From contig NZ_CP028339.1 in assembly GCF_003030465.1 (NCBI RefSeq), positions 744,001 to 808,000 of the forward strand: a stretch of 64,000 bases of DNA. Reading direction: 5' to 3'. The notes below the pieces were generated by a model. The model did no database searches, was not told the origin of the DNA, and saw only the letters and a program-made list of their open reading frames with translations. Positions 1-64,000 of this stretch are shown in pieces (the stretch's first letter is position 1; each line of letters opens with the position of its first letter). This stretch comes from Thauera aromatica K172 (lineage in GTDB: Bacteria; Pseudomonadota; Gammaproteobacteria; Burkholderiales; Rhodocyclaceae). Made by a program: the position numbers and the translations under genes.

Positions 1-131
1 AGATGCCGAAGCGAACTGGCGGGTGGCGTGGGCGGAACCCACGGCAGCCTGGACACCCTGGCTGCGGGCTGCTGCCGATACATCGGCAATGCAGGAAGGA
101 GAATGGCGCGGCCCGCAGGCTGCGTCGCCGA

Positions 132-1739
132 TCAAACCGAAGCGGTCGAGCCCGTCTTGTGCAGGCACTGCATCAGCCGGTGGCCCAGCCAAGCCATGCA
201 CGGGACGGCCATGGAGTTGCCGATCGCCTTGTAGCGCGGAGCGTCCGCGGCAGGCTTGCCGCGGTATGGGATCAGCGTGTAGTCGTCGGGCATGCCCTGC
301 AGCCGCTCGCACTCCATGGGCATCAGCCGCCGCACCCGCCAGTGCGACCAGTCGCCGGGGCCGGGGTCGTTCCAGTCGTAGCGGAAATGCGCCTCGAAGT
401 CGGGGGCCAGCACATGGGGCTTGTCCGCGCCGCCGCCGCTGGTGCGCAGTGCGGCCGCTACGCTGCCGCCCAGCTCGGCGGCAAGACCCTGCGGCCGTCC
501 CCGCAGGGCAACGCAGGCCACCATCGGCACCCCGTAGCCTGGCTTGCCGTTGGACAGGACGGTGCAAGCCACCTGTCCGTGGCCCGACTCGAAGCGCACT
601 TCGCCGCGGTTATTCTGCGCGAACGCGATGGCAGGCACGACACCGGCGTTCGCATGGCTGTTGCGATGCCCGCCAGCGCGCAGCGTCGGCGTCAGGTCGA
701 TCGTCGCATCCGCGCCGTTGCCCTGGGCGGTGAAGGCGATGATTGGCACGCCCTTGCCCGTGCCGTCCTCGCTGCTGCCCTTGCCGTTGTTGGCGGTATC
801 GAGGGCATGGGCGATGCTGCCGGCGACCGACTGCACCATGAACGTCTCGGTGCGGATGTCGTGCTTGGGGCCAGCGGCCATCAGGCATGCCGCCACATCG
901 ACGGGGCCGGTGCCGCCGCTGAATCCGAACGTCGTCGTGACCTGACCGTAGGGCTGCTTCAGTCCTGCGTATCCCGAGTACTCGCCTGCTGCCGCAGCAC
1001 CCGGTCCAGCAGCGCGGGCAGCTTCTTGCCACGGCGCGCGGCCCGCAGAAGAATCCCCGCGCAGGCCTGGGCGCTCAAAAAGTACTTCGGCGGGATCGAG
1101 GTCATCACCACCACATGCCACAAGAAACACGCGCTTGCGGCGTTGGGCGACACCGAAATATTGAGCGTCGAGCACGCGCCAGGCGATGCGGCGGCGGGGT
1201 CCAGACACACAACCAGCGTGCGCCCATTTTTCCCCTGGCGGCTGGAGCGCACGGCCTTCTCCGGCCAGTGCGCCCAGGAAATGCCCGAAGGCATTGCTGC
1301 GGTCGTTGAGGACGCCGGGGACGTTTTCCCAGACGAGCGTTGCCGGCGAGCGGCGGTTTTGGTGGCGGGTTTGGTCGATGGCATTTGCAAGCTCCACATA
1401 GGCAAGGGTCAAGGCTCCACGCGGGTCGTTCAGCCCCTGGCGCGCGCCGGCAACGCTGAACGACTGGCACGGCGTGCCGCCGACCAGGATGTCGGGCGCT
1501 GGCACGATGCCGGAGCGCACCTGGCGGGCGATCGCGGTCATGTCGCCGAGGTTGGGCACGTGGGGGTAGCGGTGGGCGAGCACGGCGCTCGGGAAGGCGT
1601 CGATCTCGGCGAACCACGCGGCTTGCAGGCCGAGAGGTTGCCAGGCGAGGCTCACGGCCTCGATGCCGCTGCACACGCTGCCGTACAGCAGTGGCGCGGC
1701 CTGGGGCGCACCGCGAAGGGTGCGAGGTTGCGGGTTCAT
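132..1739 (-). CDS. DNA cytosine-C5 methyltransferase
   Basis: This 535-residue protein transfers a methyl group from SAM to cytosine C5 in DNA. The catalytic Pro-Cys motif lies in GGTPCQSFS (Cys about residue 91). The ENVPG motif is at about 138-142, and the C-terminus carries RLMPMECERLQGMP and YKAIGNSMAVP, the late conserved motifs of the family. The reading frame extends further upstream, but the start at 1739 is chosen because an AGGAG ribosome site sits just before it and the SAM-binding motif follows within 20 residues. The long middle part is the variable target-recognition region, so the target site cannot be read from the sequence. No restriction endonuclease is seen beside it, so it is probably an orphan enzyme of the mobile element, perhaps protecting transferred DNA. 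It is the last gene of the element inside this window. Confidence 0.93.
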   Translation of the reverse strand: MNPQPRTLRGAPQAAPLLYGSVCSGIEAVSLAWQPLGLQAAWFAEIDAFPSAVLAHRYPHVPNLGDMTAIARQVRSGIVPAPDILVGGTPCQSFSVAGARQGLNDPRGALTLAYVELANAIDQTRHQNRRSPATLVWENVPGVLNDRSNAFGHFLGALAGEGRALQPPGEKWAHAGCVSGPRRRIAWRVLDAQYFGVAQRRKRVFLVACGGDDLDPAEVLFERPGLRGDSSAGRAPWQEAARAAGPGAAAAGEYSGYAGLKQPYGQVTTTFGFSGGTGPVDVAACLMAAGPKHDIRTETFMVQSVAGSIAHALDTANNGKGSSEDGTGKGVPIIAFTAQGNGADATIDLTPTLRAGGHRNSHANAGVVPAIAFAQNNRGEVRFESGHGQVACTVLSNGKPGYGVPMVACVALRGRPQGLAAELGGSVAAALRTSGGGADKPHVLAPDFEAHFRYDWNDPGPGDWSHWRVRRLMPMECERLQGMPDDYTLIPYRGKPAADAPRYKAIGNSMAVPCMAWLGHRLMQCLHKTGSTASV

Positions 1740-1800
1740 GTCGGGTCTCCTGTTCGTGTGGCCCTGGGCGGGCCGGGACGTTGATCGGCAGGAGAAAGAC

Positions 1801-1824
1801 GCCGAAGGCCCTGCGGCCTTCGGC
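1801..1824. terminator. Strong GC-rich hairpin, possible terminator
   Basis: GCCGAAGGCC and GGCCTTCGGC pair perfectly (10 bp) around a 4-base loop. No T-run follows on either strand, so termination is only suggested. It lies 62 bases upstream of the methyltransferase start. Confidence 0.4.
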
Positions 1825-2004
1825 TCGGGAGGACAGAACCACCCGTGGGCTGTTGCAGGCCCGGTCGTCGCTAGAACCGTCTGCTCATCAGCAATCACAC
1901 CCGGCCCATGTCGTGGCTGGGGCCGGCATCGTCTGGCGTGTATCCACACACAAACGGAGCCCAGTGTTTCGCCGGCGGGCACCGGCACCGAATACCGCTG
2001 ACCA

Positions 2005-2054
2005 CGAAGGGTCTCCGGGTGGCTCGCGCAGGCAAGCCATCGGGGGACCCTTCG
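2005..2054. repeat. 50-base interrupted inverted repeat
   Basis: Outer arms CGAAGGGTC (2005-2013) and GACCCTTCG (2046-2054) are perfect complements. Inside them GGTGGCT and AGCCATC pair with one G-T type position. The result is an extended two-step stem of about 16 pairs, long enough to be a structured RNA, an operator or a transfer-related site. Confidence 0.5.
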
Positions 2055-2254
2055 CAGCGGGCGGAAAAATGCAGATCAGCAGAACGCGCGGGAAACGGTT
2101 CGCGGAGAAGCTACCTTCAGGTCCCGTGGCCGGGGACGGCCGGGCGGGACGCGCACGCGGACAAGAAGGCGTTGCGCGCTGGGCGTCCCGCAGGGCGTGC
2201 GGAACACGGGCCGCGCCGCCGATGGCGGGCACGGCTCACGGGAAACGGGGTCGT

Positions 2255-4276
2255 TCAGGAGCCTTTGCGGCCGCTGTCACTGGTACGGCGCGGGCGCGAG
2301 GCCCCGCGCTTGGACGTGCCGGATTCGACCGGCAGCGTGCCTTTGCAGTCGGGGTAGCGACTGCACGACCAGAACGGGCCGCTCTTGCCGGTGCGCTGGC
2401 GTGTGGGTGCGCCGCATTGCGGGCAAGTCGGCCCTTGGGGAACCTTGATGGACAGGGATGTGCTGCCGTACTGCGCGATCAACTGGGAAATCCATGCGGC
2501 CTGCTTGCCGATGAACACGTCCAGCGTGAGTTGGCCGGCCTCGATCATGTCCAGCGCCTGTTCCCAGACGGCGGTGGTCCCTGGGTCGGCAATCGCTGCG
2601 GGCACCGCGTCGATCAGGGTGAAGGCAGCTTCCGAGGCGCGGATGGAGCGCCCCTTCTTCACGAGGTAGCCCCGCGTCAGCAGGCCGGTGATGATGTTGG
2701 CGCGCGTGGCTTCGGTGCCGATGCCCGTCGTGTCCTTCAACTTCTGTTTCAGGCGCGGGTCGGTCACGAAACGCGCAACGCCCTTCATCGACTTGACCAG
2801 TTCGCCCTGAGTGTAGGGCTTGGGCGGCATCGTCTTGAGCGCCTTGATCTCGGCCTCGGCCACCTGGCATGCCATGCCTTCGCGCAGCGCGGGCAGAGCC
2901 TGGCTGCGCGCGGTGGCCTCGCCATCCTCGTCGGGCTGCGGCTCGGCCAGCACCAGGTGCCAGCCGCGGGCGACGACTTGCTTTCCCGTGGCCGCAAGCG
3001 TCTGCTGGCCGCAGGAGAAGTTCGCCACGGTGCGATCGAACTCGTGATGTGGCAAAAATTGGGCGAGATAGTGCGCCCGGATCAGTCGGTACACCGCCAG
3101 TTCCTTCTCGCTCATGGCCGAGAGGTTCGCCGGTTCGAGCGTCGGGATGATGCCGTGGTGCGCCGTGACCTTGCCGTCGTTCCAGGCGCGCGAGCGTTGG
3201 GTACGGTCGAGCTGGCCCATGATCGGACGCAGCGACGGATCGGTCTTGAGCAGGCTGTCCAGTACCGCAGGCACCTCGGCGAACATGCTTTCAGGCAGGT
3301 AGCCGGAATCGGAACGCGGGTACGTGGTGGCCTTGTGCGTCTCGTACAGGGCCTGGGCAATCTCCAGGGTTTCCTGCACGTCCAGCCCAAGCTGCTTGGA
3401 GCACACCTCCTGCAAGGTGCCCAGGTCGAACAGCAGCGGCGGACCTTCGCGCACGCGTTCGGTCTCGACCGACACCACCTGGGCACTGCCGGCTGCGCGG
3501 ATCTGCTGCGCGGCCTGCTGAGCGATGGGCTGCTGCACGCATCGGCCGGCGGCGTCGGTGCAGCCTTCGGGCGGAACCCACTGCGCGCTGAAAGCCTGGC
3601 CGCCTGCGGACAGGGACACGTCGATGGCCCAAAACGGCACCGACCTGAAAGCCGCGATCTCGCGGTCGCGGTCCACCACGAGCTTGAGCGTCGGGGTCTG
3701 GACGCGCCCGACCGACAGCACGCCGTCATAGCCTGCCTGCCGCCCCAGCACCGTGAACAGCCGGCTGAGGTTCATGCCGACGAGCCAGTCGGCCCGCGAG
3801 CGCGCCAGTGCCGAGAAGTACATCGGCAGCGTGTCGGACGACGGCCGCAGCTTGCCGAGCGCGGTGCGGATCGAGGCATCGTTGAGCGCCGACAGCCACA
3901 GGCGCTCGATGGGGCCTCGGTAGCCACACAGATCGATGATCTCGCGGGCGATCAGTTCGCCCTCGCGGTCGGCATCGGTGGCGATGACCAGGTGGGTCGT
4001 CTTCGCCAGAAGCGCCTTGACGACCTTGAATTGCGTGGCGGTCTTCGGTTTGACCTCGACCCGCCATTGCTGGGGAATGATGGGCAACTGGTCCAGCGAC
4101 CAGCGCTTGAGCGCCGCGTCATAGACCTCGGGTGCTGCCGCTTCTACGAGATGGCCGATGCACCAGGTGACGGTGACGCCGGAGCCGCTGAGACAGCCTT
4201 CACCGCGCTGCGTCGCGCCGAGAATCCGGCCAATGTCGTTGCCCTGGGAAGGCTTCTCGCACAAGAACAGCCGCAT
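2255..4276 (-). CDS. topB: DNA topoisomerase III (conjugative-element type)
   Basis: This 673-residue type IA topoisomerase starts MRLFLCEKPSQ, the Toprim start typical of TopB. The acidic Toprim motif DADREGELIAREI lies near residue 100, and the active-site Tyr region is about KATTYPRSDSGYL. The C-terminus carries one CxxC-C-C zinc ribbon (CPQCGAP ... CSRYPDC), shorter than in chromosomal topoisomerase I. TopB of PFGI-1/ICEclc-type elements is thought to resolve DNA intermediates during transfer or replication of the excised element. It is transcribed alone. A large palindrome (4482-4504) lies about 205 bases upstream of its start, the same motif that precedes the ssb unit, suggesting co-regulation. 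The Shine-Dalgarno sequence is weak. Confidence 0.96.
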   Translation of the reverse strand: MRLFLCEKPSQGNDIGRILGATQRGEGCLSGSGVTVTWCIGHLVEAAAPEVYDAALKRWSLDQLPIIPQQWRVEVKPKTATQFKVVKALLAKTTHLVIATDADREGELIAREIIDLCGYRGPIERLWLSALNDASIRTALGKLRPSSDTLPMYFSALARSRADWLVGMNLSRLFTVLGRQAGYDGVLSVGRVQTPTLKLVVDRDREIAAFRSVPFWAIDVSLSAGGQAFSAQWVPPEGCTDAAGRCVQQPIAQQAAQQIRAAGSAQVVSVETERVREGPPLLFDLGTLQEVCSKQLGLDVQETLEIAQALYETHKATTYPRSDSGYLPESMFAEVPAVLDSLLKTDPSLRPIMGQLDRTQRSRAWNDGKVTAHHGIIPTLEPANLSAMSEKELAVYRLIRAHYLAQFLPHHEFDRTVANFSCGQQTLAATGKQVVARGWHLVLAEPQPDEDGEATARSQALPALREGMACQVAEAEIKALKTMPPKPYTQGELVKSMKGVARFVTDPRLKQKLKDTTGIGTEATRANIITGLLTRGYLVKKGRSIRASEAAFTLIDAVPAAIADPGTTAVWEQALDMIEAGQLTLDVFIGKQAAWISQLIAQYGSTSLSIKVPQGPTCPQCGAPTRQRTGKSGPFWSCSRYPDCKGTLPVESGTSKRGASRPRRTSDSGRKGS

Positions 4277-4481
4277 GTTCGTCCATCCGATTTCCGTGGT
4301 TCGCTGAGTTGCTGGAAACTAGGATGCCGAGCACCACCAGAGGCAGCAGCAAACAAGCCGCATGCGGCGGCGACCACTTTCACGGGATGGAATGGCTGGG
4401 TCGGGGATGGCGTGCAGCCGGGGATATGCGGGCCGGGAGCCGCGATTTTCGGGAGCGCGTGGAAGCCGGTGGACGTTGATG

Positions 4482-4504
4482 GAGCTATCCCCTGGGGATA
4501 GCTC
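4482..4504. repeat. Palindrome family, copy 1 (upstream of topB)
   Basis: Arms GAGCTATCCCC and GGGGATAGCTC flank one central T, a perfect 11-bp inverted repeat. Its flank on one side (read on the minus strand, GATAGCTCCAT) matches the flank of copies 2-4, so this copy is inverted relative to them. It lies in the 277-base topB-ssb gap. Confidence 0.9.
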
Positions 4505-4510
4505 GCGAGA

Positions 4511-4549
4511 GCATGGAGGGCGGCGAAGACGTGCGACCGCCCTCCATGC
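4511..4549 (-). terminator. Hairpin directly after ssb
   Basis: GCATGGAGGGCGG (4511-4523) and CCGCCCTCCATGC (4537-4549) form a perfect 13-bp stem with a 13-base loop, starting 4 bases past the ssb stop codon. There is no T-run. It probably ends or stabilises the transcript of the ssb unit. Confidence 0.6.
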
Positions 4550-4553
4550 CGGG

Positions 4554-4994
4554 TCACTTCCTGCGCTTGGCTTCTTTCGGCGCAGCCGGCTCCTGCGCGG
4601 GCTGGGGCTTGGGTTCTGCCTCCTGCGGCTTCGGACTGAGGGCCACGGACTCGATGCGGAATGGCAGGATGCCGACGCTGCGCGCGTTGACCTGCCAGGT
4701 CTCACGCGGCTGATCCTCATTGTCCGTCCAGGGTTCGCGCTCCATGCGGCCGACGACCAGCACGCGCATGCCTTTCTGGTACAGGTCTTTCCAGTGCGCG
4801 GCGTCCCGGTGCCAGATTTCCACCGGCGCCCAGAAGCCGCCGCGGTCCTCGAAGTCGCCGCCCTTGGTGGGAACGGGGTTGTCGAAATAGACGTTCAGCC
4901 GCAGCAAGCGCCGCGGTTCGTCGTTGCCGTTGGGGAACTCCCGGTACTCGGGTGGCGAGCCGATGTTGCCTTCGCCGGAAAAATGCGTGCTCAT
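4554..4994 (-). CDS. ssb: Single-stranded DNA-binding protein of the element
   Basis: The product is 146 residues, with an OB-fold core over about residues 20-115 (FWAPVEIWHRDAAHWKDLYQKGMRVLVVGRMEREPW) and a Pro/Glu/Ala-rich tail ending in KRRK. It lacks the acidic DDDIPF-type tip of chromosomal SSB, which in E. coli recruits repair enzymes. A GGAGAT ribosome site precedes the start. It sits last in a unit with the DUF3158 and AcaB-like genes. In ICEclc the ssb gene follows inrR and is expressed only in transfer-competent cells; that parallel is from recalled knowledge, and the local order here fits it. Its likely role is coating the single-stranded transfer DNA. Confidence 0.88.
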   Translation of the reverse strand: MSTHFSGEGNIGSPPEYREFPNGNDEPRRLLRLNVYFDNPVPTKGGDFEDRGGFWAPVEIWHRDAAHWKDLYQKGMRVLVVGRMEREPWTDNEDQPRETWQVNARSVGILPFRIESVALSPKPQEAEPKPQPAQEPAAPKEAKRRK

Positions 4995-5067
4995 GGTGTG
5001 ATCTCCGTGGTGGTTGAAATACCCGTGCCTCGTCGGCGTCGGGCGCGTGCTGGGGTGCCCGACGCGA

Positions 5068-5595
5068 TCACCGATCGCGCATTGCAGAGGGGATGGACGT
5101 GAGCCGGCGCAGGTAGGCGTCTTCCGCCTCGGCCGCCTTGCTGGCGCATTCCTGCGCCTGCCTGCCCAAGGTGTGCAACAGGCTGATCTGCATGTTCAGC
5201 GTGATGCGCTGAAGTTCGATCGCGTGCAGATCGGCCAGCAGGTTGACCGGCGTGCTGGTGCTCGCCATCAGTGCCTGCCACAGGGCCACGCCCATGGCCG
5301 AGCGGTCGTGCCTGCGCCAGCGCAAGAACGTCGTTCCCGCGCCAGTGGTCTGCTGGGCCAGTTCGATGGGCAGCAGGTGGAAGGGATGCCCGATGGCCTG
5401 TTGCAGCACTTGTCGCTGCGCCAGGCCGATCAACTCGTCGCGCATGGCGAAGCACTGGCTGGCCCAGACCTCGAAGTCCCTCTTACCTTTAAAAGGCTTT
5501 AAAAGGCCTTTTAGAGAGGCCGCGTGTTCCAGCCGCATGAAGGCACCCTGTTGCAGGCCCCGGAAGTAGCGGGTGGACTGGTTCAGATCGCTCAT
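5068..5595 (-). CDS. DUF3158 family protein (position of InrR in ICEclc)
   Basis: This is a 175-residue soluble, mostly helical protein without recognisable catalytic motifs. It resembles the DUF3158 family found only in integrating conjugative elements. Its ATG overlaps the stop of the upstream gene (ATGA), indicating translational coupling, and ssb follows 73 bases later. In ICEclc the gene directly before ssb is inrR, a protein needed for full integrase expression; equating the two is an inference from position, not from a comparison I could run. The stretch near 5485-5515 (translated LKGLLKPFKGKRD) has a duplicated CCTTT/AAAGG pattern in DNA. Confidence 0.72.
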   Translation of the reverse strand: MSDLNQSTRYFRGLQQGAFMRLEHAASLKGLLKPFKGKRDFEVWASQCFAMRDELIGLAQRQVLQQAIGHPFHLLPIELAQQTTGAGTTFLRWRRHDRSAMGVALWQALMASTSTPVNLLADLHAIELQRITLNMQISLLHTLGRQAQECASKAAEAEDAYLRRLTSIPSAMRDR

Positions 5596-6392
5596 GCGGA
5601 TTCGTCCTCGCCGACAGCGGGTGCACCTTCGGACAAGTCGGCAGCAGCGGCTTCGTCGCCATTGGCAAGGGAAGCGCCTACGGCTGCGGCAGGCCCCTCA
5701 CCGCGCTGCTGCAGGCCACGACGCACGATGGGCGGTGCAAACTTCGAGCGGCGCATGCCTTCGAGCACGTCCTGTGGCAGTTCGCCGAATTTCTCCAGCG
5801 CCGCCCGCGCTGCGGCATTCTTCGCCGCGAAGTCGTCGCGGGTGCAGCCCGAGTAGCGGTACTGCTGGGCCAGCGAGAACAGGCTGCGCAGCGCGTGCGC
5901 GCCCTCGTTGAGCCAGCGCTCCAAGGTGCTGCGGTCGATGAGCGCGGTGTGGTGGGCGAGGATCAGCTTGCGCGCGATGTCGTCGTAGTCGGCCAGCAGA
6001 TAGACCGCCGCGAAGCCCAGTTGCGCGTTGACGAACAGCGGCAGCTTGACGGGTTGCACATTGAGGTTCTCGCCCAGGCTCAATGCCGCAGGCACGCCCG
6101 CCAGTGCCTGGTCCACCTGTTCGCGCAAGGTCTGCAGCGTGGTCCTGGTCTGGTCGAGCTTGTCCTCGATGCGCAGCATCCACCAGTCTGAATACGGGTC
6201 GTCCTGCTCCGAGCCGCGCTTCATCTTGTTCATCACCGCGATGTAGCCGTTCAGGCCGACGATGCCAGGTCGCCCTTCGGCGGCGGCGCGGCCGTGCCAG
6301 ATGCGGGAAGCGTGGTGGGTGTGCAGCGTCAGCGACATCGCGCTGCGCAGGGAGCCGAGGTTGAGTTGCAATGGTTCGTTGCTGGTTGCCAT
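5592..6392 (-). CDS. TIGR03761/AcaB-like element protein (PFL_4669 family)
   Basis: The protein has 266 residues. The core (residues 1-220) begins LQLNLGSLRSAMSLTLHTHHASRIWHGR and contains YSDWWMLRIEDKL, LPLFVNAQLGFAAVYLLADYD and a conserved YRYSGCTRDDF segment, as in the PFL_4669 family of PFGI-1-type elements. The last 45 residues are Ala/Glu-rich and probably disordered. Recent family naming places it with AcaB-like regulators of conjugative plasmids, so it may be a DNA-binding activator, but no experimental role is visible here. It is the first gene of the unit with DUF3158 and ssb, and three copies of a large palindrome lie 120-390 bases upstream of it. The ribosome site before the ATG is weak. 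Confidence 0.8.
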   Translation of the reverse strand: MATSNEPLQLNLGSLRSAMSLTLHTHHASRIWHGRAAAEGRPGIVGLNGYIAVMNKMKRGSEQDDPYSDWWMLRIEDKLDQTRTTLQTLREQVDQALAGVPAALSLGENLNVQPVKLPLFVNAQLGFAAVYLLADYDDIARKLILAHHTALIDRSTLERWLNEGAHALRSLFSLAQQYRYSGCTRDDFAAKNAAARAALEKFGELPQDVLEGMRRSKFAPPIVRRGLQQRGEGPAAAVGASLANGDEAAAADLSEGAPAVGEDESA

Positions 6393-6510
6393 GGTGAGCG
6401 CTCGCAGGTGGACAGGGAGCCGCCAGCATCCGCATGCAGCGGAAGGCAGTCAGTCAACAAACCGAAATGGGCCAGGCCCCGGTTTCGTCGTGATCGTCGC
6501 GCGCGGGTGA

Positions 6511-6533
6511 GAGCTATCCCCAGGGGATAGCTC
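6511..6533. repeat. Palindrome family, copy 2
   Basis: Perfect 11-bp arms GAGCTATCCCC/GGGGATAGCTC around a central A. It is the copy closest to the AcaB-like gene, about 120 bases upstream of its ATG. Confidence 0.9.
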
Positions 6534-6634
6534 CACCAAACACCATGGAGCGCTGTTCGCCCCGAGCACGACGGACATGCGCTGAGAAAGGCATCGTGCA
6601 GACCCCGCATGAGGGCGTTACACCTTGCATCACG

Positions 6635-6653
6635 GCTATCCCCTGGGGATAGC
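6635..6653. repeat. Palindrome family, copy 3
   Basis: Core arms GCTATCCCC/GGGGATAGC (9 bp) around a central T. The left flank diverges (CACG) while the right flank AGCTCCATGGAGCGCC keeps the family sequence. Confidence 0.88.
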
Positions 6654-6765
6654 TCCATGGAGCGCCAACGAAAGCGATTCGCCGGGCTCAGCGCGGATGG
6701 CCCGGTCTGGGGCGATCATTCGATGCCTGGTCCGCCCGCATCCGAGATCCATCACCGCCGACGAA

Positions 6766-6782
6766 CTATCCCCAGGGGATAG
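6766..6782. repeat. Palindrome family, copy 4
   Basis: Core arms CTATCCCC/GGGGATAG (8 bp) around a central A, with the family flank AGCTCCACTGAACGCCATGG on the right. It lies about 50 bases beyond the end of the replication gene. Confidence 0.88.
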
Positions 6783-6833
6783 CTCCACTGAACGCCATGG
6801 GCGTCTGCTTCATGGTCTGATCGCACGAAGCGG

Positions 6834-8048
6834 TCAACTCTTGCGCAGAAGCTCGCGTAGCCGGTCGATGTGCTGCTTGGCCACCTCGGGCGGAACCACG
6901 TTGCGTGGGGGCTCAGGTGGCGCATCTCGCGTGGCGGCTGGTGGCGGTGCCGACCCAGCCTGCTTGGCCCACGCATTGAACTCGCCACGGATGGCCCGCT
7001 GGATGATGCCGAACAGGTAGCCGGCCGGGTTGCGGATGGCGCTGCCACGACAGCGCTCCGCCCATTCGTCCAGCACGGCTTGTCGCAGCGAGGCATCGAC
7101 CTGCTGCAAGGCCACCATGGCGCCGGCCTGCTGCTCTTCTTTCAAATCGAGGAAGCGCTCGGGCAGGCGAATGCCCTGCATCGCGCGCGCCTGCTCACGC
7201 TCACGCGCGGTAGTACGTACTTCATCAATACGACTACTACGTACTGTACGGTCCTGCTTCGGATTCCGAAGAGAGGCGTCTGACGCGGGTTTCGGCCCTG
7301 CTTCGGAATCCGAAGAGGGGCGTTCGCCATTCCGAAGAAGGCTCGCGGGCCCTTCTTCGGAATCGTGGGAGGCTCCCCCCTGTGGATAACTTTCGGTGGC
7401 TCCGATGCCCTGGCGCGCCAGGCGCTCGGCAAGCACCTGCAGCCGCGACGGCAAGGTGCGGCCGGACAGCAGCGGGTCGTCCGCGATCTCCTTCAAGGTG
7501 TTCAGGCCCACGACCTGCACGGCCTTGGCCGAGTGGCCGAGGGCCTGGCTGACCAACTCCAGGTAGTCGGCGTCCAACTGCATCGCCTCGAACGGGGTCA
7601 GGGGCTCGTCATGCAGCACGTAGAGGTTGCCGAGGATGCGGCCGGTCTTGGGGTCGCGTCGCCGGCGCACCAGGCTCAGCCAGCGCGTCAGGCGCAGCAG
7701 CGTCAGCGCCCGTGCCACGGTTTCATGCGAAGCCGATCCTGCGCAGGGCATCGACGCCAGCCAGGGGCGTAGCTGCTCATAGGTGGGGAACGCGGTCACC
7801 CCGTCCTGGTTGAGCATCAGCCGGAACACCTGCCAGGCATTGCGTTCCAGCGGCGTCAGCCGACGATCGAGGAACAGTCGCCTGGGCACGCTCTCGTGCC
7901 GGTTGCCGCTGAAGAGGAAGCCGTCGCTGGGTGCGGTCGCGGGTGCGCTGGAACGGGGCGCGAGTTCCTTCAGGGCGCCCGCGAACAGATCGGCGAGGGC
8001 GACGGGGCCTTGGCGCGGTGCGCGTGGTGCGGGGTCGTCCACGGCCAT
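6834..8048 (-). CDS. STY4528-family pathogenicity-island replication protein
   Basis: The protein has 404 residues. The N-terminal half (about 40-200) has a winged-helix-like region (RLTPLERNAWQVFRLMLNQDGVTAFPTYEQLRPWL, then SHETVARALTLLRLTRWLSL), matching the STY4528 family of SPI-7/PFGI-type islands. Residues of about 220-285 are a low-complexity Ser/Glu/Pro/Arg linker. The C-terminal part (QVDASLRQAVLDEWAERCRG...GYLFGIIQRAIRGEFNAWA) resembles the end of plasmid initiators. The DNA encoding the linker is packed with inverted repeats and a perfect DnaA box, like an initiator gene carrying its own origin. It is last in the alpA-parA operon, 3 bases after the DUF2857 gene. The replication role is taken from family naming. 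Confidence 0.8.
   Translation of the reverse strand: MAVDDPAPRAPRQGPVALADLFAGALKELAPRSSAPATAPSDGFLFSGNRHESVPRRLFLDRRLTPLERNAWQVFRLMLNQDGVTAFPTYEQLRPWLASMPCAGSASHETVARALTLLRLTRWLSLVRRRRDPKTGRILGNLYVLHDEPLTPFEAMQLDADYLELVSQALGHSAKAVQVVGLNTLKEIADDPLLSGRTLPSRLQVLAERLARQGIGATESYPQGGASHDSEEGPASLLRNGERPSSDSEAGPKPASDASLRNPKQDRTVRSSRIDEVRTTAREREQARAMQGIRLPERFLDLKEEQQAGAMVALQQVDASLRQAVLDEWAERCRGSAIRNPAGYLFGIIQRAIRGEFNAWAKQAGSAPPPAATRDAPPEPPRNVVPPEVAKQHIDRLRELLRKS
7207..7389. repeat. Iteron-like palindrome cluster plus DnaA box inside the rep gene
   Basis: CTTCGGATTCCGAAGAG (7257-7273) and CTTCGGAATCCGAAGAG (7301-7317) are near-identical direct copies 44 bases apart, each with a palindromic core. ATTCCGAAGAAG (7329-7340) and CTTCTTCGGAAT (7352-7363) form a perfect 12-bp inverted repeat of the same motif. 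TGTGGATAA (7381-7389) is a perfect DnaA box (TTATCCACA on the minus strand). A pair of AGTACGTA/TACGTACT motifs (7212-7219, 7238-7245) lies at the other edge and is locally AT-richer. This is the layout of an origin with initiator sites; that it works as one is inferred. Confidence 0.6.
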
Positions 8049-8051
8049 CGC

Positions 8052-8612
8052 TTAACCCAGTCCCTGATCGACCCAGTTCTTGATCGCGGCCCAGACCACC
8101 GACAGCGGCAGTGACATGCCTTCGGCCAGGTCCATTGCCGCATCGAGAATCGAGGTTTCATCCTCCAGATCGACGTTTCTGCTGCTGGTCACGGCCTTCC
8201 ATTGCCGCCACAGTTCCGTATCTTGGGTCTCGTCCAAGACAGGGTGGCGCCCCTTGCGCTTAGGCAGGCCGAGGATCTCGCGCCGCAGCGCAACTTCCTG
8301 GTGGGTGAGGCCGTAAAAGCGGCTCACCATTTCCGTGCTGGCACCCAGGCGCAACATGCGATCGACCGTGGCGATCTCCTTCTCCACGTCCTGCGCCTGT
8401 TTGAGCAGCCGCCGGAGCACTTCGCGATTGACCGTCACCGAACACCACGACACATTGGCGTTGGCCAGCACGCTGATCAGCGCAGGGTGCTTGAGCGCGT
8501 CCAGTTCTTCCTCTCCGAACCCCATCAGCTTGCAGCGCCGCAGTTGCCCATTGCGCAGGTCATACAGCGCCTGGGCAATGACGGCCTGGTTGAGGGGGTG
8601 CGGTGCAGACAT
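8052..8612 (-). CDS. DUF2857 family protein (candidate transfer activator subunit)
   Basis: The product has 186 residues and contains a helix-turn-helix-like segment (RLGASTEMVSRFYGLTHQEVALRREILGLPKRKGR, about 88-122), so it may bind DNA. DUF2857 proteins occur next to the ParB-family gene in PFGI-1/ICEclc-type elements. From memory, the ICEclc transfer activator BisDC is encoded at this position in the same operon and is distantly FlhDC-like; I could not verify that this protein is BisC. A GGGAG ribosome site precedes the start at 8612. It lies 15 bases after the ParB-family gene and 3 bases before the replication gene, so the three are co-transcribed. Confidence 0.72.
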   Translation of the reverse strand: MSAPHPLNQAVIAQALYDLRNGQLRRCKLMGFGEEELDALKHPALISVLANANVSWCSVTVNREVLRRLLKQAQDVEKEIATVDRMLRLGASTEMVSRFYGLTHQEVALRREILGLPKRKGRHPVLDETQDTELWRQWKAVTSSRNVDLEDETSILDAAMDLAEGMSLPLSVVWAAIKNWVDQGLG

Positions 8613-8627
8613 GCTGGACTCCCTCGC

Positions 8628-10274
8628 TCAGGTCCCGGAAGCCGTGGTGCTGGCTTCCAAATCCAGCAGGCGCCGAGCCAGACGCAGCAGCCGAAAGAGC
8701 TTGACCACTGCGGTGTCGCTCAAGCACGTGGCGTCGTGGCTTTGACCCTGGCCGTGCAGCAGTGCCGGCAGATCAAGGGCGAGTTGCCCGTTGTCCAGGC
8801 CAAGCTCGGCGAGGCTCTGGCCCGCAAGGCACGCCAGCAGCGCCAGCACGGCGCGGCCCGCCGGTGATGGGGCCTGGCCACGGCATGCGAAGCCGATGCC
8901 ATCGGGACGGTCATCGATGCACCCGTCCAGGTCCGCTTCGGCCGCGATCTCGCGCGCGAACTGAGCAATGTGAATGCGCAGCCGGTCCGGTGTGTCCAAG
9001 CCGGGATCGATGTACCAGACGTCCGAGATGGGATAGAGGCCACCGGCCTGCACCGGGATGGACTGCAGCACGTTGGCCGAGAAATCGGGCGGGAGCGCAT
9101 CCCCCAACTGGTCGGCGACCATGCGCTGGATGGATTGGAGTCGCTCCGTCGTCGGTGCCGGCGAGACGATGTGCCCCTGCAGCAGATCGCCCGACGCTGC
9201 CACTGGGTTGCCCGAAGACGCCTCGCCAGCCGCGTTGTCCTGGCGTGGGGGCACGGCGCCTGGCCGTCCCACAGGGGATGCCACGGTCGGCGCGGGCGTT
9301 GACGCATCACGTGGCGGCCGCGCCAGGGGCACGGGATCGGGCAAGGTCGGTTGTGCCGGGGACGGCGTCGGGTCGCTGACCAATGCACGGTGACGGCTTT
9401 CCGATTCGGTCAGGTCCAGCGCCAGCACGTCGTAGTCGATGCCCAGCAACTCGGACATCTGGCCGATCAGCTCGTCCTGCACGCGCTGCGGCGAGAACTC
9501 GTCGGCCTGCGTGTCGAACTGCGACAGCACTTCCTGAAAGAACCCCTCGAAGTCCAAAGGAAGCGACTTGGCTTTGGCGTACTGCTCCCAGGTGCGCTCG
9601 CAGGCCTTGCGCATGACCGACAGCCGCTCGACCTGGTGGCGGCCGAGCCCTCCATAGAGCACGGTCGGGATCGCGGGCAGCAGGTAGCGCACCGCATCGG
9701 CCATGCGGCTGATGTGTGACTGCTGCACGGGGTAGCCATCGGCGCCCAGACGGCGGGCCAGTTCGGACTGGCTTAGCGTGGCGCCGCTTTCCGCTTCATA
9801 GAACTCGCGAGCTTTCTCGACGCCCAAGGCGCGTTCGATGAACGTGAGGCCGCCGCGCAACTCGTTCTCCGCAAGGTGGCCGGTCAACGCGACGATTTCG
9901 CCCCGCGCGGGCCAGGGCCGAAACAGGCACGATATGCGGAAGAAGCGCTCGTCCCGCGTTTCCGACCAGAGTTCACGCAGGATCGCCAGGCGCGTGTTGC
10001 CGCCGTTGCGGATGATGTAGTGATCTTCGCCTGGTCGGCGGGTGATGGCCGGCGCCGCATCCAGGCCCCGTTCGCGAATGGATGCCTTGATCTCCTCGTA
10101 GGCGGGATTGCGCTTCTTGCGCGGGTCGTGGTCGTAAGGGCGCAACTGGTCCAGCGTCACGACCATCGGCGTGTCGGCGATCGGATCGCTCAAGGCCGTG
10201 GCCGATGGACCGCTGCGCTCGAACCCGGCGGCAAGCAGCTTGCCGGCCATGTCCTGGGAGGTCATCTCAGCCAT
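8628..10274 (-). CDS. ParB-family protein of PFGI-1-class elements
   Basis: This is a 548-residue protein. Residues of about 40-130 form a ParB/Srx-type domain (VVTLDQLRPYDHDPRKKRNPAYEEIKASIRERGL ... IIRNGGNTRLAILREL), followed by a helix-turn-helix region (GATLSQSELARRLGADGYPVQQSHISRMADAV). The middle (about 300-380) is a Pro/Ala-rich linker, and the C-terminal 160 residues are element-specific. It is much longer than chromosomal ParB (about 290 aa), typical of the PFGI-1 class. The start at 10274 is supported by GAAGGGA upstream; a longer frame exists but lacks this. It overlaps the end of the upstream small gene by 8 bases. It may partition the excised element, or act as the BisD-type half of the transfer activator; the sequence alone does not decide. 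Confidence 0.85.
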   Translation of the reverse strand: MAEMTSQDMAGKLLAAGFERSGPSATALSDPIADTPMVVTLDQLRPYDHDPRKKRNPAYEEIKASIRERGLDAAPAITRRPGEDHYIIRNGGNTRLAILRELWSETRDERFFRISCLFRPWPARGEIVALTGHLAENELRGGLTFIERALGVEKAREFYEAESGATLSQSELARRLGADGYPVQQSHISRMADAVRYLLPAIPTVLYGGLGRHQVERLSVMRKACERTWEQYAKAKSLPLDFEGFFQEVLSQFDTQADEFSPQRVQDELIGQMSELLGIDYDVLALDLTESESRHRALVSDPTPSPAQPTLPDPVPLARPPRDASTPAPTVASPVGRPGAVPPRQDNAAGEASSGNPVAASGDLLQGHIVSPAPTTERLQSIQRMVADQLGDALPPDFSANVLQSIPVQAGGLYPISDVWYIDPGLDTPDRLRIHIAQFAREIAAEADLDGCIDDRPDGIGFACRGQAPSPAGRAVLALLACLAGQSLAELGLDNGQLALDLPALLHGQGQSHDATCLSDTAVVKLFRLLRLARRLLDLEASTTASGT

Positions 10275-10527
10275 GGCCGCATCCCTTCGTGCTGGCGGCC
10301 TGGGCCAAGCGAGCCTCGCGCTCGGCACGGCGGATCTGCGCGCGGGCATTGAGGGCCGCCCGGTGGTCGCTCGCGGTCGAGCTGGTATAGATCGCAGCGC
10401 AACCGGCTTTGGTGAACTTAAGGTGCCCGCTCGGTGTGCGCTTGACGTGCCAACCTTCGCCGATCGCGAATTCGATCAGGGCGCGCAGCCGCTTGTGGCC
10501 GCGCGCCAGTTCATGTGCGTTCGCCAT
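10267..10527 (-). CDS. Small HicA-like protein between parA and the ParB-family gene
   Basis: This 86-residue basic protein begins MANAHELARGHKRLRALIEFAIGEGW. The segment GWHVKRTPSGHLKFTKAG resembles the HicA/dsRBD-like fold, in which a glycine-rich turn is followed by a His. The C-terminal 45 residues are an Arg/Ala-rich helix (HRAALNARAQIRRAEREARLAQ). A GGGGAGG ribosome site supports the start. It overlaps the 3' end of parA by 17 bases and the start of the ParB-family gene by 8, so it is translationally embedded in the operon. ICEclc has a small gene, shi, next to parA that slows growth of transfer-competent cells; this is a positional candidate for the same role, unproven. No HicB-like antitoxin lies beside it. 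Confidence 0.7.
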   Translation of the reverse strand: MANAHELARGHKRLRALIEFAIGEGWHVKRTPSGHLKFTKAGCAAIYTSSTASDHRAALNARAQIRRAEREARLAQAASTKGCGHG

Positions 10528-11386
10528 GGGGCCTCCCCATCTCAGAGGGGCGCTGCGGGCGGCCGGACACGCGGGCCAGTTGCTCCTGCCATTGCGGGAA
10601 CAATTCGCCGGCAAGGGCGCGCATGGTGTCGAGCGCGGCGGGCGCGACTCTGCCCAGCGGCTGTCGGTATTCGACCCGATGCACAGGCAGGCCACGGGTC
10701 GCAGCGCGTGGATAGGCTTCGATGGCCGGCACGTCGGTGTCGAGCACGCGGATGCCGGCGTGGTCCTGGAACAGGTCGCGCAGGGCCTGCTGGATCAGCC
10801 GCGCGTTGGCGGACACGGGGTGGACGCGGTTGATCAGCAGATGCAACGGCGGCGGTTCGATGCCGAGGTGGCGATACGGCGCGATGTCTTCCAGCAACTG
10901 CATGGTGCCGCGTCGCAGTTCGCGGGCTGCGAGGATTTCCGGGGTCACGGGCGACAGCGCAAGATCGGAGGCGAGCACCGCCATCTCCAGCAGCACGCTG
11001 CGCGCCCCCTGGGTGTCGATCAGCAGCAGGTCGTAGAGGGGTGCCAGCACCGGCAACAGGTGGCGCAGCCGCAAGCGCCCGTCTGGCGCATGCAGCAGCA
11101 AGGTGTTCAGTTCGCCCCGGTGATCGTTGGAGACCACCAGGTCCAGCCCCGCGATGATCGTGCGGGACACGAGCCGGCCGAGGTCGCGCTCGTTGAAGGC
11201 CAGCAGCTCGTAGATGCCGCCGGGCGCGCGGTGGGCCAGCTCGTAGTAGGAGGACAGCGTGGGCTGCACGTCGAGGTCGAGCAGCAGCACGCGTAGGCCC
11301 GCATCGGAAACGAGTCCGCCGAGGTTGGCGGCGGTGGTGGTCTTGCCGACGCCGCCCTTGGTCGAGATGATGGATACAACCTGCAT
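10511..11386 (-). CDS. parA: ParA-family partition ATPase
   Basis: The 291-residue protein carries the deviant Walker A motif STKGGVGKTTTAANL (about residues 8-22), the LLLDLDVQPT motif and Walker B LLLIDTQGA (about 118), all typical of ParA/Soj ATPases. These proteins form ATP-dependent patterns on DNA to position replicons. In ICEs the gene may stabilise the excised element or affect the growth state of transferring cells. A GGAGAG ribosome site supports the start. It is the second gene of the alpA operon, 42 bases after alpA. Confidence 0.93.
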   Translation of the reverse strand: MQVVSIISTKGGVGKTTTAANLGGLVSDAGLRVLLLDLDVQPTLSSYYELAHRAPGGIYELLAFNERDLGRLVSRTIIAGLDLVVSNDHRGELNTLLLHAPDGRLRLRHLLPVLAPLYDLLLIDTQGARSVLLEMAVLASDLALSPVTPEILAARELRRGTMQLLEDIAPYRHLGIEPPPLHLLINRVHPVSANARLIQQALRDLFQDHAGIRVLDTDVPAIEAYPRAATRGLPVHRVEYRQPLGRVAPAALDTMRALAGELFPQWQEQLARVSGRPQRPSEMGRPHGERT

Positions 11387-11428
11387 GGCGCTCTCCGTCT
11401 GGGAATGGGAAGTCCAAGGGAGAGCGGA

Positions 11429-11641
11429 TCAGGTCCGGTTGTTGAGGCGTTCGGCGATCCACTGGTCGATTTCGATCGAATCCCAGCCGACGGCGCGAAT
11501 GCCGAGGCGCAGCGCCTGGGGGAACTGGCGCTTCTTCATCAGGCTGTAGATGTGGGCGCGCTTGAAGCCCGACTTGGCTTCGACTTCATCGAGCCGCAAG
11601 ATGCGGCGCTCGTTCGGTGGCAGGACAGGTGCTTGCGACAT
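11429..11641 (-). CDS. alpA: AlpA-family regulator
   Basis: This 70-residue winged-helix protein contains RILRLDEVEAKSGFKRAHIYSLMKKRQFPQALRLGIRAVGWDSIEIDQWI, the classical AlpA/MerR-like excisionase fold in which the first helices bind DNA. The ATG at 11641 has AGGAG eight bases upstream; the GTG at 11650 would overlap that ribosome site, so it is rejected. It heads the alpA-parA-small-ParB-DUF2857-rep operon. AlpA proteins activate integrase or transfer genes, or act as excision factors. In ICEclc the alpA promoter is a switch point of the bistable cascade (recalled knowledge). Two palindromes lie in the 110 bases upstream. Confidence 0.88.
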   Translation of the reverse strand: MSQAPVLPPNERRILRLDEVEAKSGFKRAHIYSLMKKRQFPQALRLGIRAVGWDSIEIDQWIAERLNNRT

Positions 11642-11684
11642 GTCGGTCACTCCTGAACGCTCGGTGGCGTTTGTTGGCGTGACC

Positions 11685-11728
11685 TCTATTCAATAGACAT
11701 CGCTACGAAAAGACATTGCAAATGCAAT
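11685..11728. promoter_or_regulatory. Two small palindromes upstream of alpA
   Basis: TCTATT-c-AATAGA (11685-11697) and ATTGCA-aa-TGCAAT (11715-11728) are perfect inverted repeats in the only AT-rich stretch of this part. They lie 44-87 bases before the alpA ATG, where operator or activator sites would be expected. Confidence 0.5.
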
Positions 11729-11759
11729 CTCCGCGACTGCACATACAAGCTGGAAAACC

Positions 11760-12506
11760 TCATGCGCTTGCGCTACGGACGTACTTCCTGGCGTTGGCGA
11801 ACTTGCCGTTCAAGGTTCGCTCCGTGATGCCCATGGTGCCGCCGTAGTGGGCGACCAATGCCGAGACAAGGGCCTCCTGCGTTTTGAAGCTGGAGTAAGG
11901 CACGCCCGAGGGGGACTGGCCCAGCATCAGCGTCAGCATCCCGCCGATGATGTTGAGATACGTCGTCTCCGCCCGTTCGCTGATCTCGCACTGGCTGGCA
12001 GCCAGCAGCACGGTGGACTGCTTGAGCAGGGTGTCGTGCTGCTCCTGCAGTTCTCGTATCTGGCGCCCGGCTTGCTCCAGCGCTGCCTGAAGGGCCAGCC
12101 GCTCCACCAGGATCGCCTGTCCTGTTTCCATGGTGATGAAAGGATGCGCCATGCGTTCGCCACGGCTGAACAGGAATCCTGGCCGGTGCTCAGGATAGTG
12201 GGTGCGCATCCAACGTTTCAGATCAACATGGCGAACGGTCAAATCCGGCGACTGCAGTAGCTTCGGGTCATTGAGCGTGATCCCGTCCGTGCCGTAGGGC
12301 AGGTCTCCGTTGAGGATGCCGTCATAGATGCGCTCCGAGTACAGCCGGCACTCGTTCCACCGCGGGCAGTTCAGCGACGGTGGCAGGAAGCGCGGTGATG
12401 CGATCGCGGCCAGGATCATCGGCAGGTACCGCAGCAACCCGGCCCATCGGATGGCCGCTTCGATGGGTCGATAGAACACCTTTGATGTTGAAATGTCCTT
12501 GTGCAT
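11760..12506 (-). CDS. Conserved unknown protein at the element end
   Basis: The protein has 248 residues and a strong AGGAG ribosome site before its ATG. I do not recognise the family. Residues of about 10-45 contain a hydrophobic stretch (LLRYLPMILAAIASPRFLPPSL). The middle (about 130-170) is a likely coiled coil (LVERLALQAALEQAGRQIRELQEQHDTLLKQ). The C-terminus reads GGTMGITERTLNGKFANARKYVRSASA, a helical DNA-binding-like end seen in several hypothetical proteins of genomic islands. It is the last minus-strand gene before the junction with the trp genes. No function is assigned. Confidence 0.7.
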   Translation of the reverse strand: MHKDISTSKVFYRPIEAAIRWAGLLRYLPMILAAIASPRFLPPSLNCPRWNECRLYSERIYDGILNGDLPYGTDGITLNDPKLLQSPDLTVRHVDLKRWMRTHYPEHRPGFLFSRGERMAHPFITMETGQAILVERLALQAALEQAGRQIRELQEQHDTLLKQSTVLLAASQCEISERAETTYLNIIGGMLTLMLGQSPSGVPYSSFKTQEALVSALVAHYGGTMGITERTLNGKFANARKYVRSASA

Positions 12507-12882
12507 GTCTTCGTCTCCTTTCGGAAGCGCTACATCACCGGCTCCTTTCTTGCCCTGCCAAGGGCTGTCGTGTCGTTATGGCCTGCAGCGGATGCCTGGG
12601 ACGATGCCCTGAACGTAGGCGGGCGAGATGATTGGCATCCGCCGCAGGTGGCCTCGTCTTGTTCGATGTGCAAGAATTGACCGGTTGCCGGCCCATCGAG
12701 CGATGAGGACGCAAGCTCGATATTGGCGCTCACGGTATCAGCGTCATGCGCTGCGCTATCCCTCGCAAAACCGGTTCGGTATGGTCTGATACGCCGACGG
12801 TTTCACAAAGCCGTGAGCAGCGCCATTTATGCCTGTAGGTCTCGGATCAGCAGAGGAAAGCGGCGGTGTCATATCTGGCCCG

Positions 12883-12907
12883 GATGCTGATATTGCGATA
12901 TAGCATC
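12883..12907. repeat. AT-rich inverted repeat with one bulged base
   Basis: GATGCT-g-ATAT (12883-12893) pairs with ATATAGCATC (12898-12907) across TGCG, giving 10 pairs with a single extra G. It is a candidate operator or end-proximal site of the mobile element. Confidence 0.5.
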
Positions 12908-13211
12908 ACGCACGTGCGGGCCAAGGTGACTGCTTACCTCAGATTCCATGCTCACAAATCCCGGCCGCATCTGACGATCGCAGGGGGGCAATGCGAAGTG
13001 GCAGGCCTACTCGCTCTTTGCTTCTTCGACCTTCGACAGGGCAGCGCTGTCGTCGGAACCGAGGTGGGGGCGATCTGCTGGAGGCTCGGTGCTGTCGGAG
13101 GTGGCTTTGCCAAACATGCTCGTGGTAAAATCCCAAAGGCTTACTTTGGAATTCCGTTCGGGCGCACTCGGGCTGAGTTCTAGCTTCTAAATTCAATACT
13201 TTGGTCTGTCC

Positions 13212-13262
13212 ATGACCCGTACCGCTTCGACCAACATCGCTCTGTGGTGGCGCTTCCAATAG
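13212..13262 (+). CDS. trpL: Tryptophan operon leader peptide
   Basis: The 17-codon frame encodes MTRTASTNIALWWRFQ and stops at 13262. Tandem Trp codons (13245-13250) are followed at once by stem-loop-forming sequence, and trp biosynthesis genes lie downstream on the same strand; this is the classic arrangement of attenuation control. The peptide resembles leaders of other proteobacterial trp operons in having adjacent Trp residues followed by Arg. There is no strong ribosome site. Oddly, no trpE follows: trpG begins 400 bases downstream. The call rests on pattern, not on a database match. Confidence 0.65.
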   Translation: MTRTASTNIALWWRFQ

Positions 13263-13364
13263 GAAGCGGCATGTCGTTGCGGTCTTGACCGCACCTTGCC
13301 GCCGTACCGGCAGGCAAGGTTTCAAGAAGGCTTCCCCGGCACGGCGGCTCCAAGATTTGAGGAG
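13251..13364 (+). promoter_or_regulatory. Attenuator-like stem-loops after the Trp leader peptide
   Basis: Several stems can form: CGCTTCC/GGAAGCG (13251-13257, 13262-13268), GCGGTC/GACCGC (13279-13292), and ACCTTGCC/GGCAAGGT (13293-13300, 13313-13320). A 12-pair stem joins GCCGCCGT-a-CCGG (13298-13310) with CCGG-c-ACGGCGGC (13336-13348). The last two share bases 13298-13300 and exclude each other, as expected of an antiterminator/terminator switch. No T-run follows. Instead CTCC (13348-13351) can pair with the ribosome site GGAG (13361-13364) before the ATG at 13373, so control could act on translation. Confidence 0.55.
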
Positions 13365-13597
13365 ATTGCCCGATGCCCTTAGCTGATCATCCCCATCGTC
13401 GAACTGATGCTCCGCGCCCCGCGACGCTGCGATGGGGGAGTCTGCCCGTTCCGTCTCATCACTCGGCCCAACCATGCTGGCGTAGGCGCTGCTCCAGTGC
13501 GCCGCGTTGGCGCGCTTTGCCACTTCTCTCAAGATCCGTTGCCGCTGTCAGCAAGCACCTGCGCGCACTTCGTCCATCGCAAGCGACTGTCGATGTG

Positions 13598-13664
13598 TGT
13601 AATGAAGTGAGTAATGGAGGGTGCGTGTAATGAGAAACATCAATAAAATCAAGGACTTATAATC
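13598..13664. repeat. GTAATG repeats and AT-rich stretch abutting trpG
   Basis: GTGTGTAATGAA, GTGAGTAATGGA and GCGTGTAATGAG occur in tandem within about 45 bases, followed by an AT-rich run ending ATAAAATCAAGGACTTAT just before the trpG start. Clustered short direct repeats beside an AT-rich core are what integrase arm and core sites look like, so this is a candidate attachment site. The AAGGA here also serves as the trpG ribosome site. Confidence 0.4.
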
Positions 13665-14255
13665 ATGAGACTCCTGATGATCGACAACTACGACAGCTTC
13701 ACCTACAACCTCGTGCAGTACTTCGGCGAACTCGGCGCCCGGGTCAAGGTGTTCCGCAACGACGAAATCACCCTCGGCCAGATCGAGGCGATGAAGCCCG
13801 AGCACCTCGTGATCTCGCCCGGCCCGTGCACTCCGGCCGAAGCCGGCATTTCGGTGGCGGCGATCCAGGCCTTCGCCGGCCGCCTGCCGATCCTCGGCGT
13901 CTGCCTCGGTCACCAGAGCATCGGTGCCGCCTTCGGCGGACGCATCGTCCATGCCAGGAAGCTCATGCACGGCAAGACCTCGGCCGTGCACCACCTCGAC
14001 GTCGGGGTGTTCCGCGGCCTCCCCGACCCGCTCACGTGCACCCGCTACCACTCGCTCGCCATCGAACGGTCCACCCTGCCGGACTGTCTGGAAGTCACCG
14101 CGTGGACCGACGACGGCGAAATCATGGGGATACGCCACAAGACCCTCGACGTCGAGGGGGTGCAGTTCCACCCCGAGTCGATCCTCACCGAATGCGGCCA
14201 CGCGCTGCTGCAGAACTTCCTCGACCGCAGCGCGCCCCTGCCCGCCGCCGCCTGA
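13665..14255 (+). CDS. trpG: Anthranilate synthase component II (glutamine amidotransferase)
   Basis: This 196-residue class I amidotransferase releases ammonia from glutamine for TrpE to aminate chorismate. It has [16 protein letters not shown] at the start, the oxyanion motif [11 protein letters not shown], the nucleophile in [10 protein letters not shown] (Cys about 80) and the catalytic His-Glu in VQFHPES. AAGGA nine bases upstream is the ribosome site. trpD follows after 18 bases. TrpE, its partner, is not encoded next to it as usual; the upstream neighbour is the mobile element. It may also serve as PabA for folate synthesis. Confidence 0.97.
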
Positions 14256-14273
14256 CCCCCGGGAGCCCCCACG

Positions 14274-15314
14274 ATGACGATGACCGCCCAGCAAGCCCTG
14301 CAACGCACGATCGAGCACCGCGAGATCTTCTTCGACGAGATGCTGTCGCTGATGCGCCAGATCATGGCCGGCGAAATCTCGCCGGTGATGACCGCCGCCA
14401 TCCTCACCGGCCTGCGCGTCAAGAAAGAGACCATCGGCGAGATCACCGCCGCCGCCACGGTGATGCGCGAAATGGCGACCAAGGTCCATGTCGCGCCGCC
14501 GCACGAGCACTTCCTCGACGTCGTCGGCACCGGCGGCGATGGCTCGCACACCTTCAACATCTCCACCGCCACCATCTTCGTTGCCGCCGCCGCCGGTGCA
14601 CGTGTGGCCAAGCACGGCGGGCGCAGCGTGTCGTCCAAGTCCGGCGCCGCCGACGTGCTCGAAGCGCTCGGGGTCAACCTGAACCTGTCGCCCGAGCAGG
14701 TCGCCGCCTGCGTCGAGGAAACCGGCGTCGGCTTCATGTTTGCCCCCAACTACCACAGCGCGATGAAGAACGTCGCCCCGGTGCGGCGCGAAATGGGCGT
14801 GCGCACGATCTTCAACATCCTCGGCCCGCTGACCAACCCGGCGGGGGCGCCGAACACCCTGATGGGAGTGTTCCATCCCGACCTCGTCGGCATCCAGGCG
14901 CGGGTGATGCAGCGTCTGGGCGCCAATCACGTGCTGGTCGTGCATGGCCTGGACGGCATGGACGAACTCAGCCTCGGCGGCGCCACCCTGGTCGGCGAGC
15001 TCAAGGACGGCCAGGTGCACGAGTACGAGATCCATCCCGAAGACTTCGGCCTGCAGATGGCCGGCACCCGCAACCTGCGCGTGGCCGATGCCGAGGCCTC
15101 GCGCGCGATGCTGCTCGGCGCGCTGGAGGACCGCGAAGGGCCGGCGCGCGACATCGTCGCCCTCAATGCCGGTGCGGCGCTGTACACCGCCAACCTGGTC
15201 GACTCGATCGGCGCCGGCATCGAGCGGGCGCGCGAGACCCTCGCCAGCGGCGCGGCGCGGCACAAGCTCGACGAGTTCGTGCGCTTCACCCGCCGCTTCG
15301 GAGCTGCAGCATGA
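14274..15314 (+). CDS. trpD: Anthranilate phosphoribosyltransferase
   Basis: The 346-residue enzyme joins anthranilate to PRPP, the second step of tryptophan synthesis. The PRPP-binding motif [16 protein letters not shown] is near residue 82 and the conserved [21 protein letters not shown] follows, with [20 protein letters not shown] later. The length matches the family. It overlaps trpC by ATGA, so the three trp genes form one operon. Confidence 0.97.
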
Positions 15315-16111
15315 GCGACATCCTGGACAAGATCTGCGCGGTCAAGGTCGCCGAAGTCGCCGCCGCCACCGCGCACACGCCGCTCTCCGCGATGCGCGCC
15401 CTCGCCGAGGCCCAGCCTGCGGCGCGCGACTTCGTCGCCGCGATCCGCACCCGGCACGCCGCCGGGCGTCCCGCGGTGATCGCCGAAATCAAGAAGGCGA
15501 GCCCGTCGAAGGGCGTGATCCGGGCCGATTTCCGCCCCGCCGAAATCGCCGCCGCCTACGAGGCCGCCGGCGCCGCCTGCCTGTCGGTGCTCACCGATCG
15601 CTCCTTTTTCCAGGGCGCGCCCGAATACCTCCAGGCCGCCCGCGCCGCCTGTGCGCTGCCGGTGCTGCGCAAGGACTTCATCATCGATCCCTACCAGGTG
15701 TTCGAGGCGCGCGCGATGGGGGCGGACGCGATCCTGCTGATCGCCGCCTGCCTCGACGGCGCGCGCATGCGCGACCTCGAGCAGCTCGCCATCGCCCTCG
15801 GCCTGGCGGTGCTGGTCGAAGTCCATGACGGCTCCGAACTGGAGCGGGCGCTGCAGCTGCAGACGCCGCTGATCGGCATCAACAACCGCAACCTGCGCAC
15901 GTTCGACGTTTCGCTGCAGACCACCCTGGAGCTGTCGCCGCGCATCGCCACCGGCGCCACCGGGCGCATCGTCGTCACCGAGTCCGGCATCCTGACGCCG
16001 GAAGACGTCGCCCTGATGCGCGCGCACGCGGTCCAGACCTTCCTTGTCGGCGAAGCCTTCATGCGCGCCGACGACCCCGGCGCGGCGCTGCGGGCGCTGT
16101 TCGGGGGCTGA
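15311..16111 (+). CDS. trpC: Indole-3-glycerol phosphate synthase
   Basis: The 266-residue (beta/alpha)8 enzyme closes the indole ring from CdRP. Key motifs are [14 protein letters not shown] (catalytic Lys), [64 protein letters not shown] and VTESGI. Translation is coupled to trpD. A tamB gene starts only 12 bases downstream, so read-through into it is possible. Confidence 0.97.
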
Positions 16112-16123
16112 ACCGCCGCGGCA

Positions 16124-19100
16124 ATGGGCGAGAACGCACCGGCCGCCGCGCGGGCAGGCCCGCCGCCGTCCCGCTGGCGGCGGGGGCTGACGTGGCTGGG
16201 CGGGGGTGTGGCGCTGGCGCTTGCCGCCGCGCTCGGGGCCGCCGCTTGGCTGCTCGGCACCCAGTCCGGGCTGGAGGCCGGCCTCGCCCTCGCCCGCGCG
16301 GCGAGCGGCGGCGCGCTGCAGGTCGAGGGCGCGCGCGGGCGCGTGCTCGGGCGCCTCGACATCGATGCGCTCGCCTACCGCAGCCCCGGGCTCGAGGTCG
16401 AGCTGAAGGATTTCTCGCTCGCTTGGTCGCCCGCCGCGCTGCTCGAGCGCCGGCTCGACATCGCCCATCTGACGGTCGACCGGGTGGACCTCGCCCGGAC
16501 CGCGACCGCCGCTGAAACGGAGTCCGCCCCCCTGCGGCCCCCCGCATCGCTCCAACTGCCGCTCGCGATCGAGTTGCGCCGGCTCGCCGTCGGGACCTTT
16601 GCCCTGCGCGAACTGCCGGCGCCCGAGCCGGCCGCCGGGAAGCTGGCCGGCGATCCGGCCGGCGACCCGGTGCCCGCCGCCGAACCCGCCGAACCCGCCG
16701 AACCCGCCGAACCCGCCGAACCCGCCGAACCCGCCGAACCCGCCGAACCCGCCGAACCCGCCGAACCCCCGGGCCTGCGCTTCTCCGCGCTGGACGCCGC
16801 GTTCGACAGCGACGGCCGCCACCACCGCCTGCGCGTACTGTCGCTGACCCTGCCCCAGGGCGCAGTCCGCCTCGCTCTCGCCCTCGACGGCGCGGCGCCG
16901 TTCGCCGTCGACGGCGCGGGACAGTTCGACGGTGTCATCGAGGGGCGTGCGCTCGCCGTCCGCCTCGGCCTCGCCGATACCCTGCTCGAACCCCGGGCCG
17001 AGCTCGAGGCCCGCGGCGAAGGCGTGCATGCCCGGGTCGAGCTCGAGGCCGCGAGCTTCGAACCCGTCCCGCTGCGCCGGCTCTCGCTGCGCGTCGGCGG
17101 ATTCGATCCCGCCGCCTTCGTCGAGGGGGCGCCGCGTGCGACGCTCGACCTCGACGCCGAACTCGCGCCCCCCGCGGACGGGGAAGGGCGGGCCGCGGAA
17201 GGGATCGCGGGGCTGCCGCTGGGGCGGCTCGTCGGGCCGATCCGCGTGCTCAACCGCCGGCCCGCCGCGGCCGATGCCGGGGGCATTCCGCTGGAAAGCC
17301 TCGCCGCCGTGCTCGACTGGCGCCGCGCGGAGATCGCCCTCGACGCGCTCGACCTCCGCCTGGCGGGCGCGGGGCGGATCGCCGGACGGGTGGCGTGGCA
17401 AGCGCCGCTGGCGGCGAGGGGGGAAGGGGACGGCACGGGCGCCGCATCCGCACCGCCGGCCGCCGACTCCGACACCGACACCGACACCGACACCGACTCC
17501 GACTCCGACTCCGACTCCGGCACCGGCCGGATCGTGGCCGCACTTGCGCTCACCGGTGTCGATCCGCGCGCGCTGTCGGGCGCGGCCCCGTCCGCGCGCC
17601 TCAACCTCGACCTCGAGGCCGCCGCCGAGCTGCCGGCGGCCGGCCTGCCGCAGGCGGCGACGCTGCAGTTCCGCATCCGCGACAGCGTCCTCGACGGCCG
17701 TCCGCTCAGCGGCGAAGGCCGCCTGCGCCTCGAAGGCGGCCGCCTGCCGGAAGTGCGCCTCGCCGTCCGGCTGGCGGGCAACAGCGTCGAAGCGGACGGT
17801 GCGCTCGGCGCCGCGCACGACAATCTGGCGCTGCGTCTCGATGCCCCGGCGCTGGGCGCGCTCGGCTTCGGCCTCGGCGGGCGCGCCGCGGCCGAGGGGC
17901 GGGTAGGCGGCACGCTCGATGCGCCCAATGGCGAGCTGCAGTTCTTCGGCGAAGACCTGGTGCTGCCGGGCGAGCTGCGCCTGGCGGGAATCAACGGCAG
18001 TGCGCGGCTCGATGCCGGCATCGACGGCCCCTTCGCGCTCGCGCTCGGCCTGTCCGGGCTCGGCCCCGCCGGCGCCGGGGACGACGGCCGGCCCCAGCCC
18101 GACTGGATCGAACACGCCCGCCTCGGCGCCGAGGGCACGCGCGCGCGCCACCGTCTCGAACTCAGCGCGGCCGCGCCCGGCGGCGCCGGGCGTGACGATC
18201 CGGGCGCCAGCGTGCGCCTGGTGCTGCAGGGCGGGATCGGCGCAGGCCCGCGCCTGCGCTGGGCTGGTGAGCTTGCTGCGCTCGAACTCGCCGGCGCCGA
18301 ACCCACCGGCCCGCAACCCGCCGGTCCGGCGCAGGCGTTCACCGCCCGCCTGGCGGCTCCGGCCGCGCTCGAACTGGCCGCCGACGGCGTGATGCTGGGC
18401 GCGGCCGAGATCGACGCCGGCGGCCGCGGCCGCATCCGCCTTTTCGAGACGGCATGGTCGCCGGCCCGCAGCGTGCTGCGCGGCGAACTCAGCGGCCTGG
18501 TGCTGGCGCCGGAGCCGCCGCGTGCCGACGGCCGTCCGCGGCGCAATGCCGATCCGCTGACCCTGGGTGCGCGCTGGGACCTCCAGGTGGGGCGCACGCT
18601 CGCTGGCGAAGCGCGCCTGTTCCGCGAATCGGGCGACCTCAGCGTCGAAGGCGAGATCCGCACCCGGCTCGGCCTGGAGCGGCTCGACGCCGTGCTCGAG
18701 GCGCGCGGCGAGCGCCTCGACCTGGCGCTCGATGTGCGCGGCCGCGAGTTCGGCCGCGTCCACGGCGAAGCCGTTGTGCATGCCCGCCGCAGTGCCGACG
18801 GCCGCTGGAGCGTGCCGCCCGAGACGCCGGTCCGCGCCTCGGCCCGCCTCGACATGCCTTCCATCGCCTGGCTCGGCCGGCTCGTGCGCGAGAACGTCGA
18901 CACCGCCGGGCGCATCGACGGCCGCTTCGAAATCGCCGGCACGCTCGCCGCGCCGCGCGCCAGCGGCAGCATCCAGGGCCGCGAGCTCGGCTTCACCCTG
19001 ATCGACCAGGGGCTGATCCTGTCCGGGGGCGAGTTCGACCTCGACTTCGACGACGACCGCGTGCGCCTGGCGCGGCTCGAGTTCGTCTCGCCCAACCGGG

Positions 19101-20197
19101 TGCGCCCGCGCGACCGCCGCATTCCCTTCGAGCGCCTCACCGCCACCCCCGGCCGCTTCACCGCCAGCGGCGAGATCGCGCTCGACAGCGGCGCGGGCGA
19201 CTTCCGCTTCGAGGCCGACCGCCTGCCGCTGTTGCAGCGCGAAGACCGCTGGATGCTGTTGTCGGGCCGCGGTAGCGCGCGCAGTAGCTGGAGTTCGCTG
19301 GCGCTGGAGGCCGGCTTCGACGCCGACGCCGGCTATCTCGAATTTGCCGAGTCACCGCCGCCGAGCCTGTCCGATGATGTCGTCGTCCTCGGCCGCGACG
19401 AGCCGGCCGGCCGCGGCGCCTTCGCCGTCACCGCCGACGTCCGCGTCGGCCTCGGCGAGGCGCTCTACCTCTCGGCGCTGGGCCTGGAGACCCGGCTTGC
19501 CGGCGAGTTGCGCGTCCGCCTCCAGCCCGAGCGCCCGCTGTCGGCGGTGGGGACGATTTCCACCGTCGGCGGCAGCTATCGTGGCTACGGCCAGCGCCTG
19601 GTGATCGAGCGCGGCACGGTCAACTTCCAGGGCCCGCTCGATGCGCCCGGGCTCAATATCGTCGCCCTGCGCAAGGGGCTGGCGGTGGAGGCCGGCGTCG
19701 CGGTCACCGGCAGCGCCCGGCGGCCGCAGGTGCGGCTGGTGTCCGAGCCCAATGTTCCCGATCCCGAGAAGCTCTCCTGGATCGTGCTCGGGCGTGCGCC
19801 CGACGCCGCTTCGGGCGCTGACCTCGGGCTGTTGCTGCCGGCGGCCTCGGCCCTGCTTGGCGGTCCCGGCGGTGGCATGAGCGAAGAGCTGTCGCGCAGC
19901 CTGGGCTTCGACTCGTTCTCGATCGGCCAGGGCGAGCTCACCAGCACCGCGCGCGTGGCCAGCAGCCGGGTCGTCGGCAGCGGCTCGACGATCGCCGCCG
20001 GCCCTTCGGTCAGCGGCCAGGTGCTGAGCCTGGGCAAGCGCCTCGGACCCGATCTGTTCCTGTCGTTCGAGCAGAGCCTGGGCGGGGCGGCGACTCTGGT
20101 TAAACTGAGCTACCAGCTGTCGCGCCGGGTGTCGGTGATCGTGCGCGGCGGCACCGACACCGCGCTCGATTTGAGCTACGGTTTCTCCTTCCGCTGA
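16124..20197 (+). CDS. tamB: TamB-type translocation and assembly module protein
   Basis: The 1357-residue protein has an N-terminal membrane anchor (GGGVALALAAALGAAAWLLG, about 26-45), a long beta-helical body and a C-terminal DUF490 domain (about 1000-1357) ending in a beta-barrel-like LDLSYGFSFR. TamB spans the periplasm and works with the Omp85 protein TamA in outer-membrane protein insertion and lipid traffic. Two low-complexity inserts are present: nine perfect 9-base units encoding Glu-Pro-Ala (about residues 187-216) and nine 6-base units encoding Asp-Thr/Asp-Ser (about 447-465). Both keep the frame. TamA, usually the preceding gene, is absent; trpC is upstream instead. The start is the first ATG after trpC, with no strong ribosome site. 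Confidence 0.9.
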   Translation: MGENAPAAARAGPPPSRWRRGLTWLGGGVALALAAALGAAAWLLGTQSGLEAGLALARAASGGALQVEGARGRVLGRLDIDALAYRSPGLEVELKDFSLAWSPAALLERRLDIAHLTVDRVDLARTATAAETESAPLRPPASLQLPLAIELRRLAVGTFALRELPAPEPAAGKLAGDPAGDPVPAAEPAEPAEPAEPAEPAEPAEPAEPAEPAEPPGLRFSALDAAFDSDGRHHRLRVLSLTLPQGAVRLALALDGAAPFAVDGAGQFDGVIEGRALAVRLGLADTLLEPRAELEARGEGVHARVELEAASFEPVPLRRLSLRVGGFDPAAFVEGAPRATLDLDAELAPPADGEGRAAEGIAGLPLGRLVGPIRVLNRRPAAADAGGIPLESLAAVLDWRRAEIALDALDLRLAGAGRIAGRVAWQAPLAARGEGDGTGAASAPPAADSDTDTDTDTDSDSDSDSGTGRIVAALALTGVDPRALSGAAPSARLNLDLEAAAELPAAGLPQAATLQFRIRDSVLDGRPLSGEGRLRLEGGRLPEVRLAVRLAGNSVEADGALGAAHDNLALRLDAPALGALGFGLGGRAAAEGRVGGTLDAPNGELQFFGEDLVLPGELRLAGINGSARLDAGIDGPFALALGLSGLGPAGAGDDGRPQPDWIEHARLGAEGTRARHRLELSAAAPGGAGRDDPGASVRLVLQGGIGAGPRLRWAGELAALELAGAEPTGPQPAGPAQAFTARLAAPAALELAADGVMLGAAEIDAGGRGRIRLFETAWSPARSVLRGELSGLVLAPEPPRADGRPRRNADPLTLGARWDLQVGRTLAGEARLFRESGDLSVEGEIRTRLGLERLDAVLEARGERLDLALDVRGREFGRVHGEAVVHARRSADGRWSVPPETPVRASARLDMPSIAWLGRLVRENVDTAGRIDGRFEIAGTLAAPRASGSIQGRELGFTLIDQGLILSGGEFDLDFDDDRVRLARLEFVSPNRVRPRDRRIPFERLTATPGRFTASGEIALDSGAGDFRFEADRLPLLQREDRWMLLSGRGSARSSWSSLALEAGFDADAGYLEFAESPPPSLSDDVVVLGRDEPAGRGAFAVTADVRVGLGEALYLSALGLETRLAGELRVRLQPERPLSAVGTISTVGGSYRGYGQRLVIERGTVNFQGPLDAPGLNIVALRKGLAVEAGVAVTGSARRPQVRLVSEPNVPDPEKLSWIVLGRAPDAASGADLGLLLPAASALLGGPGGGMSEELSRSLGFDSFSIGQGELTSTARVASSRVVGSGSTIAAGPSVSGQVLSLGKRLGPDLFLSFEQSLGGAATLVKLSYQLSRRVSVIVRGGTDTALDLSYGFSFR
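16682..16762 (+). repeat. Nine perfect 9-base tandem repeats in tamB
   Basis: GAACCCGCC is repeated nine times without a mismatch, encoding an (EPA)9 linker. Perfect identity implies recent slippage, and copy number may vary between strains without frame change. Confidence 0.95.
17464..17517 (+). repeat. Nine 6-base tandem repeats in tamB
   Basis: One GACTCC, four GACACC and four GACTCC units encode a DS(DT)4(DS)4 acidic run inside the beta-helical body. Confidence 0.95.
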
Positions 20198-20220
20198 ACC
20201 TGTGCATGGAGCCCATTCCG

Positions 20221-20787
20221 ATGAGCGAAACCCGGCAAGACCCCGTACTCGAAACCGCGATCCTCGGTGGCGGCTGCTTCTGGTGCCTGGAGGCGGTATT
20301 CAAGGACGTCGAAGGCGTCGTCACCGTAGTCTCCGGCTACTGCGGCGGCCACGTCGAGCTGCCCGACTACCACCAGGTCTGCGCCGGCGGCACCGGCCAC
20401 GCCGAAGTCGTGCGCATCGAATTCGACCCCGCGCGGCGCAGCTACCGCGAACTGCTCGAGATCTTCTTCGCGATCCACGATCCGACCAGCGTCGACCGCC
20501 AGGGCAACGATATCGGCCCGCAGTACCGCTCGGTGATTTTCGTCACCAGCGAGGAGCAGCTCCACACCGCGCTCGCGCTGATCGAGGAGATGGGCGAGCA
20601 GCGCCTGTTCCCGAAGGCGATCGCAACCCGGGTCGAGCCTGCGCCGAAGTTCTGGATGGCCGAGCCCGAGCATCACGACTACTATGCCGGCAACAGCGAC
20701 CAGCCCTACTGCCAGTACGTGGTCGCGCCCAAGATCGCGAAGTTCCGCGAGCGCTTCGCCGCCCGCCGGCGCGGCGCCGGCAGGTAG
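20221..20787 (+). CDS. msrA: Peptide-methionine (S)-S-oxide reductase
   Basis: The 188-residue enzyme repairs oxidised methionine. The catalytic motif is [12 protein letters not shown] near residue 17, and the resolving Cys lies in QPYCQ near the C-terminus. An ATG 15 bases earlier exists, but GGAG lies correctly spaced before 20221, which is therefore preferred. It starts 23 bases after tamB and precedes a peptidyl-prolyl isomerase, so both are protein-quality genes. Confidence 0.95.
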
Positions 20788-20824
20788 AATCGTCCTCCCT
20801 CGACCCACCCCAGGAGAAACAGGC

Positions 20825-21172
20825 ATGACCCAGACCACCACCACCGCCAGCGGCCTCGTCATCGAAGAACTCGAACTCGGCAGCGGCGACACCGCGGAAA
20901 AAGGCAAGATGGTCGCGGTGCACTACACCGGCTGGCTCACCGACGGGCGCAAGTTCGACTCGAGCAAGGATCGCAACGACCCCTTCCACTTCCCGCTCGG
21001 CGCCGGCCACGTCATCCGCGGCTGGGACGAAGGCGTGCAGGGCATGCAGGTCGGCGGCCGGCGCAAGCTGACCATTCCGCCCGAGCTGGGCTACGGCATC
21101 CGTGGCGCCGGCGGCGTGATTCCGCCCAACGCCACCCTGGTGTTCGAAGTCGAGCTGCTGAAAGTGCTGTAA
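20825..21172 (+). CDS. FKBP-type peptidyl-prolyl cis-trans isomerase
   Basis: The 115-residue protein is a single FKBP domain: [54 protein letters not shown] and [14 protein letters not shown]. There is no signal peptide, so it acts in the cytoplasm, helping proline-limited folding. AGGAGA precedes the ATG. A strong hairpin at 21181-21207 ends the transcript. Confidence 0.96.
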
Positions 21173-21180
21173 CGCTTCGC

Positions 21181-21207
21181 CGCCCGCCCGGGCCTGCCCG
21201 GCGGGCG
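21181..21207. terminator. Bidirectional terminator between the FKBP gene and recQ
   Basis: CGCCCGCC (21181-21188) and GGCGGGCG (21200-21207) pair, and an inner GGG/CCC extends the stem with one bulge. It separates two convergent genes. Confidence 0.65.
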
Positions 21208-21230
21208 TCTTCAGCGGGCGTCGGGCGTGT

Positions 21231-23078
<1,848 letters not shown>

Positions 23079-23199
23079 GGACCGCATTCTAGCGCTGTCC
23101 CGGCGCATCCCGGTCGCTCCCGCGAGCGCCAGTTCTCCCCTCCGCCGCTGCAGGAAATGTCATCCGTCCGGCCGGCGGAGCATTGCCGCCGCTCCCCTC

Positions 23200-24903
23200 T
23201 CAGCTTTCGGGGTGGCCGTTGCCGTCATCGACGGCGTTCGCCTCCGCAGCCTGCTGTGGGCTCAGGTCGCCGTCGAGCACCGCCAGCATGCGCGCGGCCT
23301 TGGCCACCTGCTCGGTGGCGCGCCGCTGCAGGCTGGCCAGGCGCAGCCAGTCCTGCATGGCGGCGATGTCGATGCGGGCGTGCGCACCGTGGATCAGCAG
23401 CGCTTCCTTGAGCGCCTGGTAGCGCGCCTCGACTTCCGCCAGCAGGGCTTCGACCGCGGCGGCGCTGAATTCGCCGCGGCTCGCGTCGGCGCCCGCGGCG
23501 AGCGCCGCCACCGCCTGGCGGAAGGTGGCGACGGCGGCGTCGAGTTCGGCACCGGGCGCCGTACCCAGCGCCGCGCCCAGGGTGGCGGCCTGGCGTGCGG
23601 CGGCGACCGCGTTTTCCTGGTACTGCAGGGTGCGCAGGCTGCGGGCGAGCGCTTCGACCAGTGCGGCGGGCAGGGTCGCGCCGCTGAGCTTGCCGATGTA
23701 GGCGGTGATCGCCGGAGCGAGGGTGTCCAGGGTCGATGCCTGGCGCTCGATCCATGGCGTATCCGGCGGAATCCGGGCAGCGCCGGTGAGCGCGGTGGTG
23801 GCGAAGGACTGGGTGCGTCCCAGCTCCTGGCGCAACGCATGCAAGGCGAGGTCGGGCACCGCCAGCGAGGGCGCATCGAGGTGGCGCGGGCGGGCGATTT
23901 CTTCTTCCCGGCTGCGGAAGCGGCGCGACAGGAAGCGCAGCATCGGCGCCGCCAGCACCACCATCAGCAGCACACCGAGGAGGTTGAACACGGTGTGGAA
24001 CATCGCCACCATCACCGCAGGTGTCGCCGGCTGCTCGAACCACGTGCGCAGCAGCCCGAGCAGGCCGATCAGCAGCGGCAGTATCAGCAGGGCGACGCTA
24101 CCGGTGACGAGGTTGAACATGACGTGAGCGGCGGCCAGGCGGCGGGCGCTGGAGGTGGCCCCGATCGCCGACAGGATGGCGGTGGACGTGGTGCCGATGT
24201 TGGTGCCGATCACCATCGCGCAGGCCGCTTCCACCGACATCAGTCCGCCCTGCGCGGCGGTGATGATGATTGCGATCACCGCGCCCGAGGCCTGCATCAG
24301 CACCGTCAGCACGGTGCCGATGGCGACCAGGGTGAGCCACCCCGCCACGCCCGGCATCACGTAGTCCTGCAGGCTGATCGCCGCGCCGACGCCGGAGAAG
24401 GCGTCCTTGAGCACGTCGATGCCGAGGAACAGCACGCCGAAGCCGGCCAGGGCCTGGCCCAGCGCGCGCGGGCGCACGCCGTGCGCGGCCAGCATCAGGA
24501 CCGCGCCGACGCCGACGAAGGGCAGGGCGAAGGCGTCGATCCTGAAGCTGAAGCCGAGCGCCGCCACCAGCCAGGCGTTCATCGTGGTGCCGACGTTGGA
24601 GCCGAAAATCACCCACATCGCGTTCTTCAACGACAGCAGGCCGGTGTTGACGAAGCCGATGCTGGCGACCGTCACCGCGGTCGACGACTGCACCGCCGCG
24701 GTCATCAGCATGCCGGCGGCGAGGCCGCGCGCGGGTGTTGCGGTGCCGCGCTCGAGCAGGGCGGGGAGTGTGCGGCCGGCGGCGAGCTTGAGCCCTTCGG
24801 TCAGCATGTGCATGCCGATCAGGAACAGGCCGATGCCGCCGACAAGGCCGGTGGCGGCGTCGAGGACGTCGAAGGTGGGAAGGGGGAGGGGGGCGGTATC
24901 CAG
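23200..24903 (-). CDS. Na/Pi cotransporter family protein with PhoU-like tail
   Basis: The membrane part (about residues 15-325) shows the duplicated family motif with QSSTA (TAAVQSSTAVTVASIGF) and QASGA (VLMQASGAVIAIIITAAQGG), plus GSNVGTT and GTNIGTT, typical of NptA-type sodium/phosphate symporters. The C-terminal 220 residues are helical and PhoU-like. It may import phosphate or regulate its flux. The start is uncertain: no ATG lies near the first membrane segment. The CTG at 24903 has GGAG seven bases upstream and gives the usual family length; the frame stays open to 25251, but that extension is Pro/Arg-rich, includes a 15-base tandem repeat and overlaps the coxB promoter, so it is unlikely to be translated. 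Confidence 0.82.
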   Translation of the reverse strand: MDTAPLPLPTFDVLDAATGLVGGIGLFLIGMHMLTEGLKLAAGRTLPALLERGTATPARGLAAGMLMTAAVQSSTAVTVASIGFVNTGLLSLKNAMWVIFGSNVGTTMNAWLVAALGFSFRIDAFALPFVGVGAVLMLAAHGVRPRALGQALAGFGVLFLGIDVLKDAFSGVGAAISLQDYVMPGVAGWLTLVAIGTVLTVLMQASGAVIAIIITAAQGGLMSVEAACAMVIGTNIGTTSTAILSAIGATSSARRLAAAHVMFNLVTGSVALLILPLLIGLLGLLRTWFEQPATPAVMVAMFHTVFNLLGVLLMVVLAAPMLRFLSRRFRSREEEIARPRHLDAPSLAVPDLALHALRQELGRTQSFATTALTGAARIPPDTPWIERQASTLDTLAPAITAYIGKLSGATLPAALVEALARSLRTLQYQENAVAAARQAATLGAALGTAPGAELDAAVATFRQAVAALAAGADASRGEFSAAAVEALLAEVEARYQALKEALLIHGAHARIDIAAMQDWLRLASLQRRATEQVAKAARMLAVLDGDLSPQQAAEANAVDDGNGHPES

Positions 24904-24922
24904 GGCGAGGCTCCGAGGGGGT

Positions 24923-24967
24923 GTGCGACAGGGGGGCGTGCGACAAGGGTGCGTGCGACAAGGGTAA
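24923..24967. repeat. Three 15-base tandem repeats
   Basis: Units GTGCGACAGGGGGGC, GTGCGACAAGGGTGC and GTGCGACAAGGGTAA lie head to tail. They sit directly upstream of the probable Na/Pi start and could contain operator sites. Confidence 0.85.
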
Positions 24968-25098
24968 TCCGGCCGTGAGCGAATGTGGAGCGGAGCGGGG
25001 GCGGAGCCGGGAAGGCGGATTTTGCGGCGCAGCAAACCGACCCATGGGAAAACCCCGAACGGCCCTGCCGAAGCCTTGTATTCCGAGGGGGCTAGCAG

Positions 25099-25130
25099 AT
25101 CGTGCGCTGCACGATATTGACTTTTGTCAA
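25099..25130. promoter_or_regulatory. FNR/FixK-type box and adjacent palindrome before coxB
   Basis: TTGAC-tttt-GTCAA (25117-25130) fits the FixK/FNR family pattern TTGAY-N4-RTCAA. Immediately before it, ATCGTGC-gct-GCACGAT (25099-25115) is a perfect 7-bp palindrome. Both lie 80-110 bases upstream of the oxidase operon, where oxygen-responsive control would be expected. Occupancy is inferred. Confidence 0.55.
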
Positions 25131-25140
25131 AAAACTGTGT

Positions 25141-25177
25141 TGCGACGATGTTTTTCACTATGGCAACATCGTCCGCA
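25141..25177 (+). promoter_or_regulatory. Long hairpin in the coxB 5' leader
   Basis: TGCGACGATGTT (25141-25152) pairs with AACATCGT-c-CGCA (25165-25177), 12 pairs with one bulged C and a 12-base loop. It ends 33 bases before the coxB ATG, and may stabilise the mRNA or be a protein-binding site. Confidence 0.5.
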
Positions 25178-25210
25178 GCTGCTGCTAACGAAGGGATTCG
25201 GGGGGGTGCC

Positions 25211-26035
25211 ATGACATGTGCAGGCCGCACCGCAGGCTGGGTCGCGATCACGGCTACGGCGCCGGCGTTCGCGCAGGATCTGCCCGCCCGCTACAACATC
25301 CCGTCGCCGGTGACGTCGATCGCCGCGCAGATCCACGACCTCCACACGCTGATGCTGCTGATCTGCCTGCTGATCTTCGTCGGCGTGTTCGGCGTGATGT
25401 TCTGGGCGGTGTTCCGCCACCGCAAGTCGCGCGGCGCGGTGGCAGCGAATTTCCATGAGAACACCGCGGTCGAGATCGCATGGACGGTGGTGCCGGTGCT
25501 GATCCTGCTCGGCATGGCGTGGCCGGCGACCAGGACCGTGATCGAGATGAAGGACACCTCCAACCCCGACCTCACGATCAAGGCCACCGGCTACCAGTGG
25601 AAGTGGGGCTACGACTACCTCCAGGGCGAGGGCGAAGGCATCCGCTTCCTCTCCAGCCTGGCCACGCCGCGCGCCCAGATCGAGGGCGCCGCGCCCAAGG
25701 GCGAGACCTATCTGCTGGAAGTCGATAAACCGCTGGTGGTGCCGGTGGGCAAGAAGATCCGCGTCCTGCTGACCGCCAACGACGTCATCCACTCGTGGTG
25801 GGTGCCGGCCTTCGGCGTCAAGCAGGACGCCATTCCCGGCTTCATCCGCGACACCTGGTTCCGTGCCGACCGGGAAGGCGTGTTCCGTGGCAACTGCGCC
25901 GAGCTGTGCGGGCGCGACCACGGCTTCATGCCGGTCGAAGTGCACGTGGTGTCGGCCGAGCGCTACAGCGCCTGGGTGCGCGAGCAGCGCGCCGCGCCCA
26001 CGGCGCTCGCGGACGCGGCCCGGGCACCGCGATGA
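25211..26035 (+). CDS. coxB: Cytochrome c oxidase subunit II
   Basis: The 274-residue precursor has a signal peptide ending at about AFAQ (residue 22), two membrane helices (LLICLLIFVGVFGVMFWAV and WTVVPVLILLGMAW) and a periplasmic CuA domain. The ligands are visible in DVIHSWWVPAF and GNCAELCGRDHGFM. It accepts electrons from cytochrome c. There is no fused cytochrome c domain, so it is aa3-type rather than caa3. The ATG at 25211 is preferred over an upstream ATG at 25124 because only it gives a proper signal peptide. It heads the oxidase operon and overlaps nothing upstream. Confidence 0.95.
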   Translation: MTCAGRTAGWVAITATAPAFAQDLPARYNIPSPVTSIAAQIHDLHTLMLLICLLIFVGVFGVMFWAVFRHRKSRGAVAANFHENTAVEIAWTVVPVLILLGMAWPATRTVIEMKDTSNPDLTIKATGYQWKWGYDYLQGEGEGIRFLSSLATPRAQIEGAAPKGETYLLEVDKPLVVPVGKKIRVLLTANDVIHSWWVPAFGVKQDAIPGFIRDTWFRADREGVFRGNCAELCGRDHGFMPVEVHVVSAERYSAWVREQRAAPTALADAARAPR

Positions 26036-26082
26036 GCCCGACTTCGCCCGCCCCCGCCGCCATCCGACAGGAGGATTTCCGC

Positions 26083-27660
26083 ATGGCCGCCGCTCCGCAC
26101 GACCTGCTGCACGCCCCGCACGCCGGCCCCAGCGGCCTGATGCGCTGGCTCACCACCACCAATCACAAGGACATCGGCACGATGTACCTGGTGTTCAGCT
26201 TCGTCATGTTCCTCTCCGGCGGGGTGATGGCGCTGACCATCCGCGCCGAGCTGTTCCAGCCCGGGCTGCAGGTGGTGCAGCCCGAGTTCTTCAACCAGCT
26301 CACCACCATGCACGGCCTGGTGATGGTGTTCGGCGCGATCATGCCGGCCTTCGTCGGCTTCGCCAACTGGCAGATCCCGCTGATGATCGGCGCTTCCGAC
26401 ATGGCCTTCGCGCGCATGAACAACTGGAGCTTCTGGCTGCTGCCGCCGGCGGCGATCCTGCTGCTCGCTTCCTTCTTCGTCCCCGGCGGGGCGACCGCCG
26501 CGGGGTGGACGCTGTACGCACCGCTGTCGGTGCAGATGGGCATGGGCATGGACCTGGCGATCTTCGCCCTCCACATCCTGGGCGTGAGCTCGATCATGGG
26601 CGCGATCAACATCGTCGTCACCGTGCTCAACATGCGCGCTCCCGGGATGACCCTGATGAAGATGCCGCTGTTCTGCTGGACGTGGCTCATCACCGCCTAC
26701 CTGCTGATCGCGGTGATGCCGGTGCTGGCCGGGGCGGTGACCATGATCCTCACCGACCGCCACTTCGGCACCCACTTCTTCAACGCCGCCGGCGGCGGCG
26801 ATCCGGTGATGTACCAGCACATCTTCTGGTTCTTCGGCCACCCCGAGGTGTACATCATGATCCTGCCGGCGTTCGGCATCATCAGCCAGATCATTCCCGC
26901 CTTCGCGAGGAAGCCGCTGTTCGGCTACGCCTCGATGGTGTACGCGACCGCCTCGATCGCGATCCTGTCGTTCGCGGTGTGGGCCCACCACATGTTCGCC
27001 ACCGGCATGCCCGCCGCCGGCCAGCTGTTCTTCATGTATGCGACGATGCTGATCGCGGTCCCCACCGGGGTGAAGGTGTTCAACTGGGTGGCGACGATGT
27101 GGCGCGGGGCGATGACGTTCGAGGCGCCGATGCTGTTCGCCACCGGCTTCATCTTCGTGTTCACGATCGGCGGCTTCACCGGGCTGATCTGCGCCATCGC
27201 GCCGATCGACATCCAGGTCCAGGACACCTACTACGTCGTCGCCCACTTCCACTACGTGCTCGTCGCCGGCAGCCTGTTCGCGCTCTTCGCCGGAGCCTAC
27301 TACTGGCTGCCGAAATGGACCGGCCACATGCCCAGCGAGGCGCTGGGCAAGCTGCACTTCTGGTGCTCGATCGTGTTCTTCAACATCACTTTCTTCCCGA
27401 TGCACTTCCTCGGCCTCGCCGGGATGCCGCGGCGCATTCCCGATTACGCCCTCCAGTTCGCCGACTTCAACGCGCTGGCCAGCGTCGGCGCCTTCGGCTT
27501 CGGCCTGTCGCAGCTGATCTTCCTCGCCGTGGTGATCAAGTGCATCCGCGGCGGCGAGCGTGCCGCCGCCCGCGCCTGGGAAGGGGCTGAAGGGCTGGAG
27601 TGGACGGTGCCTTCGCCCGCCCCCCACCACACCTTTGAGGAAGCGCCGCTCGTGCGCTGA
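26083..27660 (+). CDS. coxA: Cytochrome c oxidase subunit I
   Basis: The 525-residue catalytic subunit holds heme a and the heme a3-CuB centre and pumps protons. Motifs include TTMHGLVMVF, WFFGHPEVYIMILPAFG (CuB His and the cross-linked Tyr), WAHHMFATG (CuB His pair) and YYVVAHFHYVLV (heme His ligands). About 12 membrane helices are present. The start at 26083 has CAGGAGG eight bases before it; an ATG overlapping the coxB stop at 26032 is possible but lacks a ribosome site. Confidence 0.97.
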   Translation: MAAAPHDLLHAPHAGPSGLMRWLTTTNHKDIGTMYLVFSFVMFLSGGVMALTIRAELFQPGLQVVQPEFFNQLTTMHGLVMVFGAIMPAFVGFANWQIPLMIGASDMAFARMNNWSFWLLPPAAILLLASFFVPGGATAAGWTLYAPLSVQMGMGMDLAIFALHILGVSSIMGAINIVVTVLNMRAPGMTLMKMPLFCWTWLITAYLLIAVMPVLAGAVTMILTDRHFGTHFFNAAGGGDPVMYQHIFWFFGHPEVYIMILPAFGIISQIIPAFARKPLFGYASMVYATASIAILSFAVWAHHMFATGMPAAGQLFFMYATMLIAVPTGVKVFNWVATMWRGAMTFEAPMLFATGFIFVFTIGGFTGLICAIAPIDIQVQDTYYVVAHFHYVLVAGSLFALFAGAYYWLPKWTGHMPSEALGKLHFWCSIVFFNITFFPMHFLGLAGMPRRIPDYALQFADFNALASVGAFGFGLSQLIFLAVVIKCIRGGERAAARAWEGAEGLEWTVPSPAPHHTFEEAPLVR

Positions 27661-27665
27661 AGATC

Positions 27666-27776
27666 ATGAGCCCCAGCGACCGCAGGACCGCCAACCGCCG
27701 CACCGGCCTGATGCTCGCCGCGGTGGCTGCCGCCTTCTTCGTCCTCGTCATCCTCAAGTACAAGGTCTTCGCCTGA
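27666..27776 (+). CDS. Cytochrome oxidase small assembly protein
   Basis: A 36-residue single-span membrane protein, MSPSDRRTANRRTG followed by LMLAAVAAAFFVLVILKYK. Tiny proteins like this occupy the gap between subunit I and ctaG in betaproteobacterial oxidase operons. It starts 5 bases after coxA and its stop overlaps the ctaG start (TGATG). Confidence 0.8.
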   Translation: MSPSDRRTANRRTGLMLAAVAAAFFVLVILKYKVFA

Positions 27777-28411
27777 TGAACGCCCCCGCCCGCGATCGCC
27801 GCGCTGCCGACAACCGCCGCCTGCTGCTGCGCCTGGTGGTGTCGGCGGCGGTGATGTTCGGCTTCGGCTTCGCGCTCGTGCCGTTCTACGAACAGATCTG
27901 CGAAGTCACCGGGATCAACAATTTCCTCCGCCCCGAGGCCGAGCAGGGCGCGCGCGCGGCGGCGCGCCTGGCCGGCTCCGCGGCGGGAGGTTTTGCGGCG
28001 GAAAACTCCCAGGTCGATGTCCGCCGCCGCGTCCTCATCCAGTTCGACGCCAACCTCCACGACCTGCCGTGGCGTTTCCAGCCACTGCAGCGTTCGATCG
28101 AGGTTCATCCGGGAGAGCTGGTGCACGTCGACTACGAAGTGTCGAACCCCCGCGAGGTGGCGGTCACCGGCCAGGCCGTGCCGAGCTACGGCCCGCAGCG
28201 GGCGGCGCGCTACTTCAACAAGATGGACTGCTTTTGCTTCACCCAGCAGACCCTGGCGCCGGGCGAAGTGCGGACGATGCCGGTGGTGTTCGTCGTCGAT
28301 CCGGCGCTGCCGGAGGATATCGGGGTGATCACCCTGTCCTATACCTTCTTCATGCTCCAGGGGCGCAGCCCTTCGGCCGCGGTGAACGCGCCGGGAGGAG
28401 GGGCGACATGA
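27776..28411 (+). CDS. ctaG: Cytochrome c oxidase assembly protein CtaG (Cox11)
   Basis: The 211-residue protein has one N-terminal membrane helix (LVVSAAVMFGFGFALVPFYEQICEVTG) and a periplasmic copper-binding domain with the CFCF motif in FNKMDCFCFTQQTL. It delivers copper to the CuB site of subunit I. The start overlaps the stop of the small gene before it, and its own stop overlaps the next gene by ATGA, showing tight coupling. Confidence 0.96.
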   Translation: MNAPARDRRAADNRRLLLRLVVSAAVMFGFGFALVPFYEQICEVTGINNFLRPEAEQGARAAARLAGSAAGGFAAENSQVDVRRRVLIQFDANLHDLPWRFQPLQRSIEVHPGELVHVDYEVSNPREVAVTGQAVPSYGPQRAARYFNKMDCFCFTQQTLAPGEVRTMPVVFVVDPALPEDIGVITLSYTFFMLQGRSPSAAVNAPGGGAT

Positions 28412-28635
28412 GCGGCGGGGAGGCACCGCCGCCGCGCCGCGCCGGGTTCTGGGCGACGTTGCGCGCGGTGCTGTGGTCCTTCGCCGGCATCCGCAAGCGC
28501 CGCGCCTGGGACGAGGACGCGGTGCGGCTCGACCCCAGGGCGGTGGTCGTCGCTGGGGTGGTGGCGGGGCTGGCCTTCGTCCTCGGCCTGGTGGCGATCG
28601 TGCAGTGGGTGCTTGCGCGCGCCGGAGCCGCGTAG
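28408..28635 (+). CDS. DUF2970 small membrane protein
   Basis: A 75-residue protein with GFWATLRAVLWSFAGIRKRRAWDEDAVRLDP, the DUF2970 signature, and a C-terminal membrane helix (VVVAGVVAGLAFVLGLVAIVQWVL). The family is found in cytochrome oxidase operons of betaproteobacteria; its role is unknown. GGGAGGAG precedes the ATG. Confidence 0.85.
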   Translation: MSGGEAPPPRRAGFWATLRAVLWSFAGIRKRRAWDEDAVRLDPRAVVVAGVVAGLAFVLGLVAIVQWVLARAGAA

Positions 28636-28703
28636 GCGGTGCTGCGGGGCGGACAGGCTGGCGGGGCCGACAGGGAAACGGGGAACGCAACGGAGAGCAG
28701 ACC

Positions 28704-29579
28704 ATGAACCAGGCTTCCAGCATCCATTCGGCGGAGCGCTATTTCGTTCCCGCGCCGTCGAAGTATCCGATCATCGGCGCACTCGCGCTGCTGCTGTTCG
28801 GCGCCGGCGCGGCGCTATGGCTGAACCGGGCGCCGTCCGGGCCGTGGCTGTTCTTCGGCGGCGTCGCCGTCCTCGTCTACATGCTGTTCGGCTGGTTCGG
28901 GCAGGTCGTGCGCGAGTCCGAATCCGGCCTTTACGGCCGGCGGGTGGGGCGCTCCTTCCGCTGGTCGATGGGCTGGTTCATCTTTTCCGAAGTGATGTTC
29001 TTCGCCGCCTTCTTCGGCGCCCTGTTCTATGCCCGCGTGCTCGCCGTGCCCTGGCTCGCGGCGGGTGCCAACGAGGCCTTGCTGTGGCCCGGCTTCACCG
29101 CCGCCTGGCCCACCGTCGGGCCCTACCTGCCCAGCGGCGCCGACCCCTTCACGCCGATGGGGGCCTGGGGCATTCCCGCGCTCAACACCCTGATCCTGCT
29201 CAGCTCGGGCGCCACCCTGACGTGGGCGCACCATGGCCTGCTGCAGGCGCGGCGCGGCCAGCTCAAGCTCGGGCTGGCGCTGACCATCGCCCTCGGCCTG
29301 CTGTTCATCGGCCTGCAGGCCTACGAGTACGGCCACGCCTGGACCGAGCTCGGGCTGCGGCTCAACAGCGGCATCTACGGCGCCACCTTCTACCTGCTCA
29401 CCGGCTTTCACGGGCTGCACGTGACGATCGGCGTGCTGATGCTGATCGTGATGCTGGTGCGCGCGTTTGCCGGGCATTTCAGCCCCGAGCGCCACTTCGG
29501 CTTCGAGGCCGCGGCCTGGTACTGGCATTTCGTCGACGTCGTGTGGCTGATCCTGTTCGTCGTCGTGTATTGGCTGTGA
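28704..29579 (+). CDS. coxC: Cytochrome c oxidase subunit III
   Basis: The 291-residue subunit has seven membrane helices, with RRVGRSFRWSMGWFIFSEVMFFAAFFGALFYAR, TWAHHGLL and the C-terminal FHGLHVTIGVLMLIVML ... AAWYWHFVDVVWLILFVVVYW. It stabilises the catalytic core and its proton uptake. GGAGAG precedes the ATG. Confidence 0.96.
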   Translation: MNQASSIHSAERYFVPAPSKYPIIGALALLLFGAGAALWLNRAPSGPWLFFGGVAVLVYMLFGWFGQVVRESESGLYGRRVGRSFRWSMGWFIFSEVMFFAAFFGALFYARVLAVPWLAAGANEALLWPGFTAAWPTVGPYLPSGADPFTPMGAWGIPALNTLILLSSGATLTWAHHGLLQARRGQLKLGLALTIALGLLFIGLQAYEYGHAWTELGLRLNSGIYGATFYLLTGFHGLHVTIGVLMLIVMLVRAFAGHFSPERHFGFEAAAWYWHFVDVVWLILFVVVYWL

Positions 29580-29610
29580 GCGGCTTGTGATCGGGCACAG
29601 GAGCACATCG

Positions 29611-30552
29611 ATGTCGACGCCGGGCACCTGCGGACTGCCGTCCGGGAGCCTGGCGGAGCGGCGGGGAGGGCTGAGGCCCGTGGGGCAGGGCGAGAGGCGG
29701 GCCCGGCTGCGCCACGGCCTCGCCCTGCTGGCGGGGGTGGCGATGGTCACGCTCACCGTCGCACTCGGCAACTGGCAGCTGCGGCGCGCGCAGGACAAGG
29801 CCGGGCTGCAGGCCGCGCTCGATGCCGCCGCGCAGGGTCCGGTGCGGAGCGCTCCGGCCGCCGCGGCGCTCGCCGCCGCTCCCGCAGACCCCGGCCTGCG
29901 CCCCGGGCAGCGCCTGCGGCTGGAAGGCGAATGGCTGGTGTCGGCCACCGTGTTCCTCGACAACCGCACCCACCAGGGCCGTGCCGGCTACCACGTGCTG
30001 ACGCCGCTGCGCCTGGCCGACGGCTCGGGCGTGGTGCTGGTCGATCGCGGCTGGGTGGCGGCCGGCGCCGACCGTGGCGAGCTGCCCGAAGTGGCGCTCG
30101 CCGCCGGGCGCGCGGTGGTGGAAGGACGCCTGCATCTGCCCGAGGCTTCGCCTTTCACTCTGGCGCGGGGCGGAGCGGAGGTGGACGGACCTGATGGGGG
30201 CGGACCTGAGGTGGATGGACAGGACGCCGGCGGGCGGCGGTGGCAGGTGCTCGATCCGGCGCGCCTCGGCAGGCAGCCCGGGATCGGCCTGCCGCCGTGC
30301 ACCGGCGCCCCGGTGGCGGCAGCGGGAGCGGGCTGCGTCGCGCCGTGGATCGTGTTGCAGACTTCGCCTGTCGCCGACGGCCTGGTGCGCGACTGGCCGC
30401 TGCCCGCGGCCGGCATCGAACGCCATCGCGGCTACGCTTTCCAGTGGTATGCCCTGGCGGCGCTCGCCGCCGTCCTGACCGCCGGCTACGCCCGGCGCCT
30501 GATCTTGCGGAGACGCCATGAGCAGCCCGACTCTCGCCGCGCCGGACGCTGA
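29611..30552 (+). CDS. SURF1-family oxidase assembly protein
   Basis: The 313-residue protein has two membrane helices, one near the N-terminus (GLALLAGVAMVTLTVALGNWQLRRA) and one at the end (YAFQWYALAALAAVLTAGYA), enclosing a periplasmic domain with FLDNRTHQGRAGYHVLTPLRL, the SURF1 signature. It helps insert heme a. An acidic Gly-rich insert (about 190-210, EVDGPDGGGPEVDG) is unusual. The start at 29611 has AGGAG; a GTG at 29587 is less likely. It overlaps the next gene by 35 bases. Confidence 0.88.
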   Translation: MSTPGTCGLPSGSLAERRGGLRPVGQGERRARLRHGLALLAGVAMVTLTVALGNWQLRRAQDKAGLQAALDAAAQGPVRSAPAAAALAAAPADPGLRPGQRLRLEGEWLVSATVFLDNRTHQGRAGYHVLTPLRLADGSGVVLVDRGWVAAGADRGELPEVALAAGRAVVEGRLHLPEASPFTLARGGAEVDGPDGGGPEVDGQDAGGRRWQVLDPARLGRQPGIGLPPCTGAPVAAAGAGCVAPWIVLQTSPVADGLVRDWPLPAAGIERHRGYAFQWYALAALAAVLTAGYARRLILRRRHEQPDSRRAGR

Positions 30553-31204
30553 ACCGGTGCCCCCGCTGCCGCCCGCCGCGCACCGCCGGGCGCGCCGCAC
30601 GCTGCTGCTGCTCGCCGCGGTCTGCGTGCTGCCGGTGCTCGCTTCCTACCTGATGTTCTACCTGTGGCCGCCGCAGGGGCGGGTGAACCACGGCACCCTG
30701 CTCGAACCCGTACCCTTGCCCGCCACCGTCCTCGACGGTGCCGGCGGGCAGCCGGCGCTGGCGCGGGCCGAACTGGAAGGGCGGTGGACGCTGCTCATCA
30801 CCGCCCCCGCGGCCTGCGACGCCGCCTGCACCCGCGCGCTCTACGTGATGCGCCAGGCGCGCCTCGCCCAGGCCCGGGAGATGGCGCGCGTCGGCCGGGT
30901 GTGGCTGATCACCGACGGCGGCGCGCCCGCCGCCGAAGCGCTCTCCAGCGCCGCGGCCGGTACGTCGCCCGGTGCCTCGCCTGCCGACGGGCTGCGCCTC
31001 GCCCGCGCCGATGCCGCCTGGCTCGATGCGCTGGCCCCGGCGACACCGGGCACGATCTACCTGATCGATCCGCTCGGGCAGCGGATGATGCGTTTCGACG
31101 ACACCTCCGGACGCACGGCTGCGGCGCAGGCGTTGAGCCGCGACCTGCAGCGCCTGCTCAAATACTCCGGGCTCGGCCGCACCCCGCCGGGAGGGCGGCC
31201 GTGA
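30518..31204 (+). CDS. Membrane-anchored SCO/SenC-like oxidase accessory protein
   Basis: The 228-residue protein has one membrane helix ([21 protein letters not shown]) and a thioredoxin-like periplasmic part ([28 protein letters not shown], then [17 protein letters not shown]). The two Cys residues in CDAAC correspond to the CxxxC copper site of Sco proteins. It lacks other Sco landmarks, and a true sco gene lies downstream, so it may be a divergent thiol/copper chaperone. Its stop overlaps the GTG start of ctaA. Confidence 0.75.
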
Positions 31205-32409
31205 GCGCCGGCGCCGGTTTGCCGCCGTGCCGTGCGCCTGCTGTCGTGCAGCCTCTGGCGCCGCCTCTCGCGCAGCCCCTTGCGCCAGCGCAGGAAGGCC
31301 GCGGTGCCCTCGCGCTCTACCGCGGGCTGGTGCTGGCGGCGCTGGCGCTGACCTTCGTCGTCGTCGTCTTCGGCGCCTACGTTCGCCTGGCCGATGCCGG
31401 CCTCGGCTGCCCGGACTGGCCGGGCTGCTACGGCACCCCCAGTCCGGCGCATGCCGCAGAGGCGATCCGCGACGCCCAGGCCGCCGCACCGGAGGGGCCG
31501 GTGAGCCTGTCCAAGGCGTGGAAGGAGATGATCCACCGCTATCTCGCCGCCAGCCTCGGCCTGCTGATCGTCGCCGTCGCCGCGCTCGCCTGGCGCCTGC
31601 GCGCCAGTCCGCGCGCCGCTCCTGCAGTGGCCTTCGCCCTGCTCGGGGTGGTGCTGTTCCAGGGTCTGTTGGGCAAATGGACGGTGACCCTGCTGCTCAA
31701 GCCGGCGATCGTCACCGCCCACCTGCTCGGCGGGCTGACGACGCTGGCGCTGCTGGCGTGGCTCACCCTGCGCGCCTGCGCGGCGCTGCAGATCGGCGCC
31801 GTCGCGTCCGCGGGGGCGCGCTCGTCGCGCTGGTCGCGCACGGCCGCAGCGGGGCGGGCCGGACGGCTGCGCACCGGGGCCCGCCTCGCGTTCGTCCTGC
31901 TCGTCCTCCAGATCGCCCTCGGGGGCTGGACCAGCACCAACTACGCCGCCCTCGCGTGCGCCGATTTTCCCACCTGCCACGGCAGCTTCGCGCCTGCGGC
32001 GGATTATGCCAACGCCTTTCACGTCGTCCGCGAGCTGGGGATGACGGCCGAGGGCGAGCTGCTGTCGAACGCCGCACTCACCGCGATTCACTGGTCGCAC
32101 CGGCTCGGTGCGCTCGCTGCCGGCAGTGCGCTCGCCGTGCTCGGCGCGGCGCTGTGCCGGCGCCGTGCCACCGTCGACCTGGGGGCAGCGTTGCTCGCCG
32201 CGCTTGCGCTGCAGCTCGGCCTGGGCATCGCCAACGTGCTGCTGTCGCTGCCTCTGGCATTGGCTGCGGCGCACAATGCCGGCGCGGCGCTGATGCTGGG
32301 GGTGATGGTGTGGATCGTGTTCCGGCTCGGCACTCCGCGCCCGCTGCCGGTCGCCGGGGCACGGGGTGGGGCCACCGCGCCGCAGACGATCGAGGAGGAA
32401 AGAGAATGA
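31201..32409 (+). CDS. ctaA: Heme A synthase (COX15/CtaA)
   Basis: The 402-residue membrane protein oxidises heme O to heme A. It has eight helices in two related halves, with [19 protein letters not shown] and its second-half counterpart [16 protein letters not shown], and conserved His in [28 protein letters not shown] and [13 protein letters not shown] start at 31201 overlaps the previous stop (GTGA) behind GGGAGGG. It precedes ctaB by ATGA overlap. Confidence 0.93.
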
Positions 32410-33302
32410 AAACGTTCGCCCTGGACGCCGCCCGCGCCAATCGTCTGCGCGCCTTCTACGCGCTGACCAAGCCGCGGGTGAATACCCTGATCGTGTTCTG
32501 CGCGGTGATCGGCATGTTCCTCGCCGTGCCCGCGGGCCTGCCCGATGCGCTCACCGTGTTCGCCGCCACCGTCGGCATCGCCTGCGTCGCCGGGGCGGCG
32601 GCGGCGATGAACTGCCTCCTCGAACAGCAGCTCGATGCCCGCATGACGCGCACCCGCGCCCGCCCGCTGCCGCGCGGCGAGCTGGCGCCGGGCGAGGCGC
32701 TGGCCTTTGCCGGCGTGCTCGGTGGCTGCGGCCTGACGGTGCTGCACCAGGCCGTCAATCCGCTGACGATGTGGCTGACGCTGGCCACCTTCGTCGGCTA
32801 CGCGGTGGTGTATACGGCGTTCCTGAAGCCGCGCACGCCTCAGAACATCGTCATCGGCGGGGCGGCCGGGGCGATGCCGCCGGTGCTCGGCTGGGCGGCG
32901 GTGGCGGGGGAAGTCCCGGCCGATGCGCTGCTGCTGTTCCTGATCATCTTCGCGTGGACCCCGCCGCACTTCTGGGCGCTGGCGCTGTACCGCAGCGCCG
33001 ACTACGCCCGCGCCGGCCTGCCGATGCTGCCGGTGACCCACGGTGCGGCGTTCACCCGGCTGTCGGTGCTGCTGTATACGCTGATCCTGTTCGGCGTCAC
33101 CCTGCTGCCGTTCGCCACCCGGATGAGCGGCGCGCTCTACCTGGGAGTGGCGCTGGTGCTGGGCGCGGAGTTCATCCGCCGCGCCTGGCAGCTGTACCGC
33201 GACTACAGCGACGGGCGGGCGCGGCGCACCTTCCGCTTCTCGATCACCTACCTGTTCGGCCTGTTCGCCGCGCTGCTGGTCGACCACTACCTGCGGTGGT
33301 GA
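32406..33302 (+). CDS. ctaB: Protoheme IX farnesyltransferase (heme O synthase)
   Basis: The 298-residue UbiA-type prenyltransferase adds farnesyl to heme B. Motifs: [43 protein letters not shown] (Asp-rich site) and [16 protein letters not shown]. Nine membrane helices are expected. It starts inside the ctaA stop. Confidence 0.95.
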
Positions 33303-33448
33303 GTGCGCGCGCGAGGGGGCACGGCAAGGGCTGGCACCGTTGGGATGGCAGGGCAAGGGCTGCGGCACGCTGTCGCAGCGGGTTCCGGCCGGGGCGGCAA
33401 AGGGCTACCATCGAACGATTGTCGAATCGCGATAGAACAGGTCCTGCC

Positions 33449-34087
33449 ATGGGTTTCAGCGCTACATCCTCCGCCACCGCCACCCTCTATCCACGCCTTC
33501 TGCGCCGGTTGCGCGCGGCTGCGCTCGGGCTGCTCGCGCTCGGCGCGCTCGCCGCCTGCACGCCGCCCGAACCGGTGTTCCGCAGCACCGACATCAGCGG
33601 CGCCGACTACGGCAAAGGCTTCACCCTCACCGACCACCACGGCCAGGTGCGCAGCCTGGCCGATTTCCGCGGCAAGGTCGTGACCCTCTTTTTCGGCTAT
33701 ACCCAGTGCCCGGATGTCTGCCCCACCGCGCTGTCGGGGATGAGCGAGGTCATCGGCCGCCTCGGCGCCGACGGCGAGCGCGTGCAGGTGGTCTTCGTCA
33801 CCGTCGACCCCGAGCGCGACACCCCCGCGCTGCTCGCCGAATACGTGCCGCTGTTCGATCCGCGCTTTCTCGGCCTCACCGGCAGCCCCGAGGAAATCGC
33901 CGCGGTGGCGAAGGAATTCCGCGTCTTCTACCGCAAGAGCGGCGATCTCGAAGGCCATTACACCGTCGACCACTCGGCCGGAACCTACGTCTTCGACCCC
34001 CAGGGCCGGCTGCGCCTGTACCTGCGCCACGGCGAAACCGCGGAAACGGTGGTCGCCGACATCCAGGCGCTGCTCGACGGCAAGTAG
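33449..34087 (+). CDS. Sco1/SenC copper chaperone lipoprotein
   Basis: The 212-residue protein has a lipoprotein signal (LGLLALGALAAC), a thioredoxin fold, the copper motif FGYTQCPDVCPTALSGM and the distal His in YTVDHSAGTYVFD. It loads the CuA site of subunit II. It is separated from ctaB by 146 bases and may have its own promoter. A 24-base perfect hairpin follows its stop. Confidence 0.94.
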   Translation: MGFSATSSATATLYPRLLRRLRAAALGLLALGALAACTPPEPVFRSTDISGADYGKGFTLTDHHGQVRSLADFRGKVVTLFFGYTQCPDVCPTALSGMSEVIGRLGADGERVQVVFVTVDPERDTPALLAEYVPLFDPRFLGLTGSPEEIAAVAKEFRVFYRKSGDLEGHYTVDHSAGTYVFDPQGRLRLYLRHGETAETVVADIQALLDGK

Positions 34088-34089
34088 GC

Positions 34090-34113
34090 GCCGGAGCGGG
34101 CGCCCGCTCCGGC
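34090..34113. terminator. Perfect hairpin terminating the oxidase operon and rpoH
   Basis: GCCGGAGCGGG and CCCGCTCCGGC form an 11-bp perfect stem between convergent genes, followed by TTGT on the plus strand. Confidence 0.75.
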
Positions 34114-34143
34114 TTGTCGAGACTGTGCGGGAGGCGCTTCGGG

Positions 34144-34995
34144 TTACGCCACCGCGGCGAGCATGCCGCGCATCTTCTGCATCGCCTTGGCTTCGATCTG
34201 GCGGATGCGCTCGGCCGACACGCCGTATTCGGCCGCCAGCTCGTGCAGGGTGGCGCCGCCGTCTTCGGTGAGCCAGCGGCGCTGGACGATGGCGCGGCTG
34301 CGTTCGTCGAGCCCGGCTAGCGCGCTCTTCAGGCCGCGGTCCTGGAGGTGGGCGAGCTGGGCCTGTTCGAGCACTTCGGACGGTTCGGCGTGGGGGTCGG
34401 GCAGATAGGCGATGGGGGCGAAACGTTCGTCCTCGTCGTCGCTGCCGGCGTCGAGTGGAATGTCGCGCCCGCCGAGGCGGGTTTCCATTTCCACCACTTC
34501 CTCGGGCTTGACTCCGAGCTGGGTGGCGATGGCGTCGACTTCGCCGGGGTTGAGCGTGCTGCTGTCGCGCTTCAGGCTGCGCAGGTTGAAGAACAGCTTG
34601 CGCTGGGCCTTGGTGGTGGCGATCTTCACCAGGCGCCAGTTCTTGAGGATGTATTCGTGGATCTCGGCCTTGATCCAGTGGATCGCGAACGACACCAAGC
34701 GCACGCCGCGCGCCGGGTCGAAGCGCTTGACCGCCTTCATCAGGCCGACGTTGCCTTCCTGGATCAGGTCGGCGTGGGGCAGGCCGTAGCCCAGGTAGCC
34801 GCGGGCGATGGCCACGACCACGCGCAGGTGCGACATCACCAGCTGGCGTGCGGCTTCTACATCGGCTTCTTCGCGCAAGCGCGTCGCCAGTTCCACTTCC
34901 TGCTGCTCGCTGAGCATCGGCATCCGGTTTACGGTCTGGATGTACTGGTCCAGGCTGCCGGCGGCGGGAACGGGAAACGTCAGGGCTTGGGACAT
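34144..34995 (-). CDS. rpoH: RNA polymerase sigma-32 (heat shock) factor
   Basis: The 283-residue sigma factor has region 1.2/2 (YIQTVNRMPMLSEQQE, LRVVVAIARGYLGYGLPHADLIQEGNVGLMKAVKRFDPARGVRLVSFAIHWIKAEIHEYILKNWRLV), the RpoH box (TTKAQRKLFFNLRSLK) and region 4 (TLHELAAEYGVSAERIRQIEAKAMQKMR). It directs transcription of chaperone and protease genes. A perfect CIRCE operator lies 29 bases upstream of the ATG, so HrcA probably represses it, a coupling of the two heat-shock systems reported for betaproteobacteria. GGAGGA is the ribosome site. Confidence 0.97.
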   Translation of the reverse strand: MSQALTFPVPAAGSLDQYIQTVNRMPMLSEQQEVELATRLREEADVEAARQLVMSHLRVVVAIARGYLGYGLPHADLIQEGNVGLMKAVKRFDPARGVRLVSFAIHWIKAEIHEYILKNWRLVKIATTKAQRKLFFNLRSLKRDSSTLNPGEVDAIATQLGVKPEEVVEMETRLGGRDIPLDAGSDDEDERFAPIAYLPDPHAEPSEVLEQAQLAHLQDRGLKSALAGLDERSRAIVQRRWLTEDGGATLHELAAEYGVSAERIRQIEAKAMQKMRGMLAAVA

Positions 34996-35023
34996 GGGTT
35001 CGATTCCTCCTCTCGGGTAAATA

Positions 35024-35050
35024 TTAGCACTCGCGGCGTGGGAGTGCTAA
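35024..35050 (-). promoter_or_regulatory. CIRCE operator (HrcA binding site)
   Basis: TTAGCACTC (35024-35032), nine spacer bases, GAGTGCTAA (35042-35050): an exact match to the CIRCE consensus. It sits between the rpoH promoter region and its ATG, where bound HrcA would block transcription. Confidence 0.95.
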
Positions 35051-35266
35051 GAGGGGGATGAGTTCCGGGGGAGACGTAGCGCGCCACCGCTTGCCCGGGT
35101 GTTCTGTTGCACGCCTGCAACAAGAATCCCCGGAATGTGGCGTTTCGGTGCGCTCGGGCTTGCAAGGGTGACGGGCGGTTTGCAGAATCGTTGCAACTTC
35201 TCGCCAGAGAGGTGAGTAGGGCCGAGGCGAACGCCTGGGTCTCAACTTCAATTTGAGGAGAAACAC

Positions 35267-36334
35267 ATGCAGAAGAAACTGATCGCGCTGGCCGTCGCCG
35301 GCCTGATTTCGGCCCCGGTCTTCGCGCAGTCGAACGTCACCGTCTATGGTATCGCCGACGTTTACTATGGCTTCGGTAAGTACGACGACAACAAATTCAA
35401 CGGCATCGAGAGCGGCGGTCTGGCCGGTTCGCGCCTGGGCTTCAAGGGCAGCGAAGACCTCGGCAACGGCCTGAAGGCGCTGTTCACCCTCGAATACAGC
35501 ATCGACCTCGACAAGAACGAAGGCGTCGGCACCACCGGCCTGCGTTCGCGCCAGCAGTTCGTCGGCCTGCAGGGCGGCTTCGGCTTCATCGGCGCCGGCC
35601 GCCAGTATGCGCCGGGCTACGGCTACGTTGCCAAGTACGACACTTCGGCGATCGTGCCGCTGAGCCCCTACCACAAGTTCGTCGGCGCCAACGGCTCCAA
35701 CATCCAGGCCGGCAGCGCATCCCGCGTCAGCAACTCGATCAACTACATCTCGCCGAACTTCGGCGGCCTGACCATCAATGCGATCTACGGCTTCAACGAA
35801 GTCAATCAGGACGAGGACCGCACTGCCGGCGACCTCGCCCAGATCGGCGCCGACTACACCAACGGCCCGCTGGCGGTCAGCCTGATCTACAGCCAGGTCA
35901 GTCAGGATGCCGGTGCGATTCCCAGCGAGAAGTTCAATGGCATCGCCGACGACGACAAGAAGGAATGGTTCGTCGGCGCGTCCTACGACTTCAAGGTGGT
36001 CAAGGTCACCGGCATGTACAACAGCGTCGAGGATGCCGACAACAACGGCGACACCAACAACGTCTGGGCGCTCGGCGCCATCGTTCCGGTCAGCGCTGCC
36101 GGCTCGGTCCGCCTGAGCTACGCCGCTGCCGACAACGACCGGGACGACAGCGATGCCGACGGCTGGACCGTGTATTACTACCACGGCCTGTCGAAGCGCA
36201 CCACGCTGTACACCGGCTATGCCCGCATCAGCAACGACGACGCGACCTCGCACAGCCTCCTCGCCAGCACCGCAGGTCAGGGCGCCGACGAGAACGCCAG
36301 CAGCTTCGTGGTCGGTGTGAACCACACCTTCTGA
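35267..36334 (+). CDS. Gram-negative porin (Burkholderia/Neisseria type), copy 1
   Basis: The 355-residue precursor has a signal peptide ending SAPVFAQ and begins SNVTVYGIADVYYGFG, followed by LGFKGSEDLGNGLKALFTLEY and ending VVGVNHTF with the C-terminal Phe needed for outer-membrane insertion. It forms a 16-strand trimeric pore with the PEFGG-like constriction loop replaced by APGYGYVAKYD. GAGGAG precedes the ATG, and a UUCG-loop terminator follows. It is a close paralogue of the porin at 37263-38303. Confidence 0.94.
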   Translation: MQKKLIALAVAGLISAPVFAQSNVTVYGIADVYYGFGKYDDNKFNGIESGGLAGSRLGFKGSEDLGNGLKALFTLEYSIDLDKNEGVGTTGLRSRQQFVGLQGGFGFIGAGRQYAPGYGYVAKYDTSAIVPLSPYHKFVGANGSNIQAGSASRVSNSINYISPNFGGLTINAIYGFNEVNQDEDRTAGDLAQIGADYTNGPLAVSLIYSQVSQDAGAIPSEKFNGIADDDKKEWFVGASYDFKVVKVTGMYNSVEDADNNGDTNNVWALGAIVPVSAAGSVRLSYAAADNDRDDSDADGWTVYYYHGLSKRTTLYTGYARISNDDATSHSLLASTAGQGADENASSFVVGVNHTF

Positions 36335-36363
36335 TCTGTCTTCACCGACAGTTTGGAAAATCG

Positions 36364-36386
36364 AAACGGGCCTTCGGGCCCGTTTT
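36364..36386 (+). terminator. Rho-independent terminator after porin 1
   Basis: AAACGGGCC and GGCCCGTTT pair across a TTCG tetraloop and run into TTTT. This is a textbook terminator. Confidence 0.9.
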
Positions 36387-36469
36387 GTCGTCTACGGCGG
36401 CGGAAACCGGGGGGCGCAATTTCCAGATAGGTCCCGATTCAGGTGGGTGCTCTGCTTTCGCCAGTCTTC

Positions 36470-36501
36470 TTGCTTGATGATATTTCCAGTAGTACTATCA
36501 T
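36470..36501 (+). promoter_or_regulatory. hicAB promoter with overlapping operator
   Basis: TTGCTT (36470-36475), a 17-base spacer and TACTAT (36493-36498) make a good sigma-70 promoter. The -10 ends only 6 bases before the hicA ATG, so the transcript may be leaderless. ATGATA (36477-36482) and TATCAT (36496-36501) form an inverted repeat covering spacer and -10, a likely HicB operator. Confidence 0.6.
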
Positions 36502-36504
36502 TTT

Positions 36505-36750
36505 ATGAATGCCGCCACAAAGTTACTTGAAGCCATGCGCAACAACCCGCGCGATTGGCGGATCGAGCAGCTTCAGACGGTTGCACGGCAGTTGGGCATG
36601 GCGGTCCGGTGCGAGGGTGGCAGTCACCATGTCTTCTCGCATGAGGCGGTGGCGGACATGCTGAGCGTCCCGGCACACCGACCGATCAAGCCGGTATATG
36701 TGCGCCGCTTCGTGGCGCTGGTCGATAAAGTGAAGGAGTCGCAAGCATGA
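36505..36750 (+). CDS. hicA: HicA-family mRNA-interferase toxin
   Basis: The 81-residue protein has a dsRBD-like HicA fold with the catalytic His in CEGGSHHVFSH and a C-terminal PIKPVYVRRFVALVDKVKE. HicA toxins cleave mRNA when free of HicB. There is no Shine-Dalgarno sequence, and a promoter -10 ends 6 bases upstream, so translation may start on a leaderless message. Its stop overlaps the hicB start (ATGA). Confidence 0.85.
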   Translation: MNAATKLLEAMRNNPRDWRIEQLQTVARQLGMAVRCEGGSHHVFSHEAVADMLSVPAHRPIKPVYVRRFVALVDKVKESQA

Positions 36751-37160
36751 GCGAAGTCGACAGCATTCCCCGCGTCGCTCCGCCGTGGCCGTTCGAGGCT
36801 TACGCGCACATCATCAGTCCGATTGCCGCGGAGGACGGCGGCGGTTACCTGATTACTTTCCCCGATCTTCCCGGCTGCATGTCCGATGGCGAAACCGAGG
36901 CCGATGCGGTCGAAAATGGTCGCGATGCGTTCATTGCCGTGGTTTCCGCACTTGCCGACATGGGGCGCGACATTCCCGCACCGTCATTCAGCCCGGACGA
37001 TGCGGCCGCGCCGGGGGCGTCCGGCAAGTTCGTCGCTCGCGTGCCGAAGTCCATCCACGCCAAGCTCACCACACGTGCCAGGGCCGAAGGCGTGTCGCTC
37101 AATACTCTGGTGCTGGCGCTGATCGCAGAAGGACTGGGAAGGCGCGAAAGCCGCGCCTGA
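36747..37160 (+). CDS. hicB: HicB-family antitoxin
   Basis: The 137-residue protein has the HicB partial RNase H-like domain (AEDGGGYLITFPDLPGCMSDGETEADAVENGRDAFIAVVSAL) and a C-terminal ribbon-helix-helix DNA-binding domain (FVARVPKSIHAKLTTRARAEGVSLNTLVLALIAEGL). It should neutralise HicA and repress the operon. Translation is coupled to hicA. Confidence 0.9.
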   Translation: MSEVDSIPRVAPPWPFEAYAHIISPIAAEDGGGYLITFPDLPGCMSDGETEADAVENGRDAFIAVVSALADMGRDIPAPSFSPDDAAAPGASGKFVARVPKSIHAKLTTRARAEGVSLNTLVLALIAEGLGRRESRA

Positions 37161-37220
37161 TTCAGGCGGGTGGGAGTACGGGGACACGACTTTCTCCTGG
37201 CGCCTCTCTTCCCCGAAAAA

Positions 37221-37242
37221 AACGGGCGCCCAGGCGCCCGTT
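37221..37242 (-). terminator. Rho-independent terminator of porin 2
   Basis: AACGGGCGCC and GGCGCCCGTT pair perfectly. On the minus strand the stem runs into a T6 tract. It also separates the convergent hicB transcript. Confidence 0.88.
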
Positions 37243-37262
37243 CGAAGTGGCCGCGAGCGGGC

Positions 37263-38303
37263 TCAGAAGGTGTGGCACACGCCGACGACGAAGTTGTCGC
37301 TGTCTTCGCCGAAGACATCGGCGCCGTCGATCTTGTTGCTGGCGAGGTTGGTCTGCTTGGTCAGGCTGCCGTTGTCGTTGCGCAGGAAGCCGGTGTACAG
37401 CGTGGTGCGCTTGGACATCGGGTAGGTGTAGGCGAGCACCCAGGACTTGACGTCGTAGTCGCTGCCGGCGTCGGCGTCGAGCTTGCCCCAGGCGACATGA
37501 ACCTTGCCGCTGCCGGCGGGGACGACGGCGCCGAGCTGGACGATCTTGTCGGTGTTGCCGGCCTTGCCGATGACGTCCTTCACCTGCTGGTAGGACCCGA
37601 GCACGGTCGCCACGCCGAAGTCGTAGGCGGCGCCGAGCATCCATTCCTTCTGGTCCTCGCGGTCGTCGCCGCCTTCGATCTGCTGGAAGGTCAGGCCGGC
37701 GGCGAGCGGGCCGTTCTTGTATTCGACGCCGAGGCCGAGCTTGTCGTTGCTGCGGCGGTCGTCGTCCTGGTTGGTCTCGTTGAAGCTGTAGATGGCGTTG
37801 ACGCTGAGGCCGCCGAAGCTGGGCGACTTGTAGTTGATCGCGTTGTCGAAGCGCGAGCCGCTGCCGGCGTCGATCGTCGCCTTGGCCGCCTTGGCGAGCT
37901 GGATCTGCGGGCTGAGCGCGCTCGAGCCGGCGGTGGCGTCGTACTTGTTCACGAAATAGCCGGGCGCGTACTGGCGGCCGAGGCCGAGAAAGCCGAAGCC
38001 GCCCTGCAGGGCGACGAACTGCTGGCGCGCACCACTGGTGCCGACACCTTCGTTCTTGTCCAGGCTCAGTGTGTATTCCAGGGTGAACAGCGCCTTCAGG
38101 CCGTTGCCGAGGTCTTCGCTGCCCTTGAAACCGAGGCGTGCGCCCGACAGGCCGCCGCTGTTGACCCCGGTGAAGGTGTTGTCGTCGTACGTGCCGTAGC
38201 CGAAGTAGGTATCGGCGACGCCATACACGGTGACGTTGGACTGCGCCAGCAGCGGCGTGGATACGGCGCCCGCGAGCGCCAGGGCGATGAACTTGGCCTT
38301 CAT
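37263..38303 (-). CDS. Gram-negative porin, copy 2
   Basis: The 346-residue precursor has a signal peptide ending STPLLAQ and the same landmarks as copy 1 (SNVTVYGVADTYFGYG, LGFKGSEDLGNGLKALFTLEYTL, KRTTLYTGFLRND). It ends VVGVCHTF: the terminal Phe is kept, but a Cys replaces the Asn/Arg usual before HTF, rare in outer-membrane strands. AAGGAG precedes the ATG. Oriented opposite to copy 1, with hicAB between them. Confidence 0.94.
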   Translation of the reverse strand: MKAKFIALALAGAVSTPLLAQSNVTVYGVADTYFGYGTYDDNTFTGVNSGGLSGARLGFKGSEDLGNGLKALFTLEYTLSLDKNEGVGTSGARQQFVALQGGFGFLGLGRQYAPGYFVNKYDATAGSSALSPQIQLAKAAKATIDAGSGSRFDNAINYKSPSFGGLSVNAIYSFNETNQDDDRRSNDKLGLGVEYKNGPLAAGLTFQQIEGGDDREDQKEWMLGAAYDFGVATVLGSYQQVKDVIGKAGNTDKIVQLGAVVPAGSGKVHVAWGKLDADAGSDYDVKSWVLAYTYPMSKRTTLYTGFLRNDNGSLTKQTNLASNKIDGADVFGEDSDNFVVGVCHTF

Positions 38304-38552
38304 GGTTTCTCCTTGAGCGGATGAAAGGGAGGAAATCAGGAAGGGCAGTTTCGCAACACGGTGTTACATGGGTGCTACAGCCGGGGCTGCAGCAGGGGTG
38401 GTCCGGTCCGGGTTCCGGCGCCTCCTCGCCCTGCTGCGCTGGCGCGACAGGGACCTCCGCCGCCAAGGGGGCTCCGCCTGCGTCTGGCCTTTGGGTTACC
38501 TTTGGGTGTCTTTGGCGCTAAGATGGGTCCGTTCCAAAGGAGGGGCCCAGCC

Positions 38553-38762
38553 ATGTCCATCAATGTCAAACTCCCGGAAACGCTGGTCGACCAGGCCCGC
38601 CGCCACGCCTCGATCGAGCACCGCTCAGTGCCCAAGCAGATCGAGCACTGGTCCAGGATCGGCAAGATCGCCGAAGAAAACCCGGACCTACCGTTCTCGA
38701 TGATCCGCGAGATTCTGATCGCCGACCAGGAAGAGACGGTCGGTGAGTATCCGTTCGGCTGA
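38553..38762 (+). CDS. ParD-like antitoxin
   Basis: The 69-residue protein begins MSINVKLPETLVDQARRHASIEHRSVPKQIEHWSRIGKIAEENPDLP, the ParD_like family pattern: a ribbon-helix-helix followed by a toxin-wrapping tail. AAAGGAGG gives a very strong ribosome site, as expected for the antitoxin of a pair. Its stop overlaps the toxin start (TGATG). It probably represses its own promoter. Confidence 0.82.
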   Translation: MSINVKLPETLVDQARRHASIEHRSVPKQIEHWSRIGKIAEENPDLPFSMIREILIADQEETVGEYPFG

Positions 38763-39040
38763 TGCGGATTCTTGTTACCCCAACCTTCGAGCGTGCCCTC
38801 AAGAAACTGCACCGACAGCAAAAGGCCGACCTCGATGCGGCCGTTCGTGCCGTGGCCGCAGATGCAGGGATTGGTGAAGCCAAGGTCGGCGACCTGGCGG
38901 GGATTCGTGTGTACAAGTTCAGGCTGGGAAATCAGCTGTGCCTGCTGTCCTACCGCATTCTTGACGAAGAAACGATCAAGCTGCTGACCGTCGGGCCTCA
39001 CGAAAACTTCTATCGCGAGCTGAAGCGGCTGGAACATTGA
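38762..39040 (+). CDS. RelE/ParE-family toxin
   Basis: The 92-residue protein has the RelE/ParE fold: MRILVTPTFERALKKLHRQQKADLDAAVRAV, then GDLAGIRVYKFRLGNQLCLLSYRI and a C-terminal LLTVGPHENFYRELKRL. Whether it cleaves mRNA (RelE) or poisons gyrase (ParE) cannot be told from sequence. It is translated from the antitoxin message. Confidence 0.83.
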   Translation: MRILVTPTFERALKKLHRQQKADLDAAVRAVAADAGIGEAKVGDLAGIRVYKFRLGNQLCLLSYRILDEETIKLLTVGPHENFYRELKRLEH

Positions 39041-39120
39041 GGAGATGTCCCGCTGCCGGGCGGCCGGGGTCGCCCTCGTCGCGCGGGGCCTTTCCGCCGG
39101 CAGGACGGGACGTGGGCGGA

Positions 39121-39984
39121 TCAGGCGTGGCGGGGTGTGCTGAAAAAGCGCGTTGCCAGCTCTTCCAACCCGAGAGTGGCGAGCAGTTCGGCGAGCCGTT
39201 CGGCGGCGCGGCGGGCGGGCGGGTTCTGGCGGCGGGCAATGATCAGCTCGTTCTTCATCGAATGCTCCCAGCCCACCAGCTCGGTGACGCTGACCTGGTA
39301 GCCGTGCGCTTCGAGTTGCAGGCAGCGCAGCACGTTGGTGAGGTGGCTGCCGAACTCGCGGGTGTGCAGCGGGTGGCGCCACAGCTCGGCGAGGCTGTGC
39401 CTGAGCGCCTGCGCTTTGTGCTTGCGCAGCACGGCGGCGACTTCGGCCTGGCAGCACGGCACCAGGACGATGAAGCGGGCCTGCTTTTCGAGGGCGAAGC
39501 GGATTGCGTCGTCGGTGGCGGTGTCGCAGGCGTGGAGCGCGGTGACGAGGTCGACCTGCGCGGGCAGGCGCTCGGAGGTGATCGAGTCGGCCACGCTCAG
39601 GTTGTGAAAGCGCATGCCGGCGGAAAAACCGAGCTTGTCGGCGAGCCGGCGCGAGCTCATCACCAGCTCGTCGCGGGTCTCGATGCCGTGGATGCGTCCG
39701 GCCGGCGCGTGCTGCCTGAAGAACAGGTCGTAGAGGATGAAGCCGAGGTAGGACTTGCCCGCGCCGTGGTCGACGAGCTCGATTCCGGGGCGGGCGGCGA
39801 GCGCTTCGGCGAGCAGCGGCTCGATGAACTGGTAGAGGTGATAGACCTGCTTGAGCTTGCGCCGGCTGTCCTGGTTGAGCTTGCCGTCGCGGGTCAGGAT
39901 ATGAAGCTGCTTGAGGAGTTCGATCGACTGCCCGGGGCGGATTTCGGGATGGGCGGCGGGCGGTGTGGTGGGCGGCGTGGTCAT
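39121..39984 (-). CDS. SAM-dependent methyltransferase-like protein
   Basis: The 287-residue protein has a Rossmann-type start of the methyltransferase domain (GIELVDHGAGKSYLGFILYDLFF), then RIHGIETRDELVMSSRRLADKLGF and LVTALHACDTATDDAIRFAL with VPCCQAEVA, the layout of the Methyltransf_32 family. The substrate is unknown; relatives include RNA and glutathione-linked proteins. The start at 39984 avoids a Pro-rich upstream extension, but no strong ribosome site is seen. Confidence 0.72.
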   Translation of the reverse strand: MTTPPTTPPAAHPEIRPGQSIELLKQLHILTRDGKLNQDSRRKLKQVYHLYQFIEPLLAEALAARPGIELVDHGAGKSYLGFILYDLFFRQHAPAGRIHGIETRDELVMSSRRLADKLGFSAGMRFHNLSVADSITSERLPAQVDLVTALHACDTATDDAIRFALEKQARFIVLVPCCQAEVAAVLRKHKAQALRHSLAELWRHPLHTREFGSHLTNVLRCLQLEAHGYQVSVTELVGWEHSMKNELIIARRQNPPARRAAERLAELLATLGLEELATRFFSTPRHA

Positions 39985-40110
39985 GGGCGGGTGCGGGGGT
40001 CTGGAAAGGGGGTTTGGAAACAAGGGAATGGCGCGGACTGTACTCCCGGGTGGGGACGGGACCAAGCCCGATCCGGTGGTGCGGCCCGGGAACTCGCCCG
40101 GCGGCGCGCC

Positions 40111-42153
40111 TCACTCCCAGCGCGATTCGGCCTCTTCGCGCAGGAAGCGCACGCTGCGGCCGTCGCCGAGGAGCTCGCGGATGCGCCACGGCGCGCCCTC
40201 CGCATCGAGTTCGACGAGGCCGATGCCGCTGCCGTTGAGCAGCCGGCGCCCGGGCGCGGCGCCTTCCGGAGTGCGCGGGATCACCCGCATCCGGCGCCGG
40301 CGGGTGAGCCAGTTCAGCGGCGAGCGCGGCGAATACAGCCAGCGGTTGGCGCGGTCGAGCACGGCGAGCAGGCGCGGGGGGAATTCGTTGCGCACGCCGC
40401 TGCTGCAGATCTGCCAGATGTCCGGGCCGCGCACCCGGCCGCGGAGCTCGACGTCGTAGACGAAGGAGTAGTGCACGTCGCCCGAGAGCACGACGAAGTG
40501 CCGCGGCGTCTTGCGGTGGCGGAAGATGTTGAGGATCGCCTGGGCCGCGCCGCGGTGCGCCATCCAGTTTTCCGCATCGACCAGCAGCGGGTGGCCGAGC
40601 CAGGTGAACAGGCGCTGGATCACTTCGATCAGCTTGACGCCGAAGATCGGCGCCGGCGACACCAGCAGCACCGCCGGGTGGCCACGCAAGGTGTGCTGGA
40701 GGTCGGTCAGCGCTTCCCAGTCCATCAGCCCGGAGGGGCGGCGGGCGGCGAGCTCGGAGCGCCAGCGATGGGTGCGGGTGTCGATCACCACCAGCGGCGG
40801 GGTGGTCGGCCATTCGTAGTGCCAGGCATCGAAGGCCTGCAGCTGCTCGATGCAGGCATCGTGGGCCGCGCTGCCGGGCGCGGCCAGCGCGCCGGCGAGG
40901 GCGTCGAGCAGTGCCGGGGGGAAGGCTTCGGGGCAGTTGCCCCAGCCCTGGTTGATCAGGTAGGCCGCCAGCGCGTTGCCCAGCACGCGGCGCGAGAAGG
41001 CGTGGCCGTAGGCGGTTTCCTCCCACTCGCGGCTCAGGTTCCAGTCGTCGGTGATGTCGTGGTCGTCGAAGATCATCGCCACCGGCAGGTGGGCGAACAC
41101 CCGGCGCACCGCCGGCAGCTCGGCGACGAAAGCTTCGAGCGCGTGCTGCTCCTGCGCGAACAGTGCGCGCTCGCGGGCATCGAGCGCGGGCGGCGGGTCG
41201 ATCTCCAGACCCTGCCAGGGAACGGGCGACCACACCAGCAGGTACATCGCCAGCACTTCGGCGAGGGTGATCAGGTGGTTGTGTGCGTTCGCGGTGGTGA
41301 ACACCGGCTTTTCCGCGCCGCCGAACAGGATGTCGACCAGCGCGCGGTGATGGGGCAGGCGCGGCAGCAGGGCTTCGCGCCGGTAGTAGCCGGCCGGGTG
41401 CGCATACAGCGTGCCGGGTTCGGCGAGGGCGGGATCGTCGGTGCCGGGGAGGGCTTCGGCGGGCAGACCGAGGGCGGCAATCAGGCGGTGGATGGCGCGC
41501 AGCATGGGGCCGGCGACGTCGTCGGCGTAGATCTGGTCGCCCGACAGCACCAGCGCCGAGGGCCAGGCGGGGAGCGCGTCGCCGTCCGCGTCCGCGCCGG
41601 CGCCGTGTCCCGGGTGTGCGGCGGATGCGGTGTGGCCGCTGCCGGCGGCGATGCAGCGCGCGAGCAGGCGGTCGGCGGCGGCCAGGCCGTCGCCGCCGAG
41701 GTGGTGGGGCCTGCGGCAGGAGCCGTGGAGCAGGGCGTGCACCGTGGGCATCAGGACGAAGCCGGGCGAGCTTTTGCCCGGATAGCACAGGTCCGGCGCC
41801 CACTCCTGCCAGCCCTGCCAGGCCCGGCCGTCGCCGTCGAGGGGCTGCAGCGCCAGGTCGTAGCCGATCCAGCCGCCGATGGGCAGCGCGGGCTCGAGCG
41901 CCAGCTCGAGCAGCAGGTAATCCAGCCGGGCACCGGCGGCGAGATGGCGGCAGCCGGCCTCGCCCGGCTCGAGGGCGTGGCGGCGTGGCGTGCCGTCGCC
42001 GGCGTCCAGGCTCAGGCGGATGCGCGCCGGAGTGCGCAGGGCGAGCCAGATCGTCAGCCGCGCGGGGGTGAGCCGGCGCAGGATCGGGCCGGCGAGGACG
42101 AGGGGCTCGGCGGGGGCGGGGGCGGACGACGGGGCGCTGGGAGCAGGCGGCAT
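40111..42153 (-). CDS. PhoD-like metallophosphatase family protein
   Basis: The 680-residue protein has a calcineurin-like metal centre: ALVLSGDQIYADDVAG (about 208), VAMIFDDHDITDDWN (about 363) and FVVLSGDVHYSFVYDVEL (about 560), as in PhoD-type phosphodiesterases/alkaline phosphatases. The N-terminal 150 residues form a beta-rich domain. No signal peptide is visible, so it may be cytoplasmic. The role is unknown; phosphate or phospholipid turnover is possible. Confidence 0.82.
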   Translation of the reverse strand: MPPAPSAPSSAPAPAEPLVLAGPILRRLTPARLTIWLALRTPARIRLSLDAGDGTPRRHALEPGEAGCRHLAAGARLDYLLLELALEPALPIGGWIGYDLALQPLDGDGRAWQGWQEWAPDLCYPGKSSPGFVLMPTVHALLHGSCRRPHHLGGDGLAAADRLLARCIAAGSGHTASAAHPGHGAGADADGDALPAWPSALVLSGDQIYADDVAGPMLRAIHRLIAALGLPAEALPGTDDPALAEPGTLYAHPAGYYRREALLPRLPHHRALVDILFGGAEKPVFTTANAHNHLITLAEVLAMYLLVWSPVPWQGLEIDPPPALDARERALFAQEQHALEAFVAELPAVRRVFAHLPVAMIFDDHDITDDWNLSREWEETAYGHAFSRRVLGNALAAYLINQGWGNCPEAFPPALLDALAGALAAPGSAAHDACIEQLQAFDAWHYEWPTTPPLVVIDTRTHRWRSELAARRPSGLMDWEALTDLQHTLRGHPAVLLVSPAPIFGVKLIEVIQRLFTWLGHPLLVDAENWMAHRGAAQAILNIFRHRKTPRHFVVLSGDVHYSFVYDVELRGRVRGPDIWQICSSGVRNEFPPRLLAVLDRANRWLYSPRSPLNWLTRRRRMRVIPRTPEGAAPGRRLLNGSGIGLVELDAEGAPWRIRELLGDGRSVRFLREEAESRWE

Positions 42154-42523
42154 GGGCTGGTGTGGCAGGGGGGCAAGCTGCGGGAAGGGGGCTCGAAGGG
42201 GCCGGAAAGGTGAAGAATCCCGCCTCGCGCCCGCCCCGCAGCGGCTGGCTCACGGCAGGGTGGCTTGTGGCAGGGCGGATGTGCGCAAGGGCAGGGCGAT
42301 TATCGCCCAGTTCGAACGGCGGCTGTGCCACCGGAGCCGGGGCGCCGCCGCCGCCGTTTTGCCGTCTCCTTGCGCAGGGGCGCGGGCTGCCGCGGTTTCG
42401 ATGCCCGCGCGCGGGCGTGGACCCGGCGCTCCGGGCGAACCCGTATGTGCCGCTTCGATGCGCGCACGTGGGGCGCATTTGCGGCACAATCCCCTTTACC
42501 TGTCCGCCCGGGAGTCCGCAATC
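42154..42523. other. Intergenic region with a large hairpin before the CopD-like gene
   Basis: No gene is seen in 370 bases. TGTGCCGC (42446-42453) and GCGGCACA (42481-42488) pair, enclosing a second stem ATGCGC/GCGCAT. The stem ends 35 bases before the ATG and overlaps the likely promoter sequence CACAAT. Confidence 0.5.
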
Positions 42524-42985
42524 ATGATGCTCGATCCCCTCTTGCTGTTGCTGCACGTCGCCGGTGTCGTGGTCTGGGTCGGCGGCATGTTCTTCGCCTA
42601 CATGTGCCTGCGCCCGGAAGCAGCGACTCAGCTCGAGCCGCCGCCGCGGCTGCGCTTGTGGCGGGGCGTGCTGGCGCGCTTTTTCACCTGGGTGTGGGTG
42701 GCGGTGGCGGCGGTGCTCGCCAGCGGCCTGCTGCTGATCGGGCGCGCCGGCTTTGCCGCGGCGCCGCTCAACCAGCACCTGATGCTGCTGCTCGGGCTGG
42801 TGATGATGGCGATCTTCGTATACGTGGTGTTCGTGCCCTATGCCGCCCTCGCCAGAGGGGTGGAGGGTGCGGACTGGAAAGGCGCCGGCGCCGCGCTCGG
42901 ACGCATCCGCCAGCTGGTGGGGACGAACCTCGTCCTCGGCCTGCTGACGATCGCGCTCGCGACCGCGGGGCAGCTGCTCGGTTGA
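42524..42985 (+). CDS. CopD-family membrane protein
   Basis: The 153-residue protein has four membrane helices (LLLLLHVAGVVVWVGGMFFAYMCL, WVWVAVAAVLASGLLLIG, MLLLGLVMMAIFVYVVFVPY, LVLGLLTIALATAGQLL), with the His and Trp-Gly-Gly-Met pattern of CopD-like proteins. It may handle copper or heme, but evidence for a substrate is lacking. GGGAG precedes the ATG. Confidence 0.78.
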   Translation: MMLDPLLLLLHVAGVVVWVGGMFFAYMCLRPEAATQLEPPPRLRLWRGVLARFFTWVWVAVAAVLASGLLLIGRAGFAAAPLNQHLMLLLGLVMMAIFVYVVFVPYAALARGVEGADWKGAGAALGRIRQLVGTNLVLGLLTIALATAGQLLG

Positions 42986-43025
42986 CGGCGGCCCGGGGGC
43001 GCGCCGCGACGAGAAGGAAATGCAC

Positions 43026-43763
43026 ATGATCAAGGCCATCGTCAGCGGTCATAGCCGTGGCCTGGGCGCCGCTCTCGCCGACGAATTCCTTGCGCGCGGG
43101 ATCGCGGTGCTGGGGCTCGCGCGCCATGCCAACCCGGCACTCGCGGCGCGCCATCCCGGCCTGCTGCAGGAGGCGGTGCTCGATCTCGCCGATCCTGCTG
43201 CGCTGGCCGCGTGGCTGGAAGGCCCTGCGCTGCGCGACTGGCTGGCCGACGCCGGCACCGCGCTGCTGGTGAACAACGCCGGCACGCTGCAGCCGATGGG
43301 CCCGCCCGCGCTGCAGGACCCTGCTGCGGTGGCGCGTGCAGTGGCGCTCAACGTCGCCGCGCCGCTGATGCTGAGCGCCGCCCTCTGCGCTGCGGCGCCA
43401 GCGCCCTGCATCCGCCGCGTGCTGCACGTCTCCAGCGGCGCCGCACGCAAGCCCTATCCGGGCTGGAGCGTGTATTGCGCGACCAAGGCTGCGCTCGACC
43501 ACCACGCGCGCGCGGTGGCGGCCGACGACGTGGCGGGGCTGCGCATCTGCAGCCTGGCGCCGGGCGTGCTCGACACCGGCATGCAGGCCGAAATCCGTGC
43601 CACGCCGCTGGCGCGCTTTCCGCTGCGCGACCGCTTCGCCGAAATGCAGCGCAGCGGCGGCCTGGTGGCACCGGCGGAAGCCGCGATGCACCTCGTCGAT
43701 TACCTGCTCGACGACGGCTTCGGCGCCGAGCCGGTGGCCGACCTGCGCGAACTCACCGGCTGA
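43026..43763 (+). CDS. Short-chain dehydrogenase/reductase
   Basis: The 245-residue SDR has the cofactor loop [16 protein letters not shown], the NNAG motif and catalytic Tyr-Lys in [15 protein letters not shown], with Ser in HVSSGAA. The loop GHSRGLG differs slightly from the usual TGxxxGIG. AAGGA is correctly spaced for the ATG at 43026 rather than that at 43020. It resembles sepiapterin-reductase-type SDRs; the substrate is unknown. Confidence 0.88.
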
Positions 43764-43902
43764 GCCGGGGCGGGGAGGCTTTCCCGCGGGCACGCTCGCG
43801 CCCGTCCGGCCCGCCGCAGCGTGGCGGCGGGGGGCAGGGGTTGCGGTCCGGGTTCGCAGTGGGCGTCTGCGTTGCGCTCGCTGCGGGTGTAATCTTGATG
43901 CC

Positions 43903-45483
43903 ATGAACGCCGATCTTCCTTCCCCGCCCGGCGAGGGCGAAACCGCCTTTCCGCTCACCCTGCGCCGGGTGGCGGTCGACACTTACCGCGAGAACGTCGC
44001 CTACCTCCATCGCGACTGCGCGATCTACCGCGCCGAAGGCTTCCAGGCCCTGGCCAAGGTCGAAGTGCGCGCCAACGGCCGGCGCATCCTCGCCACCCTC
44101 AACGTCGTCGATGACCCAGCGATCGTCGGCTGCGGCGAAATCGGCCTGTCGATCGACGCCTTCGCCCAGATGGGCGTCGCCGACGGCCACCCGGCGATGA
44201 TCGCGCAGGCCGAGCCGCCGTCGTCGATTCCTGCGCTGCACCGCAAGATCGCCGGCGAGCGCCTCGGCCGCGAGGACTTCCGCGCGATCGTGCGCGACAT
44301 CGCCGAGCACCGCTATTCCAAGATCGAGCTGACCGCCTTCGTCGTCGCCAGCAACCAGGGCGAGCTCGACCGCGAGGAAGTGCTGTTCCTCACCGAGGCG
44401 ATGGCCGCGGTCGGCCACCGCCTCGACTGGCGCGAGCGCCCGGTGGTGGACAAGCACTGCATCGGCGGCATTCCCGGCAACCGCACCTCGATGCTGGTGG
44501 TGCCGATCGTCGCTGCCCACGGCATGCTGTGCCCGAAGACTTCGTCGCGTGCGATCACTTCGCCCGCGGGCACCGCCGACACCATGGAAGTGCTGGCCAA
44601 CGTCGAATTGCCGATGGAGGTCTTGTCCGACATCGTCCGCGTCCACCGCGGCTGTCTGGCGTGGGGCGGCACCGCTCACCTGTCGCCGGCCGACGACGTG
44701 CTGATCTCGGTCGAGCGTCCGCTGTCGATCGATTCGCCGGGGCAGATGGTCGCCTCCATCCTGTCGAAGAAAGTCGCCGCCGGCTCCACCCACCTGCTCC
44801 TCGACATCCCGGTCGGACCCAGCGCCAAGGTGCGCTCGATGCCCGAGGCGCAGCGCCTGCGCAAGCTGTTCGAGTTCGTCGCCGGGCGCATGAACCTGGC
44901 GATCGACGTCGTCATCACCGACGGCCGCCAGCCGGTGGGCAACGGCATCGGCCCGGTGCTGGAAGCGCGCGACGTGATGCGCGTGCTCGAGAACGATCCG
45001 CGCGCGCCCAACGACCTGCGCCAGAAGGCCTTGCGCCTGGCCGGGCGGATGCTCGAGTTCGACCCCGACGTGCGCGGCGGCGACGGCTTTGCGATCGCCC
45101 GCGACATCCTCGACTCGGGGCGCGCGCTGGCGAAGATGGACGCCATCATCCGCGCCCAGGGGGCGAAGCCCTTCGACCACAATGCGCCACGGCTGGCGCG
45201 CCTGAGCTTCGAACTCCTGGCCGAGGCCGACGGCATGGTGATCGGCATCGACAACCACCAGCTCGCGCGCATCGCCCGCCTCGCCGGTGCGCCCAAGGTC
45301 CAGGGCGCGGGAGTGGATCTGCTGAAAAAGCTCGGCGAGCCGGTGCACCGCGGCGAGGCCCTGTACCGCGTTCATGCCGATTATCCGGCCGACCTCGAGT
45401 TCGCCCGCCAGGCGGCGCAGCGCGCGTCCGGCTACAGCCTGGGCGAAGCGGACGAAATGCCGCTGCTGTTCGTGGAATTCTGA
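43903..45483 (+). CDS. Thymidine/AMP phosphorylase family protein
   Basis: The 526-residue protein carries the phosphorylase core ([76 protein letters not shown]) after an extra N-terminal domain of about 85 residues. The length and the N-terminal domain match AMP phosphorylases (AMP + Pi to adenine + ribose 1,5-bisphosphate) better than E. coli DeoA (440 aa). The next gene encodes a PRPP-synthase-like protein, suggesting a joint role in nucleotide ribose recycling. The activity is inferred. Confidence 0.82.
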
Positions 45484-45561
45484 GCCTGCCGGGCGCATTG
45501 GGCGGTGGACGGTGTTCTCCACCCGCCGTGAATCGAAAAACGTTTTTGGGGGGGGCCTGCA

Positions 45562-46461
45562 ATGACGACTGCCGAGACCATGCTGCTGTATTTCGACGAC
45601 GAGGCCGGTCCCGCGCTGCGCCTGGCCGCGCAGGCCGGGCTGGCGGCGGCGGCGATCGAGCGCCACCGCTTTCCCGACGACGAACTGCGCCTGCGCCTGC
45701 CGCCGCTGCTGCCGCCGCAGGTGGTGGTGTACCGCGGCCTGCACCGCCCCAACGACAAGCTGGTCGAGCTGCTGCTGGCGGCGCGCACGGCGACGACCCT
45801 GGGGGCCCGCCGCCTGGGCCTGGTCGCGCCCTATCTCGCCTACATGCGCCAGGATGCGGCCTTCCACGACGGCGAGGCGGTGAGCCAGCGCATCGTCGGC
45901 GACTTTCTCGCCGGGCTGTTCGCGGCGGTCATCACCATCGACCCCCACCTGCACCGCATCGCCAGCCTCGCCGAGGCGGTGCCGGTGCACCATGCCGTCG
46001 CCCTGTGCGGAGCGCCGCTGCTTGCCGATCTCGCCGTCGCCCGGCGCGCCCGGCCAGTGCTGGTGGGGCCGGACGCCGAGTCCCGCCAGTGGGTGGAGGC
46101 GGCAGCAGTGCGCCACGGCCTGGAGGCGGTGGTGTGCGCGAAGACGCGGCGCGGCGACCGCGAGGTCGACATCGCGCTGCCGCCGCAGGCGGCTGTGGCC
46201 GGGCGCGCGGTGGTGCTGGTCGACGACGTCGCCAGCTCCGGCGTCACCCTGGCGCGCGCCGCCGAGCGGCTGCGCGCGGCCGGTGCCGCCTCGGTCGATG
46301 TCGCGGTCACCCATGCGCTGTTCGCCGACGGGGCGCTCGAACGGATCCATGCCGCTGGCGTCGGCGAAGTCTGGAGCACGGACTGCATCGCGCATCCGAG
46401 CAATGCGGTGAGCGTCGCGCCGCTGCTCGCCGCCGCGCTGCGCGCGATCGACCTGGGCTGA
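45562..46461 (+). CDS. Ribose-phosphate pyrophosphokinase-like protein
   Basis: The 299-residue protein has the PRPP-synthase layout: LVAPYLAYMRQDAAFHDGEAVSQRIV, ITIDPHLHR, and the PRPP-binding loop RAVVLVDDVASSGVTLARAA. It is shorter and more archaeal-like than the housekeeping Prs (about 315 aa), whose gene is not in this window. With the phosphorylase 78 bases upstream it probably forms an operon. It may make PRPP from ribose 5-phosphate or act on a related sugar phosphate. Confidence 0.82.
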   Translation: MTTAETMLLYFDDEAGPALRLAAQAGLAAAAIERHRFPDDELRLRLPPLLPPQVVVYRGLHRPNDKLVELLLAARTATTLGARRLGLVAPYLAYMRQDAAFHDGEAVSQRIVGDFLAGLFAAVITIDPHLHRIASLAEAVPVHHAVALCGAPLLADLAVARRARPVLVGPDAESRQWVEAAAVRHGLEAVVCAKTRRGDREVDIALPPQAAVAGRAVVLVDDVASSGVTLARAAERLRAAGAASVDVAVTHALFADGALERIHAAGVGEVWSTDCIAHPSNAVSVAPLLAAALRAIDLG

Positions 46462-46630
46462 ACGCCGCGGCTGGCGGCGTTCGGACGGCGGTATGCGGGC
46501 GGAGCGCATGTGGACGGAGCGGTGACGGCCCGCGGTCGGAATGCTAGCATCGGGCATTCCCGCAATGCAGCGATAGCCGTGCGTCCCGCCGTGCCGGGGC
46601 GGCGGGCGGATAGCCAGAGAAGAGGGCGGT

Positions 46631-47545
46631 GTGGAGCAATCGACGAGGACCGTGGTATTCGCCGACCTGACAGGAAGCACCGGCCTGTTCGAGTCGGCCG
46701 GCAACGTGGTGGCGACGCAGATCGTCACCCGGTGCACGCACGTGCTGAGCCGCCACCTGTCTGCCGCCGGGGGCTACATCGTGAAGTTCCTCGGCGACGG
46801 CGTGCTGGTGCTGTTCGACGATCCGGTCGCCGCGGTGCAGGCCAGCGCGCGCCTGCAGGAAGTGCTGCAGGAGCTGGCCAGCGTCGAGCTGCGTTGCGCT
46901 CCGCTGGGAGTCAAGACCGGTATCGACCGCGGCGCCGTGGTCGAATACGACGGCGACTGTTACGGCGACCCGGTCAATGTCGCCGCGCGCCTGTGCGACC
47001 GCGCCCAGGCCGGTGAAGTGCTGATCGGCGAAGCGGTGTTCGGCGGCTTGTCCGAGGGCTTGCGCCTGGCCTGCCACAGCCTCGACCGCATCACCCTCAA
47101 GGGCAAGGCCGAGCCGCTGCGGGTGTGGCGGGTGGACTTCGCGCGCACCGCCGAAACCACCCTGGCGAGCCTGCTCGACTACCACGAACTGCTCGGCGGC
47201 GCGCGCCCGCTGCAGCGCGTCGACCTCGGCTGCCTCGACCAGCATATCGAGCTCTACCCCGGCGACGGCCCGCTGATCATCGGCCGCGGCGAAGGCGCGG
47301 GCTTCGCGGTGGACGATCCGCGCGTGTCGCGGCGCCATGCCCGCATCGAATGGGCCGGCGAGCAGTGCGTGCTCACCGATTTCAGCAGCAACGGCAGCTG
47401 GGTGCGCTTCGCCGGCGCCGCGGCGCCGGTGCAGCTGCGCCGCGAACGCTGCACGCTGCACGGCGAGGGCGAAATCGTCCTCGGCACGGCGCCGGACGAC
47501 TTCACCGCGCCGACGCTCGGGTTCCGCGTCATCGATGAAGGCTGA
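46631..47545 (+). CDS. Class III adenylate cyclase with C-terminal FHA domain
   Basis: The 304-residue protein has a cyclase domain (about 5-165) with the metal-binding Asp in VVFADLTGSTGLF, GGYIVKFLGDGVLVLF and DPVNVAARLCDRAQAGEVLIG. An FHA domain follows (about 215-300): PLIIGRGEGAGFAVDDPRVSRRHARIEW ... LTDFSSNGSWVRF, which should bind phosphothreonine. No membrane span. It may make cAMP under control of a Ser/Thr kinase, though none is nearby. It starts with GTG. Confidence 0.87.
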   Translation: MEQSTRTVVFADLTGSTGLFESAGNVVATQIVTRCTHVLSRHLSAAGGYIVKFLGDGVLVLFDDPVAAVQASARLQEVLQELASVELRCAPLGVKTGIDRGAVVEYDGDCYGDPVNVAARLCDRAQAGEVLIGEAVFGGLSEGLRLACHSLDRITLKGKAEPLRVWRVDFARTAETTLASLLDYHELLGGARPLQRVDLGCLDQHIELYPGDGPLIIGRGEGAGFAVDDPRVSRRHARIEWAGEQCVLTDFSSNGSWVRFAGAAAPVQLRRERCTLHGEGEIVLGTAPDDFTAPTLGFRVIDEG

Positions 47546-47614
47546 TCGCGCCACCGTCCTGCGCTTTCGCTCTCCCCCCTCCCGCCCCCTCCGCTCCCGC
47601 TCCCCGCTGCCCTG

Positions 47615-48604
47615 ATGAAGGTTCTCACCGTCCTGCTCGCCTTGTGGCCGCTGCTCGTGTCCGCCCAGGGCTGGAACAGCCGTCCGCTGTCGACGATCGC
47701 CCTCCACCCCGAATTCCGCGCCCCGGCCGCGGTGCATCCGCGCGAAGAGGCGAGCCTCGCGGCCGAAGTGGCGGCGCGCGTCGTCGCCCTGCCGGTGCGC
47801 GCAGGCGAAACCGCCGGGCGCGGCGCCGAACTGGCGCGCCTGGACGACGCCGCCTACCGCATCGAGCGCGAGCGCGGCCGGGCCCAGCTCGTCCTCGTCG
47901 AGCGCCGCATTGGCCTTGCCCGCGCCCAGCTCGAGCAGGCGCGCGCGCTGGCCGCGCGCGGTTTCATCAGCGCCGATGGCCTGCGCATCCGCGAAACCGA
48001 GCTCGGCGTCCTGCAAAGCGAGCGCGCCGCGGCCGCGGCCGCCCTGGCGGGGGCCGAGCTGGCGCTCGCGCGCTGCGTGATCCGCGCCCCCTTCGACGGC
48101 GTCGTGCGCGCGCGCCTGGCCGCGGTCGGCGATCTCGCCGCTCCCGGCACGCCCCTGTTGCGCTTCACCGCCAGCGCCGACGCCGAAGTGCGCGCGCAGG
48201 TGCCGGCCGCCCGGATCGACAGCCTGCTCGCCGCCAGCGGGTGGACTTTCGACGCCGGCGGCGGCAGCCATGCGCTGCGCCTGTTGCGGGTGTCGCCGCT
48301 GCTCGAGGCCGCGGGCCAGGTGCGCGAAGCGGTGTTCGCCGCCGCCGCCGCGTTGCCTCCCGGTCTCGCCGGCGAGCTGCGCTGGCGCAGCGCGCGCCCC
48401 CACCTGCCGCCGGCCTACGTGCAGCAGCGCGACGGCGTGCTCGGGGCCTGGGTCGAGCGCGACGGTCGGCCGGTCTTCGTCGCCCTCCCCGAAGCCCAGG
48501 CCGGCCGCCCGGTGGCGGTGGACTGGCCGCCCGCCACCGCGCTCATCGACGAGGGCCGCTTCGCCCTCGAGCGCGCCGCACCCGCAGTGAAGGCGGCGCC
48601 GTGA
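47615..48604 (+). CDS. RND efflux periplasmic adaptor (membrane fusion protein)
   Basis: The 329-residue protein has an N-terminal signal (VLTVLLALWPLLVSAQG), lipoyl-like halves (VVALPVRAGETAGRGAELARLDD and CVIRAPFDGVVRARLAAVGDLAAPGTPLLRF) and a coiled-coil hairpin between them (about 85-150). It links the inner-membrane RND pump, encoded 10 bases downstream, to an outer-membrane channel that is not encoded here. Confidence 0.88.
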   Translation: MKVLTVLLALWPLLVSAQGWNSRPLSTIALHPEFRAPAAVHPREEASLAAEVAARVVALPVRAGETAGRGAELARLDDAAYRIERERGRAQLVLVERRIGLARAQLEQARALAARGFISADGLRIRETELGVLQSERAAAAAALAGAELALARCVIRAPFDGVVRARLAAVGDLAAPGTPLLRFTASADAEVRAQVPAARIDSLLAASGWTFDAGGGSHALRLLRVSPLLEAAGQVREAVFAAAAALPPGLAGELRWRSARPHLPPAYVQQRDGVLGAWVERDGRPVFVALPEAQAGRPVAVDWPPATALIDEGRFALERAAPAVKAAP

Positions 48605-48614
48605 AGAGGGCGGG

Positions 48615-51600
48615 ATGAAGGCCCTCTACGAGCGCCTGATCGGCAACGCTCCGCTCGCCAACATCGCCTTCCTGATGGTGCTGCTCGGCGGGCTGCTGAG
48701 CTATCTGACGATGCCGCGGGCACAGGACCCGGAGATCAACTTCAACTGGGTCAGCATCGTCACCAGCCTGCCCGGGGCGTCGGCCGAAGACGTCGAGCGC
48801 GAGCTCACCGGGCCGCTTGAGGATGCGATCCGCCAGGTCAAGGACATCCGCTTCGTGTCCTCGTCGAGCCGCGAAAGCGTGTCCTCGATCCTGGTCCGCT
48901 TCGATGAGCTGTCCGAGCGCCGTTTCGACAAGCGCGTCAATGACTTGCGCCGCGAAATCCAGAACAAGGCGGCGGCCGAGTTGCCGCCCGAGGCGAAGGA
49001 CCCGGTGGTGGTCGAGATCACCAGCTCGAACGGCTTCCCGACCGCGATCCTGGTGCTCCACGGGGCGGGCGGGGAGCCGTTGCGGCGCGCCGCGTTCACG
49101 ATGAAGAAAGCGCTCGAAGGCCTCGCCGGGGTCGATCAGGTGATTGCCGCCGGTTTCGACGAGCCGCAGCTGCAGGTCGATTTCGATCCGGCGCGAGTGG
49201 CTGCGGCGGGGCTGTCGCCGGTCGCGCTCGCCGACGGAGTGGCGGCCTGGTTCCGCAACACCCTGGCCGGCCGGGTGCGGGTCACGGATCGGGAGTGGCT
49301 GGCGCGTCTCGAAGGCAAGACTCCCGACCCCGAGACCCTCGCCCAGGTGGCGGTGGTGACTCCCGTCGGGCGGGTGGCGGTGGATGAAGTGGCGGCGGTG
49401 GTGCGCGGCCATGAGCGTGCCGACCAACTGGTCAGCTACAACGGGCGGCCGGCGGTGCTGCTGTCGATCACCAAGCAGGCCGGCGCCAACACCTTGGCGC
49501 TGGTCGAGCGCCTGCAGGGTTTCGCCGCTGAGCGCAACCCCTTGCTTGCCGGTGAGGGACTGCAGCTGACGCTGATCGACGACCAGACCCATGCCACCCG
49601 CCAGGCGATCGGAGTGATGGAGACGAACGCGCTGTTCGGCCTCGCCGCGGTGCTGGGGATGTGCTGGGTCTTCCTCGGCTCGCGCCTCGCGCTGCTGGTC
49701 GGGCTGGGGGTGCCGTTCGCGCTCGCCGGTACCTTCATCGCCGTCGACCTGATCGGCTCGACCCTGAACCTGACCGTGCTGCTCGGCGTGGTGATCGCGC
49801 TCGGCATGCTGGTCGATGACGCGGTGGTGGTGGTGGAGGCGGTCTATTACCGCCTGCAGCGCGGCGAAGCGCCGGCCGCGGCGGTGGTCGCGGCCGTGGG
49901 CGAAGTGGGCCTGCCGGTGCTGAGCGCGGTGCTGACCACGGTCGCCGCCTTCCTGCCGCTGATGCTGCTCCCCGGCATCCTCGGCAAGTTCATGTTCGTG
50001 GTGCCGTTCGTGGTCACCGTCGGCCTGCTGGTGAGCCTGCTCGAGGCGTTCTGGATCCTGCCCGCGCACATCCTCGGCCTGCGTCCGGAGCCTGCCCGCC
50101 GGCGCACCCGGGCGCAGGTGCTGCGTGAGCGCTTCACTCACGTGCTGCGGGTGAAGTACGCCCGCGCCCTGGTCGGCGTGCTGCGCCGGCCGCGCCTCGG
50201 GCTGGTCGCGCTGGTGCTGGTGATGGCGGTGGCGGGGGGCGCGGTGGCGGGCGGGCTGGTGAAGGTCCAGTTCTTCGCCTTCGATTCGAAGCGCCTGTTC
50301 TACGTCAGCGTCGACATGCCCGCCGGCACCCCCCCCGAGCGCACGCTGGCCGCCGCCGAGCGGGCCGCCGCGGTGCTCGCGGAGGCGATCGACGGCACCG
50401 AGCTGCGCGCCCTCGCCAGCTACGCCGGGCTGAAGTTCACCGACACCGAGCCGGTGTATGGCGACCAGTACGGGCAGGTGCTGGTTTCCCTGCTGCCGCG
50501 CGGCGGGGGGCGGCGCGACACCGGGGAGATCGTCGCCGCCGTCCGCCCGCGGATCGAGGCACTGCAGGGCGAGGCGCGCTACGCCTTCCTCGAAGTAAAG
50601 GGCGGGCCGCCGACGGCGAAGCCGATCTCGGTGAAGCTGAAGTCCGACGACTACCCCCGGCTGCGCGCCGCGGCCGATGCGCTGCGCGCCGAAGTGGCGC
50701 GCCTGCCCGGCGTCCGCGATCTCACCGACGACGACGTTCCCGGGCGCAACGAGATGCGCCTGTCGCTCGACCGCGAGAAGCTCGCCCGTGCCGGCGTCGG
50801 CGCGGCCGAAGTCGCGCGCCTGCTGCGCCTCTACGGCGAAGGCGAAGTCGTCGCCACCACCCGCGACGCCGGGGAGAAGGTGGAAGTGCTGGTGCGCGCC
50901 CGCCCCGAGACCTTCGCCGACGTCACCGCGCTGCTGCAGCGCACGGTGCCGCTGGCCGGCGGCGGCAGCGTGCAGCTGGGTGAGCTGCTCGGGTACGAGC
51001 TGCGCCTGTCGAAAGGCTACATCCGCCACTACCAGCTCACCCGCGCGATCACCGTCGAGGCCGAACTCGACCGCAGCCAGCTCGACACCGTGGCCGCCAA
51101 CGACCGTCTGAAGGCGGCCTGGGCGCAGCTCGGGGCGCAATACCCCGGCGTCGAGCTCGACTTCTCCGGCGAGCTCGAGGACATCGAGGAAAGCCTCGAT
51201 GCGATGGGCAAGCTCTTCGTCCTCGGCCTGGGCCTGATCTACCTGATCCTCGCCACCCAGTTCCGCAGCTACTGGCAGCCCTTCATCATCCTGCTGACGG
51301 TGCCGCTGGCGTTTACCGGAGTGGTGTTCGGGCTGCTGGTGTCGGGCAACCCGCTGTCGCTGTACACCCTGTACGGAGTCATCGCCCTGACCGGGATCGC
51401 GGTCAACTCGGCGATCGTGCTGATCGATGCCGCCAACGAGCGCCGCGCCGCCGGGATGAGCGTGCAGCACGCCGCGATCTATGCTGGGCGGCGGCGGGTG
51501 GTGCCGATCCTGATCACGTCCACCACCACCATCGGCGGCCTGTTCTCGCTCGCGGTGGGGCTGGGAGGCAAATCCCTGATGTGGGGGCCGGTGGCGGCGA

Positions 51601-51692
51601 GCATCGTCTGGGGGCTGGGGTTTTCCACGGTGCTGACGCTGTTCGCGGTGCCGTTGGTGTATCGGATGGCGATGCGGTCGCGGGGGGCTTGA
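48615..51692 (+). CDS. RND efflux transporter permease
   Basis: The 1025-residue inner-membrane pump has 12 helices and two periplasmic loops. Proton-relay acidic residues are visible in LLGVVIALGMLVDDAVVVVEAV (helix 4), and the family pattern is repeated in the second half (ALTGIAVNSAIVLIDAANERRAAG). The loop LTGPLEDAIRQVKDIRFVSSSSRESVSSILVRFDE is typical of AcrB-like HAE pumps. The substrate is unknown. It forms an operon with the adaptor. Confidence 0.93.
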   Translation: MKALYERLIGNAPLANIAFLMVLLGGLLSYLTMPRAQDPEINFNWVSIVTSLPGASAEDVERELTGPLEDAIRQVKDIRFVSSSSRESVSSILVRFDELSERRFDKRVNDLRREIQNKAAAELPPEAKDPVVVEITSSNGFPTAILVLHGAGGEPLRRAAFTMKKALEGLAGVDQVIAAGFDEPQLQVDFDPARVAAAGLSPVALADGVAAWFRNTLAGRVRVTDREWLARLEGKTPDPETLAQVAVVTPVGRVAVDEVAAVVRGHERADQLVSYNGRPAVLLSITKQAGANTLALVERLQGFAAERNPLLAGEGLQLTLIDDQTHATRQAIGVMETNALFGLAAVLGMCWVFLGSRLALLVGLGVPFALAGTFIAVDLIGSTLNLTVLLGVVIALGMLVDDAVVVVEAVYYRLQRGEAPAAAVVAAVGEVGLPVLSAVLTTVAAFLPLMLLPGILGKFMFVVPFVVTVGLLVSLLEAFWILPAHILGLRPEPARRRTRAQVLRERFTHVLRVKYARALVGVLRRPRLGLVALVLVMAVAGGAVAGGLVKVQFFAFDSKRLFYVSVDMPAGTPPERTLAAAERAAAVLAEAIDGTELRALASYAGLKFTDTEPVYGDQYGQVLVSLLPRGGGRRDTGEIVAAVRPRIEALQGEARYAFLEVKGGPPTAKPISVKLKSDDYPRLRAAADALRAEVARLPGVRDLTDDDVPGRNEMRLSLDREKLARAGVGAAEVARLLRLYGEGEVVATTRDAGEKVEVLVRARPETFADVTALLQRTVPLAGGGSVQLGELLGYELRLSKGYIRHYQLTRAITVEAELDRSQLDTVAANDRLKAAWAQLGAQYPGVELDFSGELEDIEESLDAMGKLFVLGLGLIYLILATQFRSYWQPFIILLTVPLAFTGVVFGLLVSGNPLSLYTLYGVIALTGIAVNSAIVLIDAANERRAAGMSVQHAAIYAGRRRVVPILITSTTTIGGLFSLAVGLGGKSLMWGPVAASIVWGLGFSTVLTLFAVPLVYRMAMRSRGA

Positions 51693-51801
51693 TGCGGCCG
51701 GCCAGGCTGTTACATTCCGTAATACCCGACGTGAATCATTTCCTCGCGACCGACACCCGCAAGCGCGCATGCTGGCCCCGGAGCAATCAGGATCTGTCGA
51801 T

Positions 51802-54459
51802 ATGAGCGAGCCCGCCCGCCGCCACCGTCCCGCCCGCAGAGCGCTGCTGGTGGCGCTCGCCTATGCGCTCGGTGCGGGATTGTGGATCGCCTTTTCCGAC
51901 GCCTGGCTGGCGCTGCTGGCGAGCGAGCCGGGGCGCTACGCCCAACTGCAGACCTGGAAAGGGGGCGGCTTCGTCGCCGTCACCGCCGCCCTGCTGTTCG
52001 TGCTGCTGCTGGCGCAGTTCCGCACGATCGAGGCCTCGAGTGCGCGCGCCCGCCGCCTGGCCGAGCGCCTCAAGCTGACGCTGGCCTCGGTGGATGACCT
52101 GCTCTTCGTGTTCGACGCCGACAACCGTATCGTCGAACACTACCCGGCGGAGCATCCGCTGCTGTTCATTCCGCCCTCGGCATTCCACGGCCAGCCGGTG
52201 GACAAGATCGGCCTCCCCGCCGAAGTGGGCGCGGCCTACCTCGCCGCGTTGGCGGCGGTGCGCGGCGAGGGCCGGGCGCGGACCATCGACTACCCGTTGA
52301 CCTTCGGCGGCCAGCGGCGCTGGTTCAGCGCCCGGTTGTCGCCGATGACGCGGGAGGCGGGGGCGGGAAGCGGGGCAGACGTGCTCGCAGTGGTGCGCGA
52401 GATCACCGACCTGAAGGGCAGCGAGCAGCGCTTCCGTGCGCTGTTCGAGGACGTCGAGCACATCGCCGTCCAGGGCTACGACGAAGACCGCCGCGTGCTG
52501 TTCTGGAATGCGGCGAGCGAGCGCCTCTACGGCTATCGCCGGGAGGAGGCGCTCGGGCGCCGTTTCGACGAACTGATCGTGCCCCCGGAGGCGCGCGCGC
52601 AGGTGCAGCGCCTGCATCGCGCCTGGATCGAAGGCGGGCAGCCGATTCCCGCCGGCGAGATCGAAACGCTGGCCAAGGACGGCAGCCGGATCCCGGTGTT
52701 CTCGAGCCACGCGCTGCTGCGCAATGCGCGCGGCGGCCTCGAAATGTACTGCGTCGACATCGACCTGCGGGCGCAGGCCGAAGCGCGCGAGCAGCTGCGC
52801 CTGGCCGCCCAGGTCTTCGAAAACAGCGGCGAGGCGATCCTGATCGTCGACGCCGGGCACCGGGTGATCGCCGCCAACCGGGCATTCAGCCGCATCAGCG
52901 GCTATGCCGAGGCGGAGGTGCTCGGCTGCGAGCCCGCCTTCCTGTGCGGCGGGGACGGCGACGAAGCGGCCGCGCTGGCCGGGATCTGGGCCGCGGTCGG
53001 GGAGCAGGGCCACTGGCAGGGCGAGGTGCGCAGCCGGCGGCGGGACGACACGCCGTATCCGGCGTGGCTGGTGGCGAGCGCGGTGCGCGACCGGGGGGGC
53101 GCCCTGACGCATTACATCGTGATTTTCGCCGACATCGGCGAGCGCAAGGCGATCGAGGCCCGGCTCGCCTACCTGGCCCACCACGACGTGCTCACCGGGC
53201 TGCCGAACCGGATGCTGGCGCGCGACCGCCTGGAGCAGGCGCTGGCGCTGGCGGCGCGCACCCAGCAGCGGGTGGCGCTGATGTTCCTCGACCTCGATCA
53301 CTTCAAGATGATCAACGACACCCTCGGCCACAGCGTCGGCGATGCCCTGCTGAAGTCCGTGGCGACCCGGCTGGAGGGCTGCGTGCGGCGCAGCGACACG
53401 GTCAGCCGCCAGGGCGGGGACGAGTTCCTGATCGTGCTCACCGCACTGAGCGAGCTCGAGAGCGTGTCGCGCATCGCCACCGACATCCTCGACGCGATGG
53501 CGCCCGGCTTCGAGGTCGACGGCCATGTGCTGGCCTGCAGCTTTTCGATCGGGATCGCGCTCTACCCCGACGATGGCGCCGACTTCGACACCTTGCTGCT
53601 GAAAGCCGACACTGCGATGTACCACGCCAAGGAAGCGGGGCGGAACGCCTACCGCTTCTTCACCGAGCGCATGAATGCCGAAGCCCGCGAGCGGCTGCAG
53701 ATCCAGAACCTGCTGCGCGGCGCCGCGGAACGCGGCGAGCTGTCCCTGCACTACCAGCCCCAGTTCGATCTGGGCTCGCGCGAAGTGGCCTGTGTCGAGG
53801 CCCTGCTGCGCTGGAACAGTGCCGAACTCGGGCAGGTGTCGCCGGCGCGCTTCATTCCCGTCGCCGAGGAAAGCGGACTGATCGTGCCGCTCGGCGAATG
53901 GGCGCTGCGCGAGGCGTGCCGCCAGGCCGAGAGCTGGCGCCGGACCGGGTTCGCGGTGCCGGTGGCGGTCAATCTTTCGGCCCTCCAGTTCCACCGCAGC
54001 GACCCGGTGGAACTGCTCGAACGGGTGCTCGCCGAGAGCGGCCTGCCGGCCGCGCAACTCGAACTGGAGCTGACCGAGTCGGTCCTGGTGCAGGACGGCG
54101 GGGGCGTCACCCTCGAGCGCCTGCGCCGGCTGAAGGCGCTGGGGGTGAGCCTGGCGATCGACGACTTCGGCACCGGTTTTTCCAGCCTCGCCTACCTGCG
54201 CCGCTTCCCGATCGACAAGCTGAAGATCGACCAGGCCTTCGTGTGCGACATTTCCACCGACCCGGAGGACGCGGCGATCGTCAACCTGGTCATCGAACTC
54301 GGCCGCATCCTGAAGATCCGGACGGTCGCCGAAGGGGTGGAGAACGAGGCGCAGCTGCGCTTTCTCCGCGAGCGCGGCTGTACCCTGGCCCAGGGCTATC
54401 TTTTCGCCCGGCCGCTGACGGCGGCGCAATTCGAGGCACAATACCGCGCCCCGCGCTGA
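51802..54459 (+). CDS. PAS-GGDEF-EAL c-di-GMP signalling protein
   Basis: The 885-residue protein has two N-terminal membrane helices (about 15-65), three PAS-like domains (about 85-445), a GGDEF domain with intact GGDEF at about 538 and an RxxD inhibitory site (RRSD) five residues before it, and an EAL domain with EALL at about 666, NLSALQF, DDFGTGFSSL and EGVENEAQL. Both synthesis and hydrolysis of c-di-GMP are possible by motif. The start at 51802 has AGGA; an in-frame ATG at 51769 is less likely. Confidence 0.92.
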   Translation: MSEPARRHRPARRALLVALAYALGAGLWIAFSDAWLALLASEPGRYAQLQTWKGGGFVAVTAALLFVLLLAQFRTIEASSARARRLAERLKLTLASVDDLLFVFDADNRIVEHYPAEHPLLFIPPSAFHGQPVDKIGLPAEVGAAYLAALAAVRGEGRARTIDYPLTFGGQRRWFSARLSPMTREAGAGSGADVLAVVREITDLKGSEQRFRALFEDVEHIAVQGYDEDRRVLFWNAASERLYGYRREEALGRRFDELIVPPEARAQVQRLHRAWIEGGQPIPAGEIETLAKDGSRIPVFSSHALLRNARGGLEMYCVDIDLRAQAEAREQLRLAAQVFENSGEAILIVDAGHRVIAANRAFSRISGYAEAEVLGCEPAFLCGGDGDEAAALAGIWAAVGEQGHWQGEVRSRRRDDTPYPAWLVASAVRDRGGALTHYIVIFADIGERKAIEARLAYLAHHDVLTGLPNRMLARDRLEQALALAARTQQRVALMFLDLDHFKMINDTLGHSVGDALLKSVATRLEGCVRRSDTVSRQGGDEFLIVLTALSELESVSRIATDILDAMAPGFEVDGHVLACSFSIGIALYPDDGADFDTLLLKADTAMYHAKEAGRNAYRFFTERMNAEARERLQIQNLLRGAAERGELSLHYQPQFDLGSREVACVEALLRWNSAELGQVSPARFIPVAEESGLIVPLGEWALREACRQAESWRRTGFAVPVAVNLSALQFHRSDPVELLERVLAESGLPAAQLELELTESVLVQDGGGVTLERLRRLKALGVSLAIDDFGTGFSSLAYLRRFPIDKLKIDQAFVCDISTDPEDAAIVNLVIELGRILKIRTVAEGVENEAQLRFLRERGCTLAQGYLFARPLTAAQFEAQYRAPR

Positions 54460-54474
54460 AGCCGTCCCGACCGA

Positions 54475-55050
54475 ATGAACGCCTTTCTCGTTTCCACCTC
54501 CATCGTCGCCCTCGCCGAAATCGGCGACAAGACCCAGCTCCTCGCCTTCCTGCTCGCCGCCAAGTTCCGCCGCCCGTGGCCGATCGTGCTCGGCATCTTC
54601 GCCGCGACCGTGGCCAACCATGCCTTCGCCGCCGCGCTCGGCAGCTGGCTGACCACGCTGCTGGGGCCGCAGGCCCTGCGCTGGGTGCTCGGCCTGTCCT
54701 TCCTCGCGATGGCGCTGTGGACGCTGATTCCGGACAAGCTCGACGAAGACGACACCCGGCTGCCGCGGCTGGGCGTGTTCGGCGCCACGCTGGTGGCATT
54801 CTTCCTCGCCGAGATGGGCGACAAGACCCAGGTGGCGACGGTGGCGCTGGCCGCGCAGTACCAGGCGCTGGTCGCGGTGGTGCTCGGAACCACGCTGGGA
54901 ATGATGATCGCCAACGTGCCCGCGGTGCTGCTCGGCGAGCGCATCGCCCAGCGCATGCCGGTGAAGCTGGTGCATGGGATCGCCGCCGCGCTCTTCGCCG
55001 CGCTCGGGGTTGCGACCCTGCTCGGCGCCGGGGCCGCGCTGGGGTTCTGA
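54475..55050 (+). CDS. TMEM165/Gdt1-family cation transporter
   Basis: The 191-residue membrane protein has the two diagnostic motifs ALAEIGDKTQLLAF and FLAEMGDKTQVATVALA in inverted halves, with six helices. Bacterial members export Mn2+ (MneA) or exchange Ca2+/H+. It starts 15 bases after the GGDEF-EAL gene, so co-transcription is possible, and no Mn riboswitch is visible in the short gap. Confidence 0.92.
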   Translation: MNAFLVSTSIVALAEIGDKTQLLAFLLAAKFRRPWPIVLGIFAATVANHAFAAALGSWLTTLLGPQALRWVLGLSFLAMALWTLIPDKLDEDDTRLPRLGVFGATLVAFFLAEMGDKTQVATVALAAQYQALVAVVLGTTLGMMIANVPAVLLGERIAQRMPVKLVHGIAAALFAALGVATLLGAGAALGF

Positions 55051-55062
55051 GCGCGCCGCAGC

Positions 55063-56262
55063 CTACGCCGGCCATTGCCGATCCGGTGGCGAGGTGGAGC
55101 GGCCTTCCAGGATGCGGATCACCTCGTCCGCCACGAAGATCCGGTTACGCCGACTGCCCGGCTCCCGCAGGATGCCCGCACGCACAAGAGTCGTCAGCGC
55201 ATGATTGGCGGTGGGGAAAGATACGCCGAGCTGCCGGCCGACCTGCATCGCCGTAACCACGGGTTGACCGATCAGGAGTTCGACCAGCCGGCGGCTGGCG
55301 GAGTCGGCGCGCTGGCCGGACACCGCCAGCCGCCAGCGCTCGCGTAGCGCGATCAGCGCCCCGGTCGTGTCGAGCGCCTCCGCGCAGGCGACCATCACGG
55401 CCTGCGCGAAGAAACCCATCCAGCCCTGCCAGCCCGAGCGCAGCTGTACGTCGAGCAGGCGGTCGAAGTATTCGTGACGATTGCGGTACAGCGGGCCAGC
55501 GACGTAGAGCGGGGGGTAGCCCTCGGCCGCGAGTTGCAGCGGGATCAGCAAGCGTCCGGTACGGCCGTTGCCATCGCGAAACGGGTGCAGGCTCTCGAAC
55601 TGCGCATGCCCGATTGCGGCACGGCGCAGCACGTGCATTGCCATCACGCCTTCGGGGCGATAGTCCAGCACGTTCCCGATCAGGTCCTGGAGACCGGCCT
55701 GCAGGCGCTCGGGAAGGGGGGGCACGAAGCGGGCGTCCTCGATCCGCAGGCCGCCAACCCAGTTCTGTACCGTCCGCAGCTGCCCGGGGACGTCCCGATA
55801 GGAGGCGTCGTCCTCCATCAGGTGGCGGTGGAGTGTCTGGATGAAGGGAAGCTGGAAGGCGGCTGAGCCCTCGGCCCGCACGGTCCGCAGGCCGACCTCG
55901 AGCGCATTCACATAAGCGAGCGTCGTGCGCACATCGGCGGGCAGGCGGCTGTCGTCGAGCGTGCATTCGTATTCGAACAGGTCTTCCAGCTCGGAGCGGG
56001 TGCCTTCGATATGGCTGCTGAGCACCGCTTCGCGGCGGATCAGGGTGCGGGTGACGAGATCGGGCTGTGGCAGCCGGGCGCTTTCTTCGCGTAAATGTTC
56101 CAGCAGGCGCAGTGCTTCACCCATGCGGTCGCTGGCTGCGAGCCTCCCTGCAAAGTCCTCCAGGCGCCCGATCGGCGGTGAGTCGAGCGCGAACACGCCG
56201 GGCTTGCCCGGTACGGGCTCGAGCCGCGTCTGGCGCTCGGGAGAGAGGTCGGATTTGCGCAC
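55063..56262 (-). CDS. Fic-family protein with inhibitory helix
   Basis: The 399-residue protein has the Fic motif HPFRDGNGRTGR (about 226-237), which transfers AMP from ATP to target proteins, and an N-terminal inhibitory motif SSHIEGT (about 82-88) typical of self-inhibited class II Fic proteins. The C-terminal 90 residues look like a winged helix (GQPVVTAMQVGRQLGVSFPTANHALTTLVRAGIL), so it may also bind DNA. A palindrome TCAGATCTGA lies 20 bases upstream. The target is unknown. Confidence 0.92.
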   Translation of the reverse strand: MRKSDLSPERQTRLEPVPGKPGVFALDSPPIGRLEDFAGRLAASDRMGEALRLLEHLREESARLPQPDLVTRTLIRREAVLSSHIEGTRSELEDLFEYECTLDDSRLPADVRTTLAYVNALEVGLRTVRAEGSAAFQLPFIQTLHRHLMEDDASYRDVPGQLRTVQNWVGGLRIEDARFVPPLPERLQAGLQDLIGNVLDYRPEGVMAMHVLRRAAIGHAQFESLHPFRDGNGRTGRLLIPLQLAAEGYPPLYVAGPLYRNRHEYFDRLLDVQLRSGWQGWMGFFAQAVMVACAEALDTTGALIALRERWRLAVSGQRADSASRRLVELLIGQPVVTAMQVGRQLGVSFPTANHALTTLVRAGILREPGSRRNRIFVADEVIRILEGRSTSPPDRQWPA

Positions 56263-56329
56263 CGGTAGCTTTGACAGGATTCAGATCTGATCAAGCTTAG
56301 CGCTTAAACTTTAATAATGCTGTGGCTTG

Positions 56330-56357
56330 TTAAGGGAAACCGATTAAGGGAAACCGA
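56330..56357. repeat. Perfect 14-base tandem duplication
   Basis: TTAAGGGAAACCGA occurs twice head to tail. It may be a target-site or slippage scar, or a paired binding site. Confidence 0.9.
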
Positions 56358-56500
56358 TCGGAACCCGGGCGCCGGGGGTAGCCGCCCTGCCGCTGCGTGT
56401 ACGGGTGCGCGACCTTCGCCGTCTGCGCCGCCATCGCTGTGCGCCGCTCCGCCGGCTCGATCCGCGCGGCGGCGACCAACTCTTCGGGGTCGCGCTGGAT
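56330..56500 (-). pseudogene. Possible 3' remnant of a gene
   Basis: On the minus strand an open frame without a start reads QRDPEELVAAARIEP, AERRTAMAAQTAKVAHP and YTQRQGGYPRRPGSDRFP, then ends in the tandem repeat. Its third codon positions are almost all G or C, as in real genes here. I do not recognise the family, and chance coding-like sequence cannot be excluded. Confidence 0.25.
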
Positions 56501-56522
56501 GGTGCGGCGACGGAATGAAAAA

Positions 56523-56551
56523 CGGGGTCGCCCGGACTGCCGGCGACCCCG
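56523..56551 (-). terminator. Rho-independent terminator of the cys operon
   Basis: CGGGGTCGCC and GGCGACCCCG form a 10-bp stem. On the minus strand a TTTTT tract follows. It lies 32 bases after the cysN stop. Confidence 0.85.
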
Positions 56552-56583
56552 TGACGCCCGGGCCGGGCGCGATGCGAAGCCGG

Positions 56584-57864
56584 TCAGCCGATCATGCCGG
56601 CGCCGACGGTGTTGTTGGTGCTCTCGTCGATGATGATGAAGGCGCCGGTGGCACGGTTGTCGGCGTAGCGGTCGGCGACGATCGGCTGCGCGAGCTTGAG
56701 CGTGACGCGGGCGATGTCGTTCATCGCCAGGCCGCTGGCGGCTTCGTGTTCGAGGGTGTTGACGTCCAGCCGATAGTCGATTTTCGCCAGCTTGGCCTTC
56801 ACTTCGCGGGTGGTGTGGCGCACGAGGTAGGTGCGCGCCGGCGACAGCGGCGCCTCGGCGAGCCAGCACACGGTGGCGTCGATCTGCTTGACCGGCTCCG
56901 GCGCTTCGGCCGACTTGACGATGATGTCGCCGCGCGAGATGTCGATCTCGTCTTCCAGCAGCAGGGTCACCGACTGCTCGTGGATCGCACGCGGCAGTGC
57001 GGCGGCGCCGAGTTCGATCGCCTTCACCCGGCTGGTGGCGCCCGAAGGCAGCACGGTGACGGCGTCGCCGACGGCGATTTCGCCCGACTCGACCCGGCCC
57101 ATGAAGCCGCGGTAGTCGTGCAGCGCGGGGTTGGCCGAGTCCTGCGGACGGCACACGAACTGTACCGGGAAGCGGAAGTCCTCGGCCTGCTCGGTGTGGG
57201 CGGCGGGGGCGTTTTCGAGGATGTCGAGCAGCGTGGGGCCGTCGTACCAGGACAGGCGCTCGCCGCGGTCGACGATCATGTCGCCGGCCAGCGCCGAGAT
57301 CGGGATGAAGCGCACGTCCTTGATGCCGAGCTTGGCGGCGAAGGCGAGGTAGTCGGCCTTGATGCGCTCGAACACCGCCTGGTCGTAGTCCACCAGGTCC
57401 ATCTTGTTCACCGCCACCACCAGGTGCGGGATGCCGACCAGGCTTGCCAGGTAGGAATGGCGGCGGGTCTGGGTGAGCACGCCGCGGCGGGCGTCGATCA
57501 GGATGATGGCGAGGTTGGCGGTGGACGCCGCGGTCACCATGTTGCGCGTGTACTGCTCGTGGCCCGGGGCGTCGGCGATGATGTACTTGCGCCGGCCGGT
57601 GGAGAAGTAGCGGTAGGCGACGTCGATGGTGATGCCCTGCTCGCGCTCGGCCTGCAGGCCGTCGGTGAGCAGCGACAGGTCGACCGCGCTCATGCCGCGC
57701 TTGGCCGAAGTCTTCTCGATCGCGTTGAGGGTGTCGGCGAGGATGGTCTTGGTGTCGAACAGCAGGCGGCCGATCAGGGTGCTCTTGCCGTCGTCGACGC
57801 TGCCGCAGGTCAGAAAGCGCAGCAGGCCGTTGTCGATCTCGGGCAGGTGTTCAGGGGCGGACAT
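56584..57864 (-). CDS. cysN: Sulfate adenylyltransferase subunit 1 (GTPase)
   Basis: The 426-residue GTPase drives ATP sulfurylase. Motifs: G1 CGSVDDGKSTLIGRLL, G3 DAPGHEQYTRNM, G4 VNKMD; two beta-barrel domains follow. It lacks the fused APS kinase (CysC) seen in some species, consistent with direct APS reduction by the CysH here. AAGGA fits the ATG at 57864 better than the one at 57870. It is the last gene of the cys operon. Confidence 0.96.
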   Translation of the reverse strand: MSAPEHLPEIDNGLLRFLTCGSVDDGKSTLIGRLLFDTKTILADTLNAIEKTSAKRGMSAVDLSLLTDGLQAEREQGITIDVAYRYFSTGRRKYIIADAPGHEQYTRNMVTAASTANLAIILIDARRGVLTQTRRHSYLASLVGIPHLVVAVNKMDLVDYDQAVFERIKADYLAFAAKLGIKDVRFIPISALAGDMIVDRGERLSWYDGPTLLDILENAPAAHTEQAEDFRFPVQFVCRPQDSANPALHDYRGFMGRVESGEIAVGDAVTVLPSGATSRVKAIELGAAALPRAIHEQSVTLLLEDEIDISRGDIIVKSAEAPEPVKQIDATVCWLAEAPLSPARTYLVRHTTREVKAKLAKIDYRLDVNTLEHEAASGLAMNDIARVTLKLAQPIVADRYADNRATGAFIIIDESTNNTVGAGMIG

Positions 57865-57902
57865 GGTCATGATTCCTTCAATTCTCTGTGTTCGGTCGCG
57901 GG

Positions 57903-58817
57903 TCAGAAGTAGCCTTCTTTTTTGCGCTGCTCCATCGACGCTTCGGAAGTCTGGTCGTCCATCCGCGTCGCGCCGCGCTCGGTGATCGTCGTGGTCGCGG
58001 TCTCGGCGAGGATCTTGTCCACCGTGTCGGCGTCGGATTCGACCGGCGCCGTGCAGGTGATGTCGCCGACGGTGCGGAAGCGCACGCGGATGTTTTCCAC
58101 CACGTCGCCGTCCTTCGCCGGGGTGACCTCGGTCACCGGCTGGAGCAGGCCGTTCTTCCTCACCACCGGGCGGACGTGGGCGAAGTAGATCGACGGCAGC
58201 TCGAGCTGCTCGCGCTCGATGTATTGCCAGACGTCGAGTTCGGTCCAGTTGCTGATCGGGAAGGCGCGGATGTTCTCGCCCTTGTGGCTGCGCGCGTTGT
58301 ACAGGTTCCACAGCTCGGGGCGCTGGTTCTTCGGGTCCCACTGGCCGAACTCGTCGCGGAAACTCATGATCCGCTCCTTCGCCCGCGCCTTTTCCTCGTC
58401 GCGCCGCGCGCCGCCGATGCAGGCATCGAAGCCGAACTCCTCGATCGCTTCGAGCAGGGTCACCGACTGGTGCTTGTTGCGGCTCTCCAGCGCATGCTTG
58501 AGCACCACTGTGCCGCGCGCCATCGAGTCTTCCACCGAGCGCACGATCAGGCGCTCGCCCAGTTCAGAAGCGCGCTGGTCGCGGAAGTCGGTCACTTCCT
58601 TGTAGTTGTGGCCGGTGTCGATGTGCATCAGGGGGAAGGGGAAACGGCCCGGGCGGAAGGCCTTCTCGGCCAGGCGCAGCAGGCAGATCGAATCCTTGCC
58701 GCCGGAGAACAGCAGCACCGGGTTGGCGCACTGGCCGGCGACTTCGCGCAGGATGTGGATGGCTTCGGCTTCGAGCCAGTCGAGATGGGACAGCGTCTGT
58801 TTGGTCAGCGTGGACAT
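57903..58817 (-). CDS. cysD: Sulfate adenylyltransferase subunit 2
   Basis: The 304-residue PP-loop enzyme makes APS from ATP and sulfate. Motifs: PVLLFSGGKDSICLLRLAEKAF, LMHIDTGHNYKE, RDEEKARAKERIMSFRDEFGQWDPKNQRPELW and FPISNWTELDVWQYI. It ends in KKEGYF, as in E. coli CysD. cysN follows after 38 bases. Confidence 0.97.
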   Translation of the reverse strand: MSTLTKQTLSHLDWLEAEAIHILREVAGQCANPVLLFSGGKDSICLLRLAEKAFRPGRFPFPLMHIDTGHNYKEVTDFRDQRASELGERLIVRSVEDSMARGTVVLKHALESRNKHQSVTLLEAIEEFGFDACIGGARRDEEKARAKERIMSFRDEFGQWDPKNQRPELWNLYNARSHKGENIRAFPISNWTELDVWQYIEREQLELPSIYFAHVRPVVRKNGLLQPVTEVTPAKDGDVVENIRVRFRTVGDITCTAPVESDADTVDKILAETATTTITERGATRMDDQTSEASMEQRKKEGYF

Positions 58818-58824
58818 GATGTGG

Positions 58825-58977
58825 TTACCGTTGCGGATGCTTGATCGGGTGTGAGCGCAAGGCGCGCAGGGCGGCACGCAACCCGGCGTGGAGGGCGGCG
58901 AGGCGCTGCTGCAGGCGGCGCCGGCGGGCGCCGATCACTGCGCCGTGGGGCGCGCTGGCGGGGTGCTTGCCGTGCAT
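58825..58977 (-). CDS. Small basic protein between cysH and cysD
   Basis: A 50-residue frame, MHGKHPASAPHGAVIG then an Arg/Leu/Ala-rich helix (RRRRLQQRLAALHAGLRAAL). GAAGGG lies six bases upstream and the ATG sits 2 bases after the cysH stop, with cysD starting 7 bases after it. Its third positions are GC-rich. No family is recognised, and it could be a coupling peptide. Confidence 0.4.
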   Translation of the reverse strand: MHGKHPASAPHGAVIGARRRRLQQRLAALHAGLRAALRALRSHPIKHPQR

Positions 58978-58979
58978 GG

Positions 58980-59750
58980 TCAGCCCTTCTTGACGTGAAG
59001 GCCGCATTCCTTGCTGGCCGGATCTTCCCACCACCAGCGCCCGGCGCGCACGTCCTCGCCGAGGGCGATGGCGCGGGTGCACGGGGCGCAGCCGATGCTG
59101 GGGTAGAACTGGTCGTGGAGCGCATTGTAAGGAAGGTCATGGGTGCGGATATAGGCCCAGACCTCGGTCTCGCTCCAGTCCGACAGCGGGTTGAGCTTGT
59201 CGAGGCCGTTGCCGGCGTCGAACTCGCGCACCGGCAGGCCGCTGCGGGTCACCGATTGCGCTGCGCGCAGACCGGTGATCCAGGCCTTCTTGCCCGCCAG
59301 GGCGCGGCGCAGCGGCTCCATCTTGCGCACTGCGCAGCACGCCTTGCGCAGCTCGACCGAGTCGTAGAAAGCGTTGATGCCGTGGCTGCGGACGTAGTGC
59401 TCAACCGCGCCGGCGTCGGGGAAGTAGATTTTCAGCTTCGTGCCGTAGCGTCGCTCGACCGCGCCGATCAGGGAGTAGGTTTCGGCCGGCAGGCGCCCAG
59501 TGTCGAGCGAGAAGATCTCGATCGGCAGCGCGTTGGCGAGGATCAGGTCGGTCAGCACCATGTCTTCGGCGCCGAAGCTGTTGGCGAAAGCGAGTTCGCC
59601 GCCGGCGCCGAATTCGGCCACCGCCGTGCGCAGCAGGGCGAGCGCGGCGGTGGCTTTGGCATCGACGGCGGCGCGCAGTTCGGCGCTCAGCTGCGGGCGG
59701 GTGGCCGGGTTGGCCGCGGGCGGACGCAGCGCGGAGACGCCGGAGTTCAT
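58980..59750 (-). CDS. cysH: Assimilatory adenylyl-sulfate (APS) reductase
   Basis: The 256-residue enzyme reduces APS to sulfite. It has AFANSFGAEDMVL, SLDTGRLPAETY and the C-terminal KECGLH motif carrying the catalytic Cys. The pairs KACCAVRKMEPL and IGCAPCTRAI are the four [4Fe-4S] ligands of APS (rather than PAPS) reductases, matching the lack of APS kinase. It overlaps the DUF934 gene by ATGA. Confidence 0.95.
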   Translation of the reverse strand: MNSGVSALRPPAANPATRPQLSAELRAAVDAKATAALALLRTAVAEFGAGGELAFANSFGAEDMVLTDLILANALPIEIFSLDTGRLPAETYSLIGAVERRYGTKLKIYFPDAGAVEHYVRSHGINAFYDSVELRKACCAVRKMEPLRRALAGKKAWITGLRAAQSVTRSGLPVREFDAGNGLDKLNPLSDWSETEVWAYIRTHDLPYNALHDQFYPSIGCAPCTRAIALGEDVRAGRWWWEDPASKECGLHVKKG

Positions 59751-60301
59751 CGTTGCACCTGGGGCGGAGCGCTGCGCTCGACGCGGCGGAACAGCGGCAG
59801 CGGATCCTGTACCGAGCGCTGGTAGGGCTGGCTGAAGTCGCCGATGCTGGCGACCGCGGCGGCGAGCTGTTCGTCGGTGTAGCGCCCGGGGCGCGGCTGC
59901 AGGGCGTCGAAGCCGCAGCGGGTGAGGTAGTTGAACTGGTCGCGCAGCACTTCGCCGATCGCGCGCAGCTCGCCGCGGTAGCCGTAGCGGGTGCGCAGCA
60001 CGGTGGCGGCCGAGTAGCTGCGGCCGTCGGTGAATTTCGGGAACTGGAGGGCGATCACGGTCAGGGTGTCGAGGTCGTCGGCGAGCGCGGCGACGTCTTC
60101 GCCGGCGGCCAGCCAGACGCCCAGCTCGCCGCCTTGCGCGCGCGCCAGCAGCGCGTCGCGGCGCGCCTGCCACACCGCCAGCGGCACCAGTACCGGACCG
60201 GCGGGCACGGCGATGTCGGCTGCGGCTTCGCCTTCGGCGAGAACGACGAGCCGGCGCTCGTCGGTGACGATGCGGCCGTTCTTGATGATCTTGTCAGACA
60301 T
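59747..60301 (-). CDS. DUF934 family protein
   Basis: The 184-residue protein contains LVPLAVWQARRD and IALQFPKFTDGRSYSAATVLRTRYGYRGELRAIGEVLRDQ, the DUF934 signature. It is always found beside cysI in betaproteobacteria and may help sulfite reductase, with unknown mechanism. It starts inside the end of cysI (8-base overlap). Confidence 0.9.
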   Translation of the reverse strand: MSDKIIKNGRIVTDERRLVVLAEGEAAADIAVPAGPVLVPLAVWQARRDALLARAQGGELGVWLAAGEDVAALADDLDTLTVIALQFPKFTDGRSYSAATVLRTRYGYRGELRAIGEVLRDQFNYLTRCGFDALQPRPGRYTDEQLAAAVASIGDFSQPYQRSVQDPLPLFRRVERSAPPQVQR

Positions 60302-61976
60302 GGGCGGGGTTCCTTTGCGGCTGGCGCTCGGCATAGACGCGGTCCTTGAAGGGGTCGATGCCGACGCGATGGACGGTGTCGATGAAGCGCTCGTCTGCAT
60401 GACGCAGTTCGAGATAGGTCTGGATCAGCTGCTCGATGACGCCGACCACTTCGTCGTGGGCGAAGGATGGGCCGATCACCTTGCCGAGCGCGGTGGCGTT
60501 GCCCTGGGTGCCGCCGAGGGTGATCTGGTACCACTCCTGGTTGTTCTTGTCGACGCCGAGAATGCCGATGTGGCCGACGTGGTGGTGGCCGCAGGAGTTC
60601 ATGCAGCCGGAGATGTTGATGTCGATCTCGCCGATGTCGTGGAGGTAGTCGAGGTCGTCGAAGCGCTGCTGGATCGCCGCCGCGATCGGAATCGAGCGGG
60701 CGTTGGCGAGCGCACAGAAGTCGCCTCCGGGGCAGCAGATGATGTCGGTCAGGAGGCCGATGTTGGGCGTCGCCAGTCCGGCCTCGCGGGCGAGCTGCCA
60801 CAGTTCGAAGAGGTCGGCCTGGCGGACGTCGGCGAGCGCCACGTTCTGCTCGTGGGTCATGCGCGCTTCGCCGAAGCTGAAGCGGTCGGCCCAGTCGGCG
60901 ACGAGGTCGAGCTGCTCGGCGCTGATGTCGCCCGGGGCGACGCCGGTCTTCTTCAGCGACAGGACCACCGAGGCGTAGCCGGGCTGGCGGTGGGCGCGCA
61001 CGCTGCGCCCGGCCCAGGCGGCGAAGGCCTTGTTTTCGGCGAGCCGGGCTTCGAAGCCGGAGTCGCGCGCGGCCAGGGTCTCATACGGCGGCGGGGCGAA
61101 GTGCGCGGCGACGCGCGCGAGCTCGGCTTCGGTCACGGTGCTGGGGCCGTCCTTGGCCTGGGCCCATTCCTCTTCGACCAGGCGGCGGAATTCGGCGACG
61201 CCGAGCGCCTTCACCAGGATCTTGATCCGCGCCTTCCAGATGTTGTCGCGGCGGCCGTAGCGGTTATAGACGCGCAGGATCGCCTCGCAGTAGGTGATCA
61301 GGTGCGGCCACGGCACGAACGCGGCGATTTCCTCGCCGAGGATCGGGGTGCGCCCGAGGCCGCCGCCGACCAGCACCCGGAAGCCCAGTTCGCCGGCGCC
61401 GTTCTTGATCAGGTCGAGGCCGATGTCATAGACGCGGAGGACCACGCGGTCTTCGCGCGCGCTGTTGAAGGCGATCTTGAACTTGCGCGGAAGGTAGGCG
61501 AACTCCGGGTTGTAGGTCGACCACTGGCGCAGGATCTCGGCGAACGGGCGGGGGTCGGCGATCTCGTCGGCGGCGACGCCGGCGAACGGATCGGCGGTGA
61601 TGTTGCGGATGTCGTTGCCCGAGGTCTGGTTGGAATGCATCTGCACGCTGGCGAGCTGGGCGTGCATTTCGGGAATGGCTTCCAGGGGCGACCAGTTGAA
61701 CTGGACGTTGGTGCGCGTGGTGAAGTGGGCGTAGCCGCGGTCGTAGGTGCGCGCGAGGTGGGCGAGCATGCGCAACTGGCGGCTGGCGAGGTTGCCGTAG
61801 GGCACCGAGATGCGGTACATCGGCGCGTGGCGCTGGATGTAGAGGCCGTTCTGGAGGCGCAGCGGGCGGAACTCGTCGTCGCTCAGTTCGCCGGCGAAAT
61901 AGCGCTGGGTCTGATCGCGGAACTGGGCGACCCGCTCGTCGAGGAGGCGCTGGTCGTGTTCGTCGTACTGGTACAT
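60294..61976 (-). CDS. cysI: Sulfite reductase hemoprotein (nitrite/sulfite reductase family)
   Basis: The 560-residue enzyme reduces sulfite to sulfide. It has two ferredoxin-like repeats and a siroheme-[4Fe-4S] site with CCPGGDFC and CMNSCGHHHVGHIG. NFNWSP-like VQFNWSPLEAIPEM and TSGNDIRNITADP bind substrate and siroheme. No CysJ flavoprotein is adjacent, so the electron donor may be ferredoxin. It is followed by DUF934 and preceded by a permease. Confidence 0.95.
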   Translation of the reverse strand: MYQYDEHDQRLLDERVAQFRDQTQRYFAGELSDDEFRPLRLQNGLYIQRHAPMYRISVPYGNLASRQLRMLAHLARTYDRGYAHFTTRTNVQFNWSPLEAIPEMHAQLASVQMHSNQTSGNDIRNITADPFAGVAADEIADPRPFAEILRQWSTYNPEFAYLPRKFKIAFNSAREDRVVLRVYDIGLDLIKNGAGELGFRVLVGGGLGRTPILGEEIAAFVPWPHLITYCEAILRVYNRYGRRDNIWKARIKILVKALGVAEFRRLVEEEWAQAKDGPSTVTEAELARVAAHFAPPPYETLAARDSGFEARLAENKAFAAWAGRSVRAHRQPGYASVVLSLKKTGVAPGDISAEQLDLVADWADRFSFGEARMTHEQNVALADVRQADLFELWQLAREAGLATPNIGLLTDIICCPGGDFCALANARSIPIAAAIQQRFDDLDYLHDIGEIDINISGCMNSCGHHHVGHIGILGVDKNNQEWYQITLGGTQGNATALGKVIGPSFAHDEVVGVIEQLIQTYLELRHADERFIDTVHRVGIDPFKDRVYAERQPQRNPAHV

Positions 61977-62021
61977 GGTGTCTCTCTTGTCGGTTCCGGG
62001 GTGGAGGGCGGAATGCGTTGC

Positions 62022-62801
62022 TCAGTGGCTGATCAGCTTGGCGCCGACCAGCACCAGCATCGTGGCCAGGATCGGACGCAGCACGCGGTCCGGGATGCGG
62101 GTCGAGATGTGGGTGCCGAGCCAGATTCCGGGCAGCGAGCCGACCAGCAGGCTGCCCAGCAGCAGCCAGTCTACGCTGCCGAGGAACCAGTGGCCGAGCC
62201 CGGCGACCGCGGTCAGCGGCACCGCGTGGGCGATGTCGGAGCCGACGATGCGCAGCGCAGGCATCGTCGGGTAGAGAAAGAACAGGGCGGTGACGCCGAG
62301 GGCGCCGGCGCCGACCGAGGAGATCGACACCAGCACGCCGAGCACCGCCCCGGTGAGCACGGTGAGCCGGGCGGTGCGCGCCGGGTTCGGGGTCCCGCCG
62401 AAGCGCGCCAGGGCGAAGGCCTGGATGTGCCTGCGTAAGATCAGCGCGACCGCGGTCAGGAGCAGGGCGAAACCGAGCGCCACCTTGATCAGGCTGGCGG
62501 TGCCGTCGATGCCGCCGGGGGCGAAGCGCCCGACCAGCACCAGGGTCAGGGCCGCGGCGGGCAGGCTGCCGGCGGCGAGGAGGCGGGTGATCTTCCAGTC
62601 CACCGTGCCCTTGAGACCGTGCGCGAGGGTGCCGCCGGTCTTGGTGATCGCGGCGTAGAGCAGATCGGTGCCGACCGCCACCGAGGGGTGGATGCCGAAC
62701 AGCAGCACCAGCAGCGGCGTCATCAGCGAGCCGCCGCCGACGCCGGTCAGGCCGACGATGGCGCCTACGGCGAAACCGGCGATGGTGTAAGCGAATTCCA
62801 T
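62022..62801 (-). CDS. TauE/SafE-family sulfite or sulfate-linked permease
   Basis: The 259-residue membrane protein has about eight helices and the repeated GxGGGSLMTPLLVLLFG and SISSVGAGALGVTALFFLYP motifs of TauE/SafE. It is first in the cys operon, 45 bases before cysI, so it probably exports sulfite or imports a sulfur compound. It is divergent from cysB. Confidence 0.88.
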   Translation of the reverse strand: MEFAYTIAGFAVGAIVGLTGVGGGSLMTPLLVLLFGIHPSVAVGTDLLYAAITKTGGTLAHGLKGTVDWKITRLLAAGSLPAAALTLVLVGRFAPGGIDGTASLIKVALGFALLLTAVALILRRHIQAFALARFGGTPNPARTARLTVLTGAVLGVLVSISSVGAGALGVTALFFLYPTMPALRIVGSDIAHAVPLTAVAGLGHWFLGSVDWLLLGSLLVGSLPGIWLGTHISTRIPDRVLRPILATMLVLVGAKLISH

Positions 62802-62850
62802 ATGCGCTGCGCTCCTCGATGGTGCGGCGCATCGTAAAGACTTCGCTTAG

Positions 62851-62870
62851 CTTTAAAAAGGATTTTTAAG
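62851..62870. promoter_or_regulatory. AT-rich inverted repeat in the cysB-cys operon divergent promoter
   Basis: CTTTAAAAA-gga-TTTTTAAG (one extra base in the left arm) lies between the two divergent genes in an otherwise AT-rich 60 bases. LysR-type regulators often bind such sites, so autoregulation and cys activation through it are plausible. Confidence 0.45.
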
Positions 62871-62900
62871 TTAGACTTTAAGAACCTGTTGTTATATAGA
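62871..62900 (+). promoter_or_regulatory. Probable cysB promoter
   Basis: TTAGAC (62871-62876), an 18-base spacer and TATAGA (62895-62900) resemble a sigma-70 promoter. The start codon follows 7 bases after the -10, so the message could be leaderless. Confidence 0.4.
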
Positions 62901-62907
62901 CTAAGCC

Positions 62908-63849
62908 ATGAACCTGCAGCAGCTGCGCTACATCCACGAAGTCGCCCGCCGCGGGCTCAATGTTTCCGAAGCGGCCGACGCCTTGTTCACTTCGCAGCCG
63001 GGGGTGTCGAAGCAGATCCGCCAGCTCGAAGCCGAGCTCGGCATCGAGATCTTCGAGCGCCACGGCAAGCGCCTGGTGGCGGTCACCGAGCCGGGGCGCA
63101 CGGTGCTGGCGATCGCCGAGCGTGTGCTGCGCGACCTCGACAACCTGCAGCAGGTCGGCGACGAATTCGCCAACGAGGCGGTGGGCAGCCTGTCGATCGC
63201 CACCACCCACACCCAGGCGCGCTACGTGCTGCCCGGGGTGGTGCGTGATTTCATGCAGCGCTACCCGCAGGTCAAGCTCTCGCTGCACCAGGGCAACCCG
63301 CGCCAGGTCGGCGAGATGGTGCTCGACGGCACCGCCGATCTGGCCATCGCTACCGAGGCGATCGCCGAGTTCGACGAGCTGGTGATGCTGCCCTGCTACC
63401 AGTGGAACCGCTGCGTGGTCGCCACCCCGCGCCACCCCATCCTGCGCGAGACGCCGCTCACCCTGGAGGCGATCGCGCGCTACCCGATCATCACCTACGA
63501 TGACGCGTTCACCGGTCGCGGCCTGATCAACAAGGCCTTTCTCGGCCGCGGCCTGAAGCCCAACGTGGTGCTGTCGGCGATCGACTCGGACGTGATCAAG
63601 AAGTACGTCGAGCTCGACCTCGGGATCGGCATCCTCGCGCGCATGGCCTACGACGCCGACGAGGACCGCCGCCTGGGGATGGTCGACGCTTCCCACCTGT
63701 TCGAGTCGAGCACCACCCGCATCGGTCTGCGCCGGCGCGCCTGGCTGCGCACCTATGTGTATGCCTTCATCGAGGGCTTCGCCCCCCACCTGTCGCGGCG
63801 CATGGTCGAGACCGCGCTCGCCGGCGGTGGAACCGACCCTGGTCTGTGA
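62908..63849 (+). CDS. cysB: CysB-type LysR transcriptional regulator
   Basis: The 313-residue regulator starts MNLQQLRYIHEVARRGLNVSEAADALFTSQPGVSKQIRQLE, nearly identical to the helix-turn-helix of CysB. Its effector domain has SIATTHTQARYVLP and CysB-type residues for N-acetylserine/sulfate binding. It should activate the divergent cys operon under sulfur limitation. No clear ribosome site is present. Confidence 0.95.
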   Translation: MNLQQLRYIHEVARRGLNVSEAADALFTSQPGVSKQIRQLEAELGIEIFERHGKRLVAVTEPGRTVLAIAERVLRDLDNLQQVGDEFANEAVGSLSIATTHTQARYVLPGVVRDFMQRYPQVKLSLHQGNPRQVGEMVLDGTADLAIATEAIAEFDELVMLPCYQWNRCVVATPRHPILRETPLTLEAIARYPIITYDDAFTGRGLINKAFLGRGLKPNVVLSAIDSDVIKKYVELDLGIGILARMAYDADEDRRLGMVDASHLFESSTTRIGLRRRAWLRTYVYAFIEGFAPHLSRRMVETALAGGGTDPGL

Positions 63850-63863
63850 CTCCGGCCGGTGAC

Positions 63864-63893
63864 GCCGGGGCGTGGCGCGCGGGTGGCCCCGGC
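63864..63893. terminator. Weak hairpin after cysB
   Basis: GCCGGGG (63864-63870) and CCCCGGC (63887-63893) pair over a 16-base loop between convergent genes. No T-run. Confidence 0.3.
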
Positions 63894-63910
63894 CGGCGGC
63901 GGGGAGGCGC

Positions 63911-64000
63911 TCAGACGCGCTCGAACCAGCGCTGCAGGCGGGCGCCGTGCAGGCCGGCGGCGAGGGCGGCGATCAGGCGCACGCGTGCCTTCAGCGCGTC
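63911..64000 (-). CDS. Partial gene running off the window edge (C-terminal 29 residues)
   Basis: Reading from the edge, the frame gives DALKARVRLIAALAAG, then LHGARLQRWFERV and a TGA at 63911-63913. The KAR-x-RLIAALA pattern resembles the end of bacterial L-asparaginases, but the fragment is too short to be sure. Confidence 0.5.
   Translation of the reverse strand, partial: DALKARVRLIAALAAGLHGARLQRWFERV

Follow-up and report, generated by a model that had tools for sequence, protein, structure and literature searches.

A predicted tryptophan leader at the right end of an 88-kb integrative and conjugative element inserted in trpG of Thauera aromatica K172

The trp locus of Thauera aromatica K172 is interrupted by an element of 88,346 bp, of the MobH/PFGI-1 class, inserted in the 5′ end of trpG. 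Its right end lies in the window analysed here (the whole stretch of 64,000 nucleotides, G000:C1:744001-808000). We consider it likely that the element carries a substitute Trp leader that restores a regulated start for the trpGDC genes it severs. Elements that insert into genes usually avoid harm by rebuilding the coding sequence; in this case regulation has apparently been restored too, and the element appears to carry a metabolic sensor of the same kind as the one that its insertion disconnects. This would be a case of a mobile element maintaining host metabolic control and one way to split a biosynthetic operon without loss, and it points to a way in which mobile elements may take over riboregulators of their hosts for use in their own life cycle. 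A search of the open-access literature returned no report of a Trp leader on a mobile element, nor of an integrative and conjugative element (ICE) in trpG.

The leader has the layout described in the original prediction, namely a 16-residue peptide with tandem Trp codons, stems that compete with each other, a ribosome site plus ATG behind them and trpG as the next gene downstream, all of which were found again at the positions given in Table 1. A short leader ORF with tandem Trp codons is present both in the window and at the 57 loci described below. Behind the peptide the order is competing stems, AGGAG, bridging ORF, trpG and trpD, followed by trpC (named from its translation), which ends at 16111. 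The 290 bases past the ATG at 13373 do not encode TrpE, as had been noted, and hold an 85-codon ORF in which no Pfam match was obtained and no conserved protein was recognised. Restored trpG starts ATG AGA CTC CTG, as opposed to ATG CTG CTG in the trpG stub at the left end and in the empty site. Folding of the leader, proposed as a check on the prediction, gave a better fold than 199 of 200 shuffles (z −2.5), with a less clear result for the shorter piece 13260-13375 (z −1.97, 8 of 200 shuffles equally good). No Rfam family exceeded its gathering threshold at 13100-13720, the best score being 19.9 bits against 41.8, on the opposite strand.

Table 1. Features of the window, in window positions
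Feature	Position	Strand	Basis or remark
Right-hand part of the element	1-13684		Start near G000:C1:669330, upstream of the window; end points from attL/attR
TopB	2255-4276	-	NCBIfam above curated cut-off
SSB	4554-4994	-	NCBIfam above curated cut-off
DUF3158	5068-5595	-	Pfam
PFL_4669	5592-6392	-	NCBIfam above curated cut-off
STY4528	6834-8048	-	NCBIfam above curated cut-off
DUF2857	8052-8612	-	Pfam
PFGI-1 ParB	8628-10349	-	NCBIfam above curated cut-off
ParA-like	10511-11386	-	Below cut-off only
Extended −10-like site TGGTAAAAT, likely leader promoter	13123-13131	+	Motif
Leader peptide MTRTASTNIALWWRFQ and stop, tandem Trp codons	13212-13262	+	ORF reading; 16 codons, ATG at 13212, TGG TGG, TAG at 13260-13262
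Stem 1:2 (13247-13257 with 13262-13272)	13247-13272	+	Folding, alignment
Stem 2:3, antiterminator (GCGGCA 13266-13271 with TGCCGC 13297-13302)	13266-13302	+	Nascent-RNA model
Stem 3:4, terminator-like hairpin, 12 pairs, one bulge, then only TTTC	13293-13320	+	Folding, covariation
Alternative stem 3:5 (13298-13311 with 13336-13348), exclusive with 3:4	13298-13348	+	RNAalifold
Hairpin pairing GGCTCC with the ribosome site	13343-13372	+	Folding
Ribosome site AGGAG, then ATG 13373	13360-13364	+	Window sequence
85-codon bridging ORF, attenuator to trpG	13373-13630	+	Frame conservation
trpG, restored; first codons ATG AGA CTC CTG element-derived	13665-14255	+	Pfam GATase
attR crossover core ATGATCGA inside trpG	13677-13684	+	Left copy in stub, G000:C1:669329-669348
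trpD	14274-15314	+	Named from ORF translation; tblastn of this TrpD in related loci

The original prediction had offered loss or displacement of trpE by the mobile element as one explanation for its absence, and this was not upheld. When trpE was sought elsewhere it was found intact at G000:C1:667759-669231 (L003:5760-7232), on the same strand as the leader and 88 kb upstream, which rules out its loss; the element simply parts trpE from trpG. The anthranilate synthase I N-terminal domain occurs in one copy in the 3.7-Mb genome (G000:C1:667834, + strand). Upstream of trpE lies its own, different leader, (V/M)TLASRLRPAPATPLSVQPRWRGGWRWPLGH followed by a stop codon, of the WRGGWRW type, and further members of the genus likewise have leaders of this kind before trpE. 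The left junction, trpE and the trpE leader are all outside the window and so could not have been seen when the prediction was made. Behind trpE, ATGCTGCTGATGATCGATAACTACGAT TGA represents the first codons of trpG ending at once, followed by a tyrosine integrase gene on the same strand; trpG of the window begins ATGAGACTCCTGATGATCGACAACTACGAC and shares 19 of 20 bases with the stub copy. The empty site is represented by the relative G568 (TrpE 99% identical), in which an intact trpG comes after trpE. Comparison with related trp loci, also proposed with the prediction, covered 12 of 27 genomes with a trpE match: nine of these 12 same-genus loci had trpG directly behind trpE and no leader, two (the window's genome and G583) had the left end of the element, and the leader motif was absent within 1.5 kb of trpE in all 12. 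The remaining locus (L034, G567:C28) has neither trpG nor an element left end behind trpE.

To the left of the window the element encodes a PFGI-1-class MobH relaxase and a conjugation ATPase (MobH, TIGR03760 and TIGR03744, all above cut-offs); TraC of the PFL_4706 type and the TIGR03752, TIGR03755 and TIGR03749 proteins score above curated cut-offs. With PFGI-1 relaxase and conjugation ATPase, a module of PFGI-1 ParB, PFL_4669 and STY4528, a tyrosine integrase at one end, an att repeat at both ends and an empty site in a relative, the element is classed from its gene content as a MobH/PFGI-1-class ICE, for which excision and transfer are predicted. The integrase, which lies right after the left end, has Pfam arm-binding, central and catalytic domains. 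The core ATGATCGA encodes M-I-D and was compared across 50 of the 57 leader loci plus 8 genomes. In 15 left ends the bases to the left of the core vary by host and those to the right are the element's, which places the crossover within ATGATCGA or directly beside it. In all 15 the stub is followed by the integrase, and in 12 trpE lies just upstream; ten of the integrases are 89-100% identical to that of the window and five form a second class at 68-69%. An in-frame integrase search was positive in 15/15 left ends, 0/14 split-locus stretches and 0/57 leader loci. Where both ends were on one contig, element sizes were 66.6 kb (G599, Ottowia), 88 kb (window), 97 kb (G150, G583), 111 kb (G083) and 155 kb (G637). 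At L122 and L123 (G599 and G637) the integrase matches come in two overlapping pieces, and these genes may be broken by a frameshift.

One scan of 84,980 species genomes, using an exact-match pattern with free positions that biases all counts drawn from it, identified 57 loci with the leader family, against a chance expectation of about 0.2 loci calculated for even base composition. The peptide ends in WWRF followed by Q or H and a stop codon in 57/57 loci; three further loci have WWRFR and stop, and one has WWRFQ with TAA. A trpG motif lies 146-495 nt past the Trp codons in 51 of the 57. The other six comprise three that reach the sequence end (L073, one of these, duplicates the record L012, which does have trpG downstream), L078, which has an insertion and trpG at +1588, and two non-trpG sites. 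Hosts include Thauera, Zoogloea, Azoarcus, Achromobacter, Diaphorobacter, Pseudomonas, Stutzerimonas, Alcanivorax and Ectothiorhodospira, and TrpE was found in 56 of the 57 genomes, with some genomes counted twice (the same genome bears two handles in G139/G621, G133/G630 and G583/G633, and also in G593/G709 and G636/G660). A blastn search of 199 family genomes gave eight matches, of which six were genuine leaders and two (G094, G190) were rejected as short and without trpG or WWRF context; among 369 class genomes it was present only in the window's own, five other matches being rejected on the same grounds. The leader had no match in plasmid and phage collections. A covariance model built from 32 of the 48 aligned sequences described below, with 12 candidates scored per genome, placed the leader in at least 6 of 349 genomes of the order, window included, four of them new and before trpG. 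A fifth match, with peptide MNPNIQTHSVAYYYWWRL and a weak E-value of 9.8e-5 (L199:1461-2677), precedes a gene whose score for TIGR00233 (tryptophan--tRNA ligase, trpS) exceeds the cut-off; this relative has a hairpin at the place of 3:4, followed by TTTTTTT.

Alignment of 48 distinct sequences out of 60 (11 duplicates and one cut sequence were left out) revealed several positions that are identical in 48/48 although left free by the search pattern: the third base of the Arg codon, the third base of the Phe codon, the first base of the next codon, the last two bases of the stop codon and two further bases. Among 30 distinct sequences, 3 of the 12 pairs of stem 3:4 show changes in both partners. 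The whole structure beats all 500 shuffles on three of five measures, and on the others its number of pair types was reached by 65/500 shuffles and its number of two-sided pairs by 7/500. The RNAalifold consensus is stem 3:5, not 3:4; it has 12 pairs and no two-sided changes, nearly all changes being one-sided with pairing kept. Little variation is seen in stem 1:2, in part an effect of the search pattern, which includes this stem.

The competition between stems was modelled for different ribosome positions and RNA lengths. For an RNA ending just past region 3, stem 2:3 had a probability above 0.5 in 48/48 sequences with the ribosome at the Trp codons, in 0/48 with the ribosome at the stop codon and in 7/48 without a ribosome. 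Stem 2:3 is only 6 bp and weakens as the RNA grows, so that with longer RNA and a stalled ribosome the count falls to 41, 38 and 33 of 48. In the equilibrium fold of the full leader, 3:4 dominates and the ribosome site is paired in nearly every case; moving the ribosome from the stop to the Trp codons lowered 3:4 by more than 0.2 in 12/48 and opened the ribosome site by more than 0.1 in 3/48, and for the full RNA of the window the equilibrium model gave no change with ribosome position. Opening of the ribosome site at equilibrium was rejected on these figures. Since equilibrium folds hardly switch, any switch must be kinetic. The modelled anatomy is that of a co-transcriptional attenuator whose switch is hardly seen at equilibrium. 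There is no U-tract behind hairpin 3:4, which is followed by TTTC only, and a terminator scanner found no terminator; for lack of a U-tract we do not file it as a classical intrinsic-terminator attenuator and describe it as working like an attenuator.

The strongest competing explanation, which we put at somewhat below an even chance, is that control is only translational, the leader ribosome governing the ribosome site of the bridging ORF and trpG following by coupling, with no transcription termination. The invariant GGCTCC opposite AGGAG (GGCGGCTCC of this hairpin is unchanged in 48 sequences), the missing U-tract and the ending of the bridging ORF at trpG all agree with it, but the modelled ribosome states hardly open the site at equilibrium, and the related leader before trpS does have a U-tract.

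The frame of the bridging ORF is conserved among relatives. In 34 of 38 non-redundant loci (48/52 in all; 52 of 60 loci were used) no stop codon interrupts it between the ATG and a point 45 nt or less from the trpG start, compared with 8 and 13 of 38 for the other two frames and a shuffling expectation of 8.6, the 45-nt limit having been chosen after the distances were known and the shuffles keeping base composition only. The stop codon falls within 15 nt of the trpG start in 27/38, and 34 nt before it in the window. The simplest reading of this arrangement is that the bridging ORF couples translation to trpG. Further upstream, TGGTAAAAT lies 122 nt before the Trp codons of the window, and by manual count 33 of 50 distinct upstream regions have TGnTAnnnT at a distance of 112-131 nt from these codons; 15 of the 50, all of the chromosomal type, have none within 170 nt. 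The shuffle control applies to the stricter GGTAWAAT only (13/50 versus 0.3%) and not to the looser motif. A −35 box was not found and a promoter scanner reported no sigma-70 site. From its motif and position, TGGTAAAAT is likely to be the promoter of the leader RNA.

In the mechanism that we propose, the tyrosine integrase would recombine inside the conserved trpG start, at the core ATGATCGA, and the insertion cuts trpGDC off from the trpE promoter and trpE leader. In exchange the right end supplies a 16-residue leader with two Trp codons, behind a predicted extended −10 promoter, and then an attenuator-like RNA and a bridging ORF headed by a strong ribosome site; it also provides the opening codons of trpG. 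With charged tRNA-Trp scarce, the leader ribosome would stall on the Trp codons, stem 2:3 would form and hairpin 3:4 would be delayed, and transcription and translation would run on into the bridging ORF and trpG. With Trp plentiful the ribosome would reach the stop codon, and hairpin 3:4 together with the ribosome-site hairpin would shut the unit down, a step that, given the missing U-tract, may be Rho-dependent or translational. On this model trpGDC is probably kept under tryptophan control.

A more tentative alternative is that the leader serves the element itself. Once the element has been excised as a circle, its outward promoter and Trp leader would read into the integrase, as a Trp-controlled analogue of Pcirc, and expression of trpGDC would be a by-product or second use. 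Joining the ends places the −10-like site of the leader 728 nt before the start of int, which is codirectional and right after the left end, and PMC2892462 and PMC9286271 list the outward-facing Pcirc of ICEclc as promoter of the integrase transcript. This end geometry, taken with the outward use of Pcirc in ICEclc, makes Trp control of integration possible. However, members of this leader family also precede trpGDC at chromosomal loci that lack an integrase, for which reason its original job was likely trpGDC control, and a bridging ORF that stops at the trpG start agrees with trpG expression. We regard service to the element as rather unlikely, and prefer the reading of a substitute leader for trpGDC. 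While the element is integrated, its integrase gene comes directly after trpE and trpE's own Trp leader. A combined scheme, doubtful at present, would have the element sense Trp at both stages, the leader controlling host trpGDC when integrated and driving the integrase when excised; if true, integration in a new cell would be tied to tryptophan supply.

The view that the leader is a non-functional passenger of the attachment end appears improbable. One element lineage (L078) does have an insertion between leader and trpG, but conservation of the Trp codons and stop, two-sided changes in hairpin 3:4, the steady distance of the promoter-like site and the open bridging frame all speak against it.

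The leader lies inside the element boundaries set by the attL/attR end points, and its distribution follows that of the element. Integrase matches were found in 27 of 297 family genomes. Ten are at least 68% identical, and each of these ten is immediately preceded by a trpG stub, recognised by motif in 7 and by reading in 3. Seven of the ten (G000, G583, G150, G133, G709, G083, G660) have a visible right end, with the leader before trpG in 7/7; of the remaining three, G009 ends with the contig and no trpG was found in G028 and G645. Pairwise comparison of 14 right ends belonging to the window's class (91 pairs) gave identities of 75-100% (median 84) for the stretch from leader to trpG and 61-83% (median 68) for the trpG body; the former exceeded the latter by at least 10 points in 72/91 pairs, and in this comparison the leader stretch is identical in unrelated hosts. 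Occurrence of the same sequence far from trp genes in other elements had been named as refuting the original prediction, and this was seen at 2 of 57 loci: at L050:6388 and L058:6226 (oriented) the element right end runs into non-trpG DNA after ATG(G/A)TCGA. These are probable secondary attachment sites of what looks like the same element type, and they rather confirm that the leader travels with the element. The second branch of the prediction, in which the element carries the leader and places trpGDC under it, is thus upheld for structure and position by the element boundaries, the missing leader at 9 of 12 same-genus loci and identity across hosts. That the leader is the host's own trpG leader and predates the element is scarcely credible: chromosomal trpGDC units with the same leader family exist in other genera, but same-genus empty sites have trpE and trpG contiguous and no leader, a host derivation was rejected on that ground, and the leader is inside the element, identical across unrelated hosts and able to travel to non-trpG sites.

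Split chromosomal loci, in which trpE and leader-trpG are about 1.5-19 kb apart with ordinary genes between them, were found in Pseudomonas, Cupriavidus, Pusillimonas, Bordetella, Alcaligenaceae, Delftia and Ottowia thiooxydans. Neither a trpG stub nor an element-related integrase was found in 19 split-locus genomes, the integrase search covering the locus stretches. Peptide N-termini look more varied in chromosomal leaders than in element leaders. In Candidimonas G617 and in G600, both among the 19, the leader is of the element's own type, and the loci resemble remnants of elements. As related leaders precede trpGDC where trpE and trpG are apart and there is no integrase, we infer that the element probably captured its leader from a chromosomal trpGDC unit.

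The E. coli trp attenuator has tandem Trp codons and alternative 1:2, 2:3 and 3:4 stems, and attenuation has reportedly been described at trpE and trpGDC of P. putida by Olekhnovich and Gussin in 2001. The window leader is like these in its tandem Trp codons, short peptide and alternative stems, and unlike them in that it lacks a U-tract, has a hairpin covering the ribosome site and a bridging ORF, and is carried by a mobile element. In Pseudomonas aeruginosa, R/F pyocins fill the trpE-trpG gap, a gene order similar to that of the window locus in that the gap is filled by mobile-derived DNA. The ICEclc/PAPI-1/PFGI-1 group, which targets tRNA genes, shares with the window element the PFGI-1-class relaxase, TraC PFL_4706, TIGR03752, TIGR03755, TIGR03749, PFGI-1 ParB and a ParA-like gene nearest the right end; the window element differs in its target, trpG coding DNA, and in a right end with a Trp leader. 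SXT supplies new 5′ codons and a promoter to prfC, and we know of no amino-acid leader for it. The SXT/R391 ICEs, which insert at the 5′ end of prfC (PMC4344509), are like the window element in being ICEs in the 5′ end of a housekeeping gene, but belong to another ICE family with another target. An outward promoter, described for ICEclc in PMC2892462 and PMC9286271, is a feature that the window element probably has in common with it.

More distant insertions occur at the same place. The other 18 integrase matches among the 297 family genomes are 41-53% identical; seven of these regions were read, and four have trpE just before the integrase (G714, G004, G196, G022), with trpG following after 2.7 and 6.8 kb in G714 and G022. 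A WWRF leader was absent from 4/4 right ends next to trpG (G033, G714, G156, G022). The trpG start is thus a wider integration hotspot, at which insertion does not require a leader. Integrases about 49% identical were noted in small islands within the trpE-trpG gap, at L187 and L192 (both ends), L190 and L191 (left ends) and L186.

Three further observations concern the window element. A near-perfect 23-bp palindrome, GAGCTATCCCC(T/A)GGGGATAGCTC, is present in four copies (4482-4504, 6511-6533, 6633-6655 and 6763-6785) among conserved element genes; these could be ParB or regulator sites. An Rfam radC RNA match (54 bits) lies at 1-104 on the − strand, truncated by the edge of the window. Outside the window, the element encodes GajA and GajB of the Gabija anti-phage system (L006:4842-8362, equal to G000:C1:726841-730361), with PADLOC E-values of 4.5e-268 and 1e-230, respectively.
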